Shown here in pieces: positions 1 to 64,000 of a stretch of DNA of 64,000 bases. The position numbers and the translations under genes were made by a program. The stretch comes from Geobacteraceae bacterium (GTDB taxonomy: Bacteria > Desulfobacterota > Desulfuromonadia > Geobacterales > Pseudopelobacteraceae), in NCBI GenBank assembly GCA_021286935.1, contig JAJTBI010000004.1, forward strand, positions 1-64,000. The letters run 5' to 3'. Positions within the stretch are counted from its first letter, which is position 1, and each line of letters opens with the position of its first letter. Below the pieces are notes generated by a model. That model did not search any database. It saw only the letters and a list, made by a program, of their open reading frames with translations, and was not told the origin of the DNA.

Positions 1-1
1 T

Positions 2-109
2 TCTTCTCACCAGCAGACCCAGATTGCTCAGCAACTAAGCGATCTGGATGATGTGGAACTGAGGCAATCGCTGCAGGCCTTAATGGAGCAGTACTATCGA
101 AGTAGATAA
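2..109 (+). CDS. C-terminal end of an unidentified protein (5' truncated)
   Basis: A frame is open from the window edge for 35 codons and stops at TAA 107-109. The peptide is polar, rich in Gln and Asp, and ends in EQYYRSR, like a helical C-terminus. It converges on the PilZ gene whose stop lies 12 bases away. No family can be named from this fragment. It could also be a chance open frame, but the closely abutting stop favours a real gene end. Confidence 0.45.
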   Translation, partial: SSHQQTQIAQQLSDLDDVELRQSLQALMEQYYRSR

Positions 110-120
110 AACAGCTCTGT

Positions 121-861
121 CTATGGTTCCATCCTGTCGATAAGCTCACGCTGTTTAACCCCGGATGTGCGCCCGCCGGCGATCTTTTCCACTAACGCTG
201 CTATCCGTTCCTGATCTTCCTTCAAAATCTCTACAAAGCGGTGTCCGCATGCGGTCAGTTGTTGTTCATGATGCTGCTTACGCCAGATCAACTCTGCCAC
301 GGCACAGACCGGCCCCTTTTCATCCTGCAGATCAATCACAACAAGAGTCAGGTGTGTCGGTTCAGTGGCAAGGTTCACCCCAAAGCCGCCAGCACTCAGG
401 TTCATGGCCGTGTTGGTAAGTTTAAGCCGTGGCGGGGAAGGTTTATGCAGATCTTGCACAACCCGTTTCCATTCCCGTTGAAAAGCTGCCAGCGAGGATT
501 TTTGGGGGACCAGTAGTAACGGAAGCGACAGATCAGCGCGGGGGGATTGCCGACGTTGATAGACCGCTAATTCACCCAATGGCCGCAGTTTCAGCTCTTC
601 CGGGGAGACCAGCTCAATAAGCTCTGCCCTGACCTGAACTCCCATTCCCATCGCTTCTGTGGTTAACTTGAACTGCATGCCGGGCTTCAGGCCCAGCACT
701 TCTCCTGAATAGAGGCGATAGGCGGTTTTGAGGAGAAGTTGGTCATCATTGCAAAACGCAACTCGACCGGTAAATGAATTAAAAACAGACGCGTCCCGTT
801 CTTCCGAGATATTAATCAGGAAGACGTTCTGGCCACGGGTAAAGTAACGGTCATAGCTCAT
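121..861 (-). CDS. PilZ domain protein (c-di-GMP receptor), intact motif
   Basis: This 246-residue soluble protein has an N-terminal YcgR-like beta domain (about 1-95) followed by a PilZ domain. Both c-di-GMP contact motifs are present: RxxxR at R104-R108 (RQSPR) and NxSxxG at N154-G159 (NLSAGG). The family binds c-di-GMP and changes motility, secretion or enzyme activity by protein contact. It lies 33 bases downstream of a paralogue in the same orientation, with a diguanylate cyclase gene just upstream, so all three probably form one c-di-GMP unit. The ATG at 861 has no strong ribosome site, suggesting coupling to the upstream gene. Confidence 0.85.
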   Translation of the reverse strand: MSYDRYFTRGQNVFLINISEERDASVFNSFTGRVAFCNDDQLLLKTAYRLYSGEVLGLKPGMQFKLTTEAMGMGVQVRAELIELVSPEELKLRPLGELAVYQRRQSPRADLSLPLLLVPQKSSLAAFQREWKRVVQDLHKPSPPRLKLTNTAMNLSAGGFGVNLATEPTHLTLVVIDLQDEKGPVCAVAELIWRKQHHEQQLTACGHRFVEILKEDQERIAALVEKIAGGRTSGVKQRELIDRMEP

Positions 862-894
862 AATCGAATGTCGCGCGCCTGTTCTGTCTGCAGG

Positions 895-1653
895 TTACTC
901 ATGAAACATCCGGTCAAGCAGCTCCCAGTTGTTTTTCTGTCGGAGCGTCTTTTTGCTCTGTTTTTTCTGGCGATGTTGAATACAGGCCTGGATTCGCTCC
1001 TGATCAGTTTTTCGGATCAGGATAAACCGCTGCCCAATGGCAATTCTGTCCTCATCCGGCAGGCTGCGTCGCCAAAGCAACTCTGCCACGGCGCAGATCG
1101 GCGGAGTTCCCTGTTCAAGATCAATAAAGACCATGGCAAGGTCTGCATAGGGTTCTGATTTGTCGATTATGTGGCGAAATCCTCCTGCACCCAGATTAAT
1201 TTCACCGGATGCCAGCTCAAGTTTTTCTGTGCTGCTGGCAGATAATTTGCCCAGATAACGTTCCCATTCCTGCCGAAAAAAAGTCAACGGGGCAGAGCGG
1301 GTAAAGGTCCGGAAGTTAAGAATCAGGTCCATGCGGGGAACCTGGCTGCGCTGGTACATTTCAAGCTGGCCTGTTGGGTGAATGACAAAATCTCTGCCAT
1401 TAACGGAATGTACAACCGCTACAAACTGCACCCCTGATCCATAACTTTCAGTGGTTACTTTGAAACGCATCCCGGGCTTCAGTATGTGCAGCTCTCCGTG
1501 GTGTAACGGATAGCGGGTACGAAGTACAAACTGCTTGTTGTCCGCTGCCGCGACGGTTGCAGTAAAAGCCTCAAAAAGGTTGCTATCACGGTCAGGTGAG
1601 GTGTTGATAAGAAACACTTTTTGTCCGCGAGCAAAGTAGGTGGTGTAGTTCAT
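895..1653 (-). CDS. PilZ domain protein paralogue with degenerate c-di-GMP motif
   Basis: This 252-residue protein is a clear paralogue of the downstream neighbour (shared FARGQKVFLIN-type start and GMRFKVTTES segment). Aligned motifs differ: the first Arg of RxxxR is Ser103 (SQVPR), and the Ser of NxSxxG is Gly155 (NLGAGG). Nucleotide binding is therefore doubtful; non-binding PilZ proteins usually act as adaptors. ATG 1653 is preferred because an AAGGAG site lies 7 bases upstream; a GTG two codons earlier is possible. The pair looks like a tandem duplication followed by divergence. Confidence 0.8.
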   Translation of the reverse strand: MNYTTYFARGQKVFLINTSPDRDSNLFEAFTATVAAADNKQFVLRTRYPLHHGELHILKPGMRFKVTTESYGSGVQFVAVVHSVNGRDFVIHPTGQLEMYQRSQVPRMDLILNFRTFTRSAPLTFFRQEWERYLGKLSASSTEKLELASGEINLGAGGFRHIIDKSEPYADLAMVFIDLEQGTPPICAVAELLWRRSLPDEDRIAIGQRFILIRKTDQERIQACIQHRQKKQSKKTLRQKNNWELLDRMFHE

Positions 1654-1695
1654 GGGCACGCTCCTTACTGAGTTACCGTTTTCACGATGTTTCTG

Positions 1696-2631
1696 CTACA
1701 GGCTTGAACCTACAACCCGGTTCCGTCCGGATGCTTTGGCCTGATAGAGACATTGATCCGCCTGATACAGCATGGTGTCAGCAGTTACTGCATCGGGGGA
1801 GTCACTTGCAGCCCTGCTAACCGTACCGAAGCTTGCCGTTATACTCAGATTTTCTCCCCGATACAAACAGGGTGACGTTGCGATCAGGTTCCGCAGACGC
1901 TCAGCAACCACCTGGCAGCCAGCCTGTTCGGTTTCCGGCAGCACCAGAACAAACTCCTCGCCGCCATAGCGGGCTACCCAGTCAACTTCACGACGGATGG
2001 TGCCGGCAATGATACGACTGCAGTGCTGCAAGACCGCATCCCCTGCCTGATGTCCCCAGGTGTCGTTAATTTTCTTGAAGTGATCAAGGTCCATCATGAT
2101 CAGGGAAAAGTCACGCACGTAGCGGTCAGCCCGGCGGATTTCATTGGGGAGGTGCTGGTCCAGATAGCCACGGTTGAACACGCCGGTTAGTGGGTCTCTG
2201 ATTGAAAGCTGTTTGATCTCTTCCAGACTTTTCTGCAGGGAACTTTCCAGGTCCAGAATCCGGCGGGCCGTCTTGAGGCGTACCATTAACTCTGACTCAT
2301 TGACCGGTTTAAGCAGATATTCGTCTGCCCCGGCCTCAAGCCCCTCAATCAGCTTGTCTTTTCCTTCTTGTGAGGTCAACAGGATCAGGTAGGTGTAACA
2401 TTCTGCCGTTTTTTTTCGAAAGGCCCGACAGAAAGCAATGCCATCCATTTCCGGCATGACCCAATCGGTTAGAATTATGGGGAAATAGTTGGTGCGGCAA
2501 AGCTCCAGTGCTTCTTTTCCATTGGTCGCCTGACTGACCAGATATCCCGCATCCTGCAGGGTTTGTGACAGAATTGCCCGCATAAAGCGGTCATCATCAA
2601 TCAGCAGGATCGGGATACCGATGTCAGCCAT
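1696..2631 (-). CDS. response regulator with GGDEF output (diguanylate cyclase, PleD-like)
   Basis: A receiver domain (1-120) has acidic pocket D12/D13, phospho-acceptor D56 in LTDWVMPEMDG and conserved K108. It is followed by a GGDEF domain (about 140-305). The active site reads GGEEF at 223-227, an active variant, and an RxxD inhibitory site (R214-D217) lies exactly five residues before it, so product inhibition is expected. Phosphorylation by an unseen kinase should drive c-di-GMP synthesis. A GGAGGAAG ribosome site precedes ATG 2631. It is 42 bases upstream of two PilZ genes, the likely local receptors. Confidence 0.93.
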   Translation of the reverse strand: MADIGIPILLIDDDRFMRAILSQTLQDAGYLVSQATNGKEALELCRTNYFPIILTDWVMPEMDGIAFCRAFRKKTAECYTYLILLTSQEGKDKLIEGLEAGADEYLLKPVNESELMVRLKTARRILDLESSLQKSLEEIKQLSIRDPLTGVFNRGYLDQHLPNEIRRADRYVRDFSLIMMDLDHFKKINDTWGHQAGDAVLQHCSRIIAGTIRREVDWVARYGGEEFVLVLPETEQAGCQVVAERLRNLIATSPCLYRGENLSITASFGTVSRAASDSPDAVTADTMLYQADQCLYQAKASGRNRVVGSSL

Positions 2632-2646
2632 GCTTCCTCCAAAGGG

Positions 2647-4323
2647 CTAGCGGGTCAGTTTGCGATAGGTAATCCGGTGTGGACGGTCAGCCTCGCTGCC
2701 AAGACGCTTGCGCCGGTCTTCCTCATATTCTGAATAGTTTCCTTCAAACCAGGTTACCTTTGAATCCCCCTCAAAGGCAAGGATATGGGTGGCGATCCGG
2801 TCCAGGAACCAGCGATCGTGGGAGATAACCACCGCGCAGCCGCCAAAGTTCTCCAGCCCCTCTTCAAGCGCCCGCATGGTGTTGACATCCAGGTCGTTGG
2901 TCGGCTCATCCAAGAGTAACACGTTGGCGCCACTTTTCAATACCTTGGCCAGATGGACCCGGTTGCGCTCACCGCCTGACAGCATCCCCACCTTTTTCTG
3001 CTGATCGCCCCCAGTAAAGTTAAAGCGGGCCACATAGTTGCGGGCATTGACGGTCTGCTTGCCCAGCTGGATCATCTCCTGACCGTCGCTGATCTCTTCC
3101 CACAACAGACGGTCTGGATTCAGGCTGTCGCGGCTCTGATCCACATAGGCGACCTGAACGGTATCACCGATCCTGAAAGAACCGCTATCCGGTGTTTCAG
3201 AACCGGTGATCATCCTGAACAGGGTGGTCTTACCAGCGCCGTTGGGGCCGATTACCCCGACAATCCCGCCACGGGGCAGCTTGAAGGTCATCCCTTCATA
3301 CAGCAGACGGTCGCCAAAACCTTTACTGACATTATCCGCTTCAATGACGATATCACCTAGCCTTGGACCAGCCGGGATGTACAGCTCAAGATCCTTGCCC
3401 CGGGCTTCACCTTCCTGGGCTGCCAGGTCCTCATATTTGCTGATCCGTGCCTGGGCCTTGGTATGGCGTCCCTTGGGTGACATCCTGATCCATTCCAGCT
3501 CTCGTTTCAGTGTCTTGCGACGTTCACTTTCCTGCTTTTCTTCAGTTGCCAGGCGATCCTGTTTCTGCTCCAGCCATGAGGAATAATTGCCTTTCCAGGG
3601 GATACCCTCGCCACGGTCGAGCTCAAGAATCCAGCCAGCCACGTTATCCAGAAAATAACGGTCGTGGGTTACGGCGATAACAGTACCGCTGTAGCTGTGA
3701 AGATGTTTTTCCAGCCAGGCCACGGTCTCGGCATCAAGGTGGTTGGTCGGTTCGTCCAACAGCAGGATGTCCGGTTTTTTCAGCAGCAGGCGGCAGAGGG
3801 CAACCCGTCTCCTTTCACCACCTGACAGGACGTTGACCGGGGTGTCGCCATCGGGGCAGCGCAGTGCATCCATGGCCAGTTCCAGGCGGGAGTCCAGATC
3901 CCAGGCATCCATATGGTCCAACTTTTCCTGCAGCACCGCCTGACGGTCACACAGTTTCTCAAAATCAGCATCCGGTTCGGAAAACTTGTCAGTAATGCCG
4001 TTAAACTCGGCCAGCAGATCAACGATCTCCTGGCAGCCTTCTTCAACCACTTGGCGGACGGTTTTGCTTTCGTCCAGTTTGGGCTCCTGTTCCAGGTAGC
4101 CGACAGTATGGCCGGGGGAAAGGGCCACCTGACCGTTGAACTCGGTGTCAACTCCGGCCATGATTTTCAACAGGGTGGATTTACCGGAGCCGTTCAGGCC
4201 CAGTACGCCGATTTTAGCGCCATAAAAATAGGAAAGAGAAATGTCCTTAATGATCGGCTTCTTATCGTAGAACTTTGATACCCGCATCATGCTATAAATA
4301 ACTTTTTTGTCGTCAACGCTCAC
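2647..4323 (-). CDS. ettA: energy-dependent translational throttle protein EttA (ABC-F ATPase)
   Basis: This 558-residue protein has two ABC domains in tandem and no membrane segments. Walker A motifs are GLNGSGKST near residue 42 and GPNGAGKTT near 360. Both signature motifs (LSGGERRR, LSGGERNR) and both Walker B/EPTNHLD-type motifs are present, and the linker has the ABC-F EQKQDR/KYE character. EttA binds the ribosomal E site and gates entry into elongation according to ATP/ADP. Length and domain order match the family. The start is GTG 4323, placed by a GGAGGTG site 7 bases upstream. The response-regulator gene follows 15 bases downstream, so the two may be co-transcribed. Confidence 0.95.
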   Translation of the reverse strand: MSVDDKKVIYSMMRVSKFYDKKPIIKDISLSYFYGAKIGVLGLNGSGKSTLLKIMAGVDTEFNGQVALSPGHTVGYLEQEPKLDESKTVRQVVEEGCQEIVDLLAEFNGITDKFSEPDADFEKLCDRQAVLQEKLDHMDAWDLDSRLELAMDALRCPDGDTPVNVLSGGERRRVALCRLLLKKPDILLLDEPTNHLDAETVAWLEKHLHSYSGTVIAVTHDRYFLDNVAGWILELDRGEGIPWKGNYSSWLEQKQDRLATEEKQESERRKTLKRELEWIRMSPKGRHTKAQARISKYEDLAAQEGEARGKDLELYIPAGPRLGDIVIEADNVSKGFGDRLLYEGMTFKLPRGGIVGVIGPNGAGKTTLFRMITGSETPDSGSFRIGDTVQVAYVDQSRDSLNPDRLLWEEISDGQEMIQLGKQTVNARNYVARFNFTGGDQQKKVGMLSGGERNRVHLAKVLKSGANVLLLDEPTNDLDVNTMRALEEGLENFGGCAVVISHDRWFLDRIATHILAFEGDSKVTWFEGNYSEYEEDRRKRLGSEADRPHRITYRKLTR

Positions 4324-4597
4324 GAACGTTCACCTCCACTTGTTTGTAAAAAGGGGTTTTTTATTGCATGGAGTGGTATGGATGTCAATTATTAAGCTAT
4401 GTTGTGAAAAAGACAAAACTAAGCTCCAATCGTTGTAAGTCAGCTCTGTATTCAAAAGAATTGGTATAGTCTGCAGGCGGGGCTTTTTAGTACCTGAATC
4501 TTTGTTTTATGTTATACAGCTTTTTATCCTGATGCGGTTGCCAACAGGCTAAAGATAGGTATACTGACCATCAAGCTACTTTGGGAGTGTTGCCAAC

Positions 4598-4804
4598 ATG
4601 GCGTCTTATGAACAGACATTTCTTGAACAATTAACCAATATCCATGGGGTTGATTTTACAACCTGGCATGGCTGGGAGCAGCTTATGGCCTGGGTCAAGC
4701 GTCAGCCTTGGCGCGAGGAGTTTTATGGCGGCGAAAAAATTCCTGCCCGTCTGCTCTATCCTCAAACACTGTGTGAAGAACTTAGCCGCTATCTTGGGGG
4801 GTAG
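4598..4804 (+). CDS. small hypothetical protein, 68 residues
   Basis: The frame starts at ATG 4598 behind a GGGAGTG site. It encodes a short, aromatic-rich protein (four Trp, several Tyr and Phe) with no signal peptide or membrane segment. I do not recognise a family. It ends 56 bases before the bacteriohemerythrin gene and is probably transcribed with it. The 274 bases upstream, to ettA, are AT-rich and must hold the divergent promoters. Coding is supported by the ribosome site and position; function is unknown. Confidence 0.6.
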   Translation: MASYEQTFLEQLTNIHGVDFTTWHGWEQLMAWVKRQPWREEFYGGEKIPARLLYPQTLCEELSRYLGG

Positions 4805-4860
4805 TACATTACTATGCTTATCCTCTGGACATTATACTGTTGAAGGAGCCAACAGCAGCT

Positions 4861-5268
4861 ATGGCGCTCATCGAATGGAATCAGTCGCTCAGTGTCGCTA
4901 TCAAGCAGTTTGATGATCAGCACCAGCAGCTTGTAGCCATGGTCAATCAACTGCATCAGGCGATAAAAGAGGGGCAGGGGGCTGATACGCTTCATCTCAT
5001 TCTGGCAGGCCTTGTGCAGTATACGCAAAGTCATTTTGCGGCTGAAGAGGCCTTGATGGAACAGTATGACTATCCTGATTACCCCCGGCATAAACAGGCG
5101 CATGTTGATCTGGTGCGACAGGTTGAAGATATCAGTGCTCAGCTTGAAAATGGCAACAGATTGCAACCGGTCAGTGTCATGCAGTTTCTGGTTAACTGGC
5201 TGACCAACCATATCAAGGGTGAAGATAAAAGGTATACCGTGTTTTTCCAAAGCAAAGGGGTTGTTTAA
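4861..5268 (+). CDS. bacteriohemerythrin
   Basis: This 135-residue four-helix protein has the full set of di-iron ligands: His in FDDQHQQ, HxxxE in SHFAAEE, HxxxH in RHKQAH and HxxxxD in NHIKGED. The family binds O2 reversibly and serves for oxygen storage, delivery or sensing in anaerobes and microaerophiles. ATG 4861 (MALIEWN) is chosen over an upstream TTG because GAAGGAG precedes it and family proteins start at this residue. It lies between a small unknown gene and an EF-hand protein. Confidence 0.93.
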   Translation: MALIEWNQSLSVAIKQFDDQHQQLVAMVNQLHQAIKEGQGADTLHLILAGLVQYTQSHFAAEEALMEQYDYPDYPRHKQAHVDLVRQVEDISAQLENGNRLQPVSVMQFLVNWLTNHIKGEDKRYTVFFQSKGVV

Positions 5269-5302
5269 AGCAGTTTAATTGATGCTTGAAGGGATACTGA
5301 GA

Positions 5303-5644
5303 ATGAAACAGCTGGTGCGTAATATGGTAGTGGCGATGATGTTGATGATTCCGGTGGCCGTCTTCGCAGCTGAAGACAAAATTTTTACAACGCTTGATGC
5401 TGACAAAAACGGCGCTATTAGCAAAGATGAACTGCTCAAAAGTAATCTGGCGGTAGTAAAAGGACCCAAAGGGAAACTGAAGGTTGTGCATCGGGATATG
5501 CTGAAAGATGGATCTGCTGCAGCCATGACCGAAGAACAGAAAAAACGTCTGTTTGATCAACTTGATACCGATAAAAACGGACAAATCAGCAGAAAGGAAT
5601 GGAGCCGTGCTTCACGTGATGGCTTTATCCTCTTGAAGTTTTAA
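5303..5644 (+). CDS. secreted EF-hand calcium-binding protein
   Basis: The 113-residue protein has a signal peptide (Lys-Arg start, hydrophobic core, cleavage after VFAA). Two canonical EF-hand loops follow: DADKNGAISKDE and DTDKNGQISRKE, each with Asp/Asn ligands at positions 1, 3, 5 and Glu at 12. It should bind Ca2+ in the periplasm or outside the cell. ATG 5303 is preferred over earlier in-frame starts because the signal peptide begins there and GAAGGGA lies upstream. It is 34 bases after bacteriohemerythrin, perhaps in the same transcript. Partner unknown. Confidence 0.85.
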   Translation: MKQLVRNMVVAMMLMIPVAVFAAEDKIFTTLDADKNGAISKDELLKSNLAVVKGPKGKLKVVHRDMLKDGSAAAMTEEQKKRLFDQLDTDKNGQISRKEWSRASRDGFILLKF

Positions 5645-5678
5645 TTCGCACTACCACAGAGCAGGGAGGGGGGAGTCT

Positions 5679-6014
5679 ATGCAGATAACCGTCACCAAGC
5701 TGGATGAAGTACTTGTTGCCGCTCTGGTCGGCAGGATGGACGCCATGACAACGGTTGAGTTTGACCGTTGGTTCTCAGAACAGCTGGCCACTGGTGAGAC
5801 CTGTCTTGTCCTTGATCTGCAGGGGCTTGAGTATATCAGTAGTGCCGGTCTGCGTTCCCTGCTTGCTGCTGCAAAACAGATCAAGGCGAAAAATGGTTCA
5901 TTGCTGCTCTGTCAGTTGGTGGGGACTGTTGAAGAGGTTTTCAGAATATCCGGTTTTCTGGCTATTTTCAAAACATTCGGGTCCGTTGACGAGGCCCTGA
6001 AGAGCCTGGGCTGA
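5679..6014 (+). CDS. STAS-domain anti-sigma factor antagonist (SpoIIAA/RsbV family)
   Basis: The 111-residue single-domain protein has the signature DLQGLEYISSAGLRSLL, keeping the Ser that partner kinases phosphorylate and SpoIIE-type phosphatases restore. The domain is full length. It is close in sequence to the STAS protein at 26235-26573. It is the first gene before the MFS/PaaK/LuxE/LuxC cluster (gap 83 bases) and so may regulate that cluster by partner switching; an RsbW-like domain ends the cluster at 15464. A GCAGGGAGG site precedes the ATG. Confidence 0.9.
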   Translation: MQITVTKLDEVLVAALVGRMDAMTTVEFDRWFSEQLATGETCLVLDLQGLEYISSAGLRSLLAAAKQIKAKNGSLLLCQLVGTVEEVFRISGFLAIFKTFGSVDEALKSLG

Positions 6015-6097
6015 CCTGCTGGAGACATCCGGTGCCTCTTTCGTTCCGGAACTTGAGCGTGTTGCAGATCCGGAGTGAGTCTGAGTGAGGAGATCTG

Positions 6098-7297
6098 ATG
6101 TTTACCTTCCTGCGGGAGAACAGGAATTTCAGAAACTTCTGGTTTGGCCAGGTAATCTCACAGATTGGTGACAGAATTCACACCCTTGCCGTTATCTGGC
6201 TGGTGTACACCTGGACAAAGTCAGGCACCTCCCTGGGGCTGGTGCTCATTGCGGCAACCCTTCCGTCTGTATTGATCTCCCCTTGGGCAGGGGCACTTTC
6301 AGACCGGCTGAACCGGAAACATATCGCCATTGGCTGTGATCTGATCCGCAGTCTGCTGGTGATTATCCTGGCGGTGCTGGCCCACGGCAAGCTGTTGAAC
6401 ATGCCGCTCATTGTGGTCATGACAGCGCTCATCTCAATTGCCTCAGCCTTTTTCAATCCGGCAACCCTTGCCATGCTGCCATCCATTGTTTCATCGCAGG
6501 ACCTGGGGCGAGCCAACGCCATTACCCAGCTCTCAGCCAATGCCAGCGGGGCCCTGGGATTTCTACTGGGCAGCGGTTTGATTGCCGCTATTGGTGTCCC
6601 CTCAGCCTTCCTCTTTAACGGCATTTCATTCTGTGTCTCTGCCCTGCTTATCAAAACAATCAGCTATCAGCACAGCCCGTCTCCGAAGAGCCTCTCATTT
6701 GTTGCGGACCTGAAGGAAGGCTGGCAGGTGGTGCAGAGTATTTCTGTGGTCTCGCGGATTATCGGACCACTCATTGTCGTGAACTTCCTGTTTTCCTCTC
6801 TTTCCGTCTTGATCCCGATTTTTGGCGAAGGGGTATTCAAATCCGGATCAGCAGGTGTTGGCCTGCTCCTGGCCAGTTACACCTGCGGGATGTTCCTGGC
6901 AGCACTGGTACTCAGTACCGTGCAGCTTAAGACAACCATCTCACGGCTGGTTACCTCAAGCCTGCTGCTGGTTGGCGGAAGTTTTCTGGCAATGGGCTGT
7001 ATTGAGCGTCTCCCGCTTTTTGTTGTTGCCCTGATCCTGATCGGCTTTGCCTTGAATGGCGCCAATATCTGTCTGATTACCATGTTTCAGCGGGTGATAC
7101 CGGGGGAGGTCAGGGGTAAGTTTTTCAGCATGCTGACGGCTGTTTCCCTGTCGGCACAACCACTGGCCTTTGGGGTAACCGGCTGGTTTGCCGATCTGGT
7201 TAATCCGGCCGGAATTCTGCTGTTCTGCGGGATCACCCTGCTGGGGTGTGCCCTGTTTATCTATCGGATTGCCGAGTTGCGCGAGCAGTCTGTGTAA
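6098..7297 (+). CDS. MFS transporter (12-helix, EntS/MFS_3-like exporter)
   Basis: The 399-residue protein has about 12 hydrophobic helices and the MFS loop motif after helix 2 (GALSDRLNRKH). Its N-terminus (NRNFRNFWFGQVISQIGDRI) is typical of the group that includes enterobactin and macrolide exporters. A role in exporting a product of the adjacent acyl-activating enzymes is inferred from position only: the next gene starts 10 bases later. GAGGAG precedes ATG 6098. The substrate cannot be predicted. Confidence 0.85.
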   Translation: MFTFLRENRNFRNFWFGQVISQIGDRIHTLAVIWLVYTWTKSGTSLGLVLIAATLPSVLISPWAGALSDRLNRKHIAIGCDLIRSLLVIILAVLAHGKLLNMPLIVVMTALISIASAFFNPATLAMLPSIVSSQDLGRANAITQLSANASGALGFLLGSGLIAAIGVPSAFLFNGISFCVSALLIKTISYQHSPSPKSLSFVADLKEGWQVVQSISVVSRIIGPLIVVNFLFSSLSVLIPIFGEGVFKSGSAGVGLLLASYTCGMFLAALVLSTVQLKTTISRLVTSSLLLVGGSFLAMGCIERLPLFVVALILIGFALNGANICLITMFQRVIPGEVRGKFFSMLTAVSLSAQPLAFGVTGWFADLVNPAGILLFCGITLLGCALFIYRIAELREQSV

Positions 7298-7306
7298 GGA
7301 GGTTTC

Positions 7307-8671
7307 ATGGATTCTGTTGCGTCATTTTCCAGACAGGTCATAGAGCGGGTTCCCGGCTATGCTCGTTTCCTTGCTGCCCATGGCGTTTCTAGCAACGCCC
7401 CGTTTGAGGCATTACCGCTGCAGACCAAACAAAACTACCTGCTGGAATACCCCATTGAAGAACTCTGTTGGGATGGCAGCCTGCATGACTGTCACCTGAT
7501 CGGCTCCAGTTCCGGTTTCAGTAAATCCGGCTCAGTCTTCTGGCCCAAACGTCCTCAGGATGAGGCGCAGTATCTGGAGACACTGGAGCAGATGCTGACG
7601 ATCAACTACGGCATTAACCGTAAACGGACCCTGATCATCTGCTGCATGGCGCTGGGTACCTGGTTTGCCGGTGTCACTATAACCTCAGCCTTTCGGGTAA
7701 TCGCGGCAAGCGGACGCCTGCCGATCACGGTCTGCACACCCGGACTGAACCTGGCTGAGGCGGTTGAGATCTATGCCCGCTTCTACACCAACTTTGAACA
7801 GACCCTCTGGATCACCAATCCCTCCAACATCGGCCTGATTTCCGCCCTGCTCAGCAGAAAAGAGTTGGATGTGCCACCTGGCTCCTGCTTTTTTCCGGTG
7901 ATCGGCGAATATTTCAGCGAGTCCTTCCGTGAGGCCCAGGCAGTGCGTTACCAACATGACCCTGATGCTCCCTTTGTGGTCTGGACCGGCTATGGTTCCG
8001 CAGATACCGGTGATATCGGTGCAGAAACCGCTGCCACAATCCGTTTGAGAAAATTCATCCATGCAGACAGCGCACAACGGCAGCAGCTGTTCGGCTCGGA
8101 TGATACACCGATGCTGTTGGCAACCAATCCCAAGGCGCGGATAGAGATTCTGGACGGGCAGATTGTGGTCACCAAAGACCAGTTGGTGCCGCTGGTGCGC
8201 TACAACACCGGTGATGAAGGTGGATTGCTGCACAAGGCAGATCTGGCGCAAAAGTTGTCACTGCCAGCCAGGCTGCTGGCCGAGTTGCCGGAAACAATCC
8301 TGTTTGTGCGGGGCAGGGCCTCAAACGCCATCATCTTTTACGGCACCAACCTGAATGTGCAGGATATCAACCAGCATTTCCTCGGCTTGCCTCGGGAGAT
8401 GCGTTATTCCGGCCTGTTTACGGTCCGTCGGGCCACCCAGGGGGAGGTCACGCTGTTTCAGTTCACCGTGCTGGTGGAAGGTGCGGTTGATCCGGCCTTG
8501 ACAGAGCGTTACCACGCCTCACTGTTGCAGTACCTGCGGGGGCAGAGCCTTGAGTTTGAGGCCAAGTACGCCAATCTGACCCGCTCCATTGGTGAAGACC
8601 TGATCAAACTCAGGCTGGAAGAGCTGACAGCCACCACCGGCACCATCAAGCACCGCTACATCATTGACTAA
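7307..8671 (+). CDS. PaaK-like adenylate-forming enzyme (divergent acyl-CoA ligase/acyl-AMP family)
   Basis: The 454-residue protein belongs to the phenylacetate-CoA ligase/coenzyme F390 synthetase superfamily. The P-loop-like segment SSSGFSKSGS (about residues 64-73) is altered from the usual SSGTTGxPK, the A5-like motif appears as WTGYGSADTGD, and VRYNTGDEG carries the A7-like Asp. Such enzymes adenylate a carboxylate and pass the acyl group to a thiol. Missing P-loop Thr/Gly/Lys residues make ligase activity uncertain. AAGGAGGT precedes the ATG; the next ligase gene starts 15 bases after the stop. Confidence 0.75.
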   Translation: MDSVASFSRQVIERVPGYARFLAAHGVSSNAPFEALPLQTKQNYLLEYPIEELCWDGSLHDCHLIGSSSGFSKSGSVFWPKRPQDEAQYLETLEQMLTINYGINRKRTLIICCMALGTWFAGVTITSAFRVIAASGRLPITVCTPGLNLAEAVEIYARFYTNFEQTLWITNPSNIGLISALLSRKELDVPPGSCFFPVIGEYFSESFREAQAVRYQHDPDAPFVVWTGYGSADTGDIGAETAATIRLRKFIHADSAQRQQLFGSDDTPMLLATNPKARIEILDGQIVVTKDQLVPLVRYNTGDEGGLLHKADLAQKLSLPARLLAELPETILFVRGRASNAIIFYGTNLNVQDINQHFLGLPREMRYSGLFTVRRATQGEVTLFQFTVLVEGAVDPALTERYHASLLQYLRGQSLEFEAKYANLTRSIGEDLIKLRLEELTATTGTIKHRYIID

Positions 8672-8686
8672 ACTCGGGAGTTTACG

Positions 8687-9970
8687 ATGGAATACTTTTC
8701 TGAGGAAAAACAACTGGCCCAGGCGGTGGAGGTCTTCAGGGCCTCGCTTAAATCCAAACTGTACGGAGAAAAATACAGCGGGTTGAGCGTGCCGGACAGC
8801 CTGGAGGCCTGGGAGCGGGTGCCGGTGCTGACCCGTGCCGAGATCCACGAACGTTCGTTCCCGCAGTCAACGGATATGCTGACGCAACCGATTGAAGATG
8901 CCATCATCATCTCAACCGGTGGTTCCAGTGGCATTGCCCGGTACACCGCCTACACCCACCAGGAGTGGGATGCCTTTGTGACCTGTCAGGCCGAAGCCAT
9001 GCGGATACTGGGCATCACCCGCCAGGACCGGGTGGCCAACCTGTTCATCGCCGGTCATTTCTGGCCGTCGTTTCTCGGCCTGCATGATGTTATCAAGAAA
9101 CTGGGGGCGGTGCATCTGCCGATCTCGGCCAATATCCCGATTGAAGAGGTGGTTAAACTCTGCCAGCAGTTTGAACCGACCGTTATGGTCTCACTACCGA
9201 CCCTGTTTGTGTTCATGGCTGATATGGCCAAGCGGGACAACTTCAGTTTCCCGCAGCTGAGGATGATCAACTATGCCGGTGAACACCTCAGTAGCGCTGC
9301 CGAGGCCCACGTGGCTTCAGCACTGGGGGTGCAGCGGATCAAGGCCGGGGCCTACACCAGCGCTGATGTGGGGATCATGGGCTACCAGTGCGATCATGCC
9401 GGTCCCGGTGTCTACCATGTACCGACCGCCTTTCAATATCTGGAACTGATCAATTTTGATGAAGGACGCAGGGCCGGGATTGGCGAGCAGGGCGAGGTGG
9501 TGGTCACCAACCTGAGCCGGGTCTCAACCCCGATTATCCGCTACCGGGTCGGCGATGTTGCCACCTGGACCGGAGAAACCTGCCCTTGCGGTGATCCGAA
9601 CCCGCTGATCAAGCTGGGTGGCCGGGCCGGTCAGGACTTCAAGCTGGGTGGCGGTTTCATCTCGCTGGACCTGTTTGAAACCTGCATTGCCCGTCACAGC
9701 GACCAGTTGAGCCTCAACTTCCAGCTGGAGATAGAGGATGTGGCCCATCAGTTCAAGGTCATTCTGCGGGTTGAGGCCCCTGGGCAGGTTGCTGCCGCAG
9801 TCCTGGCCAGCCTGGAAAATGAGCTGTTTGAGGCGGTGCCAGAGCTGAGGATTTCCACTGAAAAGGGCTATCTGCAGTCATTCAGGATTGAACCGGTGCC
9901 ACTGGGGCAACTGCCGCGCAGTCCGATTACCGGCAAGGTGGCGCGTCTGCTGGATAAAAGGGTTTTGTAA
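8687..9970 (+). CDS. PaaK-like adenylate-forming enzyme (acyl-CoA ligase/F390-synthetase type)
   Basis: This 427-residue member of the PaaK superfamily has P-loop-like STGGSSGIARY (about 72-82), helix motif NYAGEHLS, core motif YTSADVGIMGYQC, IIRYRVGDV and the Cys pair of the TCPCGD segment, then GGRAGQDFKLGG. It closely resembles the C-terminal half of the LuxC fusion at 12802, sharing AGNMWASF/AGHFWPSF-type and GYQC segments. Probable reaction: ATP-dependent activation of an unidentified carboxylic acid. The stop codon lies inside a short fragment resembling the 33.4-kb repeat. Confidence 0.78.
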   Translation: MEYFSEEKQLAQAVEVFRASLKSKLYGEKYSGLSVPDSLEAWERVPVLTRAEIHERSFPQSTDMLTQPIEDAIIISTGGSSGIARYTAYTHQEWDAFVTCQAEAMRILGITRQDRVANLFIAGHFWPSFLGLHDVIKKLGAVHLPISANIPIEEVVKLCQQFEPTVMVSLPTLFVFMADMAKRDNFSFPQLRMINYAGEHLSSAAEAHVASALGVQRIKAGAYTSADVGIMGYQCDHAGPGVYHVPTAFQYLELINFDEGRRAGIGEQGEVVVTNLSRVSTPIIRYRVGDVATWTGETCPCGDPNPLIKLGGRAGQDFKLGGGFISLDLFETCIARHSDQLSLNFQLEIEDVAHQFKVILRVEAPGQVAAAVLASLENELFEAVPELRISTEKGYLQSFRIEPVPLGQLPRSPITGKVARLLDKRVL

Positions 9971-10003
9971 AAACTATTGCGGAGGCCTTCCTCATAACGT
10001 TTC
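9966..10003. repeat. short remnant similar to the 33.35-33.50 kb repeat
   Basis: Sequence after the ligase stop reads AAAAACTATTGCGGAGGCC then TTCCTCATAACG. The repeat at 33353-33495 contains nearly the same two blocks (AAAAACTACTGCGGAGCCC and TTCCTCATAACG) separated by about 85 bases. This copy looks like an internally deleted relic. No gene lies between here and the luxE-like start at 10044. Confidence 0.5.
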
Positions 10004-10043
10004 TGATTGTTTGGGGAGTTTAGGGAATTTGTAAGGAGACACC

Positions 10044-11162
10044 ATGACAGAAGAAGCAACAAACCGGCTCTATACGCTTGATCAGGCCTTTGATTTTTCT
10101 GAAGAGTACAAAGGGCTGTTTGTGCAGTCCATGCAGGAGATGGTGCAGTTCCACTGCGAACATTCTCCGGTGTACAACGGTATCTGCCAGCAGTACGGTT
10201 TCTCCAGCGAGCAGATCCGTTGCTATGACGATCTGATCACCATTCCCCATATCTTTGTCACCGCCTTCAAGCAGCACCGGTTGCTGTCGCTGCCTGAGGA
10301 GGAGATCTGCATGACCTTCACCTCTTCCGGTACCCAGGGGCAGAAGAGCCAGATCAACCTGGACCGGATCTCCTTTGAACGGCAGGCCGGGATGCGCAGC
10401 CTGTTGGTACGCTCGCTGGGGCTGGTCAGTGAACAGCTGACCAACTACCTGGTCTTTTCCTATGCGCCGGATATTGCCGACCAGCGCGGTGCTGCCCATA
10501 CCTTCAACGTCTACAGCTCATTTGCCCCGGCAGCGGAAAAGTATTTTGCCCTGCAGCAGGGGACAGGTGGAGAGCCAACCTTTGATCTGGAGCAGGCCAT
10601 CGTAACCCTGGTGCGGTTTGCAGAGACCGGCCTCGCGCTGCGGGTGGTGGGGTTTCTGGCCTTCAGCTTTGTCACCCTGCAGGAGATGAAAAAACGGGGG
10701 ATACGGCTGCAGTTTCCGGCTGAAAGCCTGCTGATTACCGGTGGCGGCTGGAAATCCCACAAGGGTGAGACGGTCAGCTTTGAAGGATATGCCGAGCTGG
10801 TACACGACATACTCGGTATCCAGCCGGAACGGATTCGTGATTTTTACGGCATGGTGGAACATGGGGTGCCCTATATGAGCTGTAGCCACCGCCACTACCA
10901 TGTGCCGATCTTTGCCAACGTGGGGGCGGTTGATCCGGGCACCTTGCAGGCTCTGCCCACAGGAGAGACCGGCCTGTTGAAGCTGCAGACCAGCTACATC
11001 AGAAGCGCACCGGCCATTTCAGTCTTGAGCACCGACCTGGGGGCCATCGGCACCAACTGTCCCTGTGGCATACCGGGCAGCTACATTATGCTGCGCGGCA
11101 GGGCAGGGGTGCAGAAGCATGCAGGTTGTGCGATTTCGGCGTCACAGTTAATCAAGCTTTAG
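10044..11162 (+). CDS. LuxE-like acyl-protein synthetase
   Basis: The 372-residue protein matches the LuxE family in length and order. It has FTSSGTQGQKS (ATP-binding loop, about 93-103), LLITGGGWKSHKG, the RIRDFYGMVEH motif and a C-terminal CPCGIPGSYIMLRGRAG region. Cys362, eleven residues from the end, is where LuxE carries its acyl thioester (Cys364 in the luminous enzymes). LuxE activates a fatty acid to acyl-AMP, loads it on this Cys and hands it to LuxC, which reduces it to aldehyde. A LuxC domain is encoded at 12802, beyond an insert. AAGGAGAC precedes ATG 10044. No luciferase genes are in view. Confidence 0.87.
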   Translation: MTEEATNRLYTLDQAFDFSEEYKGLFVQSMQEMVQFHCEHSPVYNGICQQYGFSSEQIRCYDDLITIPHIFVTAFKQHRLLSLPEEEICMTFTSSGTQGQKSQINLDRISFERQAGMRSLLVRSLGLVSEQLTNYLVFSYAPDIADQRGAAHTFNVYSSFAPAAEKYFALQQGTGGEPTFDLEQAIVTLVRFAETGLALRVVGFLAFSFVTLQEMKKRGIRLQFPAESLLITGGGWKSHKGETVSFEGYAELVHDILGIQPERIRDFYGMVEHGVPYMSCSHRHYHVPIFANVGAVDPGTLQALPTGETGLLKLQTSYIRSAPAISVLSTDLGAIGTNCPCGIPGSYIMLRGRAGVQKHAGCAISASQLIKL

Positions 11163-11275
11163 AAGAGTCTGTTTTAAACCGGCTATCCTCTCGAATTAGC
11201 ATGTTGGCCCGACACTATTGGCAACGAGTCGTAATTACAACAGATAGCTAAAACTTTAAACACAGGAGAAAAATC

Positions 11276-11716
11276 ATGATCAGGATTGTTACCGTAGCAT
11301 TGATGGCATTAGTCTTTATGGCCCCTACCTCCAAAGCAGCAACCATTAACATTAAATATTTAGATGGTACATCGCAAAAGATTAAACTCAATGAACCACC
11401 ATCCCAGATCAGTCAAATTAATATCAGCAATGACGGTTTTTCTGCGTCTAGGGAGGGAGTCATAAGAGTTGTGGCTGGCTCTTATGGACTAAACTGCGGT
11501 ACCTCGCATGGCAACAAGACAGAACACCTGGCTCAGCAGTGCAACGGCAAGAAACGTTGCGAATACAAAATAAACTATCAAGTGATAGGAGACCCAGCGG
11601 TTGGCTGCGGCAAGGAATATGTTGCCGAGTGGCAATGTGGGGATGGCGAGTTGAAATCCACCAAGGCAAATGCTGAGGCTGGATTTGGTTCCGTAATCAC
11701 TCTCTCCTGCCAATGA
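11276..11716 (+). CDS. secreted SUEL/galactose-lectin-like small protein
   Basis: The 146-residue protein starts with a signal peptide (cleavage after SKAA). The C-terminal half has a Cys pattern like the SUEL rhamnose/galactose-binding lectin fold: a YGLNCG start, CNGKKRCEYKI, then GDPAVGCGKEYVAEWQCG, which parallels the DPC-G-xK-L-x-Y-C core. Carbohydrate binding outside the cell is inferred, not shown. The N-terminal 40 mature residues are unassigned. The gene is AT-richer than its neighbours and, with the next genes, separates luxE-like from luxC-like, suggesting a later insertion. CAGGAG precedes the ATG. Confidence 0.65.
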   Translation: MIRIVTVALMALVFMAPTSKAATINIKYLDGTSQKIKLNEPPSQISQINISNDGFSASREGVIRVVAGSYGLNCGTSHGNKTEHLAQQCNGKKRCEYKINYQVIGDPAVGCGKEYVAEWQCGDGELKSTKANAEAGFGSVITLSCQ

Positions 11717-12165
11717 TAATGGAATGGCTGCGGCCCGCCGGTATAGGCCTTGCTATTTTCTGCGCCTATTTTTGGGGGCACGATGCGATCTCGCAATTCC
11801 ATATCATGGGGCCGTTTGTGGTTATGGCCATGTTAGGCACGGTGGCCTTTGAGTCCCTGTTTTTGGGGGATGTGGCTTCCCAAAAGGTCGGCTATGCTCC
11901 AAATCGTGCCTATCAGATTCAATCAGGCCTAGCCAATGCAGCCACTGCGGTGACTGCGCTTATGGTGTATCTGCTGGATTGGGGGCGCTATGCTGATGCC
12001 ACCATTGTTTCTGTAATGCTGATTTTCTTTGCCCTATCGGCTGCCAATCATGTTGTCTCTGCCATCATGGAGCGCAACATGAAGGCGGTTAATCTGTTGC
12101 GACCGGTTATGGCGCTGCTGTTGATTGGATTTTTGCTACCTGCGATGATCAAGGCGTTGCAGTGA
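11713..12165 (+). CDS. small integral membrane protein, four predicted helices
   Basis: The start ATG 11713 overlaps the previous stop (ATGA), so translation is coupled to the lectin-like gene. The 150-residue product has about four hydrophobic segments (10-25, 32-50, 72-105 region, 130-147). It resembles uncharacterised DUF6790-type membrane proteins; that assignment is tentative and no enzymatic residues stand out. It ends 16 bases before the first cloverleaf repeat. Confidence 0.65.
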   Translation: MIMEWLRPAGIGLAIFCAYFWGHDAISQFHIMGPFVVMAMLGTVAFESLFLGDVASQKVGYAPNRAYQIQSGLANAATAVTALMVYLLDWGRYADATIVSVMLIFFALSAANHVVSAIMERNMKAVNLLRPVMALLLIGFLLPAMIKALQ

Positions 12166-12181
12166 AAATGAATAGAACCGT

Positions 12182-12269
12182 ACCACCCCCGGCCCCTCCT
12201 AAGATAGGAGGGGAGAAAACCGGGACGCTTCTAGCCCCCTCCTTGATTAAGGAGGGGGTTGGGGGTGGT
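12182..12269. repeat. cloverleaf-forming palindromic repeat, copy A
   Basis: Outer arms ACCACCCCC (12182-12190) and GGGGGTGGT (12261-12269) enclose two hairpins: CCCCTCCT/AGGAGGGG (12193-12213) and CCCCCTCCTT/AAGGAGGGGG (12235-12258). Folded, this makes a three-way junction. The same architecture with different loop sequences recurs at 12679-12768 and 26587-26666. Copy A lies directly upstream of the DUF559 gene. Confidence 0.9.
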
Positions 12270-12306
12270 TGCCGTTGTTGATCATCAACCGCAAGGATAC
12301 CAGCTC

Positions 12307-12699
12307 ATGTTCCATAACCGATCTGTTTTGAGGTCTCGGCGTAAAGAGCTGCGAAACAATGCAACGCCTGCCGAGAGGATTCTCTGGGGCATACTACAAC
12401 ACAGTAGTCTCGGCGGGTACAAATTCAGGCGGCAACATAGCGTCGGGCCATACATTCTTGATTTCTACTGTCCTGCGGTAAGATTGGCTGTTGAACTGGA
12501 TGGCGATTCACACTTTACTGACGATGCTGTTGTATATGATCAGGAAAGAACTGCATATTTGAATGGCTTGCATATTACGGTTCTCAGGTTTCTGAACACA
12601 GACGTTTTCGAAAATCTCACCATGGTTGGTGAATGTATTTTGGAGAGGATTCAAGGGCACAATGCTGACCTGAACCGTACCACCCCCTGCCCCTCCTAA
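12307..12699 (+). CDS. DUF559 / Vsr-like endonuclease-domain protein
   Basis: The 130-residue protein has the DUF559 hallmarks: RxxxTxAERxLW near the start (NNATPAERILWGIL), KFRRQHSVGPYILDFYCP, and the catalytic-type LAVELDGDSH with a later ERTAYL and VLRF. The fold is related to Vsr-type restriction nucleases (PD-(D/E)xK); substrate and activity are unproven. ATG 12307 follows an AAGGA site and removes a spurious extension that would read through repeat A. Its last codons and stop (TAA 12697-12699) lie inside repeat B, so the gene runs from one repeat into the next. This arrangement suggests a mobile unit. Confidence 0.85.
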   Translation: MFHNRSVLRSRRKELRNNATPAERILWGILQHSSLGGYKFRRQHSVGPYILDFYCPAVRLAVELDGDSHFTDDAVVYDQERTAYLNGLHITVLRFLNTDVFENLTMVGECILERIQGHNADLNRTTPCPS

Positions 12700-12768
12700 A
12701 CTAGGAGGGGAACTGAAAACGGGAATAGAAAAGCCCCCTCTTTGATTAAGGAGGGGGTTGGGGGTGGT
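12679..12768. repeat. cloverleaf-forming palindromic repeat, copy B
   Basis: Outer arms ACCACCCCC (12679-12687) and GGGGGTGGT (12760-12768) enclose hairpins CCCCTCCT/AGGAGGGG (12690-12710) and CCCCCTCTTT/AAGGAGGGGG (12734-12757, one G-T pair). It is in the same orientation as copy A and shares the GAACCGT lead-in. The DUF559 stop codon sits in the loop of its first hairpin. Confidence 0.9.
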
Positions 12769-12801
12769 TGCTTGAGAATTGCTGAATAGAGGGAGAGCAA
12801 C

Positions 12802-15474
12802 ATGGTTACCTGGTACAACTTTGGACAATTTCAGGATGCAGACAGCATCACTCCGGTGATGATGCAGGAAATCATGGCGACTGCCAGCGCAAAGACAGCG
12901 GCGCTACGTGATACGCCGGTGCTGCAGCTGGCAACGATCCTTGATCGGGTGGGGCAGCGTCTGGCAGACCCTCAGGACCCGGTGCGCAGTGAGATCATGG
13001 CGGTTATGCCGGATCTGATCAGCTTTGCCCCAGCCATGATTGAGGCCGGGCTGGGGGCGATCTGCGAGATCCTCCGCTTTGACAGCCTGATCAAGCGGCT
13101 GCAGGTGGATCTTGACCGGGTCGAGTATATTGATGCCTTTACCTGGCATGACGATTTTTGCGGTCTGATGCGGGCCATGCCGCAGGGGGTGGTTGCCCAT
13201 GTCTCGGCCGGTAACGTCTTTGTCAGCGCGGTTGATACCCTGGTGCAGGGGATACTGACCAAGAATGTCAATATCCTCAAGATGTCCTCCTTTGATCCCA
13301 TCTTCCCGCTGATCTTTGCCAAGCTGGTCAAGGAGTGCGATCCCCAGGGCCTGCTGTACCCTTATTTCTGTCTGGTACCGTTCAAGGGGGGTGATCAAGA
13401 GATCGAGCAGATCATCAAGGAGCAGGCCGATGTGGTGATCGTCTATGGCGGTAAAGAGGTGGTTGAGCTGTACCGGCGAGGCCGGGGGCTGCATACCAAA
13501 GAGGTGGAGTACGGCCCCAAATACTCGCTGGTGGTGCTGGATCAGTCTGCCCTTGCCACCGCTGACCTGGATGCGGTGGCGCAGCAGGTTGCCAAGGATT
13601 TTACCATGTGGGAGCAGGCAGCCTGTTCGTCCCCCCATGCTGTTTTTATCCAGGGCGAACAGCAGGCCCGGCGTTTTGCCGGGCACCTGCAGACCGCCTT
13701 TACCGGGCTGGTGCAGGAGTACCCCTTTCCGGTCATCAACCGCGATGAACAGACCGAGATCACCCGTACCCGTGAACTGGCGCGGGTGGAGAGCGCCCTG
13801 GGCACTGCCGAGCTGATCATCCCCGCTGTTGCGGACCAGAGCTGGACCATCATCCTGCAGAAAAACGCCTGCTTCAAGGTCTCCTGCCAGCACCGCACCG
13901 CCTATGTGGTGACCATCCAGAATGATCAGGAACTGTTCGACGCCCTGGCCGAGTACGGCAAGTTCATTCAGTCCGTCGGGCTACTGGCCGACAGCAGGCG
14001 GCTGTTTGAGCTGTCAGACCGCCTGGTGGGGCTGGGGGCGGACCGGATCACGGAGCTGGGCTGGATGCACCGCAGAAAGCACGGCACCCCCCATGATGGC
14101 ACCCGCGGCCTGGCAGAACTGGTGCGCTGGGTCTCCATCGGCCATAACCGGCCGTTCCATGATCCGGTTGATTTCATGGATGCCGCTGCACGGGAGGCGT
14201 TGCAACTGGCCAAGCTGAACCGGGTGCTGGACTGTGCCTACCACAACGCAGACTTTTACCGCGAACGGTTGCCGCAGCCATCACTCGCCAGCCTGGCCGA
14301 CCTGACCAGTATTCCAATTCTGGAGCCGGAACAGTTCCGGGCCCACCTGCCTCCCTATGGCACCGGGCTGCTGACCGCCCCCCTGGGTAACTCCATCTCA
14401 TTCTCCAGCGGCGGCACCACCGGCAAGCCCAAGTTTGTCTACCGCACCATGGAGGAAACCCGGCGTAATGCCCACGGCATTGCCAAGGGGCTGGCCCTGG
14501 GCCTGTTCCAGAAAGGGGATGTGGTGGCCAACCTGTTCTATGCCGGTAATATGTGGGCCTCCTTCATCAGCATGAACATGGCGCTGGAAGAGATCGGCAC
14601 CCATATCCTGCCGATCGGCGGCCATATCCCGCTGGAGAATATCATCTCGTTTTTACGGGCCTTCAAGGCCGATGGCGCGGTTTCCATCCCCTCGGTACTG
14701 GTGGGGATTGCCCAGTATGTGGAGAAACATCAGATCACCGACCTGACCATCAGGAAGATCGGCTACGGTGGTGAACATATGCCGGCTGCCACCCGGCAGT
14801 ATGTGGCTGATGTGCTGAAGGCCGAGGTGATCTGCTCTGCCTCCTATGCCATCAACGATACCGGTGTGGCCGGTTACCAGTGCCCGTACTGCGAAGGCTC
14901 GGTGCACCATATCAACGAAGACCTGCACATCCTGGAGGTGGTTGATCCGGAGACCCATGTGGTGTTGCCGCCCGGTCAGGAGGGCAACCTGATCCTGACC
15001 AACATCGACCGGACCCTGATGCCGGTTATCCGCTACAATGTCGGTGACCGTGGCAGGCTGATCGAGGGAGACTGTCCCTGCGGCAGAACCGCCCGCAGAT
15101 TCGAACTGCTGGGGCGCTCCGACGAGGTGGTGGTGATCGGTGCCGACAATGTCTCCATTGATGCCATTGCCGGGTGTGTGGCCCAGGTAGAAGGGCTCAG
15201 CCAATATTTTACCCTGTTCGGCAAGAGCGCGGCAGGTCAGGACCTGCTTGAGATTCAGGTGGAGTCGCTGGAGCCGCAGGATGCGGCAGCACAGGCTGCG
15301 CTGGCTGAACAACTGGTGGTTGCGATCCTGCAGGAAAAACCGGTGATGGCGTCAAACCTTGCCACCGGTATTATTGCGCGGCCAGTGGTGCTGGTGCTGC
15401 CGCCGGGCGGGCTGCCCCGCAATCCCCGCACCGGCAAGATCAAACGGGTTATTGAGGAACGCCATGCAGGATAG
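12802..15474 (+). CDS. LuxC-type acyl reductase fused to a PaaK-like adenylate-forming domain
   Basis: This 890-residue protein is a two-enzyme fusion. Residues about 1-450 are LuxC-like (acyl-CoA reductase family), with HVSAGNVFVSAVD (nucleotide-binding region) and active-site Cys275 in EQAACSSPHAVF. Residues about 460-890 are a PaaK/LuxE-like ligase with P-loop SFSSGGTTGKPK (533-544), KIGYGGEHMP, ASYAINDTGVAGYQC, PVIRYNVGDRG and GDCPCGR. The ligase could adenylate an acid and present it in cis to the reductase, giving an aldehyde. GGGAGAGCA precedes the ATG; the next gene overlaps its end by 11 bases. The LuxE partner lies 1.6 kb upstream, beyond inserted genes. Confidence 0.88.
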   Translation: MVTWYNFGQFQDADSITPVMMQEIMATASAKTAALRDTPVLQLATILDRVGQRLADPQDPVRSEIMAVMPDLISFAPAMIEAGLGAICEILRFDSLIKRLQVDLDRVEYIDAFTWHDDFCGLMRAMPQGVVAHVSAGNVFVSAVDTLVQGILTKNVNILKMSSFDPIFPLIFAKLVKECDPQGLLYPYFCLVPFKGGDQEIEQIIKEQADVVIVYGGKEVVELYRRGRGLHTKEVEYGPKYSLVVLDQSALATADLDAVAQQVAKDFTMWEQAACSSPHAVFIQGEQQARRFAGHLQTAFTGLVQEYPFPVINRDEQTEITRTRELARVESALGTAELIIPAVADQSWTIILQKNACFKVSCQHRTAYVVTIQNDQELFDALAEYGKFIQSVGLLADSRRLFELSDRLVGLGADRITELGWMHRRKHGTPHDGTRGLAELVRWVSIGHNRPFHDPVDFMDAAAREALQLAKLNRVLDCAYHNADFYRERLPQPSLASLADLTSIPILEPEQFRAHLPPYGTGLLTAPLGNSISFSSGGTTGKPKFVYRTMEETRRNAHGIAKGLALGLFQKGDVVANLFYAGNMWASFISMNMALEEIGTHILPIGGHIPLENIISFLRAFKADGAVSIPSVLVGIAQYVEKHQITDLTIRKIGYGGEHMPAATRQYVADVLKAEVICSASYAINDTGVAGYQCPYCEGSVHHINEDLHILEVVDPETHVVLPPGQEGNLILTNIDRTLMPVIRYNVGDRGRLIEGDCPCGRTARRFELLGRSDEVVVIGADNVSIDAIAGCVAQVEGLSQYFTLFGKSAAGQDLLEIQVESLEPQDAAAQAALAEQLVVAILQEKPVMASNLATGIIARPVVLVLPPGGLPRNPRTGKIKRVIEERHAG

Positions 15475-16954
15475 ACCGAACTTTCGATTAGGTAGGGTAG
15501 CCGCAACCACAGTGCCGGCCAGCACGGCCTCGCTCTGGCCGGTGCAGGCCTGGGTGAGCGGTTTTGCCCGCTGTTTCGGGCTGGCAGACGAGGAGATCCG
15601 CCGTCTGGAGCTGGTGGTGGAAGAGGCCTTGATGAGCGTGCTGCACACCTCCTTTGACGGCGGTGAGTCCGGTGACGTGACAGTACAGCTTGACTATCGG
15701 CCCGGGCAGTTCGTGATCGCCATAGAGGACAAGGGGTTGCCCCTTGATCTGGCCTATCTGGAGGCCAATGAGGCGATCTCCCTGAACCTGACCCTGATCC
15801 GTCAACTGGTGGATGAGCTGGTGTTTGTCAACAAGGGCAAGGAAGGGAAGCGGCTGGAACTGATCACACTGCTGCCTGCTGAAAACGTTGCCGCAGCCAT
15901 GGATGAACAGCAGCAAGACGCCGCAGACCGGGCCGAGCAGGAAGGCTTTGACGAAACAGATATCAGCTTCCGCATGCTGCGGGCCGATGAAACCCTGGCT
16001 CTGGCGCAACTGGCCTACCGTAGTTACGGCTACACCTATGTCAGTGACTTCTACTTTCCGGAACGGATTCGGGAGCGGGTTGAGCTGGGGCTGATGGAAA
16101 CCTGCGTGGCCCTGATGCCGGATAACCGGATTGTGGGAGCCTTAAGCCTGTTCTATGACAGCCCGGACGCCAGGGTGGCGGAAAGCGGCGCGGCTATGGT
16201 GGACCCCCGTTGCCGCGGCAAGAGTCTGTTCAAGGAGATGAAGCAGTTTCTGTTTGCCTATGGCCGCCAAAAAGGGCTGTACGGCATCTACAGCGAGGCG
16301 GTCACCATTCATCCCTACACCCAGCAGGGCAATCTGTCGCTGGGGGCCCATGAGACAGGCATGCTGCTCTCCTATGTCTCAGAAAATGTCGCCTTTAAAA
16401 AGATCGGCTCAGAACTGATGGGACAACGGCAATCCCTGATCCTGTTCTATGCCCGCCTGAACCCTGAACCGGCCCGTACGGTCTATGCCCCTGCACGCTA
16501 TGCCGACCTGCTGCGCCAGGTGTACCAGGAAAACGGGCTGAACCGCGAACTGCTGATCAGCGATCAGTACGCTACGAACCTGGGGCAGGATACCCAGCTT
16601 GAGATACAGGTGCGCCACGATGCCTTTAATGATGCCATCATTGACCTGCAGCGGATCGGCAGCGATGCCGATGCCATTATCCTGCAGCACACCCGTGAGC
16701 TGTGTGAGAAAAAGGTAGAGGCGATCTACCTGAATCTGGAACTGTCAGATCCTGCTGCGGCCTGTCTGGCCGGTCGGCTGGCTGAACGGGGCTACCTGTT
16801 TGCCGGGGTCATCCCGGAACTGCGCAATGGTGACCTGCTTAAGCTGCAATACCTGAACAACGTGGTCTTTGATCCAGCACGGGTAACCGCAGTATCGCCA
16901 GTAGCCCAGACCCTGCTTGCCTTTATCACCAACCAGTACCACCAGCGTCCCTGA
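15464..16954 (+). CDS. degenerate RsbW-like ATPase domain fused to a GNAT-like domain
   Basis: This is a 496-residue protein. Residues about 15-140 resemble anti-sigma kinases (ELVVEEALMSVLH, IEDKGLPLDL, LTLIRQLVDEL). The Mg-binding Asn of the N box is Ser58 and the Gly-rich lid is missing, so kinase activity is doubtful. A polar linker (about 145-165) leads to a GNAT-like region (about 168-340: SYGYTYVSDFYFPERIRE, ALSLFYDS, DPRCRGKSLFKEMKQF) and a further C-terminal region. The C-terminal part is homologous to the protein at 32043-33101. ATG 15464 overlaps the fusion gene's end. A regulated acyl- or acetyltransferase role is inferred. Confidence 0.75.
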   Translation: MQDRPNFRLGRVAATTVPASTASLWPVQAWVSGFARCFGLADEEIRRLELVVEEALMSVLHTSFDGGESGDVTVQLDYRPGQFVIAIEDKGLPLDLAYLEANEAISLNLTLIRQLVDELVFVNKGKEGKRLELITLLPAENVAAAMDEQQQDAADRAEQEGFDETDISFRMLRADETLALAQLAYRSYGYTYVSDFYFPERIRERVELGLMETCVALMPDNRIVGALSLFYDSPDARVAESGAAMVDPRCRGKSLFKEMKQFLFAYGRQKGLYGIYSEAVTIHPYTQQGNLSLGAHETGMLLSYVSENVAFKKIGSELMGQRQSLILFYARLNPEPARTVYAPARYADLLRQVYQENGLNRELLISDQYATNLGQDTQLEIQVRHDAFNDAIIDLQRIGSDADAIILQHTRELCEKKVEAIYLNLELSDPAAACLAGRLAERGYLFAGVIPELRNGDLLKLQYLNNVVFDPARVTAVSPVAQTLLAFITNQYHQRP

Positions 16955-16962
16955 GGAACGGT

Positions 16963-19251
16963 ATGCAATCCACACGTCCCCTGACCATCGGAACCTCTGC
17001 TCCCCGCGGCGATGCTGCTGCCAAGGCAGCCGGCACAGAACCGTACGCCGCAGACCGCTATCCTGCCGACTGCCTCTGGGCCGGGGCGGTGCGCTCCAAC
17101 CTGCCTGCCGGACGGATCATCGCCATAGACACCACTGCTGCTGCGGCACTGCCCGGTGTGGTCAAGGTGCTGACTGCGGCAGATGTTGTTGGCAGCAACC
17201 GCCAGGGGATTATTCACAAGGATATGCCGGTGCTGTGCGACCAACAGGTGCGCTACAGCGGTGACCCACTGGCCCTGGTGCTGGCAGAAGACCGCAGCAT
17301 CCTGCAGCAGGCGGTGAAGCTGGTCAGGTTTGAACTGGAACCACTAGTCGGTCTCTTTGATCTGGACAGCGCCCTGGCCCCGGATGCGCCGCTGATCCAT
17401 GAAGGCCAGCCAGGTAACCTGCTGGCCCAGGCCAGCATCTGCAAAGGCACGGGCCTGGATGGCTTTAGCGACTGTGATGTTGTGGTGGAGGGTAGCTTCA
17501 GCACCCCGGTGCAGGCCCATGCCTTTCTTGAGACAGAAAGCGGGGTGGCTCGCCTGGAAGAGGATGGCGGCCTGCTGCTGGAGGTCTCCACCCAATCACC
17601 CTTTCGTGACCGCTTTGAGATCAGCCATGCCCTGGGCATCCCCTGGGGCAAGATCCGTATTGTGGCACCTTCACTGGGGGGCGGTTTTGGCGGTAAGGAC
17701 GGCGCTACCGTACAGTGCCTGCTGGGGCTGGCAGCCCAACATGCCAATGGCCGCTGGGTACGGATGCAGTGGGATCGTGAAGAAAGCTTTAAGGCCGGCT
17801 ACAAACGCCATGCCTGCAAAATGGAATACAGGCTGGGGGCCAGCGCAGATGGAACCCTGCAGGCGCTGCACGCCAGGCTCTGGTACGATACCGGCGCCTA
17901 TGCCCACCTGGGTGCCGAGGTGATGGAATTGGGCATGGAGCATGCCGGTGGTCCCTACCGCATTCCTCATACCCAGATAGATGGCTGGTGCGTCTACACC
18001 AACAACCCAACCGCTGGTGCCATGCGGGCCTTTGGAGTCTGTCAGGCCACCTTTGGTTTTGAATCCATGATGGACCTGCTGGCTGCCAAGCTGGGCATGG
18101 ACCCGCTGGAACTACGCCTGAAAAACGCCCTGGTGCGGGGAGATGAAAACTGTGCCGGTATGCGGCTTACCAGTTCCACCGGCATCAAGACCTGTCTGGA
18201 ACAGCTGCAGCAGCACCCCTTCTGGCAGCAACAGGAGCAGTGGAAGGCAGCAGCGCCCCGCTTCAAACAGCGCGGCATTGGTCTGGCAGCGGTCTTTAAT
18301 GCAGCCGGCTATGGCGGCGGGGTGCGGGATGCTGCCACTGCCAAGATCGAACTGACTGCTGACGGTAGTTTTGTGGTGCACAATGCCGTGGCAGACATGG
18401 GCCAGGGCAACTCGGCAGCCTTTCAGCAGATAGCCGGACATATTTTATCGCAGGATGCAGCGCGGATTACGCTTAAACAGCCGGATACCCGCACTGCCTA
18501 TCCCTCTGGCTCATCCTCTGCCGGGCGCACCACCTACACCTTTGGTAAGGCCCTGATCACTGCAACTGAAGAGTTGCGCAGCCGCCTGCTTAATATGGCC
18601 GGTATGGTTCTGTTTCTGCAAGGTAATGACGGTCTGGAGCTGCAGCCGGGCAAGGTGGTGCATCCACCCAGCAATAAAGAGATTACACTGGCACAGCTTG
18701 CCGGGTATATGCAGCCTGAAGAACGGGTCTGTCTGGGCCAGTACGTGGCCCCCACCTGCAAGGATATTCCCCCCACTGCCAAAGGGTTCTTTATCGGTTT
18801 TCCCCATGTCATTTTCGGCTATGGCGCCCATCTGGTGCGGCTTGAGGTGGATAGCCTGACCGGCCAGCTCACCCTTTGTGATTATTTGGCTGTGACTGAT
18901 GGCGGCAGGGTGCTGAACCCAATGATGTTTGATCAGCAGGTGCAGGGTGGGGTGGCCCAAGGTCTGGGCTATGCCTTGATGGAGGATTTTACGGTGCAGA
19001 ATGGCGTGGTAAAAACCCCTGACTTTGCCACCTACCTGATCCCCGGCAGCCTTGATGTTCCGGAGATCATCTCTATTCCTGCCCAGGGAGAACCGGAAGA
19101 AACCGGACCCTTTGGCATGAAGGGGATTGGCGAGGTGGCCATGAACGGCCCTTTGCCTGCGGTTGCCAATGCTGTGGCTGATGCCTGCGGTGTGCGGCTT
19201 TGCCACGGACCGCTCACACCGCAGCGGGTGTTGGTGGGGCAAACGGGATAA
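16963..19251 (+). CDS. molybdenum hydroxylase large (Mo-binding) subunit, xanthine dehydrogenase family
   Basis: This 762-residue protein has the a/b hammerhead domain (about 15-120) and the Mo-pterin-binding domains. Motifs include SLGGGFGGKDG, TGAYAHLG, AMRAFGVCQ, DMGQGNSAAFQQIA, and the C-terminal GMKGIGEVAMN whose Glu is the base in this family. It should hydroxylate a heteroaromatic or aldehyde substrate with electrons passing to the FeS and FAD subunits encoded downstream. Xanthine specificity cannot be claimed. The start ATG is 8 bases after the previous stop. The expected next gene (FeS subunit) is 1.6 kb away because of an insertion. Confidence 0.9.
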   Translation: MQSTRPLTIGTSAPRGDAAAKAAGTEPYAADRYPADCLWAGAVRSNLPAGRIIAIDTTAAAALPGVVKVLTAADVVGSNRQGIIHKDMPVLCDQQVRYSGDPLALVLAEDRSILQQAVKLVRFELEPLVGLFDLDSALAPDAPLIHEGQPGNLLAQASICKGTGLDGFSDCDVVVEGSFSTPVQAHAFLETESGVARLEEDGGLLLEVSTQSPFRDRFEISHALGIPWGKIRIVAPSLGGGFGGKDGATVQCLLGLAAQHANGRWVRMQWDREESFKAGYKRHACKMEYRLGASADGTLQALHARLWYDTGAYAHLGAEVMELGMEHAGGPYRIPHTQIDGWCVYTNNPTAGAMRAFGVCQATFGFESMMDLLAAKLGMDPLELRLKNALVRGDENCAGMRLTSSTGIKTCLEQLQQHPFWQQQEQWKAAAPRFKQRGIGLAAVFNAAGYGGGVRDAATAKIELTADGSFVVHNAVADMGQGNSAAFQQIAGHILSQDAARITLKQPDTRTAYPSGSSSAGRTTYTFGKALITATEELRSRLLNMAGMVLFLQGNDGLELQPGKVVHPPSNKEITLAQLAGYMQPEERVCLGQYVAPTCKDIPPTAKGFFIGFPHVIFGYGAHLVRLEVDSLTGQLTLCDYLAVTDGGRVLNPMMFDQQVQGGVAQGLGYALMEDFTVQNGVVKTPDFATYLIPGSLDVPEIISIPAQGEPEETGPFGMKGIGEVAMNGPLPAVANAVADACGVRLCHGPLTPQRVLVGQTG

Positions 19252-19271
19252 ATGTTCCATTTGGGAAGATC

Positions 19272-19303
19272 ACCAGTTCACGCGCGTGCGCGCGTGAACT
19301 GGT
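19272..19303. repeat. 32-base near-perfect hairpin after the Mo-subunit gene
   Basis: Arms of 15 bases (ACCAGTTCACGCGCG and its complement) flank a 2-base centre. There is no T-run, so a simple terminator is unlikely. It lies 9 bases before the GTTGGGC core site that begins the integron-like cassette. It could be half of an older recombination site or an operon element at the insertion point; no upstream RYYYAAC box was found to make it a full attC. Confidence 0.6.
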
Positions 19304-19341
19304 CAATAACGAGTTGGGCGTCATAACAGGAGCGTCTAGAA

Positions 19342-20085
19342 ATGGCCGGAGTACTAATAACTCGGGGGATCACGCCCGCAATTCCCGCCGGCGGACTTAC
19401 TGCCTCACTTGACGCTGAGGGAAGGCAGACTCTCAGCTGCATACTTTACGTGAATTTTGACGTCGTGCCAACCTGGATTTCGCTCGCCCTTCTTCACCTC
19501 AAAAATGCAGCGGAAGCACGCAGCAATCGTAACCAAGCGCAGATTGAGAACATCAATATTGATCTTGGGGTCGCGCTTGAGCGCGAGTTCGAGGCTTCAA
19601 TGCAGGCCGTCATGGCGGCTGCCATTGCGATTGACTCTTTTTATGCCGTACTAAAAAATCACGTCAAACTGCCTGCCGAACTTACGACCGAATGGCGAGA
19701 AAAACGGACGGCAAGACACGCTCAAGTTACCGAGGTAATAAAACGAGCCTTTGCTCTAAAGCCACAAGGAGTCCGTTTCCTAAAGCAGAATCTCAAAGAA
19801 CTCTATAAAATGCGAGATCAAGCAGTTCACCCGCCGAGCAAGTTCGAAGCTCCAGTATTGCATCCGGAATTGAACGTGGGCGTTGAATGGCGGTTTGTAT
19901 ATTTTTGTGCCACTAACGCCGAACTCGCTGTGAATGCGATGACTGGAATATTCTGGGATCTTGCACATTCAAGAAATCCAGCGAATTCGAGAGTCATCGA
20001 GTACATGGATAGCCTTCGTCTTCGATTGCAGGAACTTATGCCGAAGGGTCATCCAACGAAGCCCGTCGCCGAGAATAACCAATGA
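19342..20085 (+). CDS. cassette-borne hypothetical protein with HEPN-like RX4H motif
   Basis: The 247-residue soluble protein is mostly helical. I recognise no family over its length. The segment LYKMRDQAVHPPSKF holds R158-x4-H163, the spacing of the catalytic motif of HEPN ribonucleases, followed by Pro as is common in such helices; an upstream helix (IAIDSFYAVLKN) would fit the paired HEPN helix. This is a motif-level inference only. Codon use is less GC-rich than the flanking subunit genes. The ATG follows AGGAGCG. HEPN proteins are frequent in defence and toxin systems, and integron cassettes often carry such genes. Confidence 0.6.
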   Translation: MAGVLITRGITPAIPAGGLTASLDAEGRQTLSCILYVNFDVVPTWISLALLHLKNAAEARSNRNQAQIENINIDLGVALEREFEASMQAVMAAAIAIDSFYAVLKNHVKLPAELTTEWREKRTARHAQVTEVIKRAFALKPQGVRFLKQNLKELYKMRDQAVHPPSKFEAPVLHPELNVGVEWRFVYFCATNAELAVNAMTGIFWDLAHSRNPANSRVIEYMDSLRLRLQELMPKGHPTKPVAENNQ

Positions 20086-20153
20086 TGAGAACCGGAGTGG
20101 TCAGTCCTTGACACGAGACAAAAGTAAAAAGACAGAAAGCTAAAAAGGCTAAG

Positions 20154-20226
20154 TCCCAACCAGGCAGTTCGACACCGGTCGGGCGGAAAGGCTGCCCGAA
20201 CGGGTCAACTGCACGAACCGTTATGC
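20154..20226 (+). other. attC recombination site (integron cassette)
   Basis: R'' box TCCCAAC (20154-20160), L'' GCAGTTCGAC (20164-20173), L' GTCAACTGC (20204-20212) and R' GTTATGC (20220-20226). L'' and L' are complementary except for one extra base, C20170, in L''; this single unpaired base is the hallmark that sets strand choice for IntI. The centre forms a further stem CGGGC/GCCCG (20180-20198) with a 9-base loop. Total length is 73 bases, within the usual range. Confidence 0.7.
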
Positions 20227-20238
20227 AGGTAAAGCAAT

Positions 20239-20700
20239 ATGACCGAAGCGATAAAATCTTCCCGCTGCCTACCAGACAGGGCCTACTTCCGGGAATTGCG
20301 CCGCCCCTGGAAGCTCGCAACCCTTGCCATAGGAATGCTTTGGCTCATGTATGGTGCCGTAAGCTACGGCATCTCTGATTGGGATGTTGGTATCAGCCTC
20401 ATTATGGGAGGACTGACCTACCTCTGTGCCCCCTGGAGCGTAACAACGATCTATAACTCCATTCGTCTCCGGCCTCATCTGTGGCCTCTGCGCATAGTTG
20501 CTGCCATTGTTCCGGCAATGTTTACCGTTGATTGGGTGTATTGGCTGTATCATTCTGCGGTGGGAAATAAAATGCTGAGATGGGAGAACTTCAAAGTCTC
20601 AATGGCACTGTATTTTATCTGTGGACTCCTCTGGCTCTATCGCGGGTCAGTGAGGGAGTTTGTTGCAGACATTGGAAAAAAGAACCGGGAAATGAAGTGA
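20239..20700 (+). CDS. hypothetical membrane protein, possible second cassette gene
   Basis: The 153-residue protein has about four hydrophobic segments (29-47, 50-70, 82-105, 120-137) and charged ends; no family recognised. The ATG lies 12 bases after the attC core, with AGGTAAAG as ribosome site overlapping the site's edge, so it could be a second cassette. I found no second attC in the 136 bases after it, so its right boundary is undefined. It separates the cassette from the FeS subunit gene. Confidence 0.6.
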   Translation: MTEAIKSSRCLPDRAYFRELRRPWKLATLAIGMLWLMYGAVSYGISDWDVGISLIMGGLTYLCAPWSVTTIYNSIRLRPHLWPLRIVAAIVPAMFTVDWVYWLYHSAVGNKMLRWENFKVSMALYFICGLLWLYRGSVREFVADIGKKNREMK

Positions 20701-20836
20701 TTCCGAGGATGTGATTTAATGACCGTGTTGGGTGTCTGTGGTCAAATCTACCTAAACGCAGAGAACGGTACAGTGGGCAGGCCTGGAATAAGGAAACTCC
20801 GTACCGATTGACGTCCTGGAAATGGGAGTAATACAG

Positions 20837-21304
20837 ATGAAGATTCAGTGTAATCTAAACGGCACACCGACGGAGTTTAACTGCCTCCCTGACCGTCGGG
20901 TGATTGATCTGCTGCGTGAAGATCTTGGCCTGACCGGCAGCAAGGAAGGCTGCGGCACTGGTGAGTGCGGGGCCTGCACGATTCTGGTGGATGGCCTGCC
21001 CAAGCTGGCTTGCCTGATGCTGGCGGCTCAATTGGAAGGGACCCAGGTGGAGACGGTTGAGGCGCTGCAGCAGACTGAACAGGGCCGTACCCTGATGGCC
21101 GCCTTTAGCGAAGAAGGGGCGGTGCAGTGCGGCTACTGCATCCCCGGTATGGAGATGGCCTCCCTGGCGTTGCTGCGGCAGGATGAACCGCTGACCCGTG
21201 AGCAGATCAAGGAAGGGCTTTCTGGCAATCTTTGCCGCTGCACCGGCTATGTCAAGATTGTGGATGCGGTGGAGAGAGCGGCAAGGGTGAAGGGTGAAGG
21301 GTGA
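20837..21304 (+). CDS. molybdenum hydroxylase [2Fe-2S] subunit
   Basis: The 155-residue protein has a plant-ferredoxin-type cluster motif (GCGTGECGACTILVDG with a fourth Cys in KLAC, about 41-64) and a C-terminal helical cluster motif (QCGYCIPGM and LCRCTGY, about 100-140). It moves electrons from the Mo site to FAD. ATG 20837 with GGGAG upstream is preferred to the ATG five codons earlier. Its last residues (RVKGEG) and stop codon are encoded inside an AGGGTGA tandem repeat, so the original C-terminus was altered by an insertion. Confidence 0.93.
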   Translation: MKIQCNLNGTPTEFNCLPDRRVIDLLREDLGLTGSKEGCGTGECGACTILVDGLPKLACLMLAAQLEGTQVETVEALQQTEQGRTLMAAFSEEGAVQCGYCIPGMEMASLALLRQDEPLTREQIKEGLSGNLCRCTGYVKIVDAVERAARVKGEG

Positions 21305-21311
21305 AGGGTGA
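21284..21311. repeat. AGGGTGA heptamer, four tandem copies (left flank of S23 gene)
   Basis: Four exact copies of AGGGTGA occupy 21284-21311 and overlap the end of the FeS-subunit gene. Inverted relatives (TTCACTC/TTCACCC units) lie on the other side of the S23-family gene at 21705-21730. The pair brackets the gene like the ends of an inserted unit. Confidence 0.85.
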
Positions 21312-21312
21312 A

Positions 21313-21687
21313 ATGGAGAGGCCAAAACGGGATATACCGGAAAGGACGTTTGAGTTTGCCAGAAAGATCGTTAAGCTCGGCCAGATGCTTGATCAAACGC
21401 CGGGTGTGAGTAGAACACTGTCAAACCAGTTATTGCGTTCAGGGACATCAATTGGTGCTAATGTTGAGGAAGGACAGGGAAGCCAGAGTCGTGCAGATTT
21501 TATTGCAAAGTACTCTATTGCCTGCAAAGAAGCTCGTGAAACGCACTATTGGCTGCGTCTTCTGGCCGCCACAGAGATTCTGCCTCAACCGAAGCTTGCA
21601 GAACTGCTTGAAGAAGCGCATCAGCTTGTTGCAATACTCACCGCAATAATCAAAAGGTGTAGAGCAAACAACGAAAGGAAAGCGTGA
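21313..21687 (+). CDS. four-helix bundle protein (S23 / rRNA intervening-sequence protein family)
   Basis: The 124-residue protein matches the S23/IVP family: FARKIVKLGQ at the start, SNQLLRSGTSIGANVEEGQ, then KYSIACKEARETHYWLRLL, which is near-diagnostic. Family members form pentameric four-helix bundles. They are found within rRNA intervening sequences and, more often, as scattered single genes of unknown role. A GTG four codons upstream inside the repeat is an alternative start. The gene is wedged between two subunit genes of one enzyme and flanked by inverted heptamer repeats, so it is probably a recent insertion. Confidence 0.9.
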   Translation: MERPKRDIPERTFEFARKIVKLGQMLDQTPGVSRTLSNQLLRSGTSIGANVEEGQGSQSRADFIAKYSIACKEARETHYWLRLLAATEILPQPKLAELLEEAHQLVAILTAIIKRCRANNERKA

Positions 21688-21704
21688 GGTGTAAGAGGTT
21701 TACT

Positions 21705-21730
21705 TTCACTCTTCACCCTTCACTCTTCAC
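21705..21730. repeat. TTCACYC heptamer units (right flank of S23 gene)
   Basis: TTCACTC, TTCACCC, TTCACTC and a partial TTCAC run in tandem; they are the inverse complement of the AGGGTGA array at 21284-21311 apart from C/T changes. The array ends 6 bases before the FAD-subunit start codon and has displaced its ribosome binding site. Confidence 0.8.
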
Positions 21731-21736
21731 ATTTTA

Positions 21737-22567
21737 ATGCTACTTTTTCCCACAATGTTGACAGAACTGTTTAACCTGCAGGAGCAACAGCCAGAAGCAA
21801 GAATTATGGCTGGCGGAACCGATCTGCTGGTGGCGTTGCGTCACGGGCCGCAGGATGGGCGTACGATCATCTGCCTGGAGCGGATTGATGAGTTGCGCCG
21901 GATTGATGAACTGGAAGACGGCAGCGTCAGTATTGGTGCAACAGCCACGTTCAGCAGCATTGCCCGGAACACTCTGCTGAAGGAACGCTATCCGCTGTTG
22001 ACCCAGGCAGCCGCAACCGTGGGTGGCCCGGCCATCCGTAACATGGCCAGTATCGGTGGTAATATCGTCACCGCTTCCCCTGCAGCTGATTCGCTGCCTG
22101 CCCTGTATCTGCTGGATGCCCTGCTTGAGCTGCGCTCTGCAGCAGGCAGTCGGGCCGTGGCGATTGCTGAGTTTATTCTTGGACCACGCCGGACCATGCT
22201 GCAGCCAGGGGAGATCATCAGCCGGATTATCCTGCCGCCTGCAAACGGTTGGAGTATCCAGCGCTTTGAAAAGGTGGGGCGTCGCAAGTCCCTGGCCATT
22301 GCCGTGGCATCACTGGCAGCGGCACTACGGCTGGCTGCTGACGGAAGCGTTGCTGAGGCCCGTTTTGCCTGGGGCAGTGTCGGGCCAACCGTGCTGCGTT
22401 GTGCAGAGGCGGAACAGGCCCTGATCGGCAAACCGCTGACTGAGGAAAACCTGAACGCGGCAGCACTGTTGGCGCAGCGGGCGGTTCAGCCGATTGATGA
22501 TATCCGGGCTTCTGCTGACTATCGCCGCAGCGTGGCCGGTAATCTGCTGCTCAGGCTGGTTGCCTGA
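21737..22567 (+). CDS. molybdenum hydroxylase FAD-binding subunit
   Basis: The 276-residue protein has the FAD subunit motifs ARIMAGGTDLLV (about 21-32), the TVGGPAIRNMASIGGNIVTASPAADS segment region (about 95-120) and a C-terminal CO-dehydrogenase-flavoprotein domain (KVGRRKSLAIAV, ADYRRSVAGNLLLR). It passes electrons from the FeS subunit to an acceptor. No ribosome site precedes ATG 21737, because repeat units stand there; an internal ATG six codons later is possible. The next gene overlaps its stop by one base. Confidence 0.92.
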   Translation: MLLFPTMLTELFNLQEQQPEARIMAGGTDLLVALRHGPQDGRTIICLERIDELRRIDELEDGSVSIGATATFSSIARNTLLKERYPLLTQAAATVGGPAIRNMASIGGNIVTASPAADSLPALYLLDALLELRSAAGSRAVAIAEFILGPRRTMLQPGEIISRIILPPANGWSIQRFEKVGRRKSLAIAVASLAAALRLAADGSVAEARFAWGSVGPTVLRCAEAEQALIGKPLTEENLNAAALLAQRAVQPIDDIRASADYRRSVAGNLLLRLVA

Positions 22568-23721
22568 TGCCGAACCCGCTCTTATCCCGTCCCTTTTTGC
22601 TGCTCTGCTGCCAGTTTCTGGCAGTCTCAACGATAGTCGCAATCTTTTTCCCCCTGCAGGAATACCTGAGCTCTTTGGGCATGCCTGCTGCCTCAGCCGG
22701 TTTTATTCTGGGGGCTGATGCCCTGGCAGCCCTGATCGTTCAGCCGTTTATTACCCCGTTGATTACCGCCCGTACTGCCCGGCGCTGGCTGCTGGCCGGT
22801 TCCCTGATCTTGACTACAGCACTGGTTCTGGAGGGATGCAGCCGCAGTGAGTTTGCCTTTACGCTCGCCCGCCTGCTGCAGGGGGCCGGGTTTATCGGTG
22901 TGGTGGCAGCGATCATGCCGCTGTTTGTGCTTTGCATCCCCCGCGAGATGAGTGGCAGGGCCTTTGGCTGGATCTCGTTGATCCGGCTGATCCCCTATGC
23001 GGTGGTGCCGTTCCTGTTTGATCTGTTCAAGATCGCTCCGGCAGCCTTAGGGGGCGTGATCCGCTGGTCAGCCCTGCTGGCCCTGCTGGCAGGGGCGCTG
23101 CTCTGGCTGCTGCCCCGTTTTCCCCAGGAACAGGAGCCGGCCAGCGGGGCATCTTTTGCAGGGATCAAAAACAGTCTGTCTGACCGGAACCTGCTGTTGC
23201 TGTTTGCTGCCACGGTGCTGCTGTATGCCGGGTATGCCGCCACTTTTTTCTATCTGAAAGGGTTTGGCCGGACAGCCGGTCTGGGTAACAGCGGCCTGTT
23301 CTTTACGGTTGCAACCGTGATGATGATGCTGGTCCGGCTGTTTGGCGGCAGCCTGTTTGACCGCTTTGACAAACGTCGTATGAACACGGCCTTTCTGGTC
23401 CTGTCCGCAGCTGGCACCGGTTTTATCCTGGCTGCGTCCAACGTTGCCATCCTGCTGGCACTGGCGGTGGTCTGCGGTATCGGCTGGGGGGTGGTGATGC
23501 CACTCCTGAATGCGCTGATTTTTGATCTGTCGCAGCCTGAAGCACGGGGGCTTAACCAGAATCTGGGGCTACTGATGCTGCAGTGCGGTTTTTTTCTGGG
23601 GCCGCTGGCGGGTGGCTGGTTACTGCCCAGAGGCGGGTATCCGCTGCTGTTCGGCACTGCTGCCGGTGCGCTACTGCTGGCAGCCGGGCTGGTGCTGCTG
23701 ATAAGGAACCAGGATGTCTGA
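22567..23721 (+). CDS. MFS transporter in the molybdenum hydroxylase operon
   Basis: This is a 384-residue, 12-helix MFS protein with PFITPLITARTARR after helix 2 and GGSLFDRFDKRRMN between the halves. Its ATG overlaps the FAD-subunit stop (TGATG) and its stop region overlaps the xdhC-like start by 8 bases. Translational coupling therefore ties it to the hydroxylase; it may import the substrate or export the product. Specificity cannot be read from sequence. Confidence 0.85.
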   Translation: MPNPLLSRPFLLLCCQFLAVSTIVAIFFPLQEYLSSLGMPAASAGFILGADALAALIVQPFITPLITARTARRWLLAGSLILTTALVLEGCSRSEFAFTLARLLQGAGFIGVVAAIMPLFVLCIPREMSGRAFGWISLIRLIPYAVVPFLFDLFKIAPAALGGVIRWSALLALLAGALLWLLPRFPQEQEPASGASFAGIKNSLSDRNLLLLFAATVLLYAGYAATFFYLKGFGRTAGLGNSGLFFTVATVMMMLVRLFGGSLFDRFDKRRMNTAFLVLSAAGTGFILAASNVAILLALAVVCGIGWGVVMPLLNALIFDLSQPEARGLNQNLGLLMLQCGFFLGPLAGGWLLPRGGYPLLFGTAAGALLLAAGLVLLIRNQDV

Positions 23722-24637
23722 GGCCTTGCAGATCCTGAACGAGGTAGCAACAACCGGGTCCGGCGCGCTGGCCCTGATTGTTGAACGGAGCGGCTCTGCC
23801 CCCCGTGGAATCGGGGCCATGCTGTTGCTGCGCCCCGATGGCAGTTGCAGTGGCACGGTGGGGGGCGGCAGCCTGGAACAGCAGATTCTGGAGGCGCTAA
23901 GCCGGATAGAGCAGGACGGTCATGGCGTTATCCGCTCATTTCAGTTGCTGCCGGAGCAGGACGGCATGCCGTGCGGCGGTCGTCTGACCCTGCTGCTGGC
24001 CAAGCTGTCTGCCCCGGCAATCCCGGTCTTTGCCGCTGCAGCAGCCAGCCTTGAAGCAGGGAACGGCTGTACCCTGCAGGTCTGTCTGGATGAGAGCGGG
24101 CAAGCCTGCTGGTCTGTTGATCTGCCGGAGCCTGCTGCAATGCAGCGCTACAGCATTCCCCTGCAGCCGGTTCCCGGGCTGCTGATCTGCGGGGCAGGGC
24201 ATATTGGCCAGGCCCTGGCCCCCATGGCGCTGATTGCAGGGTTCAAGGTCACGGTGCTGGATGACCGGACTGAACTGCTTGGTGCAGACCGTTTTCCTGC
24301 GCCGGTTACAACCGTTGCTGTTGCAGAATTTGAGCACTGTCTGCCGTGTCAACAGATTACACCAGCCACCGCGGTGCTGATTATGACCTATGGCCATCAG
24401 TATGACCGGACCGTGCTGGAACAGGCCCTGGCAACCCAGGCCGGTTATATCGGTATGGTGGGCAGTAAACGCAAGCGGTCAGAGCTGTTTAGTCAACTGC
24501 GTGCTGATGGTGTCAGTGACGCAGATCTGGACCGTGTCCATTGCCCGGTGGGGCTGGCCATTGGGGCGCAGACACCGGCGGAGATTGCGGTGAGTATCCT
24601 GGCTGAGATGATCGCGGTTCGCAGGGGCAAGCAATGA
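23714..24637 (+). CDS. XdhC/CoxI family molybdenum hydroxylase maturation protein
   Basis: The 307-residue protein has the XdhC N-terminal part (GSAPRGIGAMLL, GTVGGGSLEQQI) and a Rossmann domain (LLICGAGHIGQALAPMA, VLDDRTELL, MTYGHQYDRTVLEQAL, YIGMVGSKRK, CPVGLAIGAQTPAEIAVSI). XdhC proteins carry and sulfurate molybdopterin cofactor and insert it into the Mo subunit. The gene overlaps the transporter gene and precedes the mocA-like gene, separated by a dispersed repeat. Confidence 0.92.
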   Translation: MSEALQILNEVATTGSGALALIVERSGSAPRGIGAMLLLRPDGSCSGTVGGGSLEQQILEALSRIEQDGHGVIRSFQLLPEQDGMPCGGRLTLLLAKLSAPAIPVFAAAAASLEAGNGCTLQVCLDESGQACWSVDLPEPAAMQRYSIPLQPVPGLLICGAGHIGQALAPMALIAGFKVTVLDDRTELLGADRFPAPVTTVAVAEFEHCLPCQQITPATAVLIMTYGHQYDRTVLEQALATQAGYIGMVGSKRKRSELFSQLRADGVSDADLDRVHCPVGLAIGAQTPAEIAVSILAEMIAVRRGKQ

Positions 24638-24648
24638 ACCTTAAAAAG

Positions 24649-24793
24649 GCAGTTGCACGCGGAGTCGCGGAGACGCGAAGAATGAAATCAGTCTGTTACG
24701 CTAGGTTGTGGTTTTGTCTGCAGATTTGCTCTTTGTCTTTAGGTAACGTTTTGCTTTTCTCCGCGAACTCCGCGGCTCCGCGTGAGAGATTGC
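24649..24793. repeat. dispersed repeat with GCGGAG-rich inverted ends, copy 1
   Basis: The left end (GCAGTTGCACGCGGAG, then TCGCGGAGACGCGAAG) and right end (CTCCGCGAACTCCGCGG, then CTCCGCGTGAGAG) are imperfect inverted repeats around an AT-rich middle. An inverted, diverged copy lies at 31887-32036. It occupies the gap between xdhC-like and mocA-like genes and holds no gene. Confidence 0.8.
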
Positions 24794-24803
24794 GTTTTTT
24801 AGG

Positions 24804-25406
24804 ATGAAGGCCGCTGCCATTATTCTGGCAGCCGGTTTCTCCAGCCGGATGGGGCAGGACAAGGCGTTGCTGCCACTGGGGGAGATGACGGCGCTGGAGC
24901 TGTTGGTGTCCAGTTATCAGCAGGCCGGTGTGGCACAGATTATTGTGGTGACCGGATCGAATCATGAACTGGTGCGACAGCTTAATCTGGAAGTGCAGCT
25001 GCTACAAAATCCGGCACCGGAAAACGGGATGTTTTCATCAATCAGGCTGGGTGTGGCCCGGCTTAATCCCGAAGTTGCAGCTTTCTTTGTGCAGCCGGTG
25101 GATACGCCGCTGGTAAGGCCGGAGACCCTGCAGAGGATGCTGAACCACCTGCAGCAACAGGATTCCTGCTGTGTCATACCCTGCTGTGACGCCAGACGGG
25201 GACACCCTCCGTTGCTGCGTTCAGCCTTGATAGCGGCTATTCTTGGCCATGACGGCAGCGATGGACTACGGGGGCTCTTGTCACAATCTGCAGTGCAGGA
25301 GTTGCATGTTGACGATCCGGGGGTACTCTTGGGGATGAATACGCCGGAGGAGTACCGGCGGCTGTGCAGCTTGCACAGGCAGATACAGGAGGGATCCCAT
25401 GCATGA
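24804..25406 (+). CDS. mocA: MocA-like molybdenum cofactor cytidylyltransferase
   Basis: The 200-residue nucleotidyltransferase has the family start AAIILAAGFSSRMGQDKALLPLG, the FVQPVDTPLV metal-binding segment and the CCDARRGHPPLL motif typical of MocA, which makes molybdopterin cytosine dinucleotide. This suggests that the hydroxylase encoded upstream uses the cytosine form of the cofactor, although MobA-like guanylyl transfer cannot be excluded. Its start lies just after the dispersed repeat, without a strong ribosome site. It overlaps the HD-GYP gene by 8 bases. Confidence 0.85.
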   Translation: MKAAAIILAAGFSSRMGQDKALLPLGEMTALELLVSSYQQAGVAQIIVVTGSNHELVRQLNLEVQLLQNPAPENGMFSSIRLGVARLNPEVAAFFVQPVDTPLVRPETLQRMLNHLQQQDSCCVIPCCDARRGHPPLLRSALIAAILGHDGSDGLRGLLSQSAVQELHVDDPGVLLGMNTPEEYRRLCSLHRQIQEGSHA

Positions 25407-26214
25407 AAACAGTCAGGAATTGCATCAGTTGCTGGAGATAATCGCCAGAATTGCTGCAGGGAACTACTCAAACGATATCATGGCACTGACTACCGATGGG
25501 ACGCCTGAACCGATCAAGACGATTGCCGAGGCGATGGGATTGATGATGGTCAAGGTGGAGGCGCGGGAATTTCATCTGGAACAGTTGGTTAGCGAGTTGC
25601 AACGGCTGAACGAACAGATCCGGCACAACACCGTTCAGACGGTTGCTGCCATGGCGCAGGCGCTGGAGGCACGGGATACCTATACCCGTGGCCATGCAGA
25701 GCGGGTTGCAGGTATTGCGGCGGAGATAGCCGCTGAGATGAACTTTGATGCAGAGCGGGTAGAGCTGGTGCGCACTGCCGGGCTGTTGCATGACATCGGC
25801 AAGATCGGCTGTTCTGACCGGATCTTTCAGGATCATGGCCCGAAAAATCCGCCTGATGTGGTGAAAGAGATTCTCAATCACCCGGTGGTTGGTGGCGATA
25901 TCCTCAGTCGGCTTGATTTTTTAAACGAGGTTACGCGCATTATTGTGACCCATCATGAACGGATGGACGGCAAAGGCTATCCCCACAGGCTGGGGGCGGA
26001 ACAGATTCCGCTGGAGGCCCGTATTATTGCCGTTGCCGATGGTTTTGATGCCATGACGACTGACCGTCCGTATCAAAGGGCACGGTCGATTGAGGTGGCG
26101 ATGGGGATTTTAAAGGAAGATGCGGGCAGCCATTGGGATTGTGACTGTGTTGCTGCCTTTGAGCGGGTTCTGGCGCGGAACGGCCAGGGTGCCGATAGCA
26201 GGATCGTTGAATAA
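25399..26214 (+). CDS. HD-GYP domain c-di-GMP phosphodiesterase
   Basis: The 271-residue protein has a helical N-terminal region (1-75) and an HD-GYP domain (about 80-260). Catalytic motifs are complete: RGHAERV, LLHDIGKIG, HHERMDGKGYP and AVADGFDAMT. It should hydrolyse c-di-GMP to GMP. It has no sensor domain; the N-terminus resembles HAMP-like or coiled-coil linkers seen in cytosolic regulators. It overlaps the mocA-like gene and is followed after 20 bases by a STAS gene, so c-di-GMP turnover and partner switching may be linked here. Confidence 0.9.
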   Translation: MHENSQELHQLLEIIARIAAGNYSNDIMALTTDGTPEPIKTIAEAMGLMMVKVEAREFHLEQLVSELQRLNEQIRHNTVQTVAAMAQALEARDTYTRGHAERVAGIAAEIAAEMNFDAERVELVRTAGLLHDIGKIGCSDRIFQDHGPKNPPDVVKEILNHPVVGGDILSRLDFLNEVTRIIVTHHERMDGKGYPHRLGAEQIPLEARIIAVADGFDAMTTDRPYQRARSIEVAMGILKEDAGSHWDCDCVAAFERVLARNGQGADSRIVE

Positions 26215-26234
26215 CCACAAGGGGACAGGCAGAT

Positions 26235-26573
26235 ATGGAACAGATTATCAGGTATCAGGATGGAGTTGGTGTGGTGGCGTTGTCGGGGCGCTTTGATTCC
26301 GGGGCAGCGCCGCTTTTTGATGCCTGGTTTGCCCAACAGGACAAACCGGAGATCAACCGCTATCTGCTTGATCTGGCCGAGGTGCCCTATATCACCAGCG
26401 CCGGGCTGCGCAGTCTTCTGAAGCTGCTGAAGCTGCTTGAAGGTCGTGGCGGTAAACTGGTGCTCTGCTGTGTGGTTGGACCGGTGCAGGATCTGTTTAA
26501 AATAGCCGGTTTTGCCGGCTTTCTGACCATCTGTGAGACCAGAGAGGCTGCTCTGGATGCCTTGGCAGGCTGA
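26235..26573 (+). CDS. STAS-domain anti-sigma factor antagonist, second copy
   Basis: The 112-residue protein has DLAEVPYITSAGLRSLLKLL with the phospho-acceptor Ser. It is paralogous to the protein at 5679-6014; both share the AGLRSLL core and the C-terminal LFKIAGF/VFRISGF segment. It should be phosphorylated by a cognate kinase and dephosphorylated by a SpoIIE-type phosphatase such as that at 42422. The ATG is preceded by AAGGGGACAGG. It lies at the end of the HD-GYP operon; a cloverleaf repeat follows. Confidence 0.9.
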   Translation: MEQIIRYQDGVGVVALSGRFDSGAAPLFDAWFAQQDKPEINRYLLDLAEVPYITSAGLRSLLKLLKLLEGRGGKLVLCCVVGPVQDLFKIAGFAGFLTICETREAALDALAG

Positions 26574-26586
26574 ACTGGAATGTTCA

Positions 26587-26666
26587 ACCACCCCCAGCCC
26601 CTCCTTGTCTAAGGAGGGGAGATAACAATACGTCCCCCTCCTGTTTCAGGAGGGGACAGGGGTGGT
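26587..26666. repeat. cloverleaf-forming palindromic repeat, copy C (solo)
   Basis: Outer arms ACCACCCC and GGGGTGGT enclose hairpins CCCCTCCTT/AAGGAGGGG (26598-26619) and CCCCTCCT/AGGAGGGG (26635-26655). Architecture equals copies A and B at 12.2-12.8 kb, but loops and spacer differ. It lies between convergent genes with no DUF559 gene, and may also act as a transcription stop. Confidence 0.88.
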
Positions 26667-26692
26667 AACAGCGCCTTAAAATGAAACCGTCA

Positions 26693-27646
26693 TCAGTGCC
26701 AACGATAGATCGCTGCCCCAAAGGTCCACCCGGCCCCTACACCGGCAAAGGCGACCAGGTCATCCTTTTTCAGTTTTCCAGAGCGGTTCACCTCATCCAG
26801 CAGCAGCGGGATGGAGACCCCGGAGGTGTTGGCATAGCGTTCCATGTTATGGCAGACCTTTTCAAACGGCAGGCCCAGCTGTTCCGCCATCTTTTTCAGG
26901 ATCTTGATGGAGGGCTGGTGGGGGATCACCCAGGTGATATCTTCTTCACTCAGGCCACAGCGCAGCAGCACCGAGACAATTGAACCGGGCAGCACCGAAG
27001 AGGCCGCCTCATAGACGGCATGGCCATCCATGGTAAAGGCGTTGTCGCCTTCAAAGACCGTGGCGCCATCGGTAAATTCGGTGTTTGCGAAGATGGTTGC
27101 CTCAAACAGGCTATTTTCATAGCTGCTTTTGGTTAATACAACCGCTGCGGCGCCATCACCAAAAAAGATACAGTCCCGGCGTGACCAGTCGGTGATGCTG
27201 GACATCCGGTCAGCACAGATCAAGAGCGCATTTTTGTGGGCACCTGAGCGGATCAGGTTGCCGGCAATGGTCAGTCCGTACATGAATCCGGAACAGGCGG
27301 CGGAGATATCAAGGGCCGGAGCCAGATTGGTGATGCCAAGCCGGTGTTTGACCAGGCAGGCCGTGGAAGGTGTTTTTCGATCCGGGGTAATGGTGGCCAC
27401 CAGGATCAGGCTGATCTCTTCCTTGTCGATGCCGGCGTTTTCAATGGCGGCAAGGGCAGCAAGGGTGGCCAGATCCGTGGTGCTTTCCTGGTCGGCAATA
27501 TGGCGTTGCTGAATACCAAGATTTTCAACAACCCAGTCTGTTTTTACCGGTACACCCAGGTTGCTGATATCCTGATTGGTAACGATCTTTGTTGGTACCG
27601 CAGAACCGGTTCCGGCAATTCTGATGTTTTTTAATGAATAGTCCAT
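26693..27646 (-). CDS. FabH-like beta-ketoacyl-ACP synthase III
   Basis: The 317-residue thiolase-fold protein has the catalytic triad Cys (DISAACSGFMYGL), His (WVIPHQPSIKI) and Asn (YANTSGVSIP), plus GVGAGWTFGAAIYRW at the end. The family condenses an acyl-CoA starter with malonyl-ACP. It stands apart from other fab genes, so it may serve a special pathway rather than bulk fatty acid synthesis. ATG 27646 follows CGAGGAAACC; a longer frame would overlap the divergent gene. It is transcribed away from a 3-hydroxyacyl-CoA dehydrogenase gene with a 90-base shared promoter region. Confidence 0.92.
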   Translation of the reverse strand: MDYSLKNIRIAGTGSAVPTKIVTNQDISNLGVPVKTDWVVENLGIQQRHIADQESTTDLATLAALAAIENAGIDKEEISLILVATITPDRKTPSTACLVKHRLGITNLAPALDISAACSGFMYGLTIAGNLIRSGAHKNALLICADRMSSITDWSRRDCIFFGDGAAAVVLTKSSYENSLFEATIFANTEFTDGATVFEGDNAFTMDGHAVYEAASSVLPGSIVSVLLRCGLSEEDITWVIPHQPSIKILKKMAEQLGLPFEKVCHNMERYANTSGVSIPLLLDEVNRSGKLKKDDLVAFAGVGAGWTFGAAIYRWH

Positions 27647-27736
27647 CGGGTTTCCTCGCAGGTTGCAGACTGAAACAGCGTACCTGACAGCATACCGTAG
27701 TAGTGCAGAAATGCAATGCGGCGTTAGGAGAATAGC

Positions 27737-28609
27737 ATGCAGAGAGAGAACATGCTGGTTGGTGTGGCAGGGGCAGGGAGCATGGGGGGCGGTATTGCCC
27801 AACTGGCGGCAATGGCAGGTTTCCGGGTGCGACTGTATGCCCGGCGTGCTGCCGGGCTTGATGACGCCTTGCAGAGCATGGCTGCCAGCCTGGCCAAGCT
27901 GCATGAAAAGGGGCTGATTACTGAAGAGCCTGCAGAGATACTGGCCAGGGTCACCCCTTGCAATGAAGTTTCGTTGCTGTCTGCATGTGATCTGGTGATC
28001 GAGGCGGTTGCCGAGCAGATGGAGCTTAAATCTGAACTGCTCAGATCCATTGGAACCGCATTAGGCAAGGACGCCATCCTGGCCAGTAGCACCAGCAGTA
28101 TCTCCATTAGCGCATTGGGACAGGCGTCCGGTATTCCGGAGCGGTTTATCGGCATGCATTTTATGAATCCGGTGCCGTTGATGGAGGTGGTTGAACTGAT
28201 CAGCGGAGAGAAGACCTCGTCCGAGACCATCAACTTTGCACAACAGATGACCGTTGCGCTGGGGAAGCAGTTCGTCAGCAGCACGGATCAGCCCGGTTTT
28301 ATTATTACCCGGCTGCTCTGTGTGCTGATCAATGAGGCCTTTGAGATGCTGCGGTCCGGGGTTGCCGATGCAGAGGCGATTGATACGGCCATGCATCTGG
28401 GAGCCCACCATCCCATGGGGCCGCTGACCCTGGCTGATATGATCGGGCTGGATGTGATCCTGGCTGCAACAGAGACCTTGGCAAACGGTATGGACAGCCA
28501 TAAGTATGCTGCATCTCCCCTGCTGCGGGAGTATGTGGCACAGGGGCGGTTGGGCAGGAAGAGTGGCCAGGGGGTGTATCGCTATGATGGACAGCCCGTG
28601 AAGCCGTAA
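27737..28609 (+). CDS. 3-hydroxyacyl-CoA (3-hydroxybutyryl-CoA) dehydrogenase
   Basis: The 290-residue protein has Rossmann motif GAGSMGGGIAQLAAMAGF (N-terminus), SSTSSISI, GMHFMNPVPLMEVVE (catalytic His) and the C-terminal helical domain with HPMGPLTLADMIGLDV. It should interconvert 3-hydroxyacyl-CoA and 3-oxoacyl-CoA with NAD(P)H. Length fits the stand-alone bacterial form. It is divergent from the FabH-like gene. TTAGGAG precedes the ATG. Butyrate/crotonate metabolism and polyester synthesis are alternatives. Confidence 0.9.
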   Translation: MQRENMLVGVAGAGSMGGGIAQLAAMAGFRVRLYARRAAGLDDALQSMAASLAKLHEKGLITEEPAEILARVTPCNEVSLLSACDLVIEAVAEQMELKSELLRSIGTALGKDAILASSTSSISISALGQASGIPERFIGMHFMNPVPLMEVVELISGEKTSSETINFAQQMTVALGKQFVSSTDQPGFIITRLLCVLINEAFEMLRSGVADAEAIDTAMHLGAHHPMGPLTLADMIGLDVILAATETLANGMDSHKYAASPLLREYVAQGRLGRKSGQGVYRYDGQPVKP

Positions 28610-28732
28610 GTAGATTTTGGCTTTAAACCTAGAAAAAACAATTAGCCGCCACAGAACGCATAGATTACAAAGAACTGTAGGTAGTTAGACTGCAGTTCAA
28701 ACGTACCTGCAGGGCGTTAAACATAGTAAACT

Positions 28733-29029
28733 TTACGCCGCCATCTGCCACGGATGAATCTTGTCCAGTTCAGCGGCAAGGTGGCGCTCAACCTCTTCAG
28801 AATCATAATCCGCCTGAAGACCCAGCCAGAAGGAGGAGGTCGTTCCAAAGAAACGAGCAAGACGGACGGCAGTATCTGCACCGATTGCCCGTTTTCCTTG
28901 GCAGATGCCTGAAATTCTGGATTCTGTCACCCCAATTTCTTTGGCAAGCCGGTACTGGCTGATTCCCATCGGGACAAGAAATTCTTCCTTCAATACTTCC
29001 CCAGGATGTACGTTTGCTAGTTGTGCCAT
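28733..29029 (-). CDS. higA: HigA-type antitoxin (XRE-family HTH)
   Basis: The 98-residue protein has an HTH region (YRLAKEIGVTESRISGICQGKRAIGADTAVRLARFFG) with the family start HPGEVLKEEFLVPMGIS and the HigA hallmark FWLGLQADYDSE. It should neutralise the toxin encoded just upstream and repress the operon. Toxin-first gene order, the higBA norm, is kept; the gap is 9 bases. The 123 bases after it, toward 28609, hold no gene. Confidence 0.92.
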   Translation of the reverse strand: MAQLANVHPGEVLKEEFLVPMGISQYRLAKEIGVTESRISGICQGKRAIGADTAVRLARFFGTTSSFWLGLQADYDSEEVERHLAAELDKIHPWQMAA

Positions 29030-29038
29030 AGTATTACC

Positions 29039-29320
29039 TCAGTGATAATCACATATCTCGACACGCGATGCGGTTCCTTCGTTCCAAAGGAAGCAGACTC
29101 GCCATTGGTCGTTGATCCGAATACTCCACTGACCTTCCCGATCACCGGAAAGTCTCTCAAGCCTGTTTTGCGGCGGGCTGCGTAGATCATCCACCTTGCC
29201 AGCATTATTAAGCATCCTCAGCTTTCGCCGTGCCACCTGCTGAATATCGTGGGGCAGCTTGCGGGAGAATTGCCCTTCCCACACTTTTCTGGTTTCGTTG
29301 TCATGAAATGAAACGATCAT
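29039..29320 (-). CDS. higB: HigB-type toxin (RelE/ParE superfamily mRNA endonuclease)
   Basis: The 93-residue protein has the HigB pattern: VWEGQFSRKLP, ARRKLRMLNNAGKVDDLRSPPQNRLERLSGDREGQWSIRINDQWRVCFLW. The family cuts mRNA on the ribosome when not bound by HigA. All expected basic and aromatic residues of the active face appear present. Its promoter should lie in 29321-29415, which contains no other gene. Confidence 0.92.
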   Translation of the reverse strand: MIVSFHDNETRKVWEGQFSRKLPHDIQQVARRKLRMLNNAGKVDDLRSPPQNRLERLSGDREGQWSIRINDQWRVCFLWNEGTASRVEICDYH

Positions 29321-29415
29321 GGGGTATGCTACCGTTATGCGGAAGTATGTGCAAGAACTATTTGATACCGTGTTGTCATAGAGAATCCTATGGTGAGTAA
29401 GTGCCGTTTAAACGG

Positions 29416-30570
29416 TTACAGGCTCCCACCGTAGGTCCTTGCCAATAGACTTTGGTCAGTGCGGGAATGGATCAGGCGTGACAAGGCGGTACAAAACCCC
29501 TGCATGGCATCACGGTTAGTCATGCTGACCCTGATCCAGCCGGGAAAGCGGAAGCCGGTCATGGTTCGCACCATGTAACCCTGTTGCATCAGTAGACGGT
29601 AGGCCAGGGTATCGCTGAACGGCAGCTTGATCATGGCAAAGTTGCAGTCGCTGGTCAGGATCGGCAGTTTCAGTTCTGCGCATTGGGCTGCCAGCATCTG
29701 CTGCCCATCCTGTACCAGGCTACGGGTGGCGCTGATGAAGGCCTGATCCCCCAACGCGGCCAGCGCGGCTGATTGGGCAAGGGTGTTGACTGAGTAGACA
29801 ATGGCGGTTTTACGGACAATATCCGTGACCTGTTCGGTGCCCACCAGGTAGCCGATCCGTAAGCCGGCCAGGCCGTACATCTTGGAGAAGGTGCGGAAGA
29901 CGATCAGGTTGGGAAAGCGGGACATGAGCGCAATGCCGTCAGGGTAGTCCGGCTGGTTCATGAATTCGGCATAGGCCTCATCCAGTACCACAATATGGTT
30001 TGGACCCAGCCGTTCCATAAAGCGGACCAGCCGGTCTTTACTCCACCAGGTTCCGGTGGGGTTGTTGGGGTTGCAGATAAAGACCAGTTTGGTGCGGCTG
30101 TCAACCCGCGCCAGCAGCCCTTCTTCATCAAAGCCAAAATCATCCAGCGGCACCAGCCGGGCATCCACACCGGAAAAACGGGCAATCCATTCGTAGACCG
30201 CAAAGGTACGATCAGCGGTGACGATATTGTCCCCCTGCTCACAGAACGCCTTGATCACAAAGGCGATTACCTCATTCGCCCCGTTACCCAGAATAACCTG
30301 AAGTGGCGTTACTCCCAGATATTCAGCCAGTTTTGCCCGCAATGGGCGGCAGTCACCACTGGGGTAGCGGGAAACCAGTGCCGGATCAAATGTCTTCAGC
30401 AAGGCAGCCGCTGCAGGTGGTGGTCCCAGGGGATTTTCGTTGTTATTCATCCTGACCAGCCGGGAACAGCCGAACATCCGCTGCAGTTCATCATCGGGCG
30501 GCGAGGGGATGTAGGCCTCAAACTGCCGCACATACTGTGGTACCAGCGCCTCAAGGTTGCAGCGGGTCAT
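29416..30570 (-). CDS. HisC-like PLP aminotransferase
   Basis: The 384-residue fold-type I aminotransferase has NNNENPLGPPP, YPSGDCRPLRAKLA, GNGANEVI, CNPNNPTGT, VLDEAYAEF and the PLP-lysine motif FRTFSKMYGLAGLRIGY. This matches histidinol-phosphate aminotransferases. It is not among his genes but is the last gene of an operon of acyl-activating and acetyltransferase-like proteins; its ATG overlaps the preceding stop (ATGA). A role transaminating a keto acid for a small-molecule pathway is therefore as likely as histidine synthesis. Confidence 0.88.
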   Translation of the reverse strand: MTRCNLEALVPQYVRQFEAYIPSPPDDELQRMFGCSRLVRMNNNENPLGPPPAAAALLKTFDPALVSRYPSGDCRPLRAKLAEYLGVTPLQVILGNGANEVIAFVIKAFCEQGDNIVTADRTFAVYEWIARFSGVDARLVPLDDFGFDEEGLLARVDSRTKLVFICNPNNPTGTWWSKDRLVRFMERLGPNHIVVLDEAYAEFMNQPDYPDGIALMSRFPNLIVFRTFSKMYGLAGLRIGYLVGTEQVTDIVRKTAIVYSVNTLAQSAALAALGDQAFISATRSLVQDGQQMLAAQCAELKLPILTSDCNFAMIKLPFSDTLAYRLLMQQGYMVRTMTGFRFPGWIRVSMTNRDAMQGFCTALSRLIHSRTDQSLLARTYGGSL

Positions 30571-31841
30571 TGGCTGCCCCCGGCCCGGTAGAGATGGATC
30601 AGGTCGCCGGTTCCCCCCCAGGGCACCAGCATACGGGGGGTAAAGCCGTGTCTGAGTAAGTGGGGGACCAGCAGGGAATCAAAGGGGCGCCCGGTATCAA
30701 TGGTGCAGTAGATTGCGCTGAACTGTTCCTGATCCAGCAACTGCAGGTGTTCTTCAAGCACCGCCTCTGCATCACGTCCCACCAGTAGCGGTGTCAGCCG
30801 GGCCATGCCGGTTGCGCGGTTGAGCCGGGTTGCAAACAGGGTCAGGCCGTTACCGGTTTCACCATCATCGTGATAGGGGTGGATATTTCTGGCCAGGGCC
30901 ATGCTGCTGCACCAGTTGGTGTAGAACGGCATCAATTCCGCAGCAACAGCGGCATCGGCACCAAATTCCTCGGCCAGCATCCGATAGCCGGTCCAGATCG
31001 TCCCTCCTGGTATTACAATGCTGCCCGTTGCCTCAAATCCTGCTGCCGCCGGTGGTTGCTGCGGTGCATACAGCACCAGTCCCAGGCGGTTGCTGCGGCC
31101 AAACTGTTCGGTCACCTTTTCGCAGAGCGCAATGGTCAACTGTTCCGGTTCTGCGGGTGCTGCCAGGTAGGGGCCAAAGCATTCCACGATCCTGCCTTCG
31201 TCAGCATGCCAGATCAGGCCACCGGCTAGCTCTCCCTGTTCCCCTTGCGCCAGTATGATGCCGTATTCGTTGCTGGCCAGTTTATCCAGCAGACGCCCGG
31301 GCGGGGTGAACTCCTCTGGAAACTGACAGGCAGCGTAAGAATCAGCGATCAGGGTTGAGAACTGCTTGACCAGATCCGGTGCAGGGGTGGTGGTCAGTTG
31401 CCAGGTCTGGACAGAAGGGAGGGGCTGAAATTGTTGGGTTGCTGCCGGATAGTTGCGTTCCTTGCGCAGCATGATCTCCCAGCCACCCAGTGCAAGTTGC
31501 TGGATGCTGAACTGGTCACAGGCCCGAGAAGCCAAAAAAAGCCCCATCTCTGCCAGCCCTGCTTCGGTTTCATGGTCTGGCCGGGAGGTGATGTTGAAGA
31601 TCCGCAGATCAGGCGGCTGGGGAACTTGAAACAGAAGATCGGCTGCATAACGCCGGTCCTGGAGACGCACCGTGATGCCAGCTCCCAGGATGCTGCTGCA
31701 GAGCGCCAGAAACAGTTCTTCGGTACTTAGGGCCAGCATGGTGGCTTCTGCAGCAGCCAGACCTGCGTTTTTTGCTGCAGCTTCTGCAAAGGCAACCACC
31801 ACCGGCATCCGCTCCGGTATAAGTTCAACGTTCAGTTCCAT
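30567..31841 (-). CDS. RsbW-like (degenerate) plus GNAT-like two-domain protein
   Basis: The 424-residue protein has the same architecture as the 15464-16954 product. The N-terminal region (about 10-130) resembles an anti-sigma ATPase (LALSTEELFLALCSSI, MGLFLASRACDQFSI), but no Asn stands in the N box and no Gly-rich lid is visible. Residues about 150-420 look like one or two GNAT-like lobes. A strong AGGAAGG site precedes ATG 31841. It overlaps the aminotransferase gene and is separated from the upstream GNAT-like gene by a dispersed repeat. Function unknown; a regulated acyltransferase is one possibility. Confidence 0.65.
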   Translation of the reverse strand: MELNVELIPERMPVVVAFAEAAAKNAGLAAAEATMLALSTEELFLALCSSILGAGITVRLQDRRYAADLLFQVPQPPDLRIFNITSRPDHETEAGLAEMGLFLASRACDQFSIQQLALGGWEIMLRKERNYPAATQQFQPLPSVQTWQLTTTPAPDLVKQFSTLIADSYAACQFPEEFTPPGRLLDKLASNEYGIILAQGEQGELAGGLIWHADEGRIVECFGPYLAAPAEPEQLTIALCEKVTEQFGRSNRLGLVLYAPQQPPAAAGFEATGSIVIPGGTIWTGYRMLAEEFGADAAVAAELMPFYTNWCSSMALARNIHPYHDDGETGNGLTLFATRLNRATGMARLTPLLVGRDAEAVLEEHLQLLDQEQFSAIYCTIDTGRPFDSLLVPHLLRHGFTPRMLVPWGGTGDLIHLYRAGGSQ

Positions 31842-31886
31842 CTGCTATCCTTCCTATGGTACCCGGCAACAGTTTAACCTGAAAAC

Positions 31887-32036
31887 GGCAGTTACTCACG
31901 CGGAGCCGCGAAGCTCGCGGAGAAAATAAAATAGTTATCTGAAATCAATAATCAATCCTACAGGTGAAACAACAACATGCTGTAAGTGTATGATTTTGCT
32001 CTTCGCGTCTCCGTGTCTCCGCGTGCAACTGTTTTT
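31887..32036. repeat. dispersed repeat with GCGGAG-rich inverted ends, copy 2
   Basis: This is the inverted counterpart of 24649-24793. Its right end (CTTCGCGTCTCCGTGTCTCC then GCGTGCAACTG) is the complement of copy 1's left end. Its left end (CTCACGCGGAGCCGCGAAG, CTCGCGGAGAA) matches the complement of copy 1's right end; middles differ. It sits between two genes of one minus-strand operon and carries no gene. Confidence 0.8.
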
Positions 32037-32042
32037 ATGGGG

Positions 32043-33101
32043 TTACTTATTACCGAGTGCCTTGCTCCGCTTCCAGTCCGCACGTACCATCTCCATAATC
32101 GTCTTTGCCCGTTCGGAATGCAGCTTGATGGAGTTAAAGCTCGGTTCAACGTACAGCTTTTGCATCAACAGGCCATCCCCTTCAAACCAGGCTGGCAGAA
32201 AACCGCCCAGAAAGAAACCAGTAGAGCGCAGAACCGCGACCGATGCCGCAGCATCAGCCGTCCCAAGGGGTACAAAACACTGCAGCAGCGCATAGTTTTT
32301 GGAACAGATCTCCTGTTCCAGAGCTGCAAGGCGTCCCCTGAGGTCTTTGCCCGGTCTGTTGATATTACACCTGCAGACACCTGGCCCGTCAAATTGTTCA
32401 ATCTCCAGCTCTGAAACATCACACAGCAGTTCAGGGGAGGGCTGGATAAGCTCACGGTCAATGCCAACCCCTGCCATCATAAAGCGGATCTGCTCAGCAT
32501 AGCAGTCAGGCAGACAGAGGGGGCGACGTTGGTCCTGCCCGATCCTGAAATACAGCAGGCAGGAAACCCTGCCGTCTGATGCCTGTTCCTTGGTATAGGC
32601 GGTTGCCGGCATCAGGTCAACTTCAACTCCGGTTTCAACAAATTTGACTAGCCCGGCCACTTTCTGGGTAATGATATGGTTGCAGACCGCTTCACCGTAA
32701 ATGGCCTTGATGGTGCCGTTTTCCACCAGCGAGATCAGCAGGTTGGTGCAGCGGGCAAAGGCAAGGCTGCCACGATAGGCTGGCAGGGTCAGCCCCAGCC
32801 CCATTTCGTACATATCCGGGTTAGGCGCTGAGCTGCGGTAGAAGGCCTCATGGCAGACCACTTGTTCGCTGTCAGTCCGGGCGACCACGCTCCTGATCCT
32901 GCCTTCGTGGTTTTCCTCGGTCAGTTGCTCAGGAATATAGTAGGTGTCAATCGGATAGCCGTCTCCATAGACGCTGTACATCAGACGGGCAACCCCGTAG
33001 CCGTCTTCCGGCTTGTAGAAATCCACCGTGAACGGCTCACCTTCCGGCAGTGGGCAGCTGTCTTCCCGCAGACGCTTGATTGCAGCTTCCCGAGGTGTCA
33101 T
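32043..33101 (-). CDS. GNAT-like protein, stand-alone homologue of the fused domain
   Basis: The 352-residue protein aligns with the C-terminal two-thirds of the 15464 product. It has LMYSVYGDGYPIDTYYIPEQL (matching YRSYGYTYVSDFYFPERI), a LTLPAYRGSLAFARC acyl-CoA-loop-like segment and IYGEAVCNHIITQKV. No ATPase domain is present. It should bind an acyl-CoA, but catalytic residues are not clear. Its ATG overlaps the acyl carrier protein stop (ATGA), so the two proteins are made together; an acyl group on that carrier is a plausible donor or acceptor. Confidence 0.65.
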   Translation of the reverse strand: MTPREAAIKRLREDSCPLPEGEPFTVDFYKPEDGYGVARLMYSVYGDGYPIDTYYIPEQLTEENHEGRIRSVVARTDSEQVVCHEAFYRSSAPNPDMYEMGLGLTLPAYRGSLAFARCTNLLISLVENGTIKAIYGEAVCNHIITQKVAGLVKFVETGVEVDLMPATAYTKEQASDGRVSCLLYFRIGQDQRRPLCLPDCYAEQIRFMMAGVGIDRELIQPSPELLCDVSELEIEQFDGPGVCRCNINRPGKDLRGRLAALEQEICSKNYALLQCFVPLGTADAAASVAVLRSTGFFLGGFLPAWFEGDGLLMQKLYVEPSFNSIKLHSERAKTIMEMVRADWKRSKALGNK

Positions 33102-33334
33102 GCCGCACGCTCCACAAAGGCGATAAAGTTGTTGAGTGTCTTGAGTCGCAGGGAATCAGAGTCGGAGATGGTTACGTTGTACTTTCCTTCAAGGGCAACG
33201 GCAAAGGCCGGGCAATCCACTGAATCAACCCCCTGGATTGCCAGAGGGCTGTCCGGGTCAAGCTCTGCTACCAATTGTTTATCCATACCGATCTGAAGCA
33301 TCAACTCTTTTAGTTCTGCAATGCTTATGGCCAT
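33098..33334 (-). CDS. acyl carrier protein
   Basis: The 78-residue acidic four-helix protein has the phosphopantetheine Ser in GVDSVDCPAFAVALE (residue 38 region), preceded by DPDSPLAIQ and followed by the usual helix III. It should carry an acyl thioester for the ligase encoded upstream and the GNAT-like protein encoded downstream. It differs from the housekeeping ACP signature (DSLD), which suggests a dedicated carrier. AAGGAG precedes the ATG. Confidence 0.88.
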   Translation of the reverse strand: MAISIAELKELMLQIGMDKQLVAELDPDSPLAIQGVDSVDCPAFAVALEGKYNVTISDSDSLRLKTLNNFIAFVERAA

Positions 33335-33352
33335 GGCTGTACTCCTTTTTAG

Positions 33353-33495
33353 CAGGTTGTTGAAAAAACTACTGCGGAGCCCGTCTACGGCGTTGCGCGG
33401 TGCTCGCTTCTTCGTCTAACTAATTGTTATGCCTCAGTCGCTGTGCTCCGTGCGCCTTGTAGCCGTGCTTCCTCATAACGCTTTTCAACAACCTG
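33353..33495. repeat. 143-base repeat with 14-base perfect inverted ends
   Basis: CAGGTTGTTGAAAA (33353-33366) and TTTTCAACAACCTG (33482-33495) are exact inverted ends. The interior is GC-rich, without a usable frame. It stands between the ligase and the carrier-protein genes of one operon. A shortened relic is at 9966-10003. It is of MITE size, but no target-site duplication is obvious. Confidence 0.8.
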
Positions 33496-33509
33496 TTAGT
33501 TGTTCTGTC

Positions 33510-35015
33510 TCATCGCTTCAGTTTAAAACGCTGCACCTTGCCGGTGGCAGTGCGGGGAAGGTCTTCCACAAAAAAATAGCGTACCGGCAGCATGTAGTCC
33601 TGCAGGCGGCTGGCCATGAACCGGCGGAGCTCCCGTTCAAGTGCCGGGTCTGCAACGCAGTCCGGCTTGAGCATCAGGTGGGCTGCCGGGCGCATCAGCC
33701 CCATGACCTGACAGGATGCCACGGCACAATCAGCCACAGATGGATGGGTACGCAGCACCTCTTCCACCTGTACCGGTGAGATCCACTGGCCACCCACCTT
33801 CAGCATGTCGTCACTGCGTCCCCGGTGATAGTAGTAACCTTCTTGCTCCAGAAACACATCGCCGGTCTTGATGAAACCGTCAGGCAGCATGGTGGCTGCG
33901 GTTTTCTCCGGCAGATTCCAGTACCAGGGGGCGGTGCTGTCTCCTTGTACCTGAAGATGGCCAGGTGTGCCTGCTGGAACCGGATTACCTTCATCATCCA
34001 CCAGGCGGATCCGGTAGCCCGGTACAGCCTGTCCGGCTGAGCCGGATCTGATCCTGCCCGGCTGGTTGGAGATGAAGATATGGGCCAGCTCGGTGGTGCC
34101 GATCCCATCCAGAATGTCCAGGCCGGTCAGGCGTTGCCACTCATCAAACACAGCTGCCGGTAGCCCTTCACCGGCAGAGATGCAGAGCCGCATCGGCAGC
34201 TCCAGTTGCGGGGTGGCGGTTGAGAGGATGATCTGGGCATAGACCGTAGGGACCGAGAAAAACAGGGAGGGCTGATGCTGTGCGATCAGGGCCAGTAGTT
34301 CCTCCGGCAATGGCTTGCCGGGGTGCAGCAGGGCGGTTGCGCCACTATACAAGGGGAAAGCCAGGCTGTTCCCCAGGCCATAGGCAAAGAACAGTTTGCT
34401 GGCTGAAAAGAGTAGATCGTCAGGGCTGATGCCTACCACCTTGCTGCCATACTGCTCTGCAGCAACCAGCAGATCACGATGCCGGTGGGGCACCCCTTTG
34501 GGTTTACCGGTTGAACCGGAGGTGTAGAGCATGAACGCAAGGTTATCGGCGGCAGGGACAGGAGCGGCCAGTTCCGACGGGGGATAGCTGTCCAGCCAGC
34601 CGGTCAGGCTTTCGCTCCAGGCAAGGTTGGGGAGCGCAGGAGTAGCAAGCTCTGCTGCCAGTGGCACTGCAGAGGAGTACAGCAAAAAGCGGGCACCGCA
34701 ATCCTGCAGGATGTAGCGGTAATCATCAGCGGTCAGGGCTGTGCTGACCGGTACCGCAACCGCGCCATGCAGCACGGCACCAAGAAAGGCGGCAACAAAG
34801 ACCGGGCTGTCAGGCAGGATCAGCAGTACGCGATCCCCGGCAGAAATACCGCTTTGCTGCAGCAGGGTGGCAAAACGGCAGGCAGAGTCTGCCAGTTGCC
34901 GGTAACTGACCGCTTCGTTGCTACAGATATAGGCGGTCTTGTTCGGGTGCTGTGCAAGGTTAGGGTCGAGCAAGGCAACCGCAAGATTTATGGCTGCTGG
35001 TCTCTGGTCAGGCAT
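33510..35015 (-). CDS. acyl-CoA/acyl-ACP ligase (benzoate-CoA ligase-like AMP-forming enzyme)
   Basis: This 501-residue ANL-superfamily enzyme has MLYTSGSTGKPKGVPHRH (P-loop), GIGTTELAHIFISN (A5), GFIKTGDVF (A7), GRSDDMLKVGGQWISP (A8 hinge) and the A10 Lys in RTATGKVQRFKL. All catalytic motifs are intact. The acid is unknown; closeness to benzoate-CoA ligases comes from overall style. Adjacent ACP suggests the acyl group may be loaded on that carrier. GGAGG lies 8 bases before the ATG. It is 17 bases downstream of a small lipoprotein gene and may belong to the kinase-porin operon. Confidence 0.9.
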   Translation of the reverse strand: MPDQRPAAINLAVALLDPNLAQHPNKTAYICSNEAVSYRQLADSACRFATLLQQSGISAGDRVLLILPDSPVFVAAFLGAVLHGAVAVPVSTALTADDYRYILQDCGARFLLYSSAVPLAAELATPALPNLAWSESLTGWLDSYPPSELAAPVPAADNLAFMLYTSGSTGKPKGVPHRHRDLLVAAEQYGSKVVGISPDDLLFSASKLFFAYGLGNSLAFPLYSGATALLHPGKPLPEELLALIAQHQPSLFFSVPTVYAQIILSTATPQLELPMRLCISAGEGLPAAVFDEWQRLTGLDILDGIGTTELAHIFISNQPGRIRSGSAGQAVPGYRIRLVDDEGNPVPAGTPGHLQVQGDSTAPWYWNLPEKTAATMLPDGFIKTGDVFLEQEGYYYHRGRSDDMLKVGGQWISPVQVEEVLRTHPSVADCAVASCQVMGLMRPAAHLMLKPDCVADPALERELRRFMASRLQDYMLPVRYFFVEDLPRTATGKVQRFKLKR

Positions 35016-35032
35016 TAGGTGGCCTCCGGTTG

Positions 35033-35203
35033 TTACTTTTGGGGTTCTGTTGCTCTGGGAATGCCGATCTCAAAGGCTCCTTTTTCTCCGGTGAACAGCC
35101 CCCCTGGAGTGCCTTCTTCACGGTGGTTGGGAGGTTGGTACGGTTTGATACCGCTGCAACCGGCCAGCAGTATCAGAAATAGCAGGCTGTAAACTGTTTT
35201 CAT
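35033..35203 (-). CDS. small lipoprotein, 56 residues
   Basis: The frame starts at ATG 35203-35201, sharing one base with the porin stop (TAATG), and stops at TAA 35035-35033. The product has a classical lipoprotein signal: [18 protein letters not shown] with lipobox LAGC and acylated Cys16, then a polar 40-residue tail rich in Pro and Gly. It should be anchored in the outer membrane, possibly beside the porin. No family recognised. Confidence 0.75.
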   Translation of the reverse strand: MKTVYSLLFLILLAGCSGIKPYQPPNHREEGTPGGLFTGEKGAFEIGIPRATEPQK

Positions 35204-36525
35204 TAGAACTTGACCCTGGCCCCAAAGGTGCCGATGTTGATATCGGCAACCGGGGTGGTTCCAGCAGCCCGGTCGAGGGAGAAGATCCGGTACTGGAAAT
35301 ACAGCTCTGTGGCATACTTTTCAAAGGCCTGTACCACAGCAGCGCCAACTGAGTAGCCTTTGTCTCCGGCCTGAGCGAGATGCTCTGAACGGGTGTAGTC
35401 AACCCCGAAGGCGGTGTAGCCAAGGCTGGTGAAATTAGCCAGCCAGCCCAGTTTTGCATAGAGGTTGGTGGCATCATTACGGGTTGTGTACTGCTGCAGG
35501 GCACCGGACAGGGTCAGGTTAAGGCCTGTAACGCTGTGCAGAAGTGAGAATGAACCGTCGTAGATCAGCCCGGTGTCTGCCAGTTTGGGGTTGGAAACGG
35601 CAAAGGCTCCAGCCCCTTTAAAACCATACCCTTCCCCTCCCCAGAACAGGGCCAGGTCAGAACGTTGGTTGCTGACCAGCGACCCGGCCAGACTGAAGCC
35701 GTACAGGTTGGGACTGTCATATCGCAGGCGGGATTGGCGTGAGAGTCCGTCAAAGCTGCTGAAGGCATCGGAGACCTTCAGGTTGCTTGTGCCGTTGGGA
35801 ATAAACGCTTTTGCCGCGTTTTTGCTGCGAAAGAGGAAACCGCCTCCCATGTCGGTGATACTGGCGTATTGAATAACATCGGTTTTGGAAAGATCCACCT
35901 CCGCCGTGGTGTTGGAGGCGGTATCCCCTTTGCCGATGGAGAGCTTGCCAAAGGTTTTGCTGGTCAGTGCTATCTCCATCCAGCGCTGGTCAAAGTAGGT
36001 GTCGCTCAGGGTCTTCTGTTGCTGCGAGACAGTGGATGAACGGTCAGGAGATACGGCAATCTCCAGCCGGGTACCCAGGGTCAGGTCACTGTTGATTCCG
36101 GCTGTTCCCACCAGGCGGGAGCGGCTGTTACTGACCGTGCTGTCTACGTGATAGGGGGTGTTGTTGTAACTGTCATTAGCCACCACCACGGCCCGGTTGA
36201 TCTGGCCGGATATGGCCAGCTTGATCTTGTCATTGCCGGAGGTTATGGTCGGGAGCGGGGGTGACGGTGCCGTTTGCGGTGCAGCCTGCGCAGTATTGGG
36301 GGAGGGGGGCGCTGTCTGCTGCAGGGTACTGATCTGCTGCTGCAGTTTCTGTAGTACCGCGGCCTGTGCCTTGATCTGTTCCGCCTGCTGCTGCAGTTGC
36401 AGCTGCTGCTGCCTGATGGTTTCTTGCATCTGCTGCAGCAGTGCCGGGTCAACCGCCATCGGTTGGGCAACTGCGGTTAGCGGCAAACAGAGCAGAACTG
36501 CTGTCATGGTAAGTTGTCTACGCAT
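35203..36525 (-). CDS. outer-membrane porin (DcaP-like, coiled-coil N-terminus)
   Basis: The 440-residue protein has a signal peptide (cleavage after TAVAQ) and a Gln-rich coiled coil (about 25-75: repeats of QQQ/LQKLQQQ), then a Pro-rich spacer. A beta-barrel of about 340 residues ends in a terminal Phe ([11 protein letters not shown]), the outer-membrane insertion signal. Coiled coil plus barrel is the DcaP/trimeric porin layout. The substrate may be an organic acid, given the acyl-CoA ligase downstream and the sensor kinase upstream. ATG 36525 lies within the kinase gene's end. Confidence 0.85.
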
Positions 36526-38710
36526 TGGCTTTACCCGTGTCAAGGTGATCGACCATCTTGGTCACCAGCTCGGTTGCTATGATCGGTTTGCTGATATAGT
36601 CGTTCATGCCGGCATTCAGGCAGCTCTCCCGGTCAGCCTCACTTGCTGCTGCGGTCATGGCGATAATCGGTAGTTTTCCCCCTTCAGGCAACTGCCTGAT
36701 CAGCAGGGTTGCCTGGATGCCGTCCATGACCGGCATCTGCATATCCATCAGAATCAGATCGTAGGCTTCCTTTTGTACCAGCTCCACAGCTTCTTTGCCG
36801 TTACGGGCAACAGTTACCTCTAACCCGGCACGATTTAAGAGCTGACGCGCGACAAACTGGTTGGCTTCGTTGTCTTCAACCAGCAGGACGTGTCTGCCAC
36901 GGATGCCTGCCGCCAGCTCGGCAAGTGCAGGAGGCTGCTGTTCCGGCCGGGGTGGTGCTGAATCTGCCAGGTCAAGGGTCACCGTAAAGGCAAAGGAGCT
37001 GCCTTTGCCAGGCAGGCTGCTGACAGTAATACTACCACCCATCAACTCCACCAGATTACGGGCAATGGACAGCCCCAGCCCGGTCCCGCCGAAGCGCCGT
37101 ACAATCGAGCCATCGGCCTGGGTGAAGGGTTGAAACAGGGTGTCAAGTTTTGCAGTGTCAATACCGATACCGGTATCGCTGACCTGAAAGCGTATGACCG
37201 CAGTTTTTGCGGTCTGTTCTACCAGTTCAACCTTAATGGTGACCGCCCCCTGGTCAGTAAACTTGATGGCATTGCTGATCAGGTTATTCAGTACCTGCGT
37301 CAATCGTAGAGAATCACCTGACAGGCGTACCGGAAGGTCAGGAGCCAGTATCAGTTTGAGCTGGAGTCCTTTTTTCTGGGCTGTAGCCATGAACAGGTCA
37401 GTCGTTTGCTGCAATAACTCAGGCAGGTTCAACTCCTGCTGCTCAAGGGTCAGCATGCGGGCTTCAATCTTTGAGAAATCGAGGATGTCATTAATGATAT
37501 CCAGCAGGCTGTGGGATGAGCGGTTCAGCCGTTCCAGGTAGTCGCGTTGCAGTGGCGGCAGATCGGTGGCCAGAGTTAATTGGGTCAGGCCGATAATGGC
37601 GTTCATCGGAGTGCGGATCTCATGGCTCATATTGGCCAGAAACTCGCTTTTGGCTTGTGTGGCGGCCTGGGCTGCTTCTTCAGCTGCACGCAGCTCTTCC
37701 TGTTGCAGTTTAAGCAGGTGGTTGGTCAGGTCAAGCTGTTTGATCTGGGAAAGCAGCAGCCGGGTCAGCAGGAGTACCAGCAGGCAGAGGAGGGCGGTGG
37801 TAATCCCCTGTTTAATGATAGTGCTGCGCCAATCAGCAATGGCTTGATCTCTACCAAATGATGAAATTGCCACCACCGGGTAGTTATCCAGACGATGGTA
37901 CGAGATAATCCGGTATTCACCGGCAATGTTTGACTGTTTGTTGTGGTAGGTGCGTACCGGCTGTTCTGCAACATATTTTCTGAAAAACGGGGCGGTTTTT
38001 TTGCCGCTGGCATAGACCTTTTCATCCGATGGTACCAGCACCAGATAGTCGCCAGCGGTGGTGGCCAGGGTAAAACGTCCATTTCTGCCGACAACAATTG
38101 AGGAGTACAGTTCTTCAAAGTAGTGGAGATTAAAAAAGACCAGGGCGACTCCGGCAAAGGTGCCTGATTTTGTTTCCAGGCGGCGTGAGAGAATAAACCC
38201 CCACTCCTTGTTTGAGAGAGACTGTACCGGCGGACTTAACAGGATGTCATCAGTTTTGTGATCCCGGTGGTATTTGAAGTAAGCCCGCTCAGAGGCATCG
38301 GGAAGTGTCGTTATGTGGGCAAAGGACGTTGCGCGGACTTTGCCGCTGGCATCAATAACCGTAATGGCTGAGATATGGGAAATATTATGGTTGTGGGTGG
38401 TGAGTATCTTGGTCAGTGCAGCGTGGTTGACCGCCATGATCCCACCCAAACCGTTCATTTCACGGATACAGGCGAGCAGGATCTGGTCAGCTTCGGAAAA
38501 AGCCCGTTCAGCATGTTCTTTCAGGGCTCTGGCATAACTTTCTGATTGTTGTTCTGCATTGCGGACAGCCACCTTAAAGCCGGTGTAGCCATGCCAGACA
38601 GAAAGCAATACCAAAACAAGCAGAAGCAGAGATACGCTGAAGACAATTCTGCGCCGCAGGGCAAGATAGTGACCAAGAATCAGGTTGTCAGTCGCAGCAG
38701 GGTCAGCCAT
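36518..38710 (-). CDS. hybrid sensor histidine kinase (dCache - HisKA - HATPase - receiver)
   Basis: This is a 730-residue membrane protein. A first transmembrane helix (about 22-42) and a second (about 303-325) bracket a double-Cache periplasmic sensor. The cytoplasmic part has the phospho-His motif [12 protein letters not shown] box [12 protein letters not shown] boxes DTGIGID and [10 protein letters not shown], and a C-terminal receiver with [11 protein letters not shown]. dCache domains bind small molecules such as carboxylates or amino acids. Overlap with the porin gene suggests it senses what the porin admits. No HPt or final output domain is encoded next to it. ATG 38710 follows AGAGGCAC. 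Confidence 0.9.
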
Positions 38711-38834
38711 CAATGTGCCTCTTGGACGTATACCTTAGATATATGTAATGGTAATGATGAGACAAGATAACCTGAAGCAAGTAGCCGGTCAATCGGGTTT
38801 ATTTCCTGTTTGACACTTCACAATTACCCAGCTT

Positions 38835-38850
38835 GTGGCATACTTGCCAC
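38835..38850. promoter_or_regulatory. GTGGCA-N4-TGCCAC palindrome upstream of opine dehydrogenase gene
   Basis: A perfect 6-base inverted repeat with a 4-base centre lies 33 bases before the start codon in the divergent promoter region shared with the sensor kinase gene. Size and position suit a dimeric regulator's operator. It resembles but does not fit a sigma-54 promoter, because the GG-GC spacing is too short. Confidence 0.35.
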
Positions 38851-38882
38851 CAGTAGTTTACACGACATCATGGGGTATGCAA

Positions 38883-39980
38883 ATGAAAGTAGCAATTTTA
38901 GGTGCTGGCCACGGCGGTATTGCCATGGCTGGCGATCTGACGTTGGCAGGGCATGAGGTGCGGCTGGCCGCAGATCCGAAGCATGCCACCAACCTGCAGC
39001 TGTTGATGGCCTTTGGCGGGATTATGGTGGAAGGAATCACCTCTTCAGGTGCGCCGGTGGGGTTTGCCAAACCAGCCATGATGACCACCGACATTGCGGC
39101 TGCTGTGAAGGGGGCTGAAGTGGTGATGGTGGTGGTGCCTGCCTTTGGCCAGGAACCGTACATGCAGGCCCTGATTGAGCATGGCGAAAAAGGGCAGATC
39201 ATTGTCTTCAACCCCGGCAAGTTCGGTACCCTGGTCTTTGCCAGAATGCTGCGGGAGGCTGGCCGCTCCAATGATTTTATCATCGGTGAGACCACCTCGT
39301 TTATCTTTGCTGCCAAGACCAAGGGGCTGGGGCATGTCAACATCAAGGCCGCCAAGGAGGAGCTACCCTTTGCCGCCTTACCGGCAAAACGGACTGCTGA
39401 GGCGCTCTGGGTTCTGACCGACCTCTATCCCCAACTCTCCCCCAGCATGGGGGTGCTGCAGACCAGTATTGATGCGCCGGGTCTGATCATCCACCCTATC
39501 TCCACCCTGATGAACATGAGCCGGATTGAGCAGATGGGGCCGTATCGCAACTCCCACTACGACATTACCCCTTCGGTGGGGCGGATCATGGAGGCGGTGG
39601 ATCAGGAGCGGATGGAGGTGGCCAGACTGCTCTGCCGTGAGACCTTCTCGTTTATGGATACCATGCAGGTGCTGTACAAGGTCAAGGGAGAGAGCGCCTA
39701 CGACATGATGTACCAGGTCTCGGCCCATAACGTCCAGATGGCGCCGGACAGTCTGCACCACCGCTATGTGACCGAGGATATTCCCTATGGGTTGGCCACC
39801 ATCGCGGCAATCGGCAGGCAGATCGGGGTACCGGTGCCGCGCATAGAGGCGATGGTTAATATTGCCTGCATGGCCAATGGCGTGGATTACTGGAGCACTG
39901 GCAGAACCGTTGAAAAAATGGGACTGTCCGGCATGAATGGCCAGCAGATGGCCCGTTATGCCCTGGAAGGAACGCTGTGA
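38883..39980 (+). CDS. NAD(P)-dependent octopine/nopaline (opine) dehydrogenase family protein
   Basis: The 365-residue protein starts with a Rossmann motif (VAILGAGHGGIAMAGDL). The C-terminal opine dehydrogenase domain carries HPISTLMNMSRIEQMG, the catalytic-type SHYDITPSVGRIMEAVDQERMEVARLL, and MYQVSAHNVQMAPDSLHHRYVTEDIPYGL. The family reductively condenses an amino acid with a 2-keto acid. ATG 38883 is chosen for spacing from GGGG; the ATG two codons earlier is equally in frame. The exporter gene overlaps by four bases (GTGA), a pairing also seen in opine metallophore clusters. Confidence 0.9.
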   Translation: MKVAILGAGHGGIAMAGDLTLAGHEVRLAADPKHATNLQLLMAFGGIMVEGITSSGAPVGFAKPAMMTTDIAAAVKGAEVVMVVVPAFGQEPYMQALIEHGEKGQIIVFNPGKFGTLVFARMLREAGRSNDFIIGETTSFIFAAKTKGLGHVNIKAAKEELPFAALPAKRTAEALWVLTDLYPQLSPSMGVLQTSIDAPGLIIHPISTLMNMSRIEQMGPYRNSHYDITPSVGRIMEAVDQERMEVARLLCRETFSFMDTMQVLYKVKGESAYDMMYQVSAHNVQMAPDSLHHRYVTEDIPYGLATIAAIGRQIGVPVPRIEAMVNIACMANGVDYWSTGRTVEKMGLSGMNGQQMARYALEGTL

Positions 39981-41425
39981 CCGGAGCGCAGGCTACGACA
40001 AACAGCAGAGGTATCTGGATCCTGTTCAGCATCGCCTTTGCCACCTTCATGGTCAATGCTGATTCCTACATCGTTAATATCTCGCTGCCGGTGATTGCCG
40101 GTTATTTCAAGGTCGGTACCGAGGCGGTCTCCTGGGTGGTGATGTCCTACCAACTGACGGTCACCGCGCTGCTGCTGGTGTTTGGCACCCTGGGGGACCG
40201 GATCGGCATCAAGCGGCTGTTCATGCTGGGTTATGCGCTGTTTACCCTCAGCTCATTGTTCTGCGCCATCTCGCCCACCCTGGGCTGGCTGGTGGCCAGT
40301 CGTGCCCTGCAGGGGATCGGTGCCTCGGTCCTGTATGCCCTGACGCCGGCCATGGTGCCGCGTTATCTGCCGCCGGAGCAGCGTGGACCGGCCTTTGGCG
40401 CCCTGGCAACGGCAGCAGCCCTGGGGATCTCGGTTGGCACGCCGCTGGGTGGTTTGATTACCGGCCTGTTGTCCTGGCACTGGGCTTTTTTGATCAATAT
40501 CCCGATCGGGATTATAGCGATGCTGGTTGCCAAGCGGGTCTTGCCAGCAGATCTTTCTGTTGCTGAAAAGACTCCGCTGCCTGCGTTTGACTACGTCGGT
40601 TCAGTCTTCAGCGCCCTGGCGCTGGTCAGCCTGATCTATAGCTTCAGCAAGCTGAACAGCCTCGGGCTGGCGCCAACGGTGCTGGGGGCTGCGGTGCTGT
40701 TTGTGGTCAGCCTGATCGCCTTTATCCTCTGGGAACGGCGGGTGTCACACCCGTTGCTGGATTACAGCCTGTTCCGTTCACCGGCCTTCAACTTTGGCAA
40801 TCTGGCCAACTTTCTCTGTCTTTGCTATCTGGCTGGCCATAACTTTATCACCCCCTTTTATCTGATGACCGTTAAAGGGCTGCCCACTGAGCGGGCTGGT
40901 ACGGTCTTTCTGCTCTACTCGCTGATCTATATGGGGATGGGGCCGCTGGCCGGGCAACTTTCCAAACGGATTAATCCGCGTATGCTCTGCACCACCGCGT
41001 TGTTGCTGGGTGTGCTGGTTTCCTTTGGTTTCAGCCGCCTTTTGGAAGATGGCACCATGCTGCCGGTCTACGGCTATTTTGTAGGGCTGGCACTGGTGAT
41101 GGCCACCTTTATCCCTTCCAACAATAACGTGGTAATGGGCATGGCGCCGCCGGGCAAACAGGGGGCGGTGTCCGGCAGTTTTCGGATGGTGGGCAGGGTC
41201 GGGATGACGGTGGGGGTCTGTCTGTTCCAGACCATCTTTGCTCTGGCAGCGCTGCAGCAGTCAGGCAAGCTGCAGGCGGATACACTTAAGTCGGTTGCGC
41301 GTACGCAACTGCTGTCTGCTTTCAGTACGGTCTATACAGTTGGTGCCGCGCTGTTTGCTGTGGCTGCTGTCAGTTCGTTGTTGGCACGTGAAAAGGTCAT
41401 CAGGCCAGACCGGAGCGCTGTATGA
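39977..41425 (+). CDS. DHA2-family MFS exporter (EmrB-like, 14 helices)
   Basis: The 482-residue protein has motif A after helix 2 (GTLGDRIGIKR) and motif C in helix 5 (LGISVGTPLGGLITG), which marks exporters. About 14 hydrophobic segments are visible. The GTG start overlaps the opine dehydrogenase stop, so its likely cargo is the opine product. Its stop overlaps the start of the NMT1-type gene (ATGA). Confidence 0.9.
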   Translation: MTGAQATTNSRGIWILFSIAFATFMVNADSYIVNISLPVIAGYFKVGTEAVSWVVMSYQLTVTALLLVFGTLGDRIGIKRLFMLGYALFTLSSLFCAISPTLGWLVASRALQGIGASVLYALTPAMVPRYLPPEQRGPAFGALATAAALGISVGTPLGGLITGLLSWHWAFLINIPIGIIAMLVAKRVLPADLSVAEKTPLPAFDYVGSVFSALALVSLIYSFSKLNSLGLAPTVLGAAVLFVVSLIAFILWERRVSHPLLDYSLFRSPAFNFGNLANFLCLCYLAGHNFITPFYLMTVKGLPTERAGTVFLLYSLIYMGMGPLAGQLSKRINPRMLCTTALLLGVLVSFGFSRLLEDGTMLPVYGYFVGLALVMATFIPSNNNVVMGMAPPGKQGAVSGSFRMVGRVGMTVGVCLFQTIFALAALQQSGKLQADTLKSVARTQLLSAFSTVYTVGAALFAVAAVSSLLAREKVIRPDRSAV

Positions 41426-42438
41426 TGCGATTACTAGGGCGCGTATGCTGTTCAAAAGAGCTGAAGTTGTTGCAGAACACAATGTTGCTGCTTTTAGTTC
41501 TTTGCAGTAGCGCGGTTGCTGCTTCTCCACTGAAAAAAGCCACCCTGATGCCGCTCTGGAGCCCCCAGGCGCAATTCGCCGGGTATTATGTCGCCCTTGA
41601 AAAGGGGATCTATGTCCGTCATGGTATTGATTTGAAGATACTCCCGGCAGGGCCGGGCTACTCACCTGAACAGACGCTAAAAAACGGTGGTGCCGATTTT
41701 GCCATACTCTGGCTGACAACCGCCCTGCGACAGCGCGCTGATGGAACTCAGTTGGTTAATCTGGCTCAGCTGGTCCAGCGTTCTTCGCTGCTGCTGATAT
41801 CCAAAAAAAATAGCGGAATCAGGTCCGTGGCAGACCTGAACAGCAGGAAAGTCGGGTTGTGGGCAGGGGATTTGTCGCTGCCGCCGCGGATCATGTTTGC
41901 CAGGCAGGGGATCAAGGTCCGCGAACTGCCCCAGTCCTACACCGTGAACCTGTTTCTGCGGGGCGGGATCGAGGTGACATCAGCCATGTGGTACAATGAG
42001 TACCATACGATTCTTTCTTCCGGGGTTGATGCGGATGAGCTGTCTGTTATCTCCCTCCATGAACAGGGGATACAGTTTCCAGAAGACGGGATTTACACCC
42101 TGGAAAAGACCCTTAAAAAAGATCCGGCCCTGGCAAAGGCCTTTGTTGCCGCCTCGCTGGAGGGGTGGCGCTATGCCTTTGACCATCCTGATCAGGCGTT
42201 GGAGATTGTCATCAAGCAGATGCGTGCGGCGCAACTGCCAGCCAACCGGGCCCACCAGAAATGGATGCTTGACCGGATGCGTGATCTGATCATGCCAACA
42301 ACCGCCAAAGGTGAGCAAGGGCTGCTTAATCAGCAGGAGTATGAGGCTGTTGGTCAGGCGATGCGTAGCTATGGGCTACTTAAGGCGTATCCTGACTACA
42401 GCCGTTTTACCGGGAGGTCGGATGCTGGCACGCACTAG
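41422..42438 (+). CDS. NMT1/THI5-like periplasmic substrate-binding protein without ABC partner
   Basis: The 338-residue protein has a signal peptide (hydrophobic segment about 20-33, AVAA) and an NMT1-like fold: LMPLWSPQAQFAGYYVALEKGIY at the start, NGGADFAILWL and AMWYNEYHTI. Relatives bind pyrimidine or sulfonate-type ligands for ABC import. No permease or ATPase gene is nearby. Its end overlaps the SpoIIE-phosphatase gene by 17 bases, so it more likely presents a ligand to that protein's periplasmic sensor. The GGDEF protein at 46200 has the same type of domain fused at its N-terminus. Confidence 0.85.
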   Translation: MMRLLGRVCCSKELKLLQNTMLLLLVLCSSAVAASPLKKATLMPLWSPQAQFAGYYVALEKGIYVRHGIDLKILPAGPGYSPEQTLKNGGADFAILWLTTALRQRADGTQLVNLAQLVQRSSLLLISKKNSGIRSVADLNSRKVGLWAGDLSLPPRIMFARQGIKVRELPQSYTVNLFLRGGIEVTSAMWYNEYHTILSSGVDADELSVISLHEQGIQFPEDGIYTLEKTLKKDPALAKAFVAASLEGWRYAFDHPDQALEIVIKQMRAAQLPANRAHQKWMLDRMRDLIMPTTAKGEQGLLNQQEYEAVGQAMRSYGLLKAYPDYSRFTGRSDAGTH

Positions 42439-44356
42439 TATAGCCACCAGACTGGTGCTGGTGATTACCCTCTGCAGTGCGCTGATCTTTGCCGTGATCC
42501 TGGGCTATAACTATCATCATTCCCGTGTCATCCTTGAGCAGGAGCTTGAGTCCAATGCACGTAATCTTGCCGGTTCGCTGGTGCATCGGGTGGAGACTGA
42601 GCTTGTAGCGGTTACCAAGGTGGTGCAAGGGATGGCCCGTGAGCTGGAAACCAGCCGTCATACAGCGCAGGAACTGCACAGTCTGATCAAGACCACGTTG
42701 GAACAGAACCCAGAACTCTACGGTTCAACCGTGGCCTTTGAGCCGTTTGCCTTCAACGCCGCAACCCGTCTGTATGCCCCTTATTATTACCGCCACAAGG
42801 GCGGGATCGCCTTCAGTCGCCTGGAAACAGCATACCAGCAACTGCCTTACCTGTACTGGGATTGGTATCAGATACCACGGGAACTGGGCAGGATGGAGTG
42901 GAGTGAACCGTATTTTGATGAAGGGGCAGGCAATATCCTGATGTCAACCTGTTCGGTACCGTTTTATGGCACCGATAACGGCAGGAAGCAGCTCAAGGGA
43001 ATTGTGACAGCGGACATCTCGCTGGAATCTCTGACCCGACTGGTCTCATCAGTCAAAATACTTAAGACCGGCTACGCTGCCCTACTGTCACGCAACGGGA
43101 TGGTGCTTGCCCATCCGCTCAAAGATGCGGTCATGAACGAGACCTTCTTCAGTATTGCGGAAGAGCGTCATGATCCAGCCATGCGGGAGTTGGGCAAAAA
43201 GATGATTAAGGGTGAGTCCGGTTTCATCTTGTACAAGAGTATGGTGGGGGTCAGAAGCTGGATGTATTACGCCCCGATCCGCTCAACCGGCTGGACCCTT
43301 GCCGTGGTTTTTCCTGAAAAGGAGCTGCTTGAGAATGTTACCCGTCTGAGCATGACCATGGCGGTGATGGGGCTGATTGGTATCCTGTTGTTAACAGCGG
43401 CAGTGATCTCCATTGCACGCTCTATTACCAAACCGCTTCGTTCGCTGGCTGCTGCCACTGATGAGATAGCTGCGGGAAACTTTGATGTGGAGCTTCCTGC
43501 GGTACGTTCGCAGGATGAGGTTGGGCTGCTGACCCATGATTTTCAGGTTATGCAGCAGTCGCTCAAGGAGTATATCAAGAACCTGACGGAAACCACGGCA
43601 GCCAAGGAGCGGATCCAGAGTGAGCTCAAGGTGGCCACTGATATCCAGGCCAGTCTGCTGCCCCGGCTGTTTCCCGCCTTCCCGGATCGACCTGAATTCG
43701 ACATCTTTGCCTCAATGGATCCTGCCAAAGAAGTGGGAGGCGATTTCTATGATTTCTTCTTTGTTGATCCCACACATCTCTGCTTCCTGATTGCCGATGT
43801 TTCCGGTAAGGGGGTGCCTGCAGCACTCTACATGATGGTTGCAAAGACCCTGCTTAAGTCAGAAGGGCAGCGGCTTGGCGAACCCAGCCGGATACTTTCC
43901 TGCGTCAATACGATCCTTGCTGAAGACAATGACAGCTGCATGTTTGCCACGGTGTTCTGCGCTATCCTGCATACCGAAACAGGAGAGATCTGTTTTGCCA
44001 ATGCCGGGCATAACCCGCCGTTGATCATGGATGCGGCAGGGGTGCGCTATCTTGCGCCTAAAGCGGGGTTTGTGCTGGGGCCGATGGAAGATAGTGTCTA
44101 TACCACTGAACGGCTTGTCATGCAGCCGGGAGATACGCTGTTTCTCTATACTGATGGTGTGACTGAGGCGAGCAACCATGCGGATGAACTGTACGGTGAG
44201 CCGCGTTTGCTTGATGTCTTGCAGAATGCGCCCAGAGAAGATCTTGTAGCGCTTGTGCATACTATTCGGGCTGATGTTGCCGCCCATGCTGCCGGCGCAC
44301 CACAGTCAGATGATGTTACCATGGTTGCCATTACCTGGCGGGGGACAAACGTTTAG
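42422..44356 (+). CDS. dCache-HAMP-SpoIIE/RsbU-type PP2C phosphatase
   Basis: The 644-residue membrane protein has helices at about 11-31 and 310-332 around a dCache sensor, a HAMP domain (about 333-385), a coiled linker (KERIQSELKVATDIQASLLP) and an SpoIIE domain. Metal-binding motifs are complete: VGGDFYDFF, IADVSGKGVPAALYM, NAGHNPPLI, LYTDGVTEA and SDDVTMVAI. It should dephosphorylate STAS antagonists; two are encoded in this window. ATG 42422 lies inside the binding-protein gene. It is the last gene of the opine operon. Confidence 0.92.
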   Translation: MLARTSIATRLVLVITLCSALIFAVILGYNYHHSRVILEQELESNARNLAGSLVHRVETELVAVTKVVQGMARELETSRHTAQELHSLIKTTLEQNPELYGSTVAFEPFAFNAATRLYAPYYYRHKGGIAFSRLETAYQQLPYLYWDWYQIPRELGRMEWSEPYFDEGAGNILMSTCSVPFYGTDNGRKQLKGIVTADISLESLTRLVSSVKILKTGYAALLSRNGMVLAHPLKDAVMNETFFSIAEERHDPAMRELGKKMIKGESGFILYKSMVGVRSWMYYAPIRSTGWTLAVVFPEKELLENVTRLSMTMAVMGLIGILLLTAAVISIARSITKPLRSLAAATDEIAAGNFDVELPAVRSQDEVGLLTHDFQVMQQSLKEYIKNLTETTAAKERIQSELKVATDIQASLLPRLFPAFPDRPEFDIFASMDPAKEVGGDFYDFFFVDPTHLCFLIADVSGKGVPAALYMMVAKTLLKSEGQRLGEPSRILSCVNTILAEDNDSCMFATVFCAILHTETGEICFANAGHNPPLIMDAAGVRYLAPKAGFVLGPMEDSVYTTERLVMQPGDTLFLYTDGVTEASNHADELYGEPRLLDVLQNAPREDLVALVHTIRADVAAHAAGAPQSDDVTMVAITWRGTNV

Positions 44357-44403
44357 ACTCCTTGTTGCACAACCTGTCTCGGTTTCTGGCATTGAAAATG
44401 AAA

Positions 44404-44450
44404 CGACTCCTCTCGCCCAGCGTTGAAATCGATTGGGTTGAGAGGAGTCG
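44404..44450. terminator. hairpin between convergent genes
   Basis: CGACTCCTCTC (44404-44414) and GAGAGGAGTCG (44440-44450) pair perfectly across a 25-base loop whose GCCCAG/TTGGGT ends can extend the stem. It lies between the SpoIIE-phosphatase stop and the stop of the small secreted protein gene. There is no T-run, so it may be Rho-independent on neither strand; a bidirectional stop or RNA-protecting hairpin is inferred. Confidence 0.5.
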
Positions 44451-44480
44451 CAGAGAGTTGTGCAGGAAATTGTTGTTACA

Positions 44481-44738
44481 CTATTTACATTTGCAGGAGG
44501 CTCCAACTCCGCCAAGTGATTTTGCATGTTTGTCAGCATCCATCTTGTAATCAAATGCCTTCAGCAGGCAGGTACCTGAGCCGCGTGCGGACTTCATCTG
44601 ATCCAGCGTGCGTGAATCAACCTCAATTTTGCCGTTTGCGCAGTAAACGCTGTACTGGGTTTTGCACAATGCGCTACCAGCCCCCAAAACCGTCACGACT
44701 GCTGCAACAAGAGACATGACCATCATCCGACGTTTCAT
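44481..44738 (-). CDS. small secreted Cys-rich protein, 85 residues
   Basis: A signal peptide (about 1-24, basic start and long hydrophobic core) precedes a 60-residue mature protein with Cys33, Cys57, Cys82 and Cys84 and a basic CKCK end. Disulfides or metal binding are possible. No family recognised. It stands alone; the 250 bases upstream to the PH-domain gene hold an imperfect AACCGGC/GCCGGGTT stem near 44761 and no other gene. Confidence 0.65.
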   Translation of the reverse strand: MKRRMMVMSLVAAVVTVLGAGSALCKTQYSVYCANGKIEVDSRTLDQMKSARGSGTCLLKAFDYKMDADKHAKSLGGVGASCKCK

Positions 44739-44989
44739 ACGTTACCCCCTGTTTAGGATTAACCGGCTATGCCGGGTTTGATTAGACGTTGGAACCAGTG
44801 CAAACGATCTGATAACCAACTCCAGTGACGAATGGTAACTCAGTATAACGCGGATAGGTGGTTTGGCAAGCTTGCCGCTTTTATTATGTCTGGTATGCTG
44901 TGACAAGCTGTACTCTAAAGAGGGGGGTGAGTTAAAGCTTTGACGGATGCCAAACAGTTAAGTTTAAAACTATTGTAATGGAGCTTTTC

Positions 44990-45367
44990 ATGGGACTTTT
45001 TTCTAGTGATTCAAAAAATAGTGCAACAGCAGAAGCCAGAAAATTTCATACTGATTATGGTCAGCTGCTTATTGATGGCGAGATCATTGAGGCTGGGTTT
45101 GTTGTTGCCCGCGACACTCTCCTGTTTACCAATAAACGCTTGATTGTTATCGAGGTGCAGGGGATTTCCGGCAGGCAGCTGGAATATCTCTCTGTTCCCT
45201 ACGGCTCGGTCGTGAAATTCAGTGTGCAGACCGGCGGCAGTTTTGACCTGAATGCAGAGCTGAAACTGTGGATCGGTAATGACACTGTTCCCCTTGAAAA
45301 ACGGTTCACCAGTGAACTCAACGTCTATGAGGTGCAGAAGATTCTTGCCAGTCGCGTGCTGAAGTAA
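44990..45367 (+). CDS. bacterial PH-domain protein (YokE/bPH type)
   Basis: The 125-residue soluble protein has the bacterial PH-like pattern: GQLLIDGEIIEAGFVVARDTLLFTNKRLIVIEVQG, SVPYGSVVKFSV, then an acidic strand and a C-terminal helix (VYEVQKILASRVL). Members are of unknown function, some linked to stress or membranes. ATG 44990 follows TGGAG by 6 bases and is preferred to an ATG four codons upstream that overlaps that site. The hydrolase gene starts 36 bases after its stop. Confidence 0.8.
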   Translation: MGLFSSDSKNSATAEARKFHTDYGQLLIDGEIIEAGFVVARDTLLFTNKRLIVIEVQGISGRQLEYLSVPYGSVVKFSVQTGGSFDLNAELKLWIGNDTVPLEKRFTSELNVYEVQKILASRVLK

Positions 45368-45403
45368 CCCCACAAATGTTGTCTCTTTTCAGGAGGAATC
45401 CAT

Positions 45404-46210
45404 ATGCCTTTTTTGAATCATAGGGAGATCCAGCTGTACTATGAGCAGCATGGTAGCGGTCCTCCGCTGTTACTGATCGCTGGTCTGGCTTCTGATTCAC
45501 AGAGCTGGCTACCGGTGGTTGAGGGGCTTGCTAAGCAGTTTACCGTAATCCTGCTGGATAACCGTGGGGTAGGGCGTTCAACCCAGGAGTGCGATATCAG
45601 CATCAGTCTGATGGCTGATGACTGCGCGGCCCTGATCCGTCACCTGGGGTATCAACGGGTTGCTGTTGCAGGGCATTCCATGGGGGGGATGGTTGCGATG
45701 GAATTGTCCCGGCAGCACCCCGATCTGGTTGACCGTCTGGTGCTGGTTGCCACTGCAGCCAAAAACAGGGTCCGCAATAACCTGTTGTTTCAGGACTGGG
45801 CTGATTGGTACGAGACGGGATCTAACCGCGTTGCCTGGTTCCGCACGGTTCTGTACTGGATACTTACGGAATCTTTTTTTAAGAATCAGTCTTTATTGGA
45901 TGCCTCACTGGACTATCTGCTCAGCTATCCTTGGCCTCAGTCGTCCCAGGCCTTCAGGCAGCAGGTGCAGGCCATTGCAGGGTTTGATGCAAGCGATTGG
46001 CTGGGGCAGGTGATGGTACCCACCTGTGTTTTGGCTGGTGAGCAGGATCTGCTGATGCTGCCGGGAGATTCGGAGTATCTGGCACAACAGTTGCCTCATG
46101 CGGTTCTGGAGGTTGTCAAAGGTGCGGCCCACTCGGTCCACAGCGAACAGCCAGAGGCGTTTGTGCAGGCTGTTGTTGATTTTTGTAGGGGAGAGGCCGA
46201 TGCCTTTTGA
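45404..46210 (+). CDS. alpha/beta hydrolase
   Basis: The 268-residue protein has the oxyanion region LLLIAGLASDSQSW, DNRGVGRS, nucleophile elbow AGHSMGGMVA (Ser about 95), a late Asp (AGEQDLLMLP) and His (GAAHSVHSEQPE). All triad residues are present. Similarity of style to BioH/3-oxoadipate enol-lactonase gives no safe substrate. AGGAGG precedes the ATG. The sensor-cyclase gene overlaps its last 11 bases. Confidence 0.88.
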   Translation: MPFLNHREIQLYYEQHGSGPPLLLIAGLASDSQSWLPVVEGLAKQFTVILLDNRGVGRSTQECDISISLMADDCAALIRHLGYQRVAVAGHSMGGMVAMELSRQHPDLVDRLVLVATAAKNRVRNNLLFQDWADWYETGSNRVAWFRTVLYWILTESFFKNQSLLDASLDYLLSYPWPQSSQAFRQQVQAIAGFDASDWLGQVMVPTCVLAGEQDLLMLPGDSEYLAQQLPHAVLEVVKGAAHSVHSEQPEAFVQAVVDFCRGEADAF

Positions 46211-48566
46211 GCATAACCGGATTCATATACTGATTTATATTCTTTTGGCTGTTTGTATGCTCATGCCGTTGCAATCTGCGGAGGCGCTGGAGAAAGTGAC
46301 GCTGCAGTTGAAGTGGACCCACGCCTTTCAGTTTGCCGGCTATTATGCGGCAAAAGAGCAGGGGTATTACCGTGAGGCGGGTCTGGATGTCGCCATACTG
46401 GAAGCGACACCGCAAACCAATCCGATACAGTCGGTATTGGAAGGCAGGGCGCAGTATGGTGTGGGGACCAGCGGGCTGTTGCTGGCCCGTTCAGCAGGTA
46501 AGCCGGTGGTTGTCCTGGCAGTGATTTTTCAGCAATCCCCCTATGAGATATATGCAGCACCCCATATTCGGCAGGTTAAGGATCTGATCGGAAAACGGCT
46601 GATGCTTGAACCGCAGACAGACGAGTTGGTTGCCTTCCTGAAAAAGGAAGGGGTCTCTCTGGATCAGCTGCAACTGGTTCCACACAGCTTTGATGCTGCC
46701 GGCCTGATGCAGGGACAGGCAGAGGCGATCTCCGGATATGTCTCCGACGAACCCTATTATTTCAAACAGGCAAAGTATCCGTACCAGACCTTTAGCCCCC
46801 GCTCGGTGGGAATCGACTTTTACGGTGATAATCTGTTTACGTCGGCGCTTGAGCTGAAAAACCATCCAGAGCGGGTAAAGGCTTTCAGGGCCGCAACCAT
46901 GCGGGGCTGGCAGTATGCCAAGGAACACCGTGACAATGTAATCGATCTGATCCTCACTAAGTACTCCAAGCGTCATACCCGGGAGTACCTGCATCACGAG
47001 TCTGATCAGATGATTCCCCTGTTACAGCCTAACCTGATCGAGATCGGTTACATGAACTCCGGTCGCTGGCGCCATATTGCCGATACCTATTCCAGCATAG
47101 GACTACTTCCTGACAATTTCCCGCTGGATGGTTTTCTCTATGAACCGCCGGAAGGAAATCTTAAGCGACTCTATCGCTACCTGGGGGTGGCGTTGGCAGC
47201 AGTCTTTGTGGCGAGTTGCATTGCGATCTATATCTATCGGGTCAACCGGCGTCTGGCCCAGATCATGAAACAGAATGAACAGACCACGGCCGCCTTGTCC
47301 GAAAGTGAGGAACTGTGGCGAACCATCATCAAGACATCGCCGGACGGTATTTCCATCACCTCTATGGATGGTGTTGTCAGGCAGGTGTCGGACAAGATGT
47401 TTGCCATGTATGGCTACAGTTCGCCTGGCGAGGTAATTGGACGTAATATCTTTGAATTTATTGATCCCGAATATCACGAAAAAGCGACGTTCCGGATCGG
47501 CATGATGCTGGATGGCACCTACACCGGCGCTACGGACTATTTAATGATTCGCAAAGACGGCAGCCGCTTCTTTATTGAAGCCAATGCCGAGATTCTGCGG
47601 GATCATGATGGCAAGCCGCGGGAGTTGTTTTTTATCAACCGGGATATTACTGAACGCAAACAGACAGAGGCCAGGCTGCGCTCTTTGTCTGTCGCGGTTG
47701 AGCAGGGGCCGGTATCAGTTGTGATCACGGACCCGCTCGGCACCATACAGTATGTCAATCCCTGCTTCAGTGCCGTTACCGGCTATGAAGCTGATGAAGT
47801 TATTGGCGGACCCCCCAGACTTCTCAAGTCAGGTTTGACGGAGCAGGCAGTGTACGTGTCGTTGTGGAACACGCTTCAGGAGGGTAAAACCTGGGTCGGC
47901 GAATTTATCAATAAACGCAAGAATGGGGAACTATTCTGGGAGGAAGCACATATTGCACCGGTGTTTGACAGTGCCGGTACGGTGTTGCAGTATGTTGCCG
48001 TGAAGCTGGATATCACCGCTCGTAAAAAGGTGGAAGAACAGGTGACCCATCTGGCCCAGTATGATGCCTTGACTGATTTGCCAAACCGGACCCTCTTTTC
48101 GGAACTCCTGCTGCAGGCATTGGCCTTGGCCCAACGTGAAGATAGTTGTCTCGCCCTTATGTTTGTTGATCTGGATCGCTTTAAGCCGGTGAATGATACC
48201 TATGGTCATGCCGTGGGAGATCTTCTGCTGAATCAGGTTGGCAAGCGGATGAAAGATACGGTGCGTTTCTCTGACACCCTGGGAAGAGTTGGCGGTGACG
48301 AGTTTGTGGTGCTGCTGCCCAAGGTTGATGGGCCGTCTGATGCACTGTTGGTTGCTGAGAAGCTGAGGCTTGCCTTGGAGGTGCCTTTTACCATTGAGGA
48401 CCACGAGTTACAGATCTCGGCCTGTATCGGTATTGCCCTGTATCCTGTGCATGGCCAGGATGAAAAGACGCTGTTTCAGCATGCTGATCTGGCTATGTAC
48501 CATGCCAAGCAACAGGGCAGAAATGCGGTGCAGATGTTTGACCGGCAGATGGTAGTGGAGTCGTAA
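46200..48566 (+). CDS. NMT1-like binding domain fused to PAS-PAS-GGDEF (membrane diguanylate cyclase)
   Basis: The 788-residue protein has an N-terminal signal/anchor (about 10-25), an NMT1/THI5 periplasmic domain (LQLKWTHAFQFAGYYAAKEQGYY to about residue 310) and a transmembrane helix (about 325-345). Two PAS domains (about 370-485 and 495-615) and GGDEF (about 625-785) follow. The active site GGDEF is at 698-702, with inhibitory RFSD five residues before it. It should make c-di-GMP in response to a ligand, perhaps a pyrimidine. A cytosine-deaminase-like gene starts 5 bases after its stop. Confidence 0.92.
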   Translation: MPFEHNRIHILIYILLAVCMLMPLQSAEALEKVTLQLKWTHAFQFAGYYAAKEQGYYREAGLDVAILEATPQTNPIQSVLEGRAQYGVGTSGLLLARSAGKPVVVLAVIFQQSPYEIYAAPHIRQVKDLIGKRLMLEPQTDELVAFLKKEGVSLDQLQLVPHSFDAAGLMQGQAEAISGYVSDEPYYFKQAKYPYQTFSPRSVGIDFYGDNLFTSALELKNHPERVKAFRAATMRGWQYAKEHRDNVIDLILTKYSKRHTREYLHHESDQMIPLLQPNLIEIGYMNSGRWRHIADTYSSIGLLPDNFPLDGFLYEPPEGNLKRLYRYLGVALAAVFVASCIAIYIYRVNRRLAQIMKQNEQTTAALSESEELWRTIIKTSPDGISITSMDGVVRQVSDKMFAMYGYSSPGEVIGRNIFEFIDPEYHEKATFRIGMMLDGTYTGATDYLMIRKDGSRFFIEANAEILRDHDGKPRELFFINRDITERKQTEARLRSLSVAVEQGPVSVVITDPLGTIQYVNPCFSAVTGYEADEVIGGPPRLLKSGLTEQAVYVSLWNTLQEGKTWVGEFINKRKNGELFWEEAHIAPVFDSAGTVLQYVAVKLDITARKKVEEQVTHLAQYDALTDLPNRTLFSELLLQALALAQREDSCLALMFVDLDRFKPVNDTYGHAVGDLLLNQVGKRMKDTVRFSDTLGRVGGDEFVVLLPKVDGPSDALLVAEKLRLALEVPFTIEDHELQISACIGIALYPVHGQDEKTLFQHADLAMYHAKQQGRNAVQMFDRQMVVES

Positions 48567-48571
48567 TACAA

Positions 48572-49027
48572 ATGCAGCAGGAGGAAATCGTGGATAGTTT
48601 CATGCAGGCTGCTATTGAAGAAGCGCGCCAGGGGCTGGCGGAAGGTGGTATCCCGATTGGCGCGGTGATTGTTCATCAGGGCAGGATCATCGGGCGTGGC
48701 CATAACCGGCGGGTGCAGCAGGACAGCGCCATTCTGCATGGTGAAATGGACGCCCTGGAGAATGGCGGTCGTCAACCGGCATCGGTCTATCGGGAATCAG
48801 TGCTGTACACCACCCTGTCACCTTGCCCGATGTGCAGCGGTGCTATCCTGCTGTACGGCATTCCCAAGGTGGTGATCGGTGAAAACCGTACTTTCATGGG
48901 AGAAGAGGAGCTGCTGCGATCTCGCGGGGTGCAGGTGGAGGTTCTGCAGGATGAACAGTGCATCAGCTTGATGGAGCAGTTTATTGCTGAAAAACCGGAG
49001 CTTTGGAACGAAGATATCGGAGTATGA
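48572..49027 (+). CDS. cytosine/nucleoside deaminase (zinc-dependent)
   Basis: The 151-residue protein has the zinc motif HGEMDALENGGR (His and catalytic Glu) and SPCPMCSGAILLYG (two Cys). The HGEMDALEN form and GENRTFMGEEELLRSRGV tail resemble yeast-type cytosine deaminase more than tRNA adenosine deaminase TadA. It should convert cytosine or a related base to uracil. It directly follows the NMT1-PAS-GGDEF gene, which supports a pyrimidine theme. Confidence 0.88.
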   Translation: MQQEEIVDSFMQAAIEEARQGLAEGGIPIGAVIVHQGRIIGRGHNRRVQQDSAILHGEMDALENGGRQPASVYRESVLYTTLSPCPMCSGAILLYGIPKVVIGENRTFMGEEELLRSRGVQVEVLQDEQCISLMEQFIAEKPELWNEDIGV

Positions 49028-49046
49028 AGCAGAAAGGGACAACTAT

Positions 49047-49733
49047 ATGCAGAGATTGATACTTGCTGTAATTCTGGTGCTGTTGCCGTTACTGAATGTC
49101 CATGCAGAATCAACCGGATGTAACGGTCCCCGTGCTGTTGGCGCCACGTACCGCTCAGACAGTGGAAAACAACTGAACGCCTGTTTTGACCTTGATCGCA
49201 ATACGGTGACCGTGGTGCTGGCCGATGGAAGCCGGGTGATGCTACCAGCAGCCCTGTCCGGTTCTGGTGCCCGTTATAGTGATGGGAAGCGCACCTTTTG
49301 GGAACATAAAGGGATCGGCCGCTATTTTGTTGGCGAAACATTGTTGTTTGAGGGTGGTCCGGCTCCGGCAGGGTACAAAAGCGGCGTTACATCGCAGCTT
49401 CTGGTTAAGACCAGCGTGACTGCCGATGGCAAGAAGATCGCTTATCCGACGACTAATAACCCCGAAGTGACGGCAATGCTGGTGGAGATCGCTCCCAAGG
49501 CTGAAACCGGCTGGCATAAACATGATGTGCCGGTTTACGCCTATATGCTGGCTGGTGAGCTTGAAGTAACGCTGGAAAGTGGCAAGCATGCTACCTATAA
49601 GGCAGGAGATGCGATTATTGAGGTGGTGGGTACCCTGCATAACGGCATCAATAAGGGGAAAGAAACGGCCAAGCTGGTGGTGTTTTACACCGGCATCAAA
49701 GACCAGGCTAACGTGGTCAGAAAACAGGAGTAA
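49047..49733 (+). CDS. secreted protein with MliC-like and cupin domains
   Basis: The 228-residue protein has a signal peptide (cleavage after VHAE). An MliC-like domain (about 28-95: ACFDLDRNTVTVVLADGSRVMLP, GSGARYSDGKRTFWEHKG) resembles C-type lysozyme inhibitors. A cupin (about 130-220) has metal-type ligands in WHKHDVPVYAYMLAGELEV and a later His in VGTLHNG. This pairing is unusual. ATG 49047 is used because the signal peptide begins there. The nucleotidase gene starts 6 bases after the stop. Confidence 0.8.
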   Translation: MQRLILAVILVLLPLLNVHAESTGCNGPRAVGATYRSDSGKQLNACFDLDRNTVTVVLADGSRVMLPAALSGSGARYSDGKRTFWEHKGIGRYFVGETLLFEGGPAPAGYKSGVTSQLLVKTSVTADGKKIAYPTTNNPEVTAMLVEIAPKAETGWHKHDVPVYAYMLAGELEVTLESGKHATYKAGDAIIEVVGTLHNGINKGKETAKLVVFYTGIKDQANVVRKQE

Positions 49734-49739
49734 CGTCCC

Positions 49740-51458
49740 ATGCCGAGTCCCTGCCACCCTGGCCGTAGTCTGAGGCTGTTACTGCTGCTCCTGTGGCTGC
49801 TGCTGGCTGCCTGCAGCAGCCAGTCAGGACGTTATCAGTTTACACTGGTTCATATGAATGATACCCACTCACACCTGGAGCCGGTGGCGGTTACTCTGAC
49901 TATGCAGGGGGAGACCGTCACGGCGCAACTGGGTGGTTTTGCCCGCCTGAAGACAGTCATTGACCAGATGCGGACCGAGGACCGGGAGCTGTTGTTTCTG
50001 CATGGCGGCGATGTGGTACAGGGAACGCTCTATTTTACCCTGTTTAATGGTCTGCCCGAGTTTGATTTTCTTAACCTGCTCGGTCTGGATGCCATGACCT
50101 TTGGCAATCACGAGTTTGATCGTGGTCCGGCCGCTATCCCGGCCTGGATCAAGCGCAGCAGATTTCCCTGGCTGTCTGCCAATATTGATTTCTCTGCAGA
50201 GCCTGCCCTGGCAGGGCTGGTCAAGCCGTATCTGATCAAGGAGATTCATGGCGAAAAGATAGCCATTATCGGGGTTACCACGGAAACCACCCCCCAGACC
50301 ACTATGCAGGTGGGCAGTATTGTTTTCAATAATGCGGTGGAGTCTGTTCGTAAACAGGTCACAGCGCTGGAGGCGCAGGGGATCAACAAAATTATTGTGT
50401 TATCGCACCTTGGGTATCAGCAGGACAGGGAGCTTGCAGAAAAAGTAGCCGGTGTTGATATTGTGGTTGGCGGACACAGCCACACCCTGATGGGAGATAC
50501 GTCGCTTCTGTCAAAGATCGGCCTGCTGCCTGAAACCGTCTATCCCACAGAGCTGAAAGGGGCTGACGGCAAGCGGGTGCTGGTGCTGCAGGCCTGGCAG
50601 TGGGGACATTTTCTAGGCAGGTTACAGGCACGCTTTACCCCGGATGGTGAGATTGAGCAGTACAGCCATAGTGCCGTGATTCCGGTCGGTAGTAGCTTTG
50701 TTCGTAATGATCAGGCCGTACAGCCTGGAACACCGGCCTATCAGGCGATTACGGCGACCCTTGAGCATACCGGCATCGCACGTATTGTTGCGGAAGATCC
50801 ACAGATGGTGGCCGCTCTCGCTCCCTATGCACAGAAGGTGGCTGCTTATCGCACGGTTGCCATTGCAACAGCAGCAGAAGATCTGGTGCGCGGCCTGAAC
50901 CGGGGGCCTGGACCGCTTGCTGCGGATTCCATGCTGGCAGCAGTGCCCAGGGCGCAGGTGGCTATCCTGAACTACGGCGGTATCCGCAGAGATCTGCTGC
51001 GTGGCAAGATCTCTGCCGGTGATCTACTGGAGGTTATGCCGTTTAACAATTCCCTGGTGCTGGTGGATCTGACCGGCGCAGAGCTGCTGAAGTCGCTTGA
51101 GGACACCGTGGCGTTTATGTTGGTAAAGTTTGGCAGCGATACGATGAATATGCCGTTTGTTAGCGGTATCCGGTTTTCAGTGCAGACTTCAGCACCGTAT
51201 GGTTCCCGGATTGAGCACCTGCAGATCCGCTCAGATTCAGGAGGCTTTACCCCCATAGTGCCAACACAACGGTACCGGGTTGTGGTTAACTCTTTTGTGG
51301 CAGAAGGTGGCGATGGGTTTGGCGTGATCAAGTCAGCCACTGGTTTTAAAAGTGATACCGGTATCATTGACAGTGATTCCATGCAGGATTATCTGCAAAA
51401 GTTAGGCACTATCCGCAATACGGCTGAACAGCGGATCAGTATGCTGCCCGCTAACTGA
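49740..51458 (+). CDS. 5'-nucleotidase/UshA-family lipoprotein
   Basis: The 572-residue protein has a lipoprotein signal (LLLAACSS) and a metallophosphoesterase domain with HMNDTHSHLEP, HGGDVVQGT, FGNHEFDRG, LSHLGYQQD and GGHSHT. The C-terminal 5'-nucleotidase domain (about 340-560) contains NYGGIRRDLL, MPFNNSLV and VVVNSFVAEGGDGF. It should release phosphate and nucleosides from nucleotides in the periplasm. The nucleoside transporter gene begins 21 bases downstream, which fits nucleotide scavenging. Confidence 0.92.
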   Translation: MPSPCHPGRSLRLLLLLLWLLLAACSSQSGRYQFTLVHMNDTHSHLEPVAVTLTMQGETVTAQLGGFARLKTVIDQMRTEDRELLFLHGGDVVQGTLYFTLFNGLPEFDFLNLLGLDAMTFGNHEFDRGPAAIPAWIKRSRFPWLSANIDFSAEPALAGLVKPYLIKEIHGEKIAIIGVTTETTPQTTMQVGSIVFNNAVESVRKQVTALEAQGINKIIVLSHLGYQQDRELAEKVAGVDIVVGGHSHTLMGDTSLLSKIGLLPETVYPTELKGADGKRVLVLQAWQWGHFLGRLQARFTPDGEIEQYSHSAVIPVGSSFVRNDQAVQPGTPAYQAITATLEHTGIARIVAEDPQMVAALAPYAQKVAAYRTVAIATAAEDLVRGLNRGPGPLAADSMLAAVPRAQVAILNYGGIRRDLLRGKISAGDLLEVMPFNNSLVLVDLTGAELLKSLEDTVAFMLVKFGSDTMNMPFVSGIRFSVQTSAPYGSRIEHLQIRSDSGGFTPIVPTQRYRVVVNSFVAEGGDGFGVIKSATGFKSDTGIIDSDSMQDYLQKLGTIRNTAEQRISMLPAN

Positions 51459-51479
51459 TATAAAGGAGTAACGTGACCC

Positions 51480-52715
51480 GTGCTGCATGGAATTTTTGGC
51501 ATTGCTGTTTTGCTGGTCGTTGCCTGGCTTTTAAGTGAGAACCGGCGGGTGCTGCACTGGCGTCTGATTCTGGCAGGTCTGGCCCTGCAACTGCTGATTG
51601 CCCTATTGATGTTGAAGGCAGCCCCGTTCAGACAGCTGTTTCTGGGGTTGAATACGGTTGTTGCAGCCTTTGAAGAGGCCACAAAGGCCGGAACCTCGTT
51701 CGTGTTTGGCTATCTGGGGGGCGGTCCGTTGCCGTTTGTTGAAACAGCGCCGGGTGGTTCTTTTTCGCTGGCCTTTCAAGCATTGCCAATGGTGCTGGTG
51801 ATCGGTGCCCTGACCGCGGTTCTGTATTACTGGCGTATACTCCCAAAGGTGGTCCAAGGGTTTTCCTGGGTGCTACGTAAGACCATGGGGATCGGCGGTG
51901 CACTGGGGGTGGTTGCCTCCGGTTGTATCTTCCTGGGGATGATCGAATCGCCGTTGCTGATCCGCCCCTACCTTGCCCGTATGACCCGCAGCGAGCTGTT
52001 TGCCATGATGGCCACCGGATTATCCTGTATTGCCGGTACCATGCTGGTGCTGTATGCAACGGTGCTGCAAAAGGTTATTCCTGATGCCCTGGGACATATC
52101 CTGACCGCCTCTATCATCCATGCCCCTGCTGCACTGGTGGTCGCCTCCATCATGGTGCCCGAGACCCAGGAGCAGACGTTGGGGGGAGAACTTTCTTCCT
52201 ATGAGGCAACCAGCGCCATGGATGCACTGACCAAGGGGACCTGGGACGGTCTCAAGCTGCTGGTCAACATCGTCGCAGTCCTGATTGTCTTTGTCGCGTT
52301 GGTGAAGCTGGTCAATATCGGGCTAGTGCAGATGCCTGATGTTATGGGTGGCCCGATAACCCTGGAAAGGATGCTGGGGATACTGCTGGCACCGGTGGTC
52401 TGGCTGATCGGTGTGCCATGGTCAGAGGCCGGTACTGCCGGGTCATTGATGGGGATCAAGATCGTCCTGAACGAATTTCTGGCCTATATCAAGTTTTCAT
52501 CCCTGCCAGAGGCTGCACTCAGCCCCAAGACCAGAATCATCATGACCTATGCCATGTGCAGTTTTGCCAACCTGGGTAGTCTGGGAATCCTGATTGCCGG
52601 TCTTGGCAGTCTCTGCCCGGAGCGACGGGATGAAATTGTTGCGCTGGGGGTAAAAGCGTTGGTTGCCGGGGTGCTGGCATCGCTGATGACCGGTGCAGTG
52701 GTGGGAATGCTCTGA
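51480..52715 (+). CDS. NupC-type concentrative nucleoside transporter
   Basis: The 411-residue CNT-family membrane protein has a FGYLGGGPLPF-type loop, GMIESPLLIRPYL (binding-site motif), GLSCIAGTMLVLY, ASIIHAPAALVVASI, TMLG/EAGTAGSLMGIK-like segments and YAMCSFANLGSLGI (second binding-site motif). It imports nucleosides with H+ or Na+. The start is GTG 51480 behind AAGGAG. It follows a periplasmic 5'-nucleotidase gene, completing a nucleotide-to-nucleoside uptake route. Confidence 0.92.
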   Translation: MLHGIFGIAVLLVVAWLLSENRRVLHWRLILAGLALQLLIALLMLKAAPFRQLFLGLNTVVAAFEEATKAGTSFVFGYLGGGPLPFVETAPGGSFSLAFQALPMVLVIGALTAVLYYWRILPKVVQGFSWVLRKTMGIGGALGVVASGCIFLGMIESPLLIRPYLARMTRSELFAMMATGLSCIAGTMLVLYATVLQKVIPDALGHILTASIIHAPAALVVASIMVPETQEQTLGGELSSYEATSAMDALTKGTWDGLKLLVNIVAVLIVFVALVKLVNIGLVQMPDVMGGPITLERMLGILLAPVVWLIGVPWSEAGTAGSLMGIKIVLNEFLAYIKFSSLPEAALSPKTRIIMTYAMCSFANLGSLGILIAGLGSLCPERRDEIVALGVKALVAGVLASLMTGAVVGML

Positions 52716-52799
52716 AAAGTGTGGTGGCTGTCTTTTACTGTGTTGGCTTTGAAAGCTGCTGCTGATTACAAAAAAAATGTAAAGAATTCTTAGATTCGC

Positions 52800-52827
52800 A
52801 CAAGTTTATTGACGGTTCTGCCGAAAA
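52800..52827 (+). promoter_or_regulatory. candidate sigma-28 (FliA) promoter
   Basis: ACAAGTTT (52800-52807) and GCCGAAAA (52820-52827) resemble TAAAGTTT and GCCGATAA, with a 12-base spacer (usual 11). It lies 108 bases upstream of the small membrane-protein gene that precedes the PilB-like ATPase. Matching is imperfect and spacing is one base long. Confidence 0.35.
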
Positions 52828-52935
52828 GAGAAACGATATCCCTGCCTTCAGTCTGCAGATGTATATCCTGTGTAACAGACGTTATCGTTCTGGCACAGAT
52901 TCCAGCAATGGAAGTTACTTGGGAGGCAAGAAGCT

Positions 52936-53361
52936 GTGCCAGAAAAGAGTGGTGAAGGATATACCGAAGGCGCTGAGTTTCGCTTTTTGGGGAATCTTTT
53001 TGGCGCCCTGATGGCCTGTGCGGGTCTGCTGGCCGGTACCATGGTGCATGAGCGTAGCCTGGATTACTGGCTGGAGGATATTGTGCCGTTGTTGCTGCTG
53101 GTGTTTACCCTGCGGGGGGTAATTAAGAGCGCAATGGAACTTGCCAAGGATAGTATTTTCTACGAAGAACAGAAAAAGCAGGTGCTTGAGGCCATGGCAA
53201 AACAGGAAGCTATGGCAGCAGCCATGGCGGGGGCAGAATCAGAGTTGCCAAAACTTGCAAGCAAGCCGAAGTATAGTGAGGCAGAGGTGTTGGAGGCGGT
53301 TAGTAAGCGAATCGAGCAGCAACGTGAAGAAGGATTAAAGAAGAATAAAATCATAAACTAA
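52936..53361 (+). CDS. small membrane protein with coiled-coil tail
   Basis: The 141-residue protein starts at GTG 52936 behind GGGAGGCAAG. Two hydrophobic segments (about 20-38 and 48-63) precede a long charged helix (about 70-141) rich in Ala, Glu and Lys, probably a cytosolic coiled coil. No family recognised. It ends 22 bases before the PilB/GspE-like ATPase gene and may be its membrane partner. Confidence 0.65.
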   Translation: MPEKSGEGYTEGAEFRFLGNLFGALMACAGLLAGTMVHERSLDYWLEDIVPLLLLVFTLRGVIKSAMELAKDSIFYEEQKKQVLEAMAKQEAMAAAMAGAESELPKLASKPKYSEAEVLEAVSKRIEQQREEGLKKNKIIN

Positions 53362-53383
53362 GAAAATATTTCAAGTGGGTGGT

Positions 53384-55171
53384 ATGACACGACAGTCTGT
53401 ATTAACGCTGGAGTATTTGTTAGCAATACTTCTGGAGCAAAACCTGATAACTGCAGAGCAGCGGGCCATGGTACTCGCCAAGGCCAAAGCCCAGGAAGCC
53501 CGCTTGACAGCAGGGCCACAAGCTGGCGGTCGCCGCCTGCACCGTGGAGGTGAGGTCCCTTCTCCGGCTCAGCTCCTGGCCTCATTTAACCTTGAGACTC
53601 CCGGTGGTAACGGTCGTATCCTCTCTGAAGATACCATCACCGAAGCGCTCGCTTCGTTTCTTAAAATTCCCTACCTGAAAATTGATCCACTCAAGCTTGA
53701 CCTGGATGTTGTCACTTCCTACATCCCTCGCCCGTTTGCCTTGAAGCACCTGATTGTGCCGGTGGCGGTGCGTGAAGGTGCTCTGGCAATTGCTGTGGTG
53801 GATCCGTTTAATGACCAGATACTGAGTGAGTTTGCCACTGCCCATCGTCTGAAGGTCACCCGTGTGCTCAGTTCTTGTACTGATATCCAGAAGATTTTGC
53901 GTGAGTTTTACGGTTTCAGGGCTTCTGTACTGGCTGCAGAGTCGGAATCCTCTGCTGTTATCGATCTTGGAAACCTTGAACAGCTTTTCAAGATGAAAGG
54001 TGAGCATGAGCTGGAGGGAAATGACCGTCATGTTGTTTCAGCGGTTGATTTCCTTCTGTCATATGCCTTTGACCAACGTGCCAGTGATATCCATATTGAG
54101 CCCAAGCGTGAGAAGTGCCTGATCCGCTTCCGGCTGGATGGTTTGTTGCACAACATCCATCTGTTGCCCAAGCCGTTGCATGCGCCGATTGTCTCCAGAA
54201 TCAAGATACTTTCCCGGATGGACCTGGCTGAGAAACGTCGCCCCCAGGACGGCCGGATCAAGACCAGTCATAACAATAAAGAGGTGGAACTGCGGGTCTC
54301 AACGGTTCCCACCGCCTTTGGTGAAAAGGTGGTTATCCGGATCTTTGACCCGGATATCCTGCTGCAGGATCTGAATTCAATTGGTTTTTATGCACGGGAA
54401 TACGCGCTGTTCAATAACTTTATCCATCGTCCCAACGGGATTATTCTGGTTACCGGCCCAACCGGATCAGGAAAGACCACAACGCTTTATTCGACCCTGC
54501 GGACCCTTTCGTCGCCGGAAGTCAACATCGTTACCATTGAAGACCCGATCGAAATGGTAATGGAGGAGTTTAACCAGATTGCAGTGCAGCAGAGTATTGG
54601 TGTCACCTTTGGTAACATTCTGCGCACGGTTCTGCGCCAGGACCCTGACATTGTTATGGTGGGGGAAATTCGTGACGCAGAAACAGCTGAAAATGCAGTG
54701 CAGGCCGCTCTGACCGGTCACCTGGTTCTCTCAACGCTGCATACCAACGACTCACCTTCCTCCATTCCCCGCCTGCTTGATTTGGGAGTGCCTTCGTACC
54801 TGGTTACGGCAACGGTGGTTGGCATTATTGCGCAACGCCTGTTGCGCAAGGTCTGTCAGCACTGCAAGGTTCCGCGCCAGCTGTCTGTGGAAGAGCGCAC
54901 CTATCTGCAGCTGTCCGATGAAAATCTGACCGTCTATGAGGGGGAAGGGTGCAAGGAGTGTCGTGGTACCGGTTACAAAGGTCGTACCGGCATCTTTGAA
55001 GTGCTTGAGATGAATGAGCGAACCCGGGTGATGGTAAGTGACAAGACCGATGTTGCTGAGCTTGTCCGTGCTGCTGAGCAAGACGGCTTTATGTCACTGC
55101 GACAGCTCGCCATCAGAAAGATGCTTGAAGGCACCACCACCTATGATGAAGTGATTTCCATCACTGGTTGA
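53384..55171 (+). CDS. GspE/PilB-family secretion or pilus ATPase
   Basis: The 595-residue protein has an MshEN-type N-terminal domain (about 60-170). The ATPase core has Walker A GPTGSGKTT (about 357-365), Asp box ITIEDPIE-like VTIEDPIEMVM, Walker B DPDIVMVGEIRDAET and His box TGHLVLSTLHTNDSPSSIPRL. A zinc tetra-Cys motif (CQHCK and CKEC) is near 500-530. It should power type IV pilus or type II secretion-type assembly. No platform (PilC/GspF) or pilin gene is adjacent, so it works with machinery encoded elsewhere. ATG 53384 is preferred to GTG 53375. Confidence 0.92.
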   Translation: MTRQSVLTLEYLLAILLEQNLITAEQRAMVLAKAKAQEARLTAGPQAGGRRLHRGGEVPSPAQLLASFNLETPGGNGRILSEDTITEALASFLKIPYLKIDPLKLDLDVVTSYIPRPFALKHLIVPVAVREGALAIAVVDPFNDQILSEFATAHRLKVTRVLSSCTDIQKILREFYGFRASVLAAESESSAVIDLGNLEQLFKMKGEHELEGNDRHVVSAVDFLLSYAFDQRASDIHIEPKREKCLIRFRLDGLLHNIHLLPKPLHAPIVSRIKILSRMDLAEKRRPQDGRIKTSHNNKEVELRVSTVPTAFGEKVVIRIFDPDILLQDLNSIGFYAREYALFNNFIHRPNGIILVTGPTGSGKTTTLYSTLRTLSSPEVNIVTIEDPIEMVMEEFNQIAVQQSIGVTFGNILRTVLRQDPDIVMVGEIRDAETAENAVQAALTGHLVLSTLHTNDSPSSIPRLLDLGVPSYLVTATVVGIIAQRLLRKVCQHCKVPRQLSVEERTYLQLSDENLTVYEGEGCKECRGTGYKGRTGIFEVLEMNERTRVMVSDKTDVAELVRAAEQDGFMSLRQLAIRKMLEGTTTYDEVISITG

Positions 55172-55182
55172 TTTTCAATAAA

Positions 55183-55206
55183 AAAGGCCTGCAGAAGCAG
55201 GCCTTT
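55183..55206. terminator. rho-independent terminator, usable from both strands
   Basis: AAAGGCCTGC, loop AGAA, GCAGGCCTTT form a 10-base-pair stem. A-rich sequence precedes it and T residues follow on the plus strand, and the reverse on the minus strand. It lies between the stop of the PilB-like gene and the stop of the convergent small secreted protein gene. Confidence 0.85.
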
Positions 55207-55234
55207 AAATGTTTTTGTAGTGCAGTGAGAGCTG

Positions 55235-55531
55235 TTAGCAGCCGGCAGTTTTCTGGATTGTCCGGACAACCTTGCTGTCGCCATCAAAACGCAGACGCAG
55301 TTCATCACCAACTCTTACCTTGCGGTCCTTGATTTTTTCCATGTTGGAGTGATCGCGAACCTGCAGCACAACCGGTGCATCGGTCTTGCGGTCTTTTACG
55401 GTCATTTCTGCACCGCCGCCAACCATTCTGATTGCGCTGACAGTGCCGATCATCTTCAATTCGCCTGCAAATGCAGAAGTTGCCAAGGTAGTCAGAGTGA
55501 ACATCACAACCAGTGCGAACAGCCTTTTCAT
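55235..55531 (-). CDS. small secreted beta-rich protein, 98 residues
   Basis: A signal peptide (cleavage after SAFA) is followed by about 75 residues of alternating hydrophobic strands: KMIGTVSAIRMVGGGAEMTVKDRKTDAPVVLQVRDH, then VGDELRLRFDGDSKVV. This looks like a small OB-fold-like periplasmic domain, but no family is assigned. It ends in a single Cys. GGAGGAAG precedes ATG 55531; the longer frame is not supported. Confidence 0.7.
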   Translation of the reverse strand: MKRLFALVVMFTLTTLATSAFAGELKMIGTVSAIRMVGGGAEMTVKDRKTDAPVVLQVRDHSNMEKIKDRKVRVGDELRLRFDGDSKVVRTIQKTAGC

Positions 55532-55688
55532 ATCTTCCTCCTGTGGTGTGCCGTTGAAGCGGCGGAATAATGGTTTGTAACACCTGTAGCTGGATACGGC
55601 TAAAGTATAGTCCAAGAATTTATAACGTCAATCTTTCAACAGTATTATTATACAAATTTAACTATTTGCAGCTGTTGAACAGACCGGT

Positions 55689-55721
55689 TTGTTAACCTTA
55701 TCTGATTGATCGGGTTGACAA
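55689..55721. promoter_or_regulatory. BirA-like biotin operator upstream of bioB
   Basis: TTGTTAACC (55689-55697) and GGTTGACAA (55713-55721) form an imperfect inverted repeat with a 15-base spacer, matching the known BirA box TTGTAAACC-N15-GGTTTACAA. TTGACA within the right arm could serve as the -35 element, so bound BirA-biotinyl-AMP would block transcription of bioBD. It lies 30 bases before the bioB start. Confidence 0.8.
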
Positions 55722-55751
55722 TCCAGCCTGCTCCATGCTACCCAACCTGCC

Positions 55752-57544
<1,793 letters not shown>

Positions 57545-57550
57545 GCCGGT

Positions 57551-57826
57551 TTGAATAGTCCTGTTTCCTATGATCCGCTGCAGCCCTGTCTTGAGGCAAC
57601 AGCCAATCCAGAAGAGCTGATGGCCCTGGCTGAGATGCGGATGCCTTTTGGCAAGTATCAGGGGCATTTGCTGATTGATCTACCGGAACGGTATGTGGTC
57701 TGGTTTGCCAACAACGGCTTTCCAGAAGGGCGCTTGGGCAGGATGTTACAGACGGTGTATGAAATAAAGGTAAACGGGCTGGAGTATCTGTTTGCCCCGT
57801 TACGAAAGGGCAGAATCGGTGGTTGA
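57551..57826 (+). CDS. DUF3820 family protein
   Basis: The 91-residue protein has the DUF3820 core MPFGKYQGHLLIDLPERYVVWFANNGFPEGRLGRMLQTVYEIKVNGLEYL (two blocks of conserved residues around GKYQG and VWF). These small proteins are of unknown function and often lie near nucleic-acid or cofactor genes. The start is taken as TTG 57551, six bases after the bioD stop and behind GGGGGAG; an internal ATG at codon 24 would still give the core domain. It probably belongs to the bio operon. Confidence 0.8.
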   Translation: MNSPVSYDPLQPCLEATANPEELMALAEMRMPFGKYQGHLLIDLPERYVVWFANNGFPEGRLGRMLQTVYEIKVNGLEYLFAPLRKGRIGG

Positions 57827-58210
57827 TGGTTTACCTGCCTGAAGGCATACTTGCTCACTATACGCCGCAAAAAAAATAAAAAACAGACTGTTTTATTTGT
57901 GGGGAAAAGGTATCTTGAAATCAAGGTAGCGCTACCTGAAACACGAATCAGAAGGAGAAGCAAAAGAAGTTTGTGATTTTTTCCACGGAGCAGATGTAGG
58001 TTTTATGGAGGAAACACTATGGAAGATACGCCGCCTGGCTGTTTTGGCAACATATGAAGAAATGAACAGGCTATCAGTTTAGCCTGCATACCATGAACAT
58101 GGTGCATAGATAGACGTAAAACCGGAGGCCCGCCTGAAAAGCGGGCCTCTTCTTGTCTGATGCTGTCACGTTCCTCATGAGTTAATTCCGGTTCCAGATC
58201 AAGGATGCTA
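57827..58210. other. 384-base gap with palindromes and a possible micro-ORF
   Basis: It holds a CTTGAAATCAAG hairpin (57914-57925) running into the perfect palindrome AGGTAGCGCTACCT (57924-57937), a TGCATACCATG/CATGGTGCA hairpin (58085-58108) and a terminator. ATG 58019, 6 bases after GGAGGA, would encode only 12 residues (MEDTPPGCFGNI); an overlapping 25-codon frame starts at 58005. A small RNA or leader peptide is possible; no known riboswitch was recognised. Confidence 0.45.
58125..58149. terminator. rho-independent terminator-like hairpin
   Basis: GAGGCCCGC, loop CTGAAAA, GCGGGCCTC form a 9-base-pair GC-rich stem followed by TTCTTGT on the plus strand. It would end any plus-strand RNA from the 57.9-58.1 kb gap. 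On the minus strand it follows the thioesterase gene stop by about 60 bases. Confidence 0.7.
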
Positions 58211-59050
58211 TCAAGGCGGCGAGGAGTTCGGCGACGCAGGCGTACACGCAGTACGTTGAGGAGTCGAAGACGAGCCAACGAAGATAGGGCCTTGAAATGG
58301 AATCGGAACAAGATCCCTCCAGGTGGTGCGCAGTCTGCAAAGCTCCCGGTTGTCTTTAGCTGATTCAATCCTGTGGATCAGGATCGCAGGGTTTTCAGGG
58401 CTTGGGGCACAACAACTGCGTATGCTGTCGCCGTATAACGCCTCGGCCCTGAATCCAATTTCAATCAGGACCGGTATTGCCCGTTTGATCATCTCTTCCG
58501 GCACCGCCTCCAATGCCCAGCCAGCATAGATCGTGTTGTTCACATGATTGTTCATATCAAGATCAGCCCGCAGTACCGGCAGTTGCAGCCCGGTCTGGCA
58601 TCCTTCAAGCAACGGAAGCGTTGCAAACGGGTCATCCAGCGCCCTTTGCAGGTGTAGCGGATAGTCGGGCAGATGTTCCTCGATCTTTACCGGACGTCGT
58701 GTTCTCAGGTCTAGTGCCGCCCATGAACTGGTGGCCCGTCCAATGGTCTGCCCCTGTTGGTCAATCAGCAAAAAATCACGAATTGAAAAGAAACCATCAC
58801 GGGTCACCGGCCAGGTGCTGACCGCTACCGGCTCAGTACCGATAATCGGGCGTAGCAGTTCAATGGTCAGTCGGGACAGGACCCAGGTTAATCCCCTTTT
58901 GCGTAGGTGCTTAAGTCCTACACCCAGTTGCAGGGCATGCTCTGCGCCAACCTCCTGGAGCCAGGCCAGGATAACGGTCAGACGTACCCGGTTGTATGGA
59001 TCAAGCTCGTGATAGCGGGCATTAACGGTTTGCTGAAGTTTATTGCGCAT
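58211..59050 (-). CDS. acyl-ACP thioesterase with abnormal C-terminal tail
   Basis: This 279-residue double-hotdog protein of the FatA/FatB-like family has TVNARYHELDPYNRVRL at the start, WVLSRLTIELLRP, ATSSWAALDLRTRRPVKI and DLDMNNHVNNTIYAGWALEAVPEE (Asp/Asn/His active region). It should release free fatty acids from ACP. The domain ends at LCRLRTTWRDL; the last 32 residues are Ser/Pro/Thr-rich and read through sequence that looks like an inserted repeat, so the native end has been replaced. GGGGAG precedes ATG 59050. Confidence 0.85.
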   Translation of the reverse strand: MRNKLQQTVNARYHELDPYNRVRLTVILAWLQEVGAEHALQLGVGLKHLRKRGLTWVLSRLTIELLRPIIGTEPVAVSTWPVTRDGFFSIRDFLLIDQQGQTIGRATSSWAALDLRTRRPVKIEEHLPDYPLHLQRALDDPFATLPLLEGCQTGLQLPVLRADLDMNNHVNNTIYAGWALEAVPEEMIKRAIPVLIEIGFRAEALYGDSIRSCCAPSPENPAILIHRIESAKDNRELCRLRTTWRDLVPIPFQGPIFVGSSSTPQRTACTPASPNSSPP

Positions 59051-59189
59051 GTCTTTCTCCCCGAGTCATGCAATAACACAGGAGTGGAGATGATTGCAAA
59101 TCAGCCCGGTCTGGCAGATACTGTTGCCTGAAGCAACCAGTTGCACTACACTGCACGACCAAAAGTACAACTGCAGAGGAGGAATTATC

Positions 59190-59882
59190 ATGCAGCAATT
59201 TGATACTACCCAGGCCAGCACAGGACTGATCGTCAAGCAGAACGCGTTGGTACGCCAGGTCTATGCCTGGATGGGCTGCGGTCTGGCCCTTACCGCGATT
59301 ATGGCACTGATTACGGTTTCTTCGCCGGAACTTTTGAAGGCCATTGTCGGTAACCGACTGGTGTTCTACGGGCTGATGTTTGGTGAACTGGCCCTGGTGT
59401 TTACCCTTTCCGGTGCCATTAACCGGATGAGCGCCGCTGTTGCCACCATGTTGTTTATCGGCTATTCAGCCCTGAACGGTCTGACCCTCTCCGTTATCTT
59501 TCTGGTCTACACTGCTGATTCCATCGCTTCCACCTTTGCGGTTTCAGCTGCCATGTTTGGCGCCATGAGTATCTATGGCTATGCAACCAAGAAGGATCTG
59601 ACCTCATGGGGCAGCTTCCTGTTCATGGGCCTGATCGGCATTGTGATTGCGTCATTGGTAAATCTTTTTATGAGGAACGATGCCGCATCCTGGGTGATCT
59701 CGGCTATTGGTGTGATTGTCTTTACCGGTCTGACTGCCTATGACACCTGGAAGATCAAGGCGCTGGCTGCTGAGGGTGTAGAGGGTCGTAAACCGGCTAT
59801 CCTGGGCGCTTTGACCCTGTACCTTGATTTTATCAACCTGTTTCTGATGCTGCTGCGCCTGATGGGGGGCAGAAGAGACTGA
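59190..59882 (+). CDS. Bax inhibitor-1 / YccA-YbhL family membrane protein
   Basis: The 230-residue protein has seven hydrophobic helices and family motifs RQVYAWMGCGLALTA, GYSALNGLTLS, FGAMSIYGYATKKDL, FTGLTAYDTWKIK (conserved Asp) and LYLDFINLFLMLLRLMG at the end. Members act as pH-gated Ca2+ leak channels or stabilise membrane proteases. GAGGAGG precedes ATG 59190, ruling out the longer frame. Only 20 bases separate it from the MFS gene. Confidence 0.92.
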   Translation: MQQFDTTQASTGLIVKQNALVRQVYAWMGCGLALTAIMALITVSSPELLKAIVGNRLVFYGLMFGELALVFTLSGAINRMSAAVATMLFIGYSALNGLTLSVIFLVYTADSIASTFAVSAAMFGAMSIYGYATKKDLTSWGSFLFMGLIGIVIASLVNLFMRNDAASWVISAIGVIVFTGLTAYDTWKIKALAAEGVEGRKPAILGALTLYLDFINLFLMLLRLMGGRRD

Positions 59883-59902
59883 AAGTAAGAGTCGTCTGAG
59901 TA

Positions 59903-61069
59903 ATGCTAACCACAACCATAAACAAGTCAATGTTCCGTTTTCTGGCCGTACTGACTGCAGCCTCCATGGCGGGGCTGCAGGGCTATACCATGTTGTTCAA
60001 CAACTTTGCCGTGGAGACGGTTCACCTTGACGGGCTCCAGGTCGGTCTAACTCAATCCATCCGTGAAATTCCCGGCTTTCTGGCGTTAACGGCAATTTAT
60101 GTGATGCTGGTGATCAGAGAACATCGGCTGGCATCCCTGTCGATCATCCTGCTGGGGATCGGTGTTGCCTTGACCGGTTTTTTTCCTGCTTTCAGCGGGG
60201 TGGCGCTGACCACACTGCTGATGAGTTTTGGTTTTCACTATTACGAAACCGTTAACCAATCTCTGACCCTGCAATACTTTTCAACTCACCAGTCTCCGTT
60301 AGTGATGGGTAAGCTGCGCAGCCTGGCTGCCATCACCAGTATCATCTCTGCTGCAGCCATCTGGGGTATGGGCTTTGTGCTGGATTACCGGGGCATGTTT
60401 CTGGCTGTGGGGTGTGTGGTCGTCCTGGCCGGACTTTGGGCGGTCTTGCAGGACCCCAGCCATGCTGATGTGCCGCCCCAGAAACTGCGGATGTTTCTGA
60501 AGCGGCGCTACTGGCTCTACTATGCCCTGACCTTCATGTCCGGAGCCCGCCGCCAGATCTACATGGTCTTTTCCATGTTTCTGCTGGTCAAGGTCTTTCA
60601 CTTTTCAGTGCAGGGGATCACGGTGCTGTTCATCATCAACAACCTGATCAACTGGATCATTAATCCGATGATCGGTCGGGCCATCAACGCCTTTGGTGAA
60701 CGAACACTTTGTACCGTGGAGTATCTTGGCGTGATTATGGTCTTTCTGACCTATGCCTACGCATCATCCAGATGGGTGGTGGCCGGGATGTACATCATTG
60801 ACTATATCCTGTTCAACTTTGCCGTGGCGATCCGTACCTACTTCCAGAAGATTGCTGATCCGGCAGATATCGCCCCAACCTCAGCGGTCGGTTTCACCAT
60901 CAACCATATTGCAGCGGTCTTTCTGCCTGCTCTGGGGGGCTATCTCTGGATGCTGGATTACCGGATACCGTTCATTATGGGTGCGGCACTTGGCGTGGTC
61001 TCCCTGATTCTGGCCCAGTTCATCAAGCTGCCCTCCCGTGTTGCAGCGGTCGGGCAGACAGCACACTAG
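59903..61069 (+). CDS. MFS transporter
   Basis: The 388-residue protein has about 12 hydrophobic helices, starting with FRFLAVLTAASMAGLQGYTMLFNNFAVE. It has a weak motif A and a central cytosolic loop (LQDPSHADVPPQKLRMFLKRRYW). It resembles uncharacterised MFS proteins of Geobacter-like bacteria. Substrate unknown. It converges on the thioesterase gene with 3 bases between stops and no hairpin. Confidence 0.85.
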   Translation: MLTTTINKSMFRFLAVLTAASMAGLQGYTMLFNNFAVETVHLDGLQVGLTQSIREIPGFLALTAIYVMLVIREHRLASLSIILLGIGVALTGFFPAFSGVALTTLLMSFGFHYYETVNQSLTLQYFSTHQSPLVMGKLRSLAAITSIISAAAIWGMGFVLDYRGMFLAVGCVVVLAGLWAVLQDPSHADVPPQKLRMFLKRRYWLYYALTFMSGARRQIYMVFSMFLLVKVFHFSVQGITVLFIINNLINWIINPMIGRAINAFGERTLCTVEYLGVIMVFLTYAYASSRWVVAGMYIIDYILFNFAVAIRTYFQKIADPADIAPTSAVGFTINHIAAVFLPALGGYLWMLDYRIPFIMGAALGVVSLILAQFIKLPSRVAAVGQTAH

Positions 61070-61072
61070 ACG

Positions 61073-62116
61073 TCAGATCAGATCATAATGTTTCACCATC
61101 GCCCTGTGGCTGCGGAAGGCTGCCAGATAGCGGGCATCTTCAGCATAGGTGGTGGGGTAGATAGCGGGAACCGGCTGATGCTGCAAATTACTGTCCACGT
61201 TGACAAAGGTAAACAGGCAGGAGTTTGAAAGCGCTTTGCTGTTACGATCACGGCTGATCCGTTCGATGCCTGCCTCAACACAGACAAAGCTGTCGCAGGT
61301 GTAGACCACCCGGCAGGTATAGTGCAGCTTGTCCCCCAGTCTGACCGGATGGAAGAAGTTGATCCGGTTGACCGCAGCGATCAGAGCGCGACCTGGAGCG
61401 ATCAGTTCAGCGCACATGGATGACAGTTCATAGGCCCTGCGGATGATGTAACCGCCAAAGATCCGGTGAGGGACATACTCCTGTTCAGGGTACATCCGTT
61501 CCCAGGACTCCACCACCAGACTGTCTGCCTTGATCCCGCTGAAGCCTGGCTGGTCCTGGGCTTCATGCAGCTGACGCAACAATGCATACTCTTCGTAGCT
61601 GGGAGGTTCCTGCTGAGCGGCCTGCTGCTGACGGTACTGTTCCCGCTCCTGCATCGATTTTTCTGCCCGGTGTTTTTCTAACTCATCCTGATATTCCAGT
61701 GGCGGCAGCACTCTGCTTTCCTCTGCAGATTCACCTCCTCTGGCCACCATGGTGAAGTAGCAGGAAGCGATATGGGTAGACGGGTCGCCAGCATGCTCAA
61801 CCCGCATCCCCACCACCATGGATGACCTGCCGACATGGTTGATTCGGGCATCAATCTGGATATCACGATCATTGTCAACCACATGGCGTACAATGATATT
61901 GTCAATGGCAGCGGTTACCACCTTGGCGTCAGGGTGGATACTGCGGGCATAGCCTAATGCGGCCTGTTCAGCCATGATGTCCAGGTCTTCCAGCAGCAGT
62001 CCAAACCTGAAATTGCCTGCAATCGGCTCATCGACAATCATATAGCGGCGGCGTGCCTGCAGATCTGATGCAAGTGGCAGTGTCTTATAGAGCGATGTTT
62101 CGCGTGGTGTCGTCAT
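61073..62116 (-). CDS. double-hotdog acyl-CoA thioesterase (ACOT9-like)
   Basis: The 347-residue protein has two hotdog domains (about 25-130 and 200-330) joined by a charged, Gln/Glu-rich coiled linker (about 140-195). Domain motifs include ITAAIDNIIVRHVV-like TAAIDNIIVRHV, NHVGRSSMVVGMRVEH, RIFGGYIIRRAYELS and AAVNRINFFHPVRLGDKLHYTCRVVYT. It should hydrolyse acyl-CoA. ATG 62116 follows GGGAGTATACAG; the longer frame includes the promoter region. Confidence 0.85.
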   Translation of the reverse strand: MTTPRETSLYKTLPLASDLQARRRYMIVDEPIAGNFRFGLLLEDLDIMAEQAALGYARSIHPDAKVVTAAIDNIIVRHVVDNDRDIQIDARINHVGRSSMVVGMRVEHAGDPSTHIASCYFTMVARGGESAEESRVLPPLEYQDELEKHRAEKSMQEREQYRQQQAAQQEPPSYEEYALLRQLHEAQDQPGFSGIKADSLVVESWERMYPEQEYVPHRIFGGYIIRRAYELSSMCAELIAPGRALIAAVNRINFFHPVRLGDKLHYTCRVVYTCDSFVCVEAGIERISRDRNSKALSNSCLFTFVNVDSNLQHQPVPAIYPTTYAEDARYLAAFRSHRAMVKHYDLI

Positions 62117-62245
62117 CTGTATACTCCCTGCTTTATGCAATCGATACCATCTGCTGTACACTGTACATCTCCAAGACAGGTTGTGCAAGGCAGCCTGTAG
62201 ATGCTACATTGCTACCTCTATTTTAAGAAACCAAAGTGAGCTACC

Positions 62246-62590
62246 ATGCCTGAAACCACGTGTGACTTCTATTGCTACAAGATTCTGAAGGGTCTGCTGG
62301 AGGTGCCGGTTTACCTCCAGAATGACCAGGTCTTTGCCTTTCACCACACCAATCCACTTTGGGAGCATCATGTGGTGTTGCTCCCGAAAAGGCACATTGA
62401 ATCGTTGATTACACTGGAAGAATCTGACAACGAACTGCTGCTGGAGCTGATGCGGACTGCCAAGCTGATTGCCGCTGATTTTATGGCCCGTTTCGGCGCC
62501 TGCCGGGTCTATACCAATCTGGGGGCCTATCAGTCATCCAAGCACCTGCACTGGCATATCGGCGCCGGTGAGCAGTTGCGGCCCTATTGA
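62246..62590 (+). CDS. HIT-family hydrolase/transferase
   Basis: The 114-residue protein has the histidine triad KHLHWHIGAG (HxHxH) near residue 99, HHVVLLPKRHIESL in the middle and YTNLGAYQSSKHLH, as in HINT-type nucleotide phosphoramidases. It likely hydrolyses aminoacyl- or lysyl-AMP-type substrates. An AT-rich promoter region precedes ATG 62246. It is divergent from the thioesterase gene. Confidence 0.9.
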   Translation: MPETTCDFYCYKILKGLLEVPVYLQNDQVFAFHHTNPLWEHHVVLLPKRHIESLITLEESDNELLLELMRTAKLIAADFMARFGACRVYTNLGAYQSSKHLHWHIGAGEQLRPY

Positions 62591-62645
62591 ATCAATCAAG
62601 CAGAAACTGTTCTATCCATAACAACATGATGAAAGGTGTTAGAAA

Positions 62646-63077
62646 ATGCGTAATTTGATCAAATTGAGTGGTGCTGTGTTGTTGGCAATGATCTGTGCGA
62701 TGCCGGTACACGCTGCGGAAACAAAGGTGAACAAAATGACAACGACTGATTCAGGGCTTAAGTATGTTGATGTTGTGGTGGGTAAAGGCGCCTCTCCAAC
62801 CAGGGGCAAGCAGGTGAAAGTACACTACACCGGTACATTGGAGAACGGCACCAAGTTTGACAGCTCGGTTGATCGCAAAAAGCCGTTCAGCTTTATCATT
62901 GGCGTTGGCCAGGTTATTAAAGGCTGGGATGAGGGTGTGATGGGCATGAAGGTTGGCGGCAAGCGGAAACTGGTTATCCCTGCCAATCTGGGCTATGGCG
63001 CCAGAGGGGCTGGCGGCGTGATACCACCCAACGCCACCCTGTTGTTTGATGTTGAGCTGCTGGATGTACAGAAGTAA
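62646..63077 (+). CDS. periplasmic FKBP-type peptidyl-prolyl isomerase
   Basis: The 143-residue protein has a signal peptide (cleavage after VHAA) and one FKBP domain: VKVHYTGTLENGTKFDSSVDRKKPFSFIIG, GQVIKGWDEGVMGMKVGGKRKLVIPANLGYG and IPPNATLLFDVELLD. Active-site aromatics (Tyr, Phe, Trp) are present. It assists folding of secreted proteins. It is 12 bases upstream of miaA and probably co-transcribed. Confidence 0.93.
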   Translation: MRNLIKLSGAVLLAMICAMPVHAAETKVNKMTTTDSGLKYVDVVVGKGASPTRGKQVKVHYTGTLENGTKFDSSVDRKKPFSFIIGVGQVIKGWDEGVMGMKVGGKRKLVIPANLGYGARGAGGVIPPNATLLFDVELLDVQK

Positions 63078-63089
63078 GAATGTTCTTCT

Positions 63090-64000
63090 ATGAAATTATC
63101 TTCCGCCTGTAACCTGTTGACTATCCTTGGGCCGACCGCCTCCGGCAAGACTCGCCTGGCTGTTGCACTGGCGCAGACACTGTCCGGTGAGATCATCTCA
63201 GCTGATTCGAGACAGGTGTTCAGGCGGATGGATATCGGCACCGGTAAAGATCTGCACGAATATGGTGCTGTTCCGTACCACCTGATTGATGTTCTTGAAC
63301 CGGGACAGGAATGCAGTGTGTTTATCTTTCAACGTCTGTTTTTGCAGGCCTTTGAAGAGATAACCGCCCGTGGTCGGCTGCCGATTCTGTGCGGTGGTAC
63401 CGGCCTGTATCTGGATGCAGCGTTGCGGGGCTACCGGATGGTTGAAGTGCCTGAAAATCACCAGTTGCGGGCAGAGCTGGCTGATAAAAGTGATGCGGAA
63501 CTGATTGAAATGCTAGTGAAACTGCTGCCTGACCAGCATAACCGGACCGACCAGACTGATAGAGCCCGTACGATCCGCGCCATTGAGATCGCCAGCTACC
63601 AACCGGATAATCAGGCAGAACAGGAACCGTTCCCTGCCATCAGCCCGCTGGTCCTGGGCATCCGCTGGGAGAGAACAGAACTGCGTCGCAGGATCACCCA
63701 GCGCCTGCGCCAACGGCTTGAGGCAGGTATGCTGGATGAGATTCAAAAGTTGCATGACGGCGGGGTAACGTGGGAACGGCTGGATTACTATGGCCTGGAA
63801 TACCGCTATGGGGGGATGTTCCTGCGGGGAGAGCTGAACCGCAATGACCTGTTCCAGAAGCTGAATGCTGCTATCCATGATTTTGCCAAACGTCAGGAAA
63901 CCTGGTTCCGCCGGATGGAGAAAAACGGTGTTGTGATCCACTGGCTGGATGGGGCTGGTGATCCGCTTGCAGAGTCGCAGCAGATCATCGGTGAGAGTCC
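63090..64000 (+). CDS. miaA: tRNA dimethylallyltransferase MiaA (3' end beyond window)
   Basis: The frame runs from ATG 63090 to the window edge with 303 full codons. It has P-loop LGPTASGKTRLAVALA, SADSRQVFRRMDIGTGK, PILCGGTGLYLDAALRG and DRARTIRAIEI, the MiaA signature set. It adds dimethylallyl to A37 of tRNAs reading UNN codons. About 10 or fewer residues are missing, judging from the usual length near 310. The start follows the FKBP stop by 12 bases; the ATG at 63080 is in another frame. Confidence 0.93.
   Translation, partial: MKLSSACNLLTILGPTASGKTRLAVALAQTLSGEIISADSRQVFRRMDIGTGKDLHEYGAVPYHLIDVLEPGQECSVFIFQRLFLQAFEEITARGRLPILCGGTGLYLDAALRGYRMVEVPENHQLRAELADKSDAELIEMLVKLLPDQHNRTDQTDRARTIRAIEIASYQPDNQAEQEPFPAISPLVLGIRWERTELRRRITQRLRQRLEAGMLDEIQKLHDGGVTWERLDYYGLEYRYGGMFLRGELNRNDLFQKLNAAIHDFAKRQETWFRRMEKNGVVIHWLDGAGDPLAESQQIIGES

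Follow-up and report, generated by a model that had tools for sequence, protein, structure and literature searches.

The Geobacteraceae genome examined here carries a real, conserved and probably regulated biosynthetic module, built around homologues of LuxC and LuxE, that probably activates a carboxylic acid, reduces it to a reactive aldehyde and exports the result. Light is not the likely output; a protease inhibitor resembling leupeptin is the most plausible one. We tentatively interpret the locus as a compact NRPS-free cluster for an exported aldehyde small molecule, gated by a partner switch, whose product would most likely be an N-acylated amino-acid or short-peptide aldehyde acting as leupeptin does, and we give this complete reading somewhat less than an even chance.

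Gene organization of the locus

The window is the whole 64,000-nucleotide stretch of DNA that was analyzed. Its list of open reading frames, assigned to families with Pfam and NCBIfam models, places genes in the order MFS, PaaK1, PaaK2, LuxE, LuxC-PaaK fusion and RsbW-like-ATPase/GNAT fusion within positions 6098–16954, all on the forward strand. The first encodes an MFS_3 or EntS-like exporter (6098–7297; MFS_3, 1.3e-33), followed by the divergent ANL-fold ligase PaaK1 (7307–8671), the PaaK-like adenylating ligase PaaK2 (8687–9970; AMP-binding, 4.9e-11) and the LuxE acyl-protein synthetase (10044–11162; PF04443, 2.8e-44; LuxE of PDB entry 7xc6, 5e-43). The LuxC-PaaK fusion (12802–15474) matches PF05893 (1.3e-77), 7xc6 LuxC (3.8e-57) and 4r1l (1.5e-58), and its stop is overlapped by the ATPase-GNAT gene (15464–16954; HATPase_c_2, 2.2e-13; GNAT, 1.1e-4), which starts with the ATG at 15464. 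These assignments bear out the sequence-only reading, which had described a cluster of LuxE, a LuxC domain, two more PaaK-like ligases, an MFS protein and an ATPase-GNAT fusion. The STAS-domain antagonist that it included (RsbV-like; STAS, 4.1e-20, and ant_ant_sig, 2.8e-21, above the cut-off) is also present, at 5679–6014 on the same strand, directly upstream of the MFS gene and just outside the 6098–16954 interval. Probes for LuxC and LuxE give one match each in the whole genome, both at this locus.

Two sets of adjacent genes were considered as members of the unit and rejected. Three genes at 11276–12699 (forward strand) encode a weakly SUEL-lectin-like protein, a DUF6790 membrane protein and a DUF559 protein. 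Two genomes of the same genus (G002 and G013) carry MFS, PaaK1, PaaK2, LuxE, LuxC-PaaK and ATPase-GNAT in the identical order at 64–87% identity, and the three genes are missing from both (loci L033 and L034); the GC content of the stretch is 0.486, compared with 0.54–0.60 in the core genes. Because they are absent from the sister genomes and lower in GC, we read these genes as a lineage-specific insertion; at locus L085 only a DUF559 gene occupies the position. The xanthine-dehydrogenase genes downstream (16963 on) likewise do not accompany the cluster in either G002 or G013.

Several other features of the window were noted. Directly downstream of the cluster, xanthine-dehydrogenase-like genes are accompanied by XdhC- and MobA-like genes (16963–25406). 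A ketoacyl-ACP-synthase-III-like and a 3-hydroxyacyl-CoA-dehydrogenase-like gene run in opposite directions with overlapping ORF ends (26693–28609), and two adjacent, related minus-strand genes (121–1659) encode proteins of ~250 aa that are putatively PilZ-type as judged by eye. An ATPase-GNAT relative (30567–31841), a stand-alone relative of the GNAT region (32043–33101) and a benzoate-CoA-ligase-like gene (33510–35015) form a group; neither of the two GNAT relatives is recognized by a Pfam or NCBIfam model of its own, but both match ATPase-GNAT relatives by tblastn.

Distribution of the gene set

A search with LuxE over 395 genomes of the phylum gave strong matches, through which the set was located in further families. 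The gene order, which had been proposed as one to look for in Desulfuromonadota, is found there in G002 and G013, and locus L069 has the set as ATPase-GNAT, MFS, PaaK1, PaaK2, LuxE, LuxC-PaaK, but the set is not specific to that group and crosses many phyla. It recurs in other phyla at 26–60% identity and is therefore a gene set beyond chance association. The six-gene form is seen in Bacteroidota, Acidobacteriota, Pseudomonadota and Desulfuromonadales, and other orders also occur, as in L072 (LuxE, LuxC-PaaK, PaaK, ATPase-GNAT, STAS, RsbW, RsbU). A scan of one genome per species returned 268 relatives of the LuxC-PaaK fusion, the best 80 of which come from Bacteroidota, Bacillota, Acidobacteriota, Pseudomonadota, Synergistota, Elusimicrobiota, Armatimonadota, Riflebacteria and others. 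A tree of 80 fusions has 25 changes of phylum label against a minimum possible of 15, which likely reflects inter-phylum transfer, with the caveat that wrongly binned contigs could add to the label changes.

Neighborhoods were mapped by HMM for the 46 loci whose flanks extend 4 kb or more on both sides. LuxE is present in 45 of these and GNAT in 44, an exporter in 25, partner-switch genes in 17, and PaaK1 together with PaaK2 in 15. The minimal core is GNAT, LuxE and the LuxC-PaaK fusion, and the window holds the largest form. Loss of LuxC or LuxE from the neighborhood in relatives had been named beforehand as evidence against the system, and both genes are retained. Genes for a carrier protein, a ketosynthase or a thioesterase are not among the neighbors conserved across the loci.

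Smaller forms of the set are also found on plasmids. Those of Streptomyces sp. NBC_00158 and Streptantibioticus cattleyicolor encode PaaK, MFS, GNAT, LuxE and LuxC-PaaK, and a Salmonella enterica plasmid (L165, 9581–15743) encodes LuxE, LuxC-PaaK, PaaK and a GNAT. In this last copy the GNAT is broken into two reading frames and little more than a short piece resembling a transporter is left, so that it appears to be decaying; transposase-like ORFs follow the cluster. When plasmids were searched by tblastn with the whole fusion at 1e-60 only S. cattleyicolor matched, and LuxE is the better plasmid probe. We found no match to the cluster in viral contigs, and none to the Salmonella-type cluster in E. 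coli.

LuxE and LuxC genes were observed in several further settings. A 4'-phosphopantetheinyl transferase-like gene is directly upstream of PaaK1 in two Paludibacteraceae loci (L093, 4375–4941; L117, 4301–4933), and in L160 an NRPS gene with condensation and adenylation domains (3742–6867) lies downstream of the LuxC-PaaK fusion, after an AlbA_2-domain gene; the transferase of L093 and this NRPS are isolated natural-product genes that accord with a biosynthetic role. A Streptomyces europaeiscabiei plasmid (L167, 3019–11477) has LuxE and a PaaK-less LuxC beside YcaO-like and DUF692 (multinuclear iron) genes, a setting that resembles RiPP clusters and in which the pair may act on a peptide. A Rhizobium beringeri plasmid (L171, 6926–9227) presents a different setting, perhaps lipid or glycan related, with the LuxE/LuxC pair near acyltransferase, AMP-binding, FabZ, SDR and GMC oxidoreductase genes.

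Probable acid reduction by LuxE and LuxC

The residues of the LuxE-to-LuxC thioester relay are invariant, and the pair has the cysteines that define the LuxC/LuxE acid reductase superfamily. Cys362 of LuxE corresponds to the C-terminal Cys in the LuxE structure 7xc6 and is conserved in 59/59 relatives, and Cys275 of LuxC, the active-site residue in the 7xc6 alignment, is conserved in 77/77, so that the retention of both residues reported for this one sequence extends to its relatives. ATP- and NAD(P)H-dependent formation of an aldehyde would be expected of such a pair.

Among the closest known counterparts is the LuxC-LuxE pair that reduces fatty acids in luminous bacteria (PDB 7xc6), whose homologous proteins carry the same relay cysteines. 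The window set differs in being without luxD, luxA and luxB, in the fusion of LuxC to a PaaK domain, and in the addition of further PaaK-like ligases, a GNAT, an exporter and a partner switch. The genome assembly, at 93% completeness, contains no match to Bac_luciferase (PF00296); the absence of luxAB noted earlier thus applies to the assembly as a whole, and on this ground we reject bioluminescence. LuxE scores 128.6 of 550 bits and LuxC 125.6 of 750 bits, neither reaching its curated equivalog cut-off. Because luciferase is absent and both scores fall short of these cut-offs, we do not regard the locus as a lux system.

A route to fatty aldehyde or alcohol like that of luminous bacteria, with a lipid, wax or volatile as product and the MFS protein moving lipid, is suggested by the homology of the LuxE and LuxC domains to the luminous fatty-acid reductase and by a weak similarity of the MFS protein to LplT and Aas-fused MFS models. 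We consider it unlikely: in addition to the low equivalog scores, no lipid-modifying gene is among the conserved neighbors, and this route leaves unexplained both the extra ligases and a GNAT that is present in 44/46 loci. Protein acylation, in which LuxE and the ligases would load acyl groups onto a protein for signalling or the envelope and LuxC would merely discharge them, accords with the mechanism of LuxE as an acyl-protein synthetase. This is highly improbable, however: the set does not include a gene for a conserved acceptor protein, the exporters suggest that a small molecule is made, and the invariance of the LuxC reductase cysteine argues that reduction is the end point. Among the outputs proposed in the sequence-only reading, acid reduction by LuxC and LuxE coupled with an exporter is thus upheld, whereas fatty aldehyde, alcohol and protein acylation do not best fit the near-constant GNAT.

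PaaK-like ligases and the probable exporter

The adenylation Lys is invariant in PaaK2 (Lys417, 24/24) and in the fused PaaK domain (Lys879, 76/76), and each has the P-loop and C-terminal catalytic Lys that characterize PaaK/ANL ligases. Both match the natural-product PaaK-like ligases BagE/FevW and AjiA1 and the DVU_1553-type ligases, with the catalytic Lys kept, although all scores are far under the curated cut-offs and PaaK2 also scores under those of PaaK models; moreover, one ligase here is fused to LuxC and is accompanied by the divergent PaaK1. PaaK1 has no sequence match in Pfam, NCBIfam or PDB. Its predicted structure is PaaK-like (pTM 0.85; TM 0.62 to 4r1l and 0.58 to GH3.12), and its P-loop is altered (SSSGFSK-G). 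TGK is absent, but a Lys-His pair lies close by near the C-terminus; the motifs are conserved in 22/22 sequences.

The MFS protein matches the EntS model at 1e-29, under its cut-off, and is the probable product exporter. An exporter is present in 14/15 loci bearing PaaK1 and in 25/46 of all loci with good flanks, and in Paludibacteraceae and some Bacteroidales a MATE transporter takes the place of MFS, a substitution that would be expected if the role is export.

The ATPase-GNAT fusion and its probable partner switch

The RsbW-like domain of the fusion matches RsbW 6m36 (4.1e-15). The structural model of the whole protein has a pTM of 0.83, and its GNAT region corresponds to GNAT folds by Foldseek; only generic folds are recovered, the best matches being SpeG and RimJ types. 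The N-box Asn involved in Mg-ATP binding is Ser in the window protein and is kept in only 7 of ~30 aligned members. STAS, RsbW or RsbU genes accompany 16/26 ATPase-GNAT loci and 0/18 loci that have only the other GNAT family (Fisher p = 1.5e-5, counting loci as independent and ignoring shared descent). The STAS and ATPase domains belong to a partner-switching module found repeatedly alongside the ATPase-GNAT version of the set. STAS genes recur beside the set in relatives, and a STAS antagonist and SpoIIE-type phosphatase are encoded together with an RsbW-like protein in, for example, L072, L087, L104 and L109; the window STAS protein is likely a member of such a switch.

In the window the STAS gene adjoins the cluster and a SpoIIE phosphatase is 25 kb away, forming a pair (41422–44356, forward strand) with an NMT1/THI5-like binding protein; the phosphatase is RsbU-like, with Cache-HAMP-SpoIIE architecture (NMT1, 2.7e-36; SpoIIE, 2.8e-52). 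In both G002 and G013 a SpoIIE-type phosphatase is immediately upstream of MFS, and in G013/L087 a homologue of the window pair holds this position. A 3 Mb genome has only some six SpoIIE genes, which makes chance an unlikely source of such adjacency, and we regard the pair as a candidate relocated cognate sensor of the cluster.

As in RsbU-RsbV-RsbW switching, STAS, RsbW-like and SpoIIE-phosphatase proteins are encoded together, but the RsbW-like domain here is fused to GNAT and, in most members, lacks the N-box Asn. Sigma factor genes are not among the conserved neighbors of the loci. The simplest reading is that the fused ATPase domain would serve as a docking site for STAS and no longer as a kinase, and that the stand-alone RsbW present in some loci keeps the kinase role.

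Pat-type control of AMP-forming ligases is known, and the GNAT could similarly acetylate and switch off the AMP-forming ligases of the cluster, in which case the product could be an aryl or fatty aldehyde and GNAT would have no bearing on its identity. GNAT-family proteins also adjoin AMP-forming ligases at 30567–35015, and one G012 cluster has an additional FadD-like ligase. Against this, GNAT is retained as consistently as the catalytic genes, down to the minimal loci of three genes. Two distinct GNAT families occupy the position, an arrangement at least equally compatible with a step in the pathway; we judge ligase regulation to be quite unlikely. The near-constancy of GNAT is more readily explained by N-acylation than by synthesis of a fatty aldehyde.

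Proposed pathway and comparison with leupeptin

Since GNAT is a near-constant partner, and several adenylating ligases and an exporter accompany it, we favor an exported, probably N-acylated aldehyde. In the pathway that we propose, the GNAT domain would acylate an amine, and PaaK2, the fused PaaK domain and PaaK1 would convert acids to acyl-AMP and couple these to an amine or to CoA; the adenylation motifs of PaaK2 and the fused domain support the activation, and the joining reaction is conjectural. LuxE would then adenylate the finished acid, load it onto Cys362 and hand it to Cys275 of LuxC, which would reduce the bound acid to an aldehyde with NAD(P)H, as the conserved residues and the Photobacterium LuxC/LuxE complex suggest, and the MFS pump would export it. 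The STAS, RsbW-like and RsbU-like partner switch may act through the degenerate ATPase domain on GNAT, consistent with their genetic association, and would thereby tie production to an external signal. Against this pathway, LuxE and the fused PaaK are the sole ligase domains of the minimal form, often with no adjacent exporter, and GNAT domains can also acetylate proteins.

Leupeptin biosynthesis (leupABCD of Klebsiella and Photorhabdus) provides a close parallel, drawn at the level of published chemistry, in combining N-acylation, NRPS-independent ligation and ATP/NAD(P)H-dependent reduction to an aldehyde. Leucine is acetylated, leupeptin acid is synthesized independently of NRPS, and a leupeptin acid reductase then acts on this peptide acid using NADH and ATP (PMC7714073), the same cofactor inputs as for LuxE and LuxC. 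A transporter adjoins the leup operon (PMC8283571). The operon has four genes, and no partner switch is reported in the leup literature examined, both points of difference from the window set. One paper describes Streptomyces leupeptin as NRPS-made (PMC10548850), which counts against leupeptin as a model. That the product is specifically an amino or peptide aldehyde is possible, and we hold to it only tentatively.

Discussion

In the open-access literature searched, LuxC/LuxE genes turned up only in lux and flagellar-glycan contexts, and we found no description of this gene set there, an absence that, limited to open-access text, is weak evidence; the conserved unit is to this extent in keeping with the suggestion of an undescribed system. 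A more ambitious and rather doubtful proposition is that these loci define a class of NRPS-independent aldehyde natural products that is shared across phyla and has not been described before. In this class, a pseudokinase-like anti-sigma domain fused to the acyltransferase would let a partner-switching relay gate a biosynthetic enzyme directly and not a sigma factor.

If so, LuxC/LuxE homologues annotated as bioluminescence genes in gut Bacteroidales, Streptomyces and plasmids would mark neglected exported electrophilic metabolites, possibly protease inhibitors, for which the LuxC-PaaK fusion is an easy handle in genome mining, and partner switching would gain an enzyme as an output.
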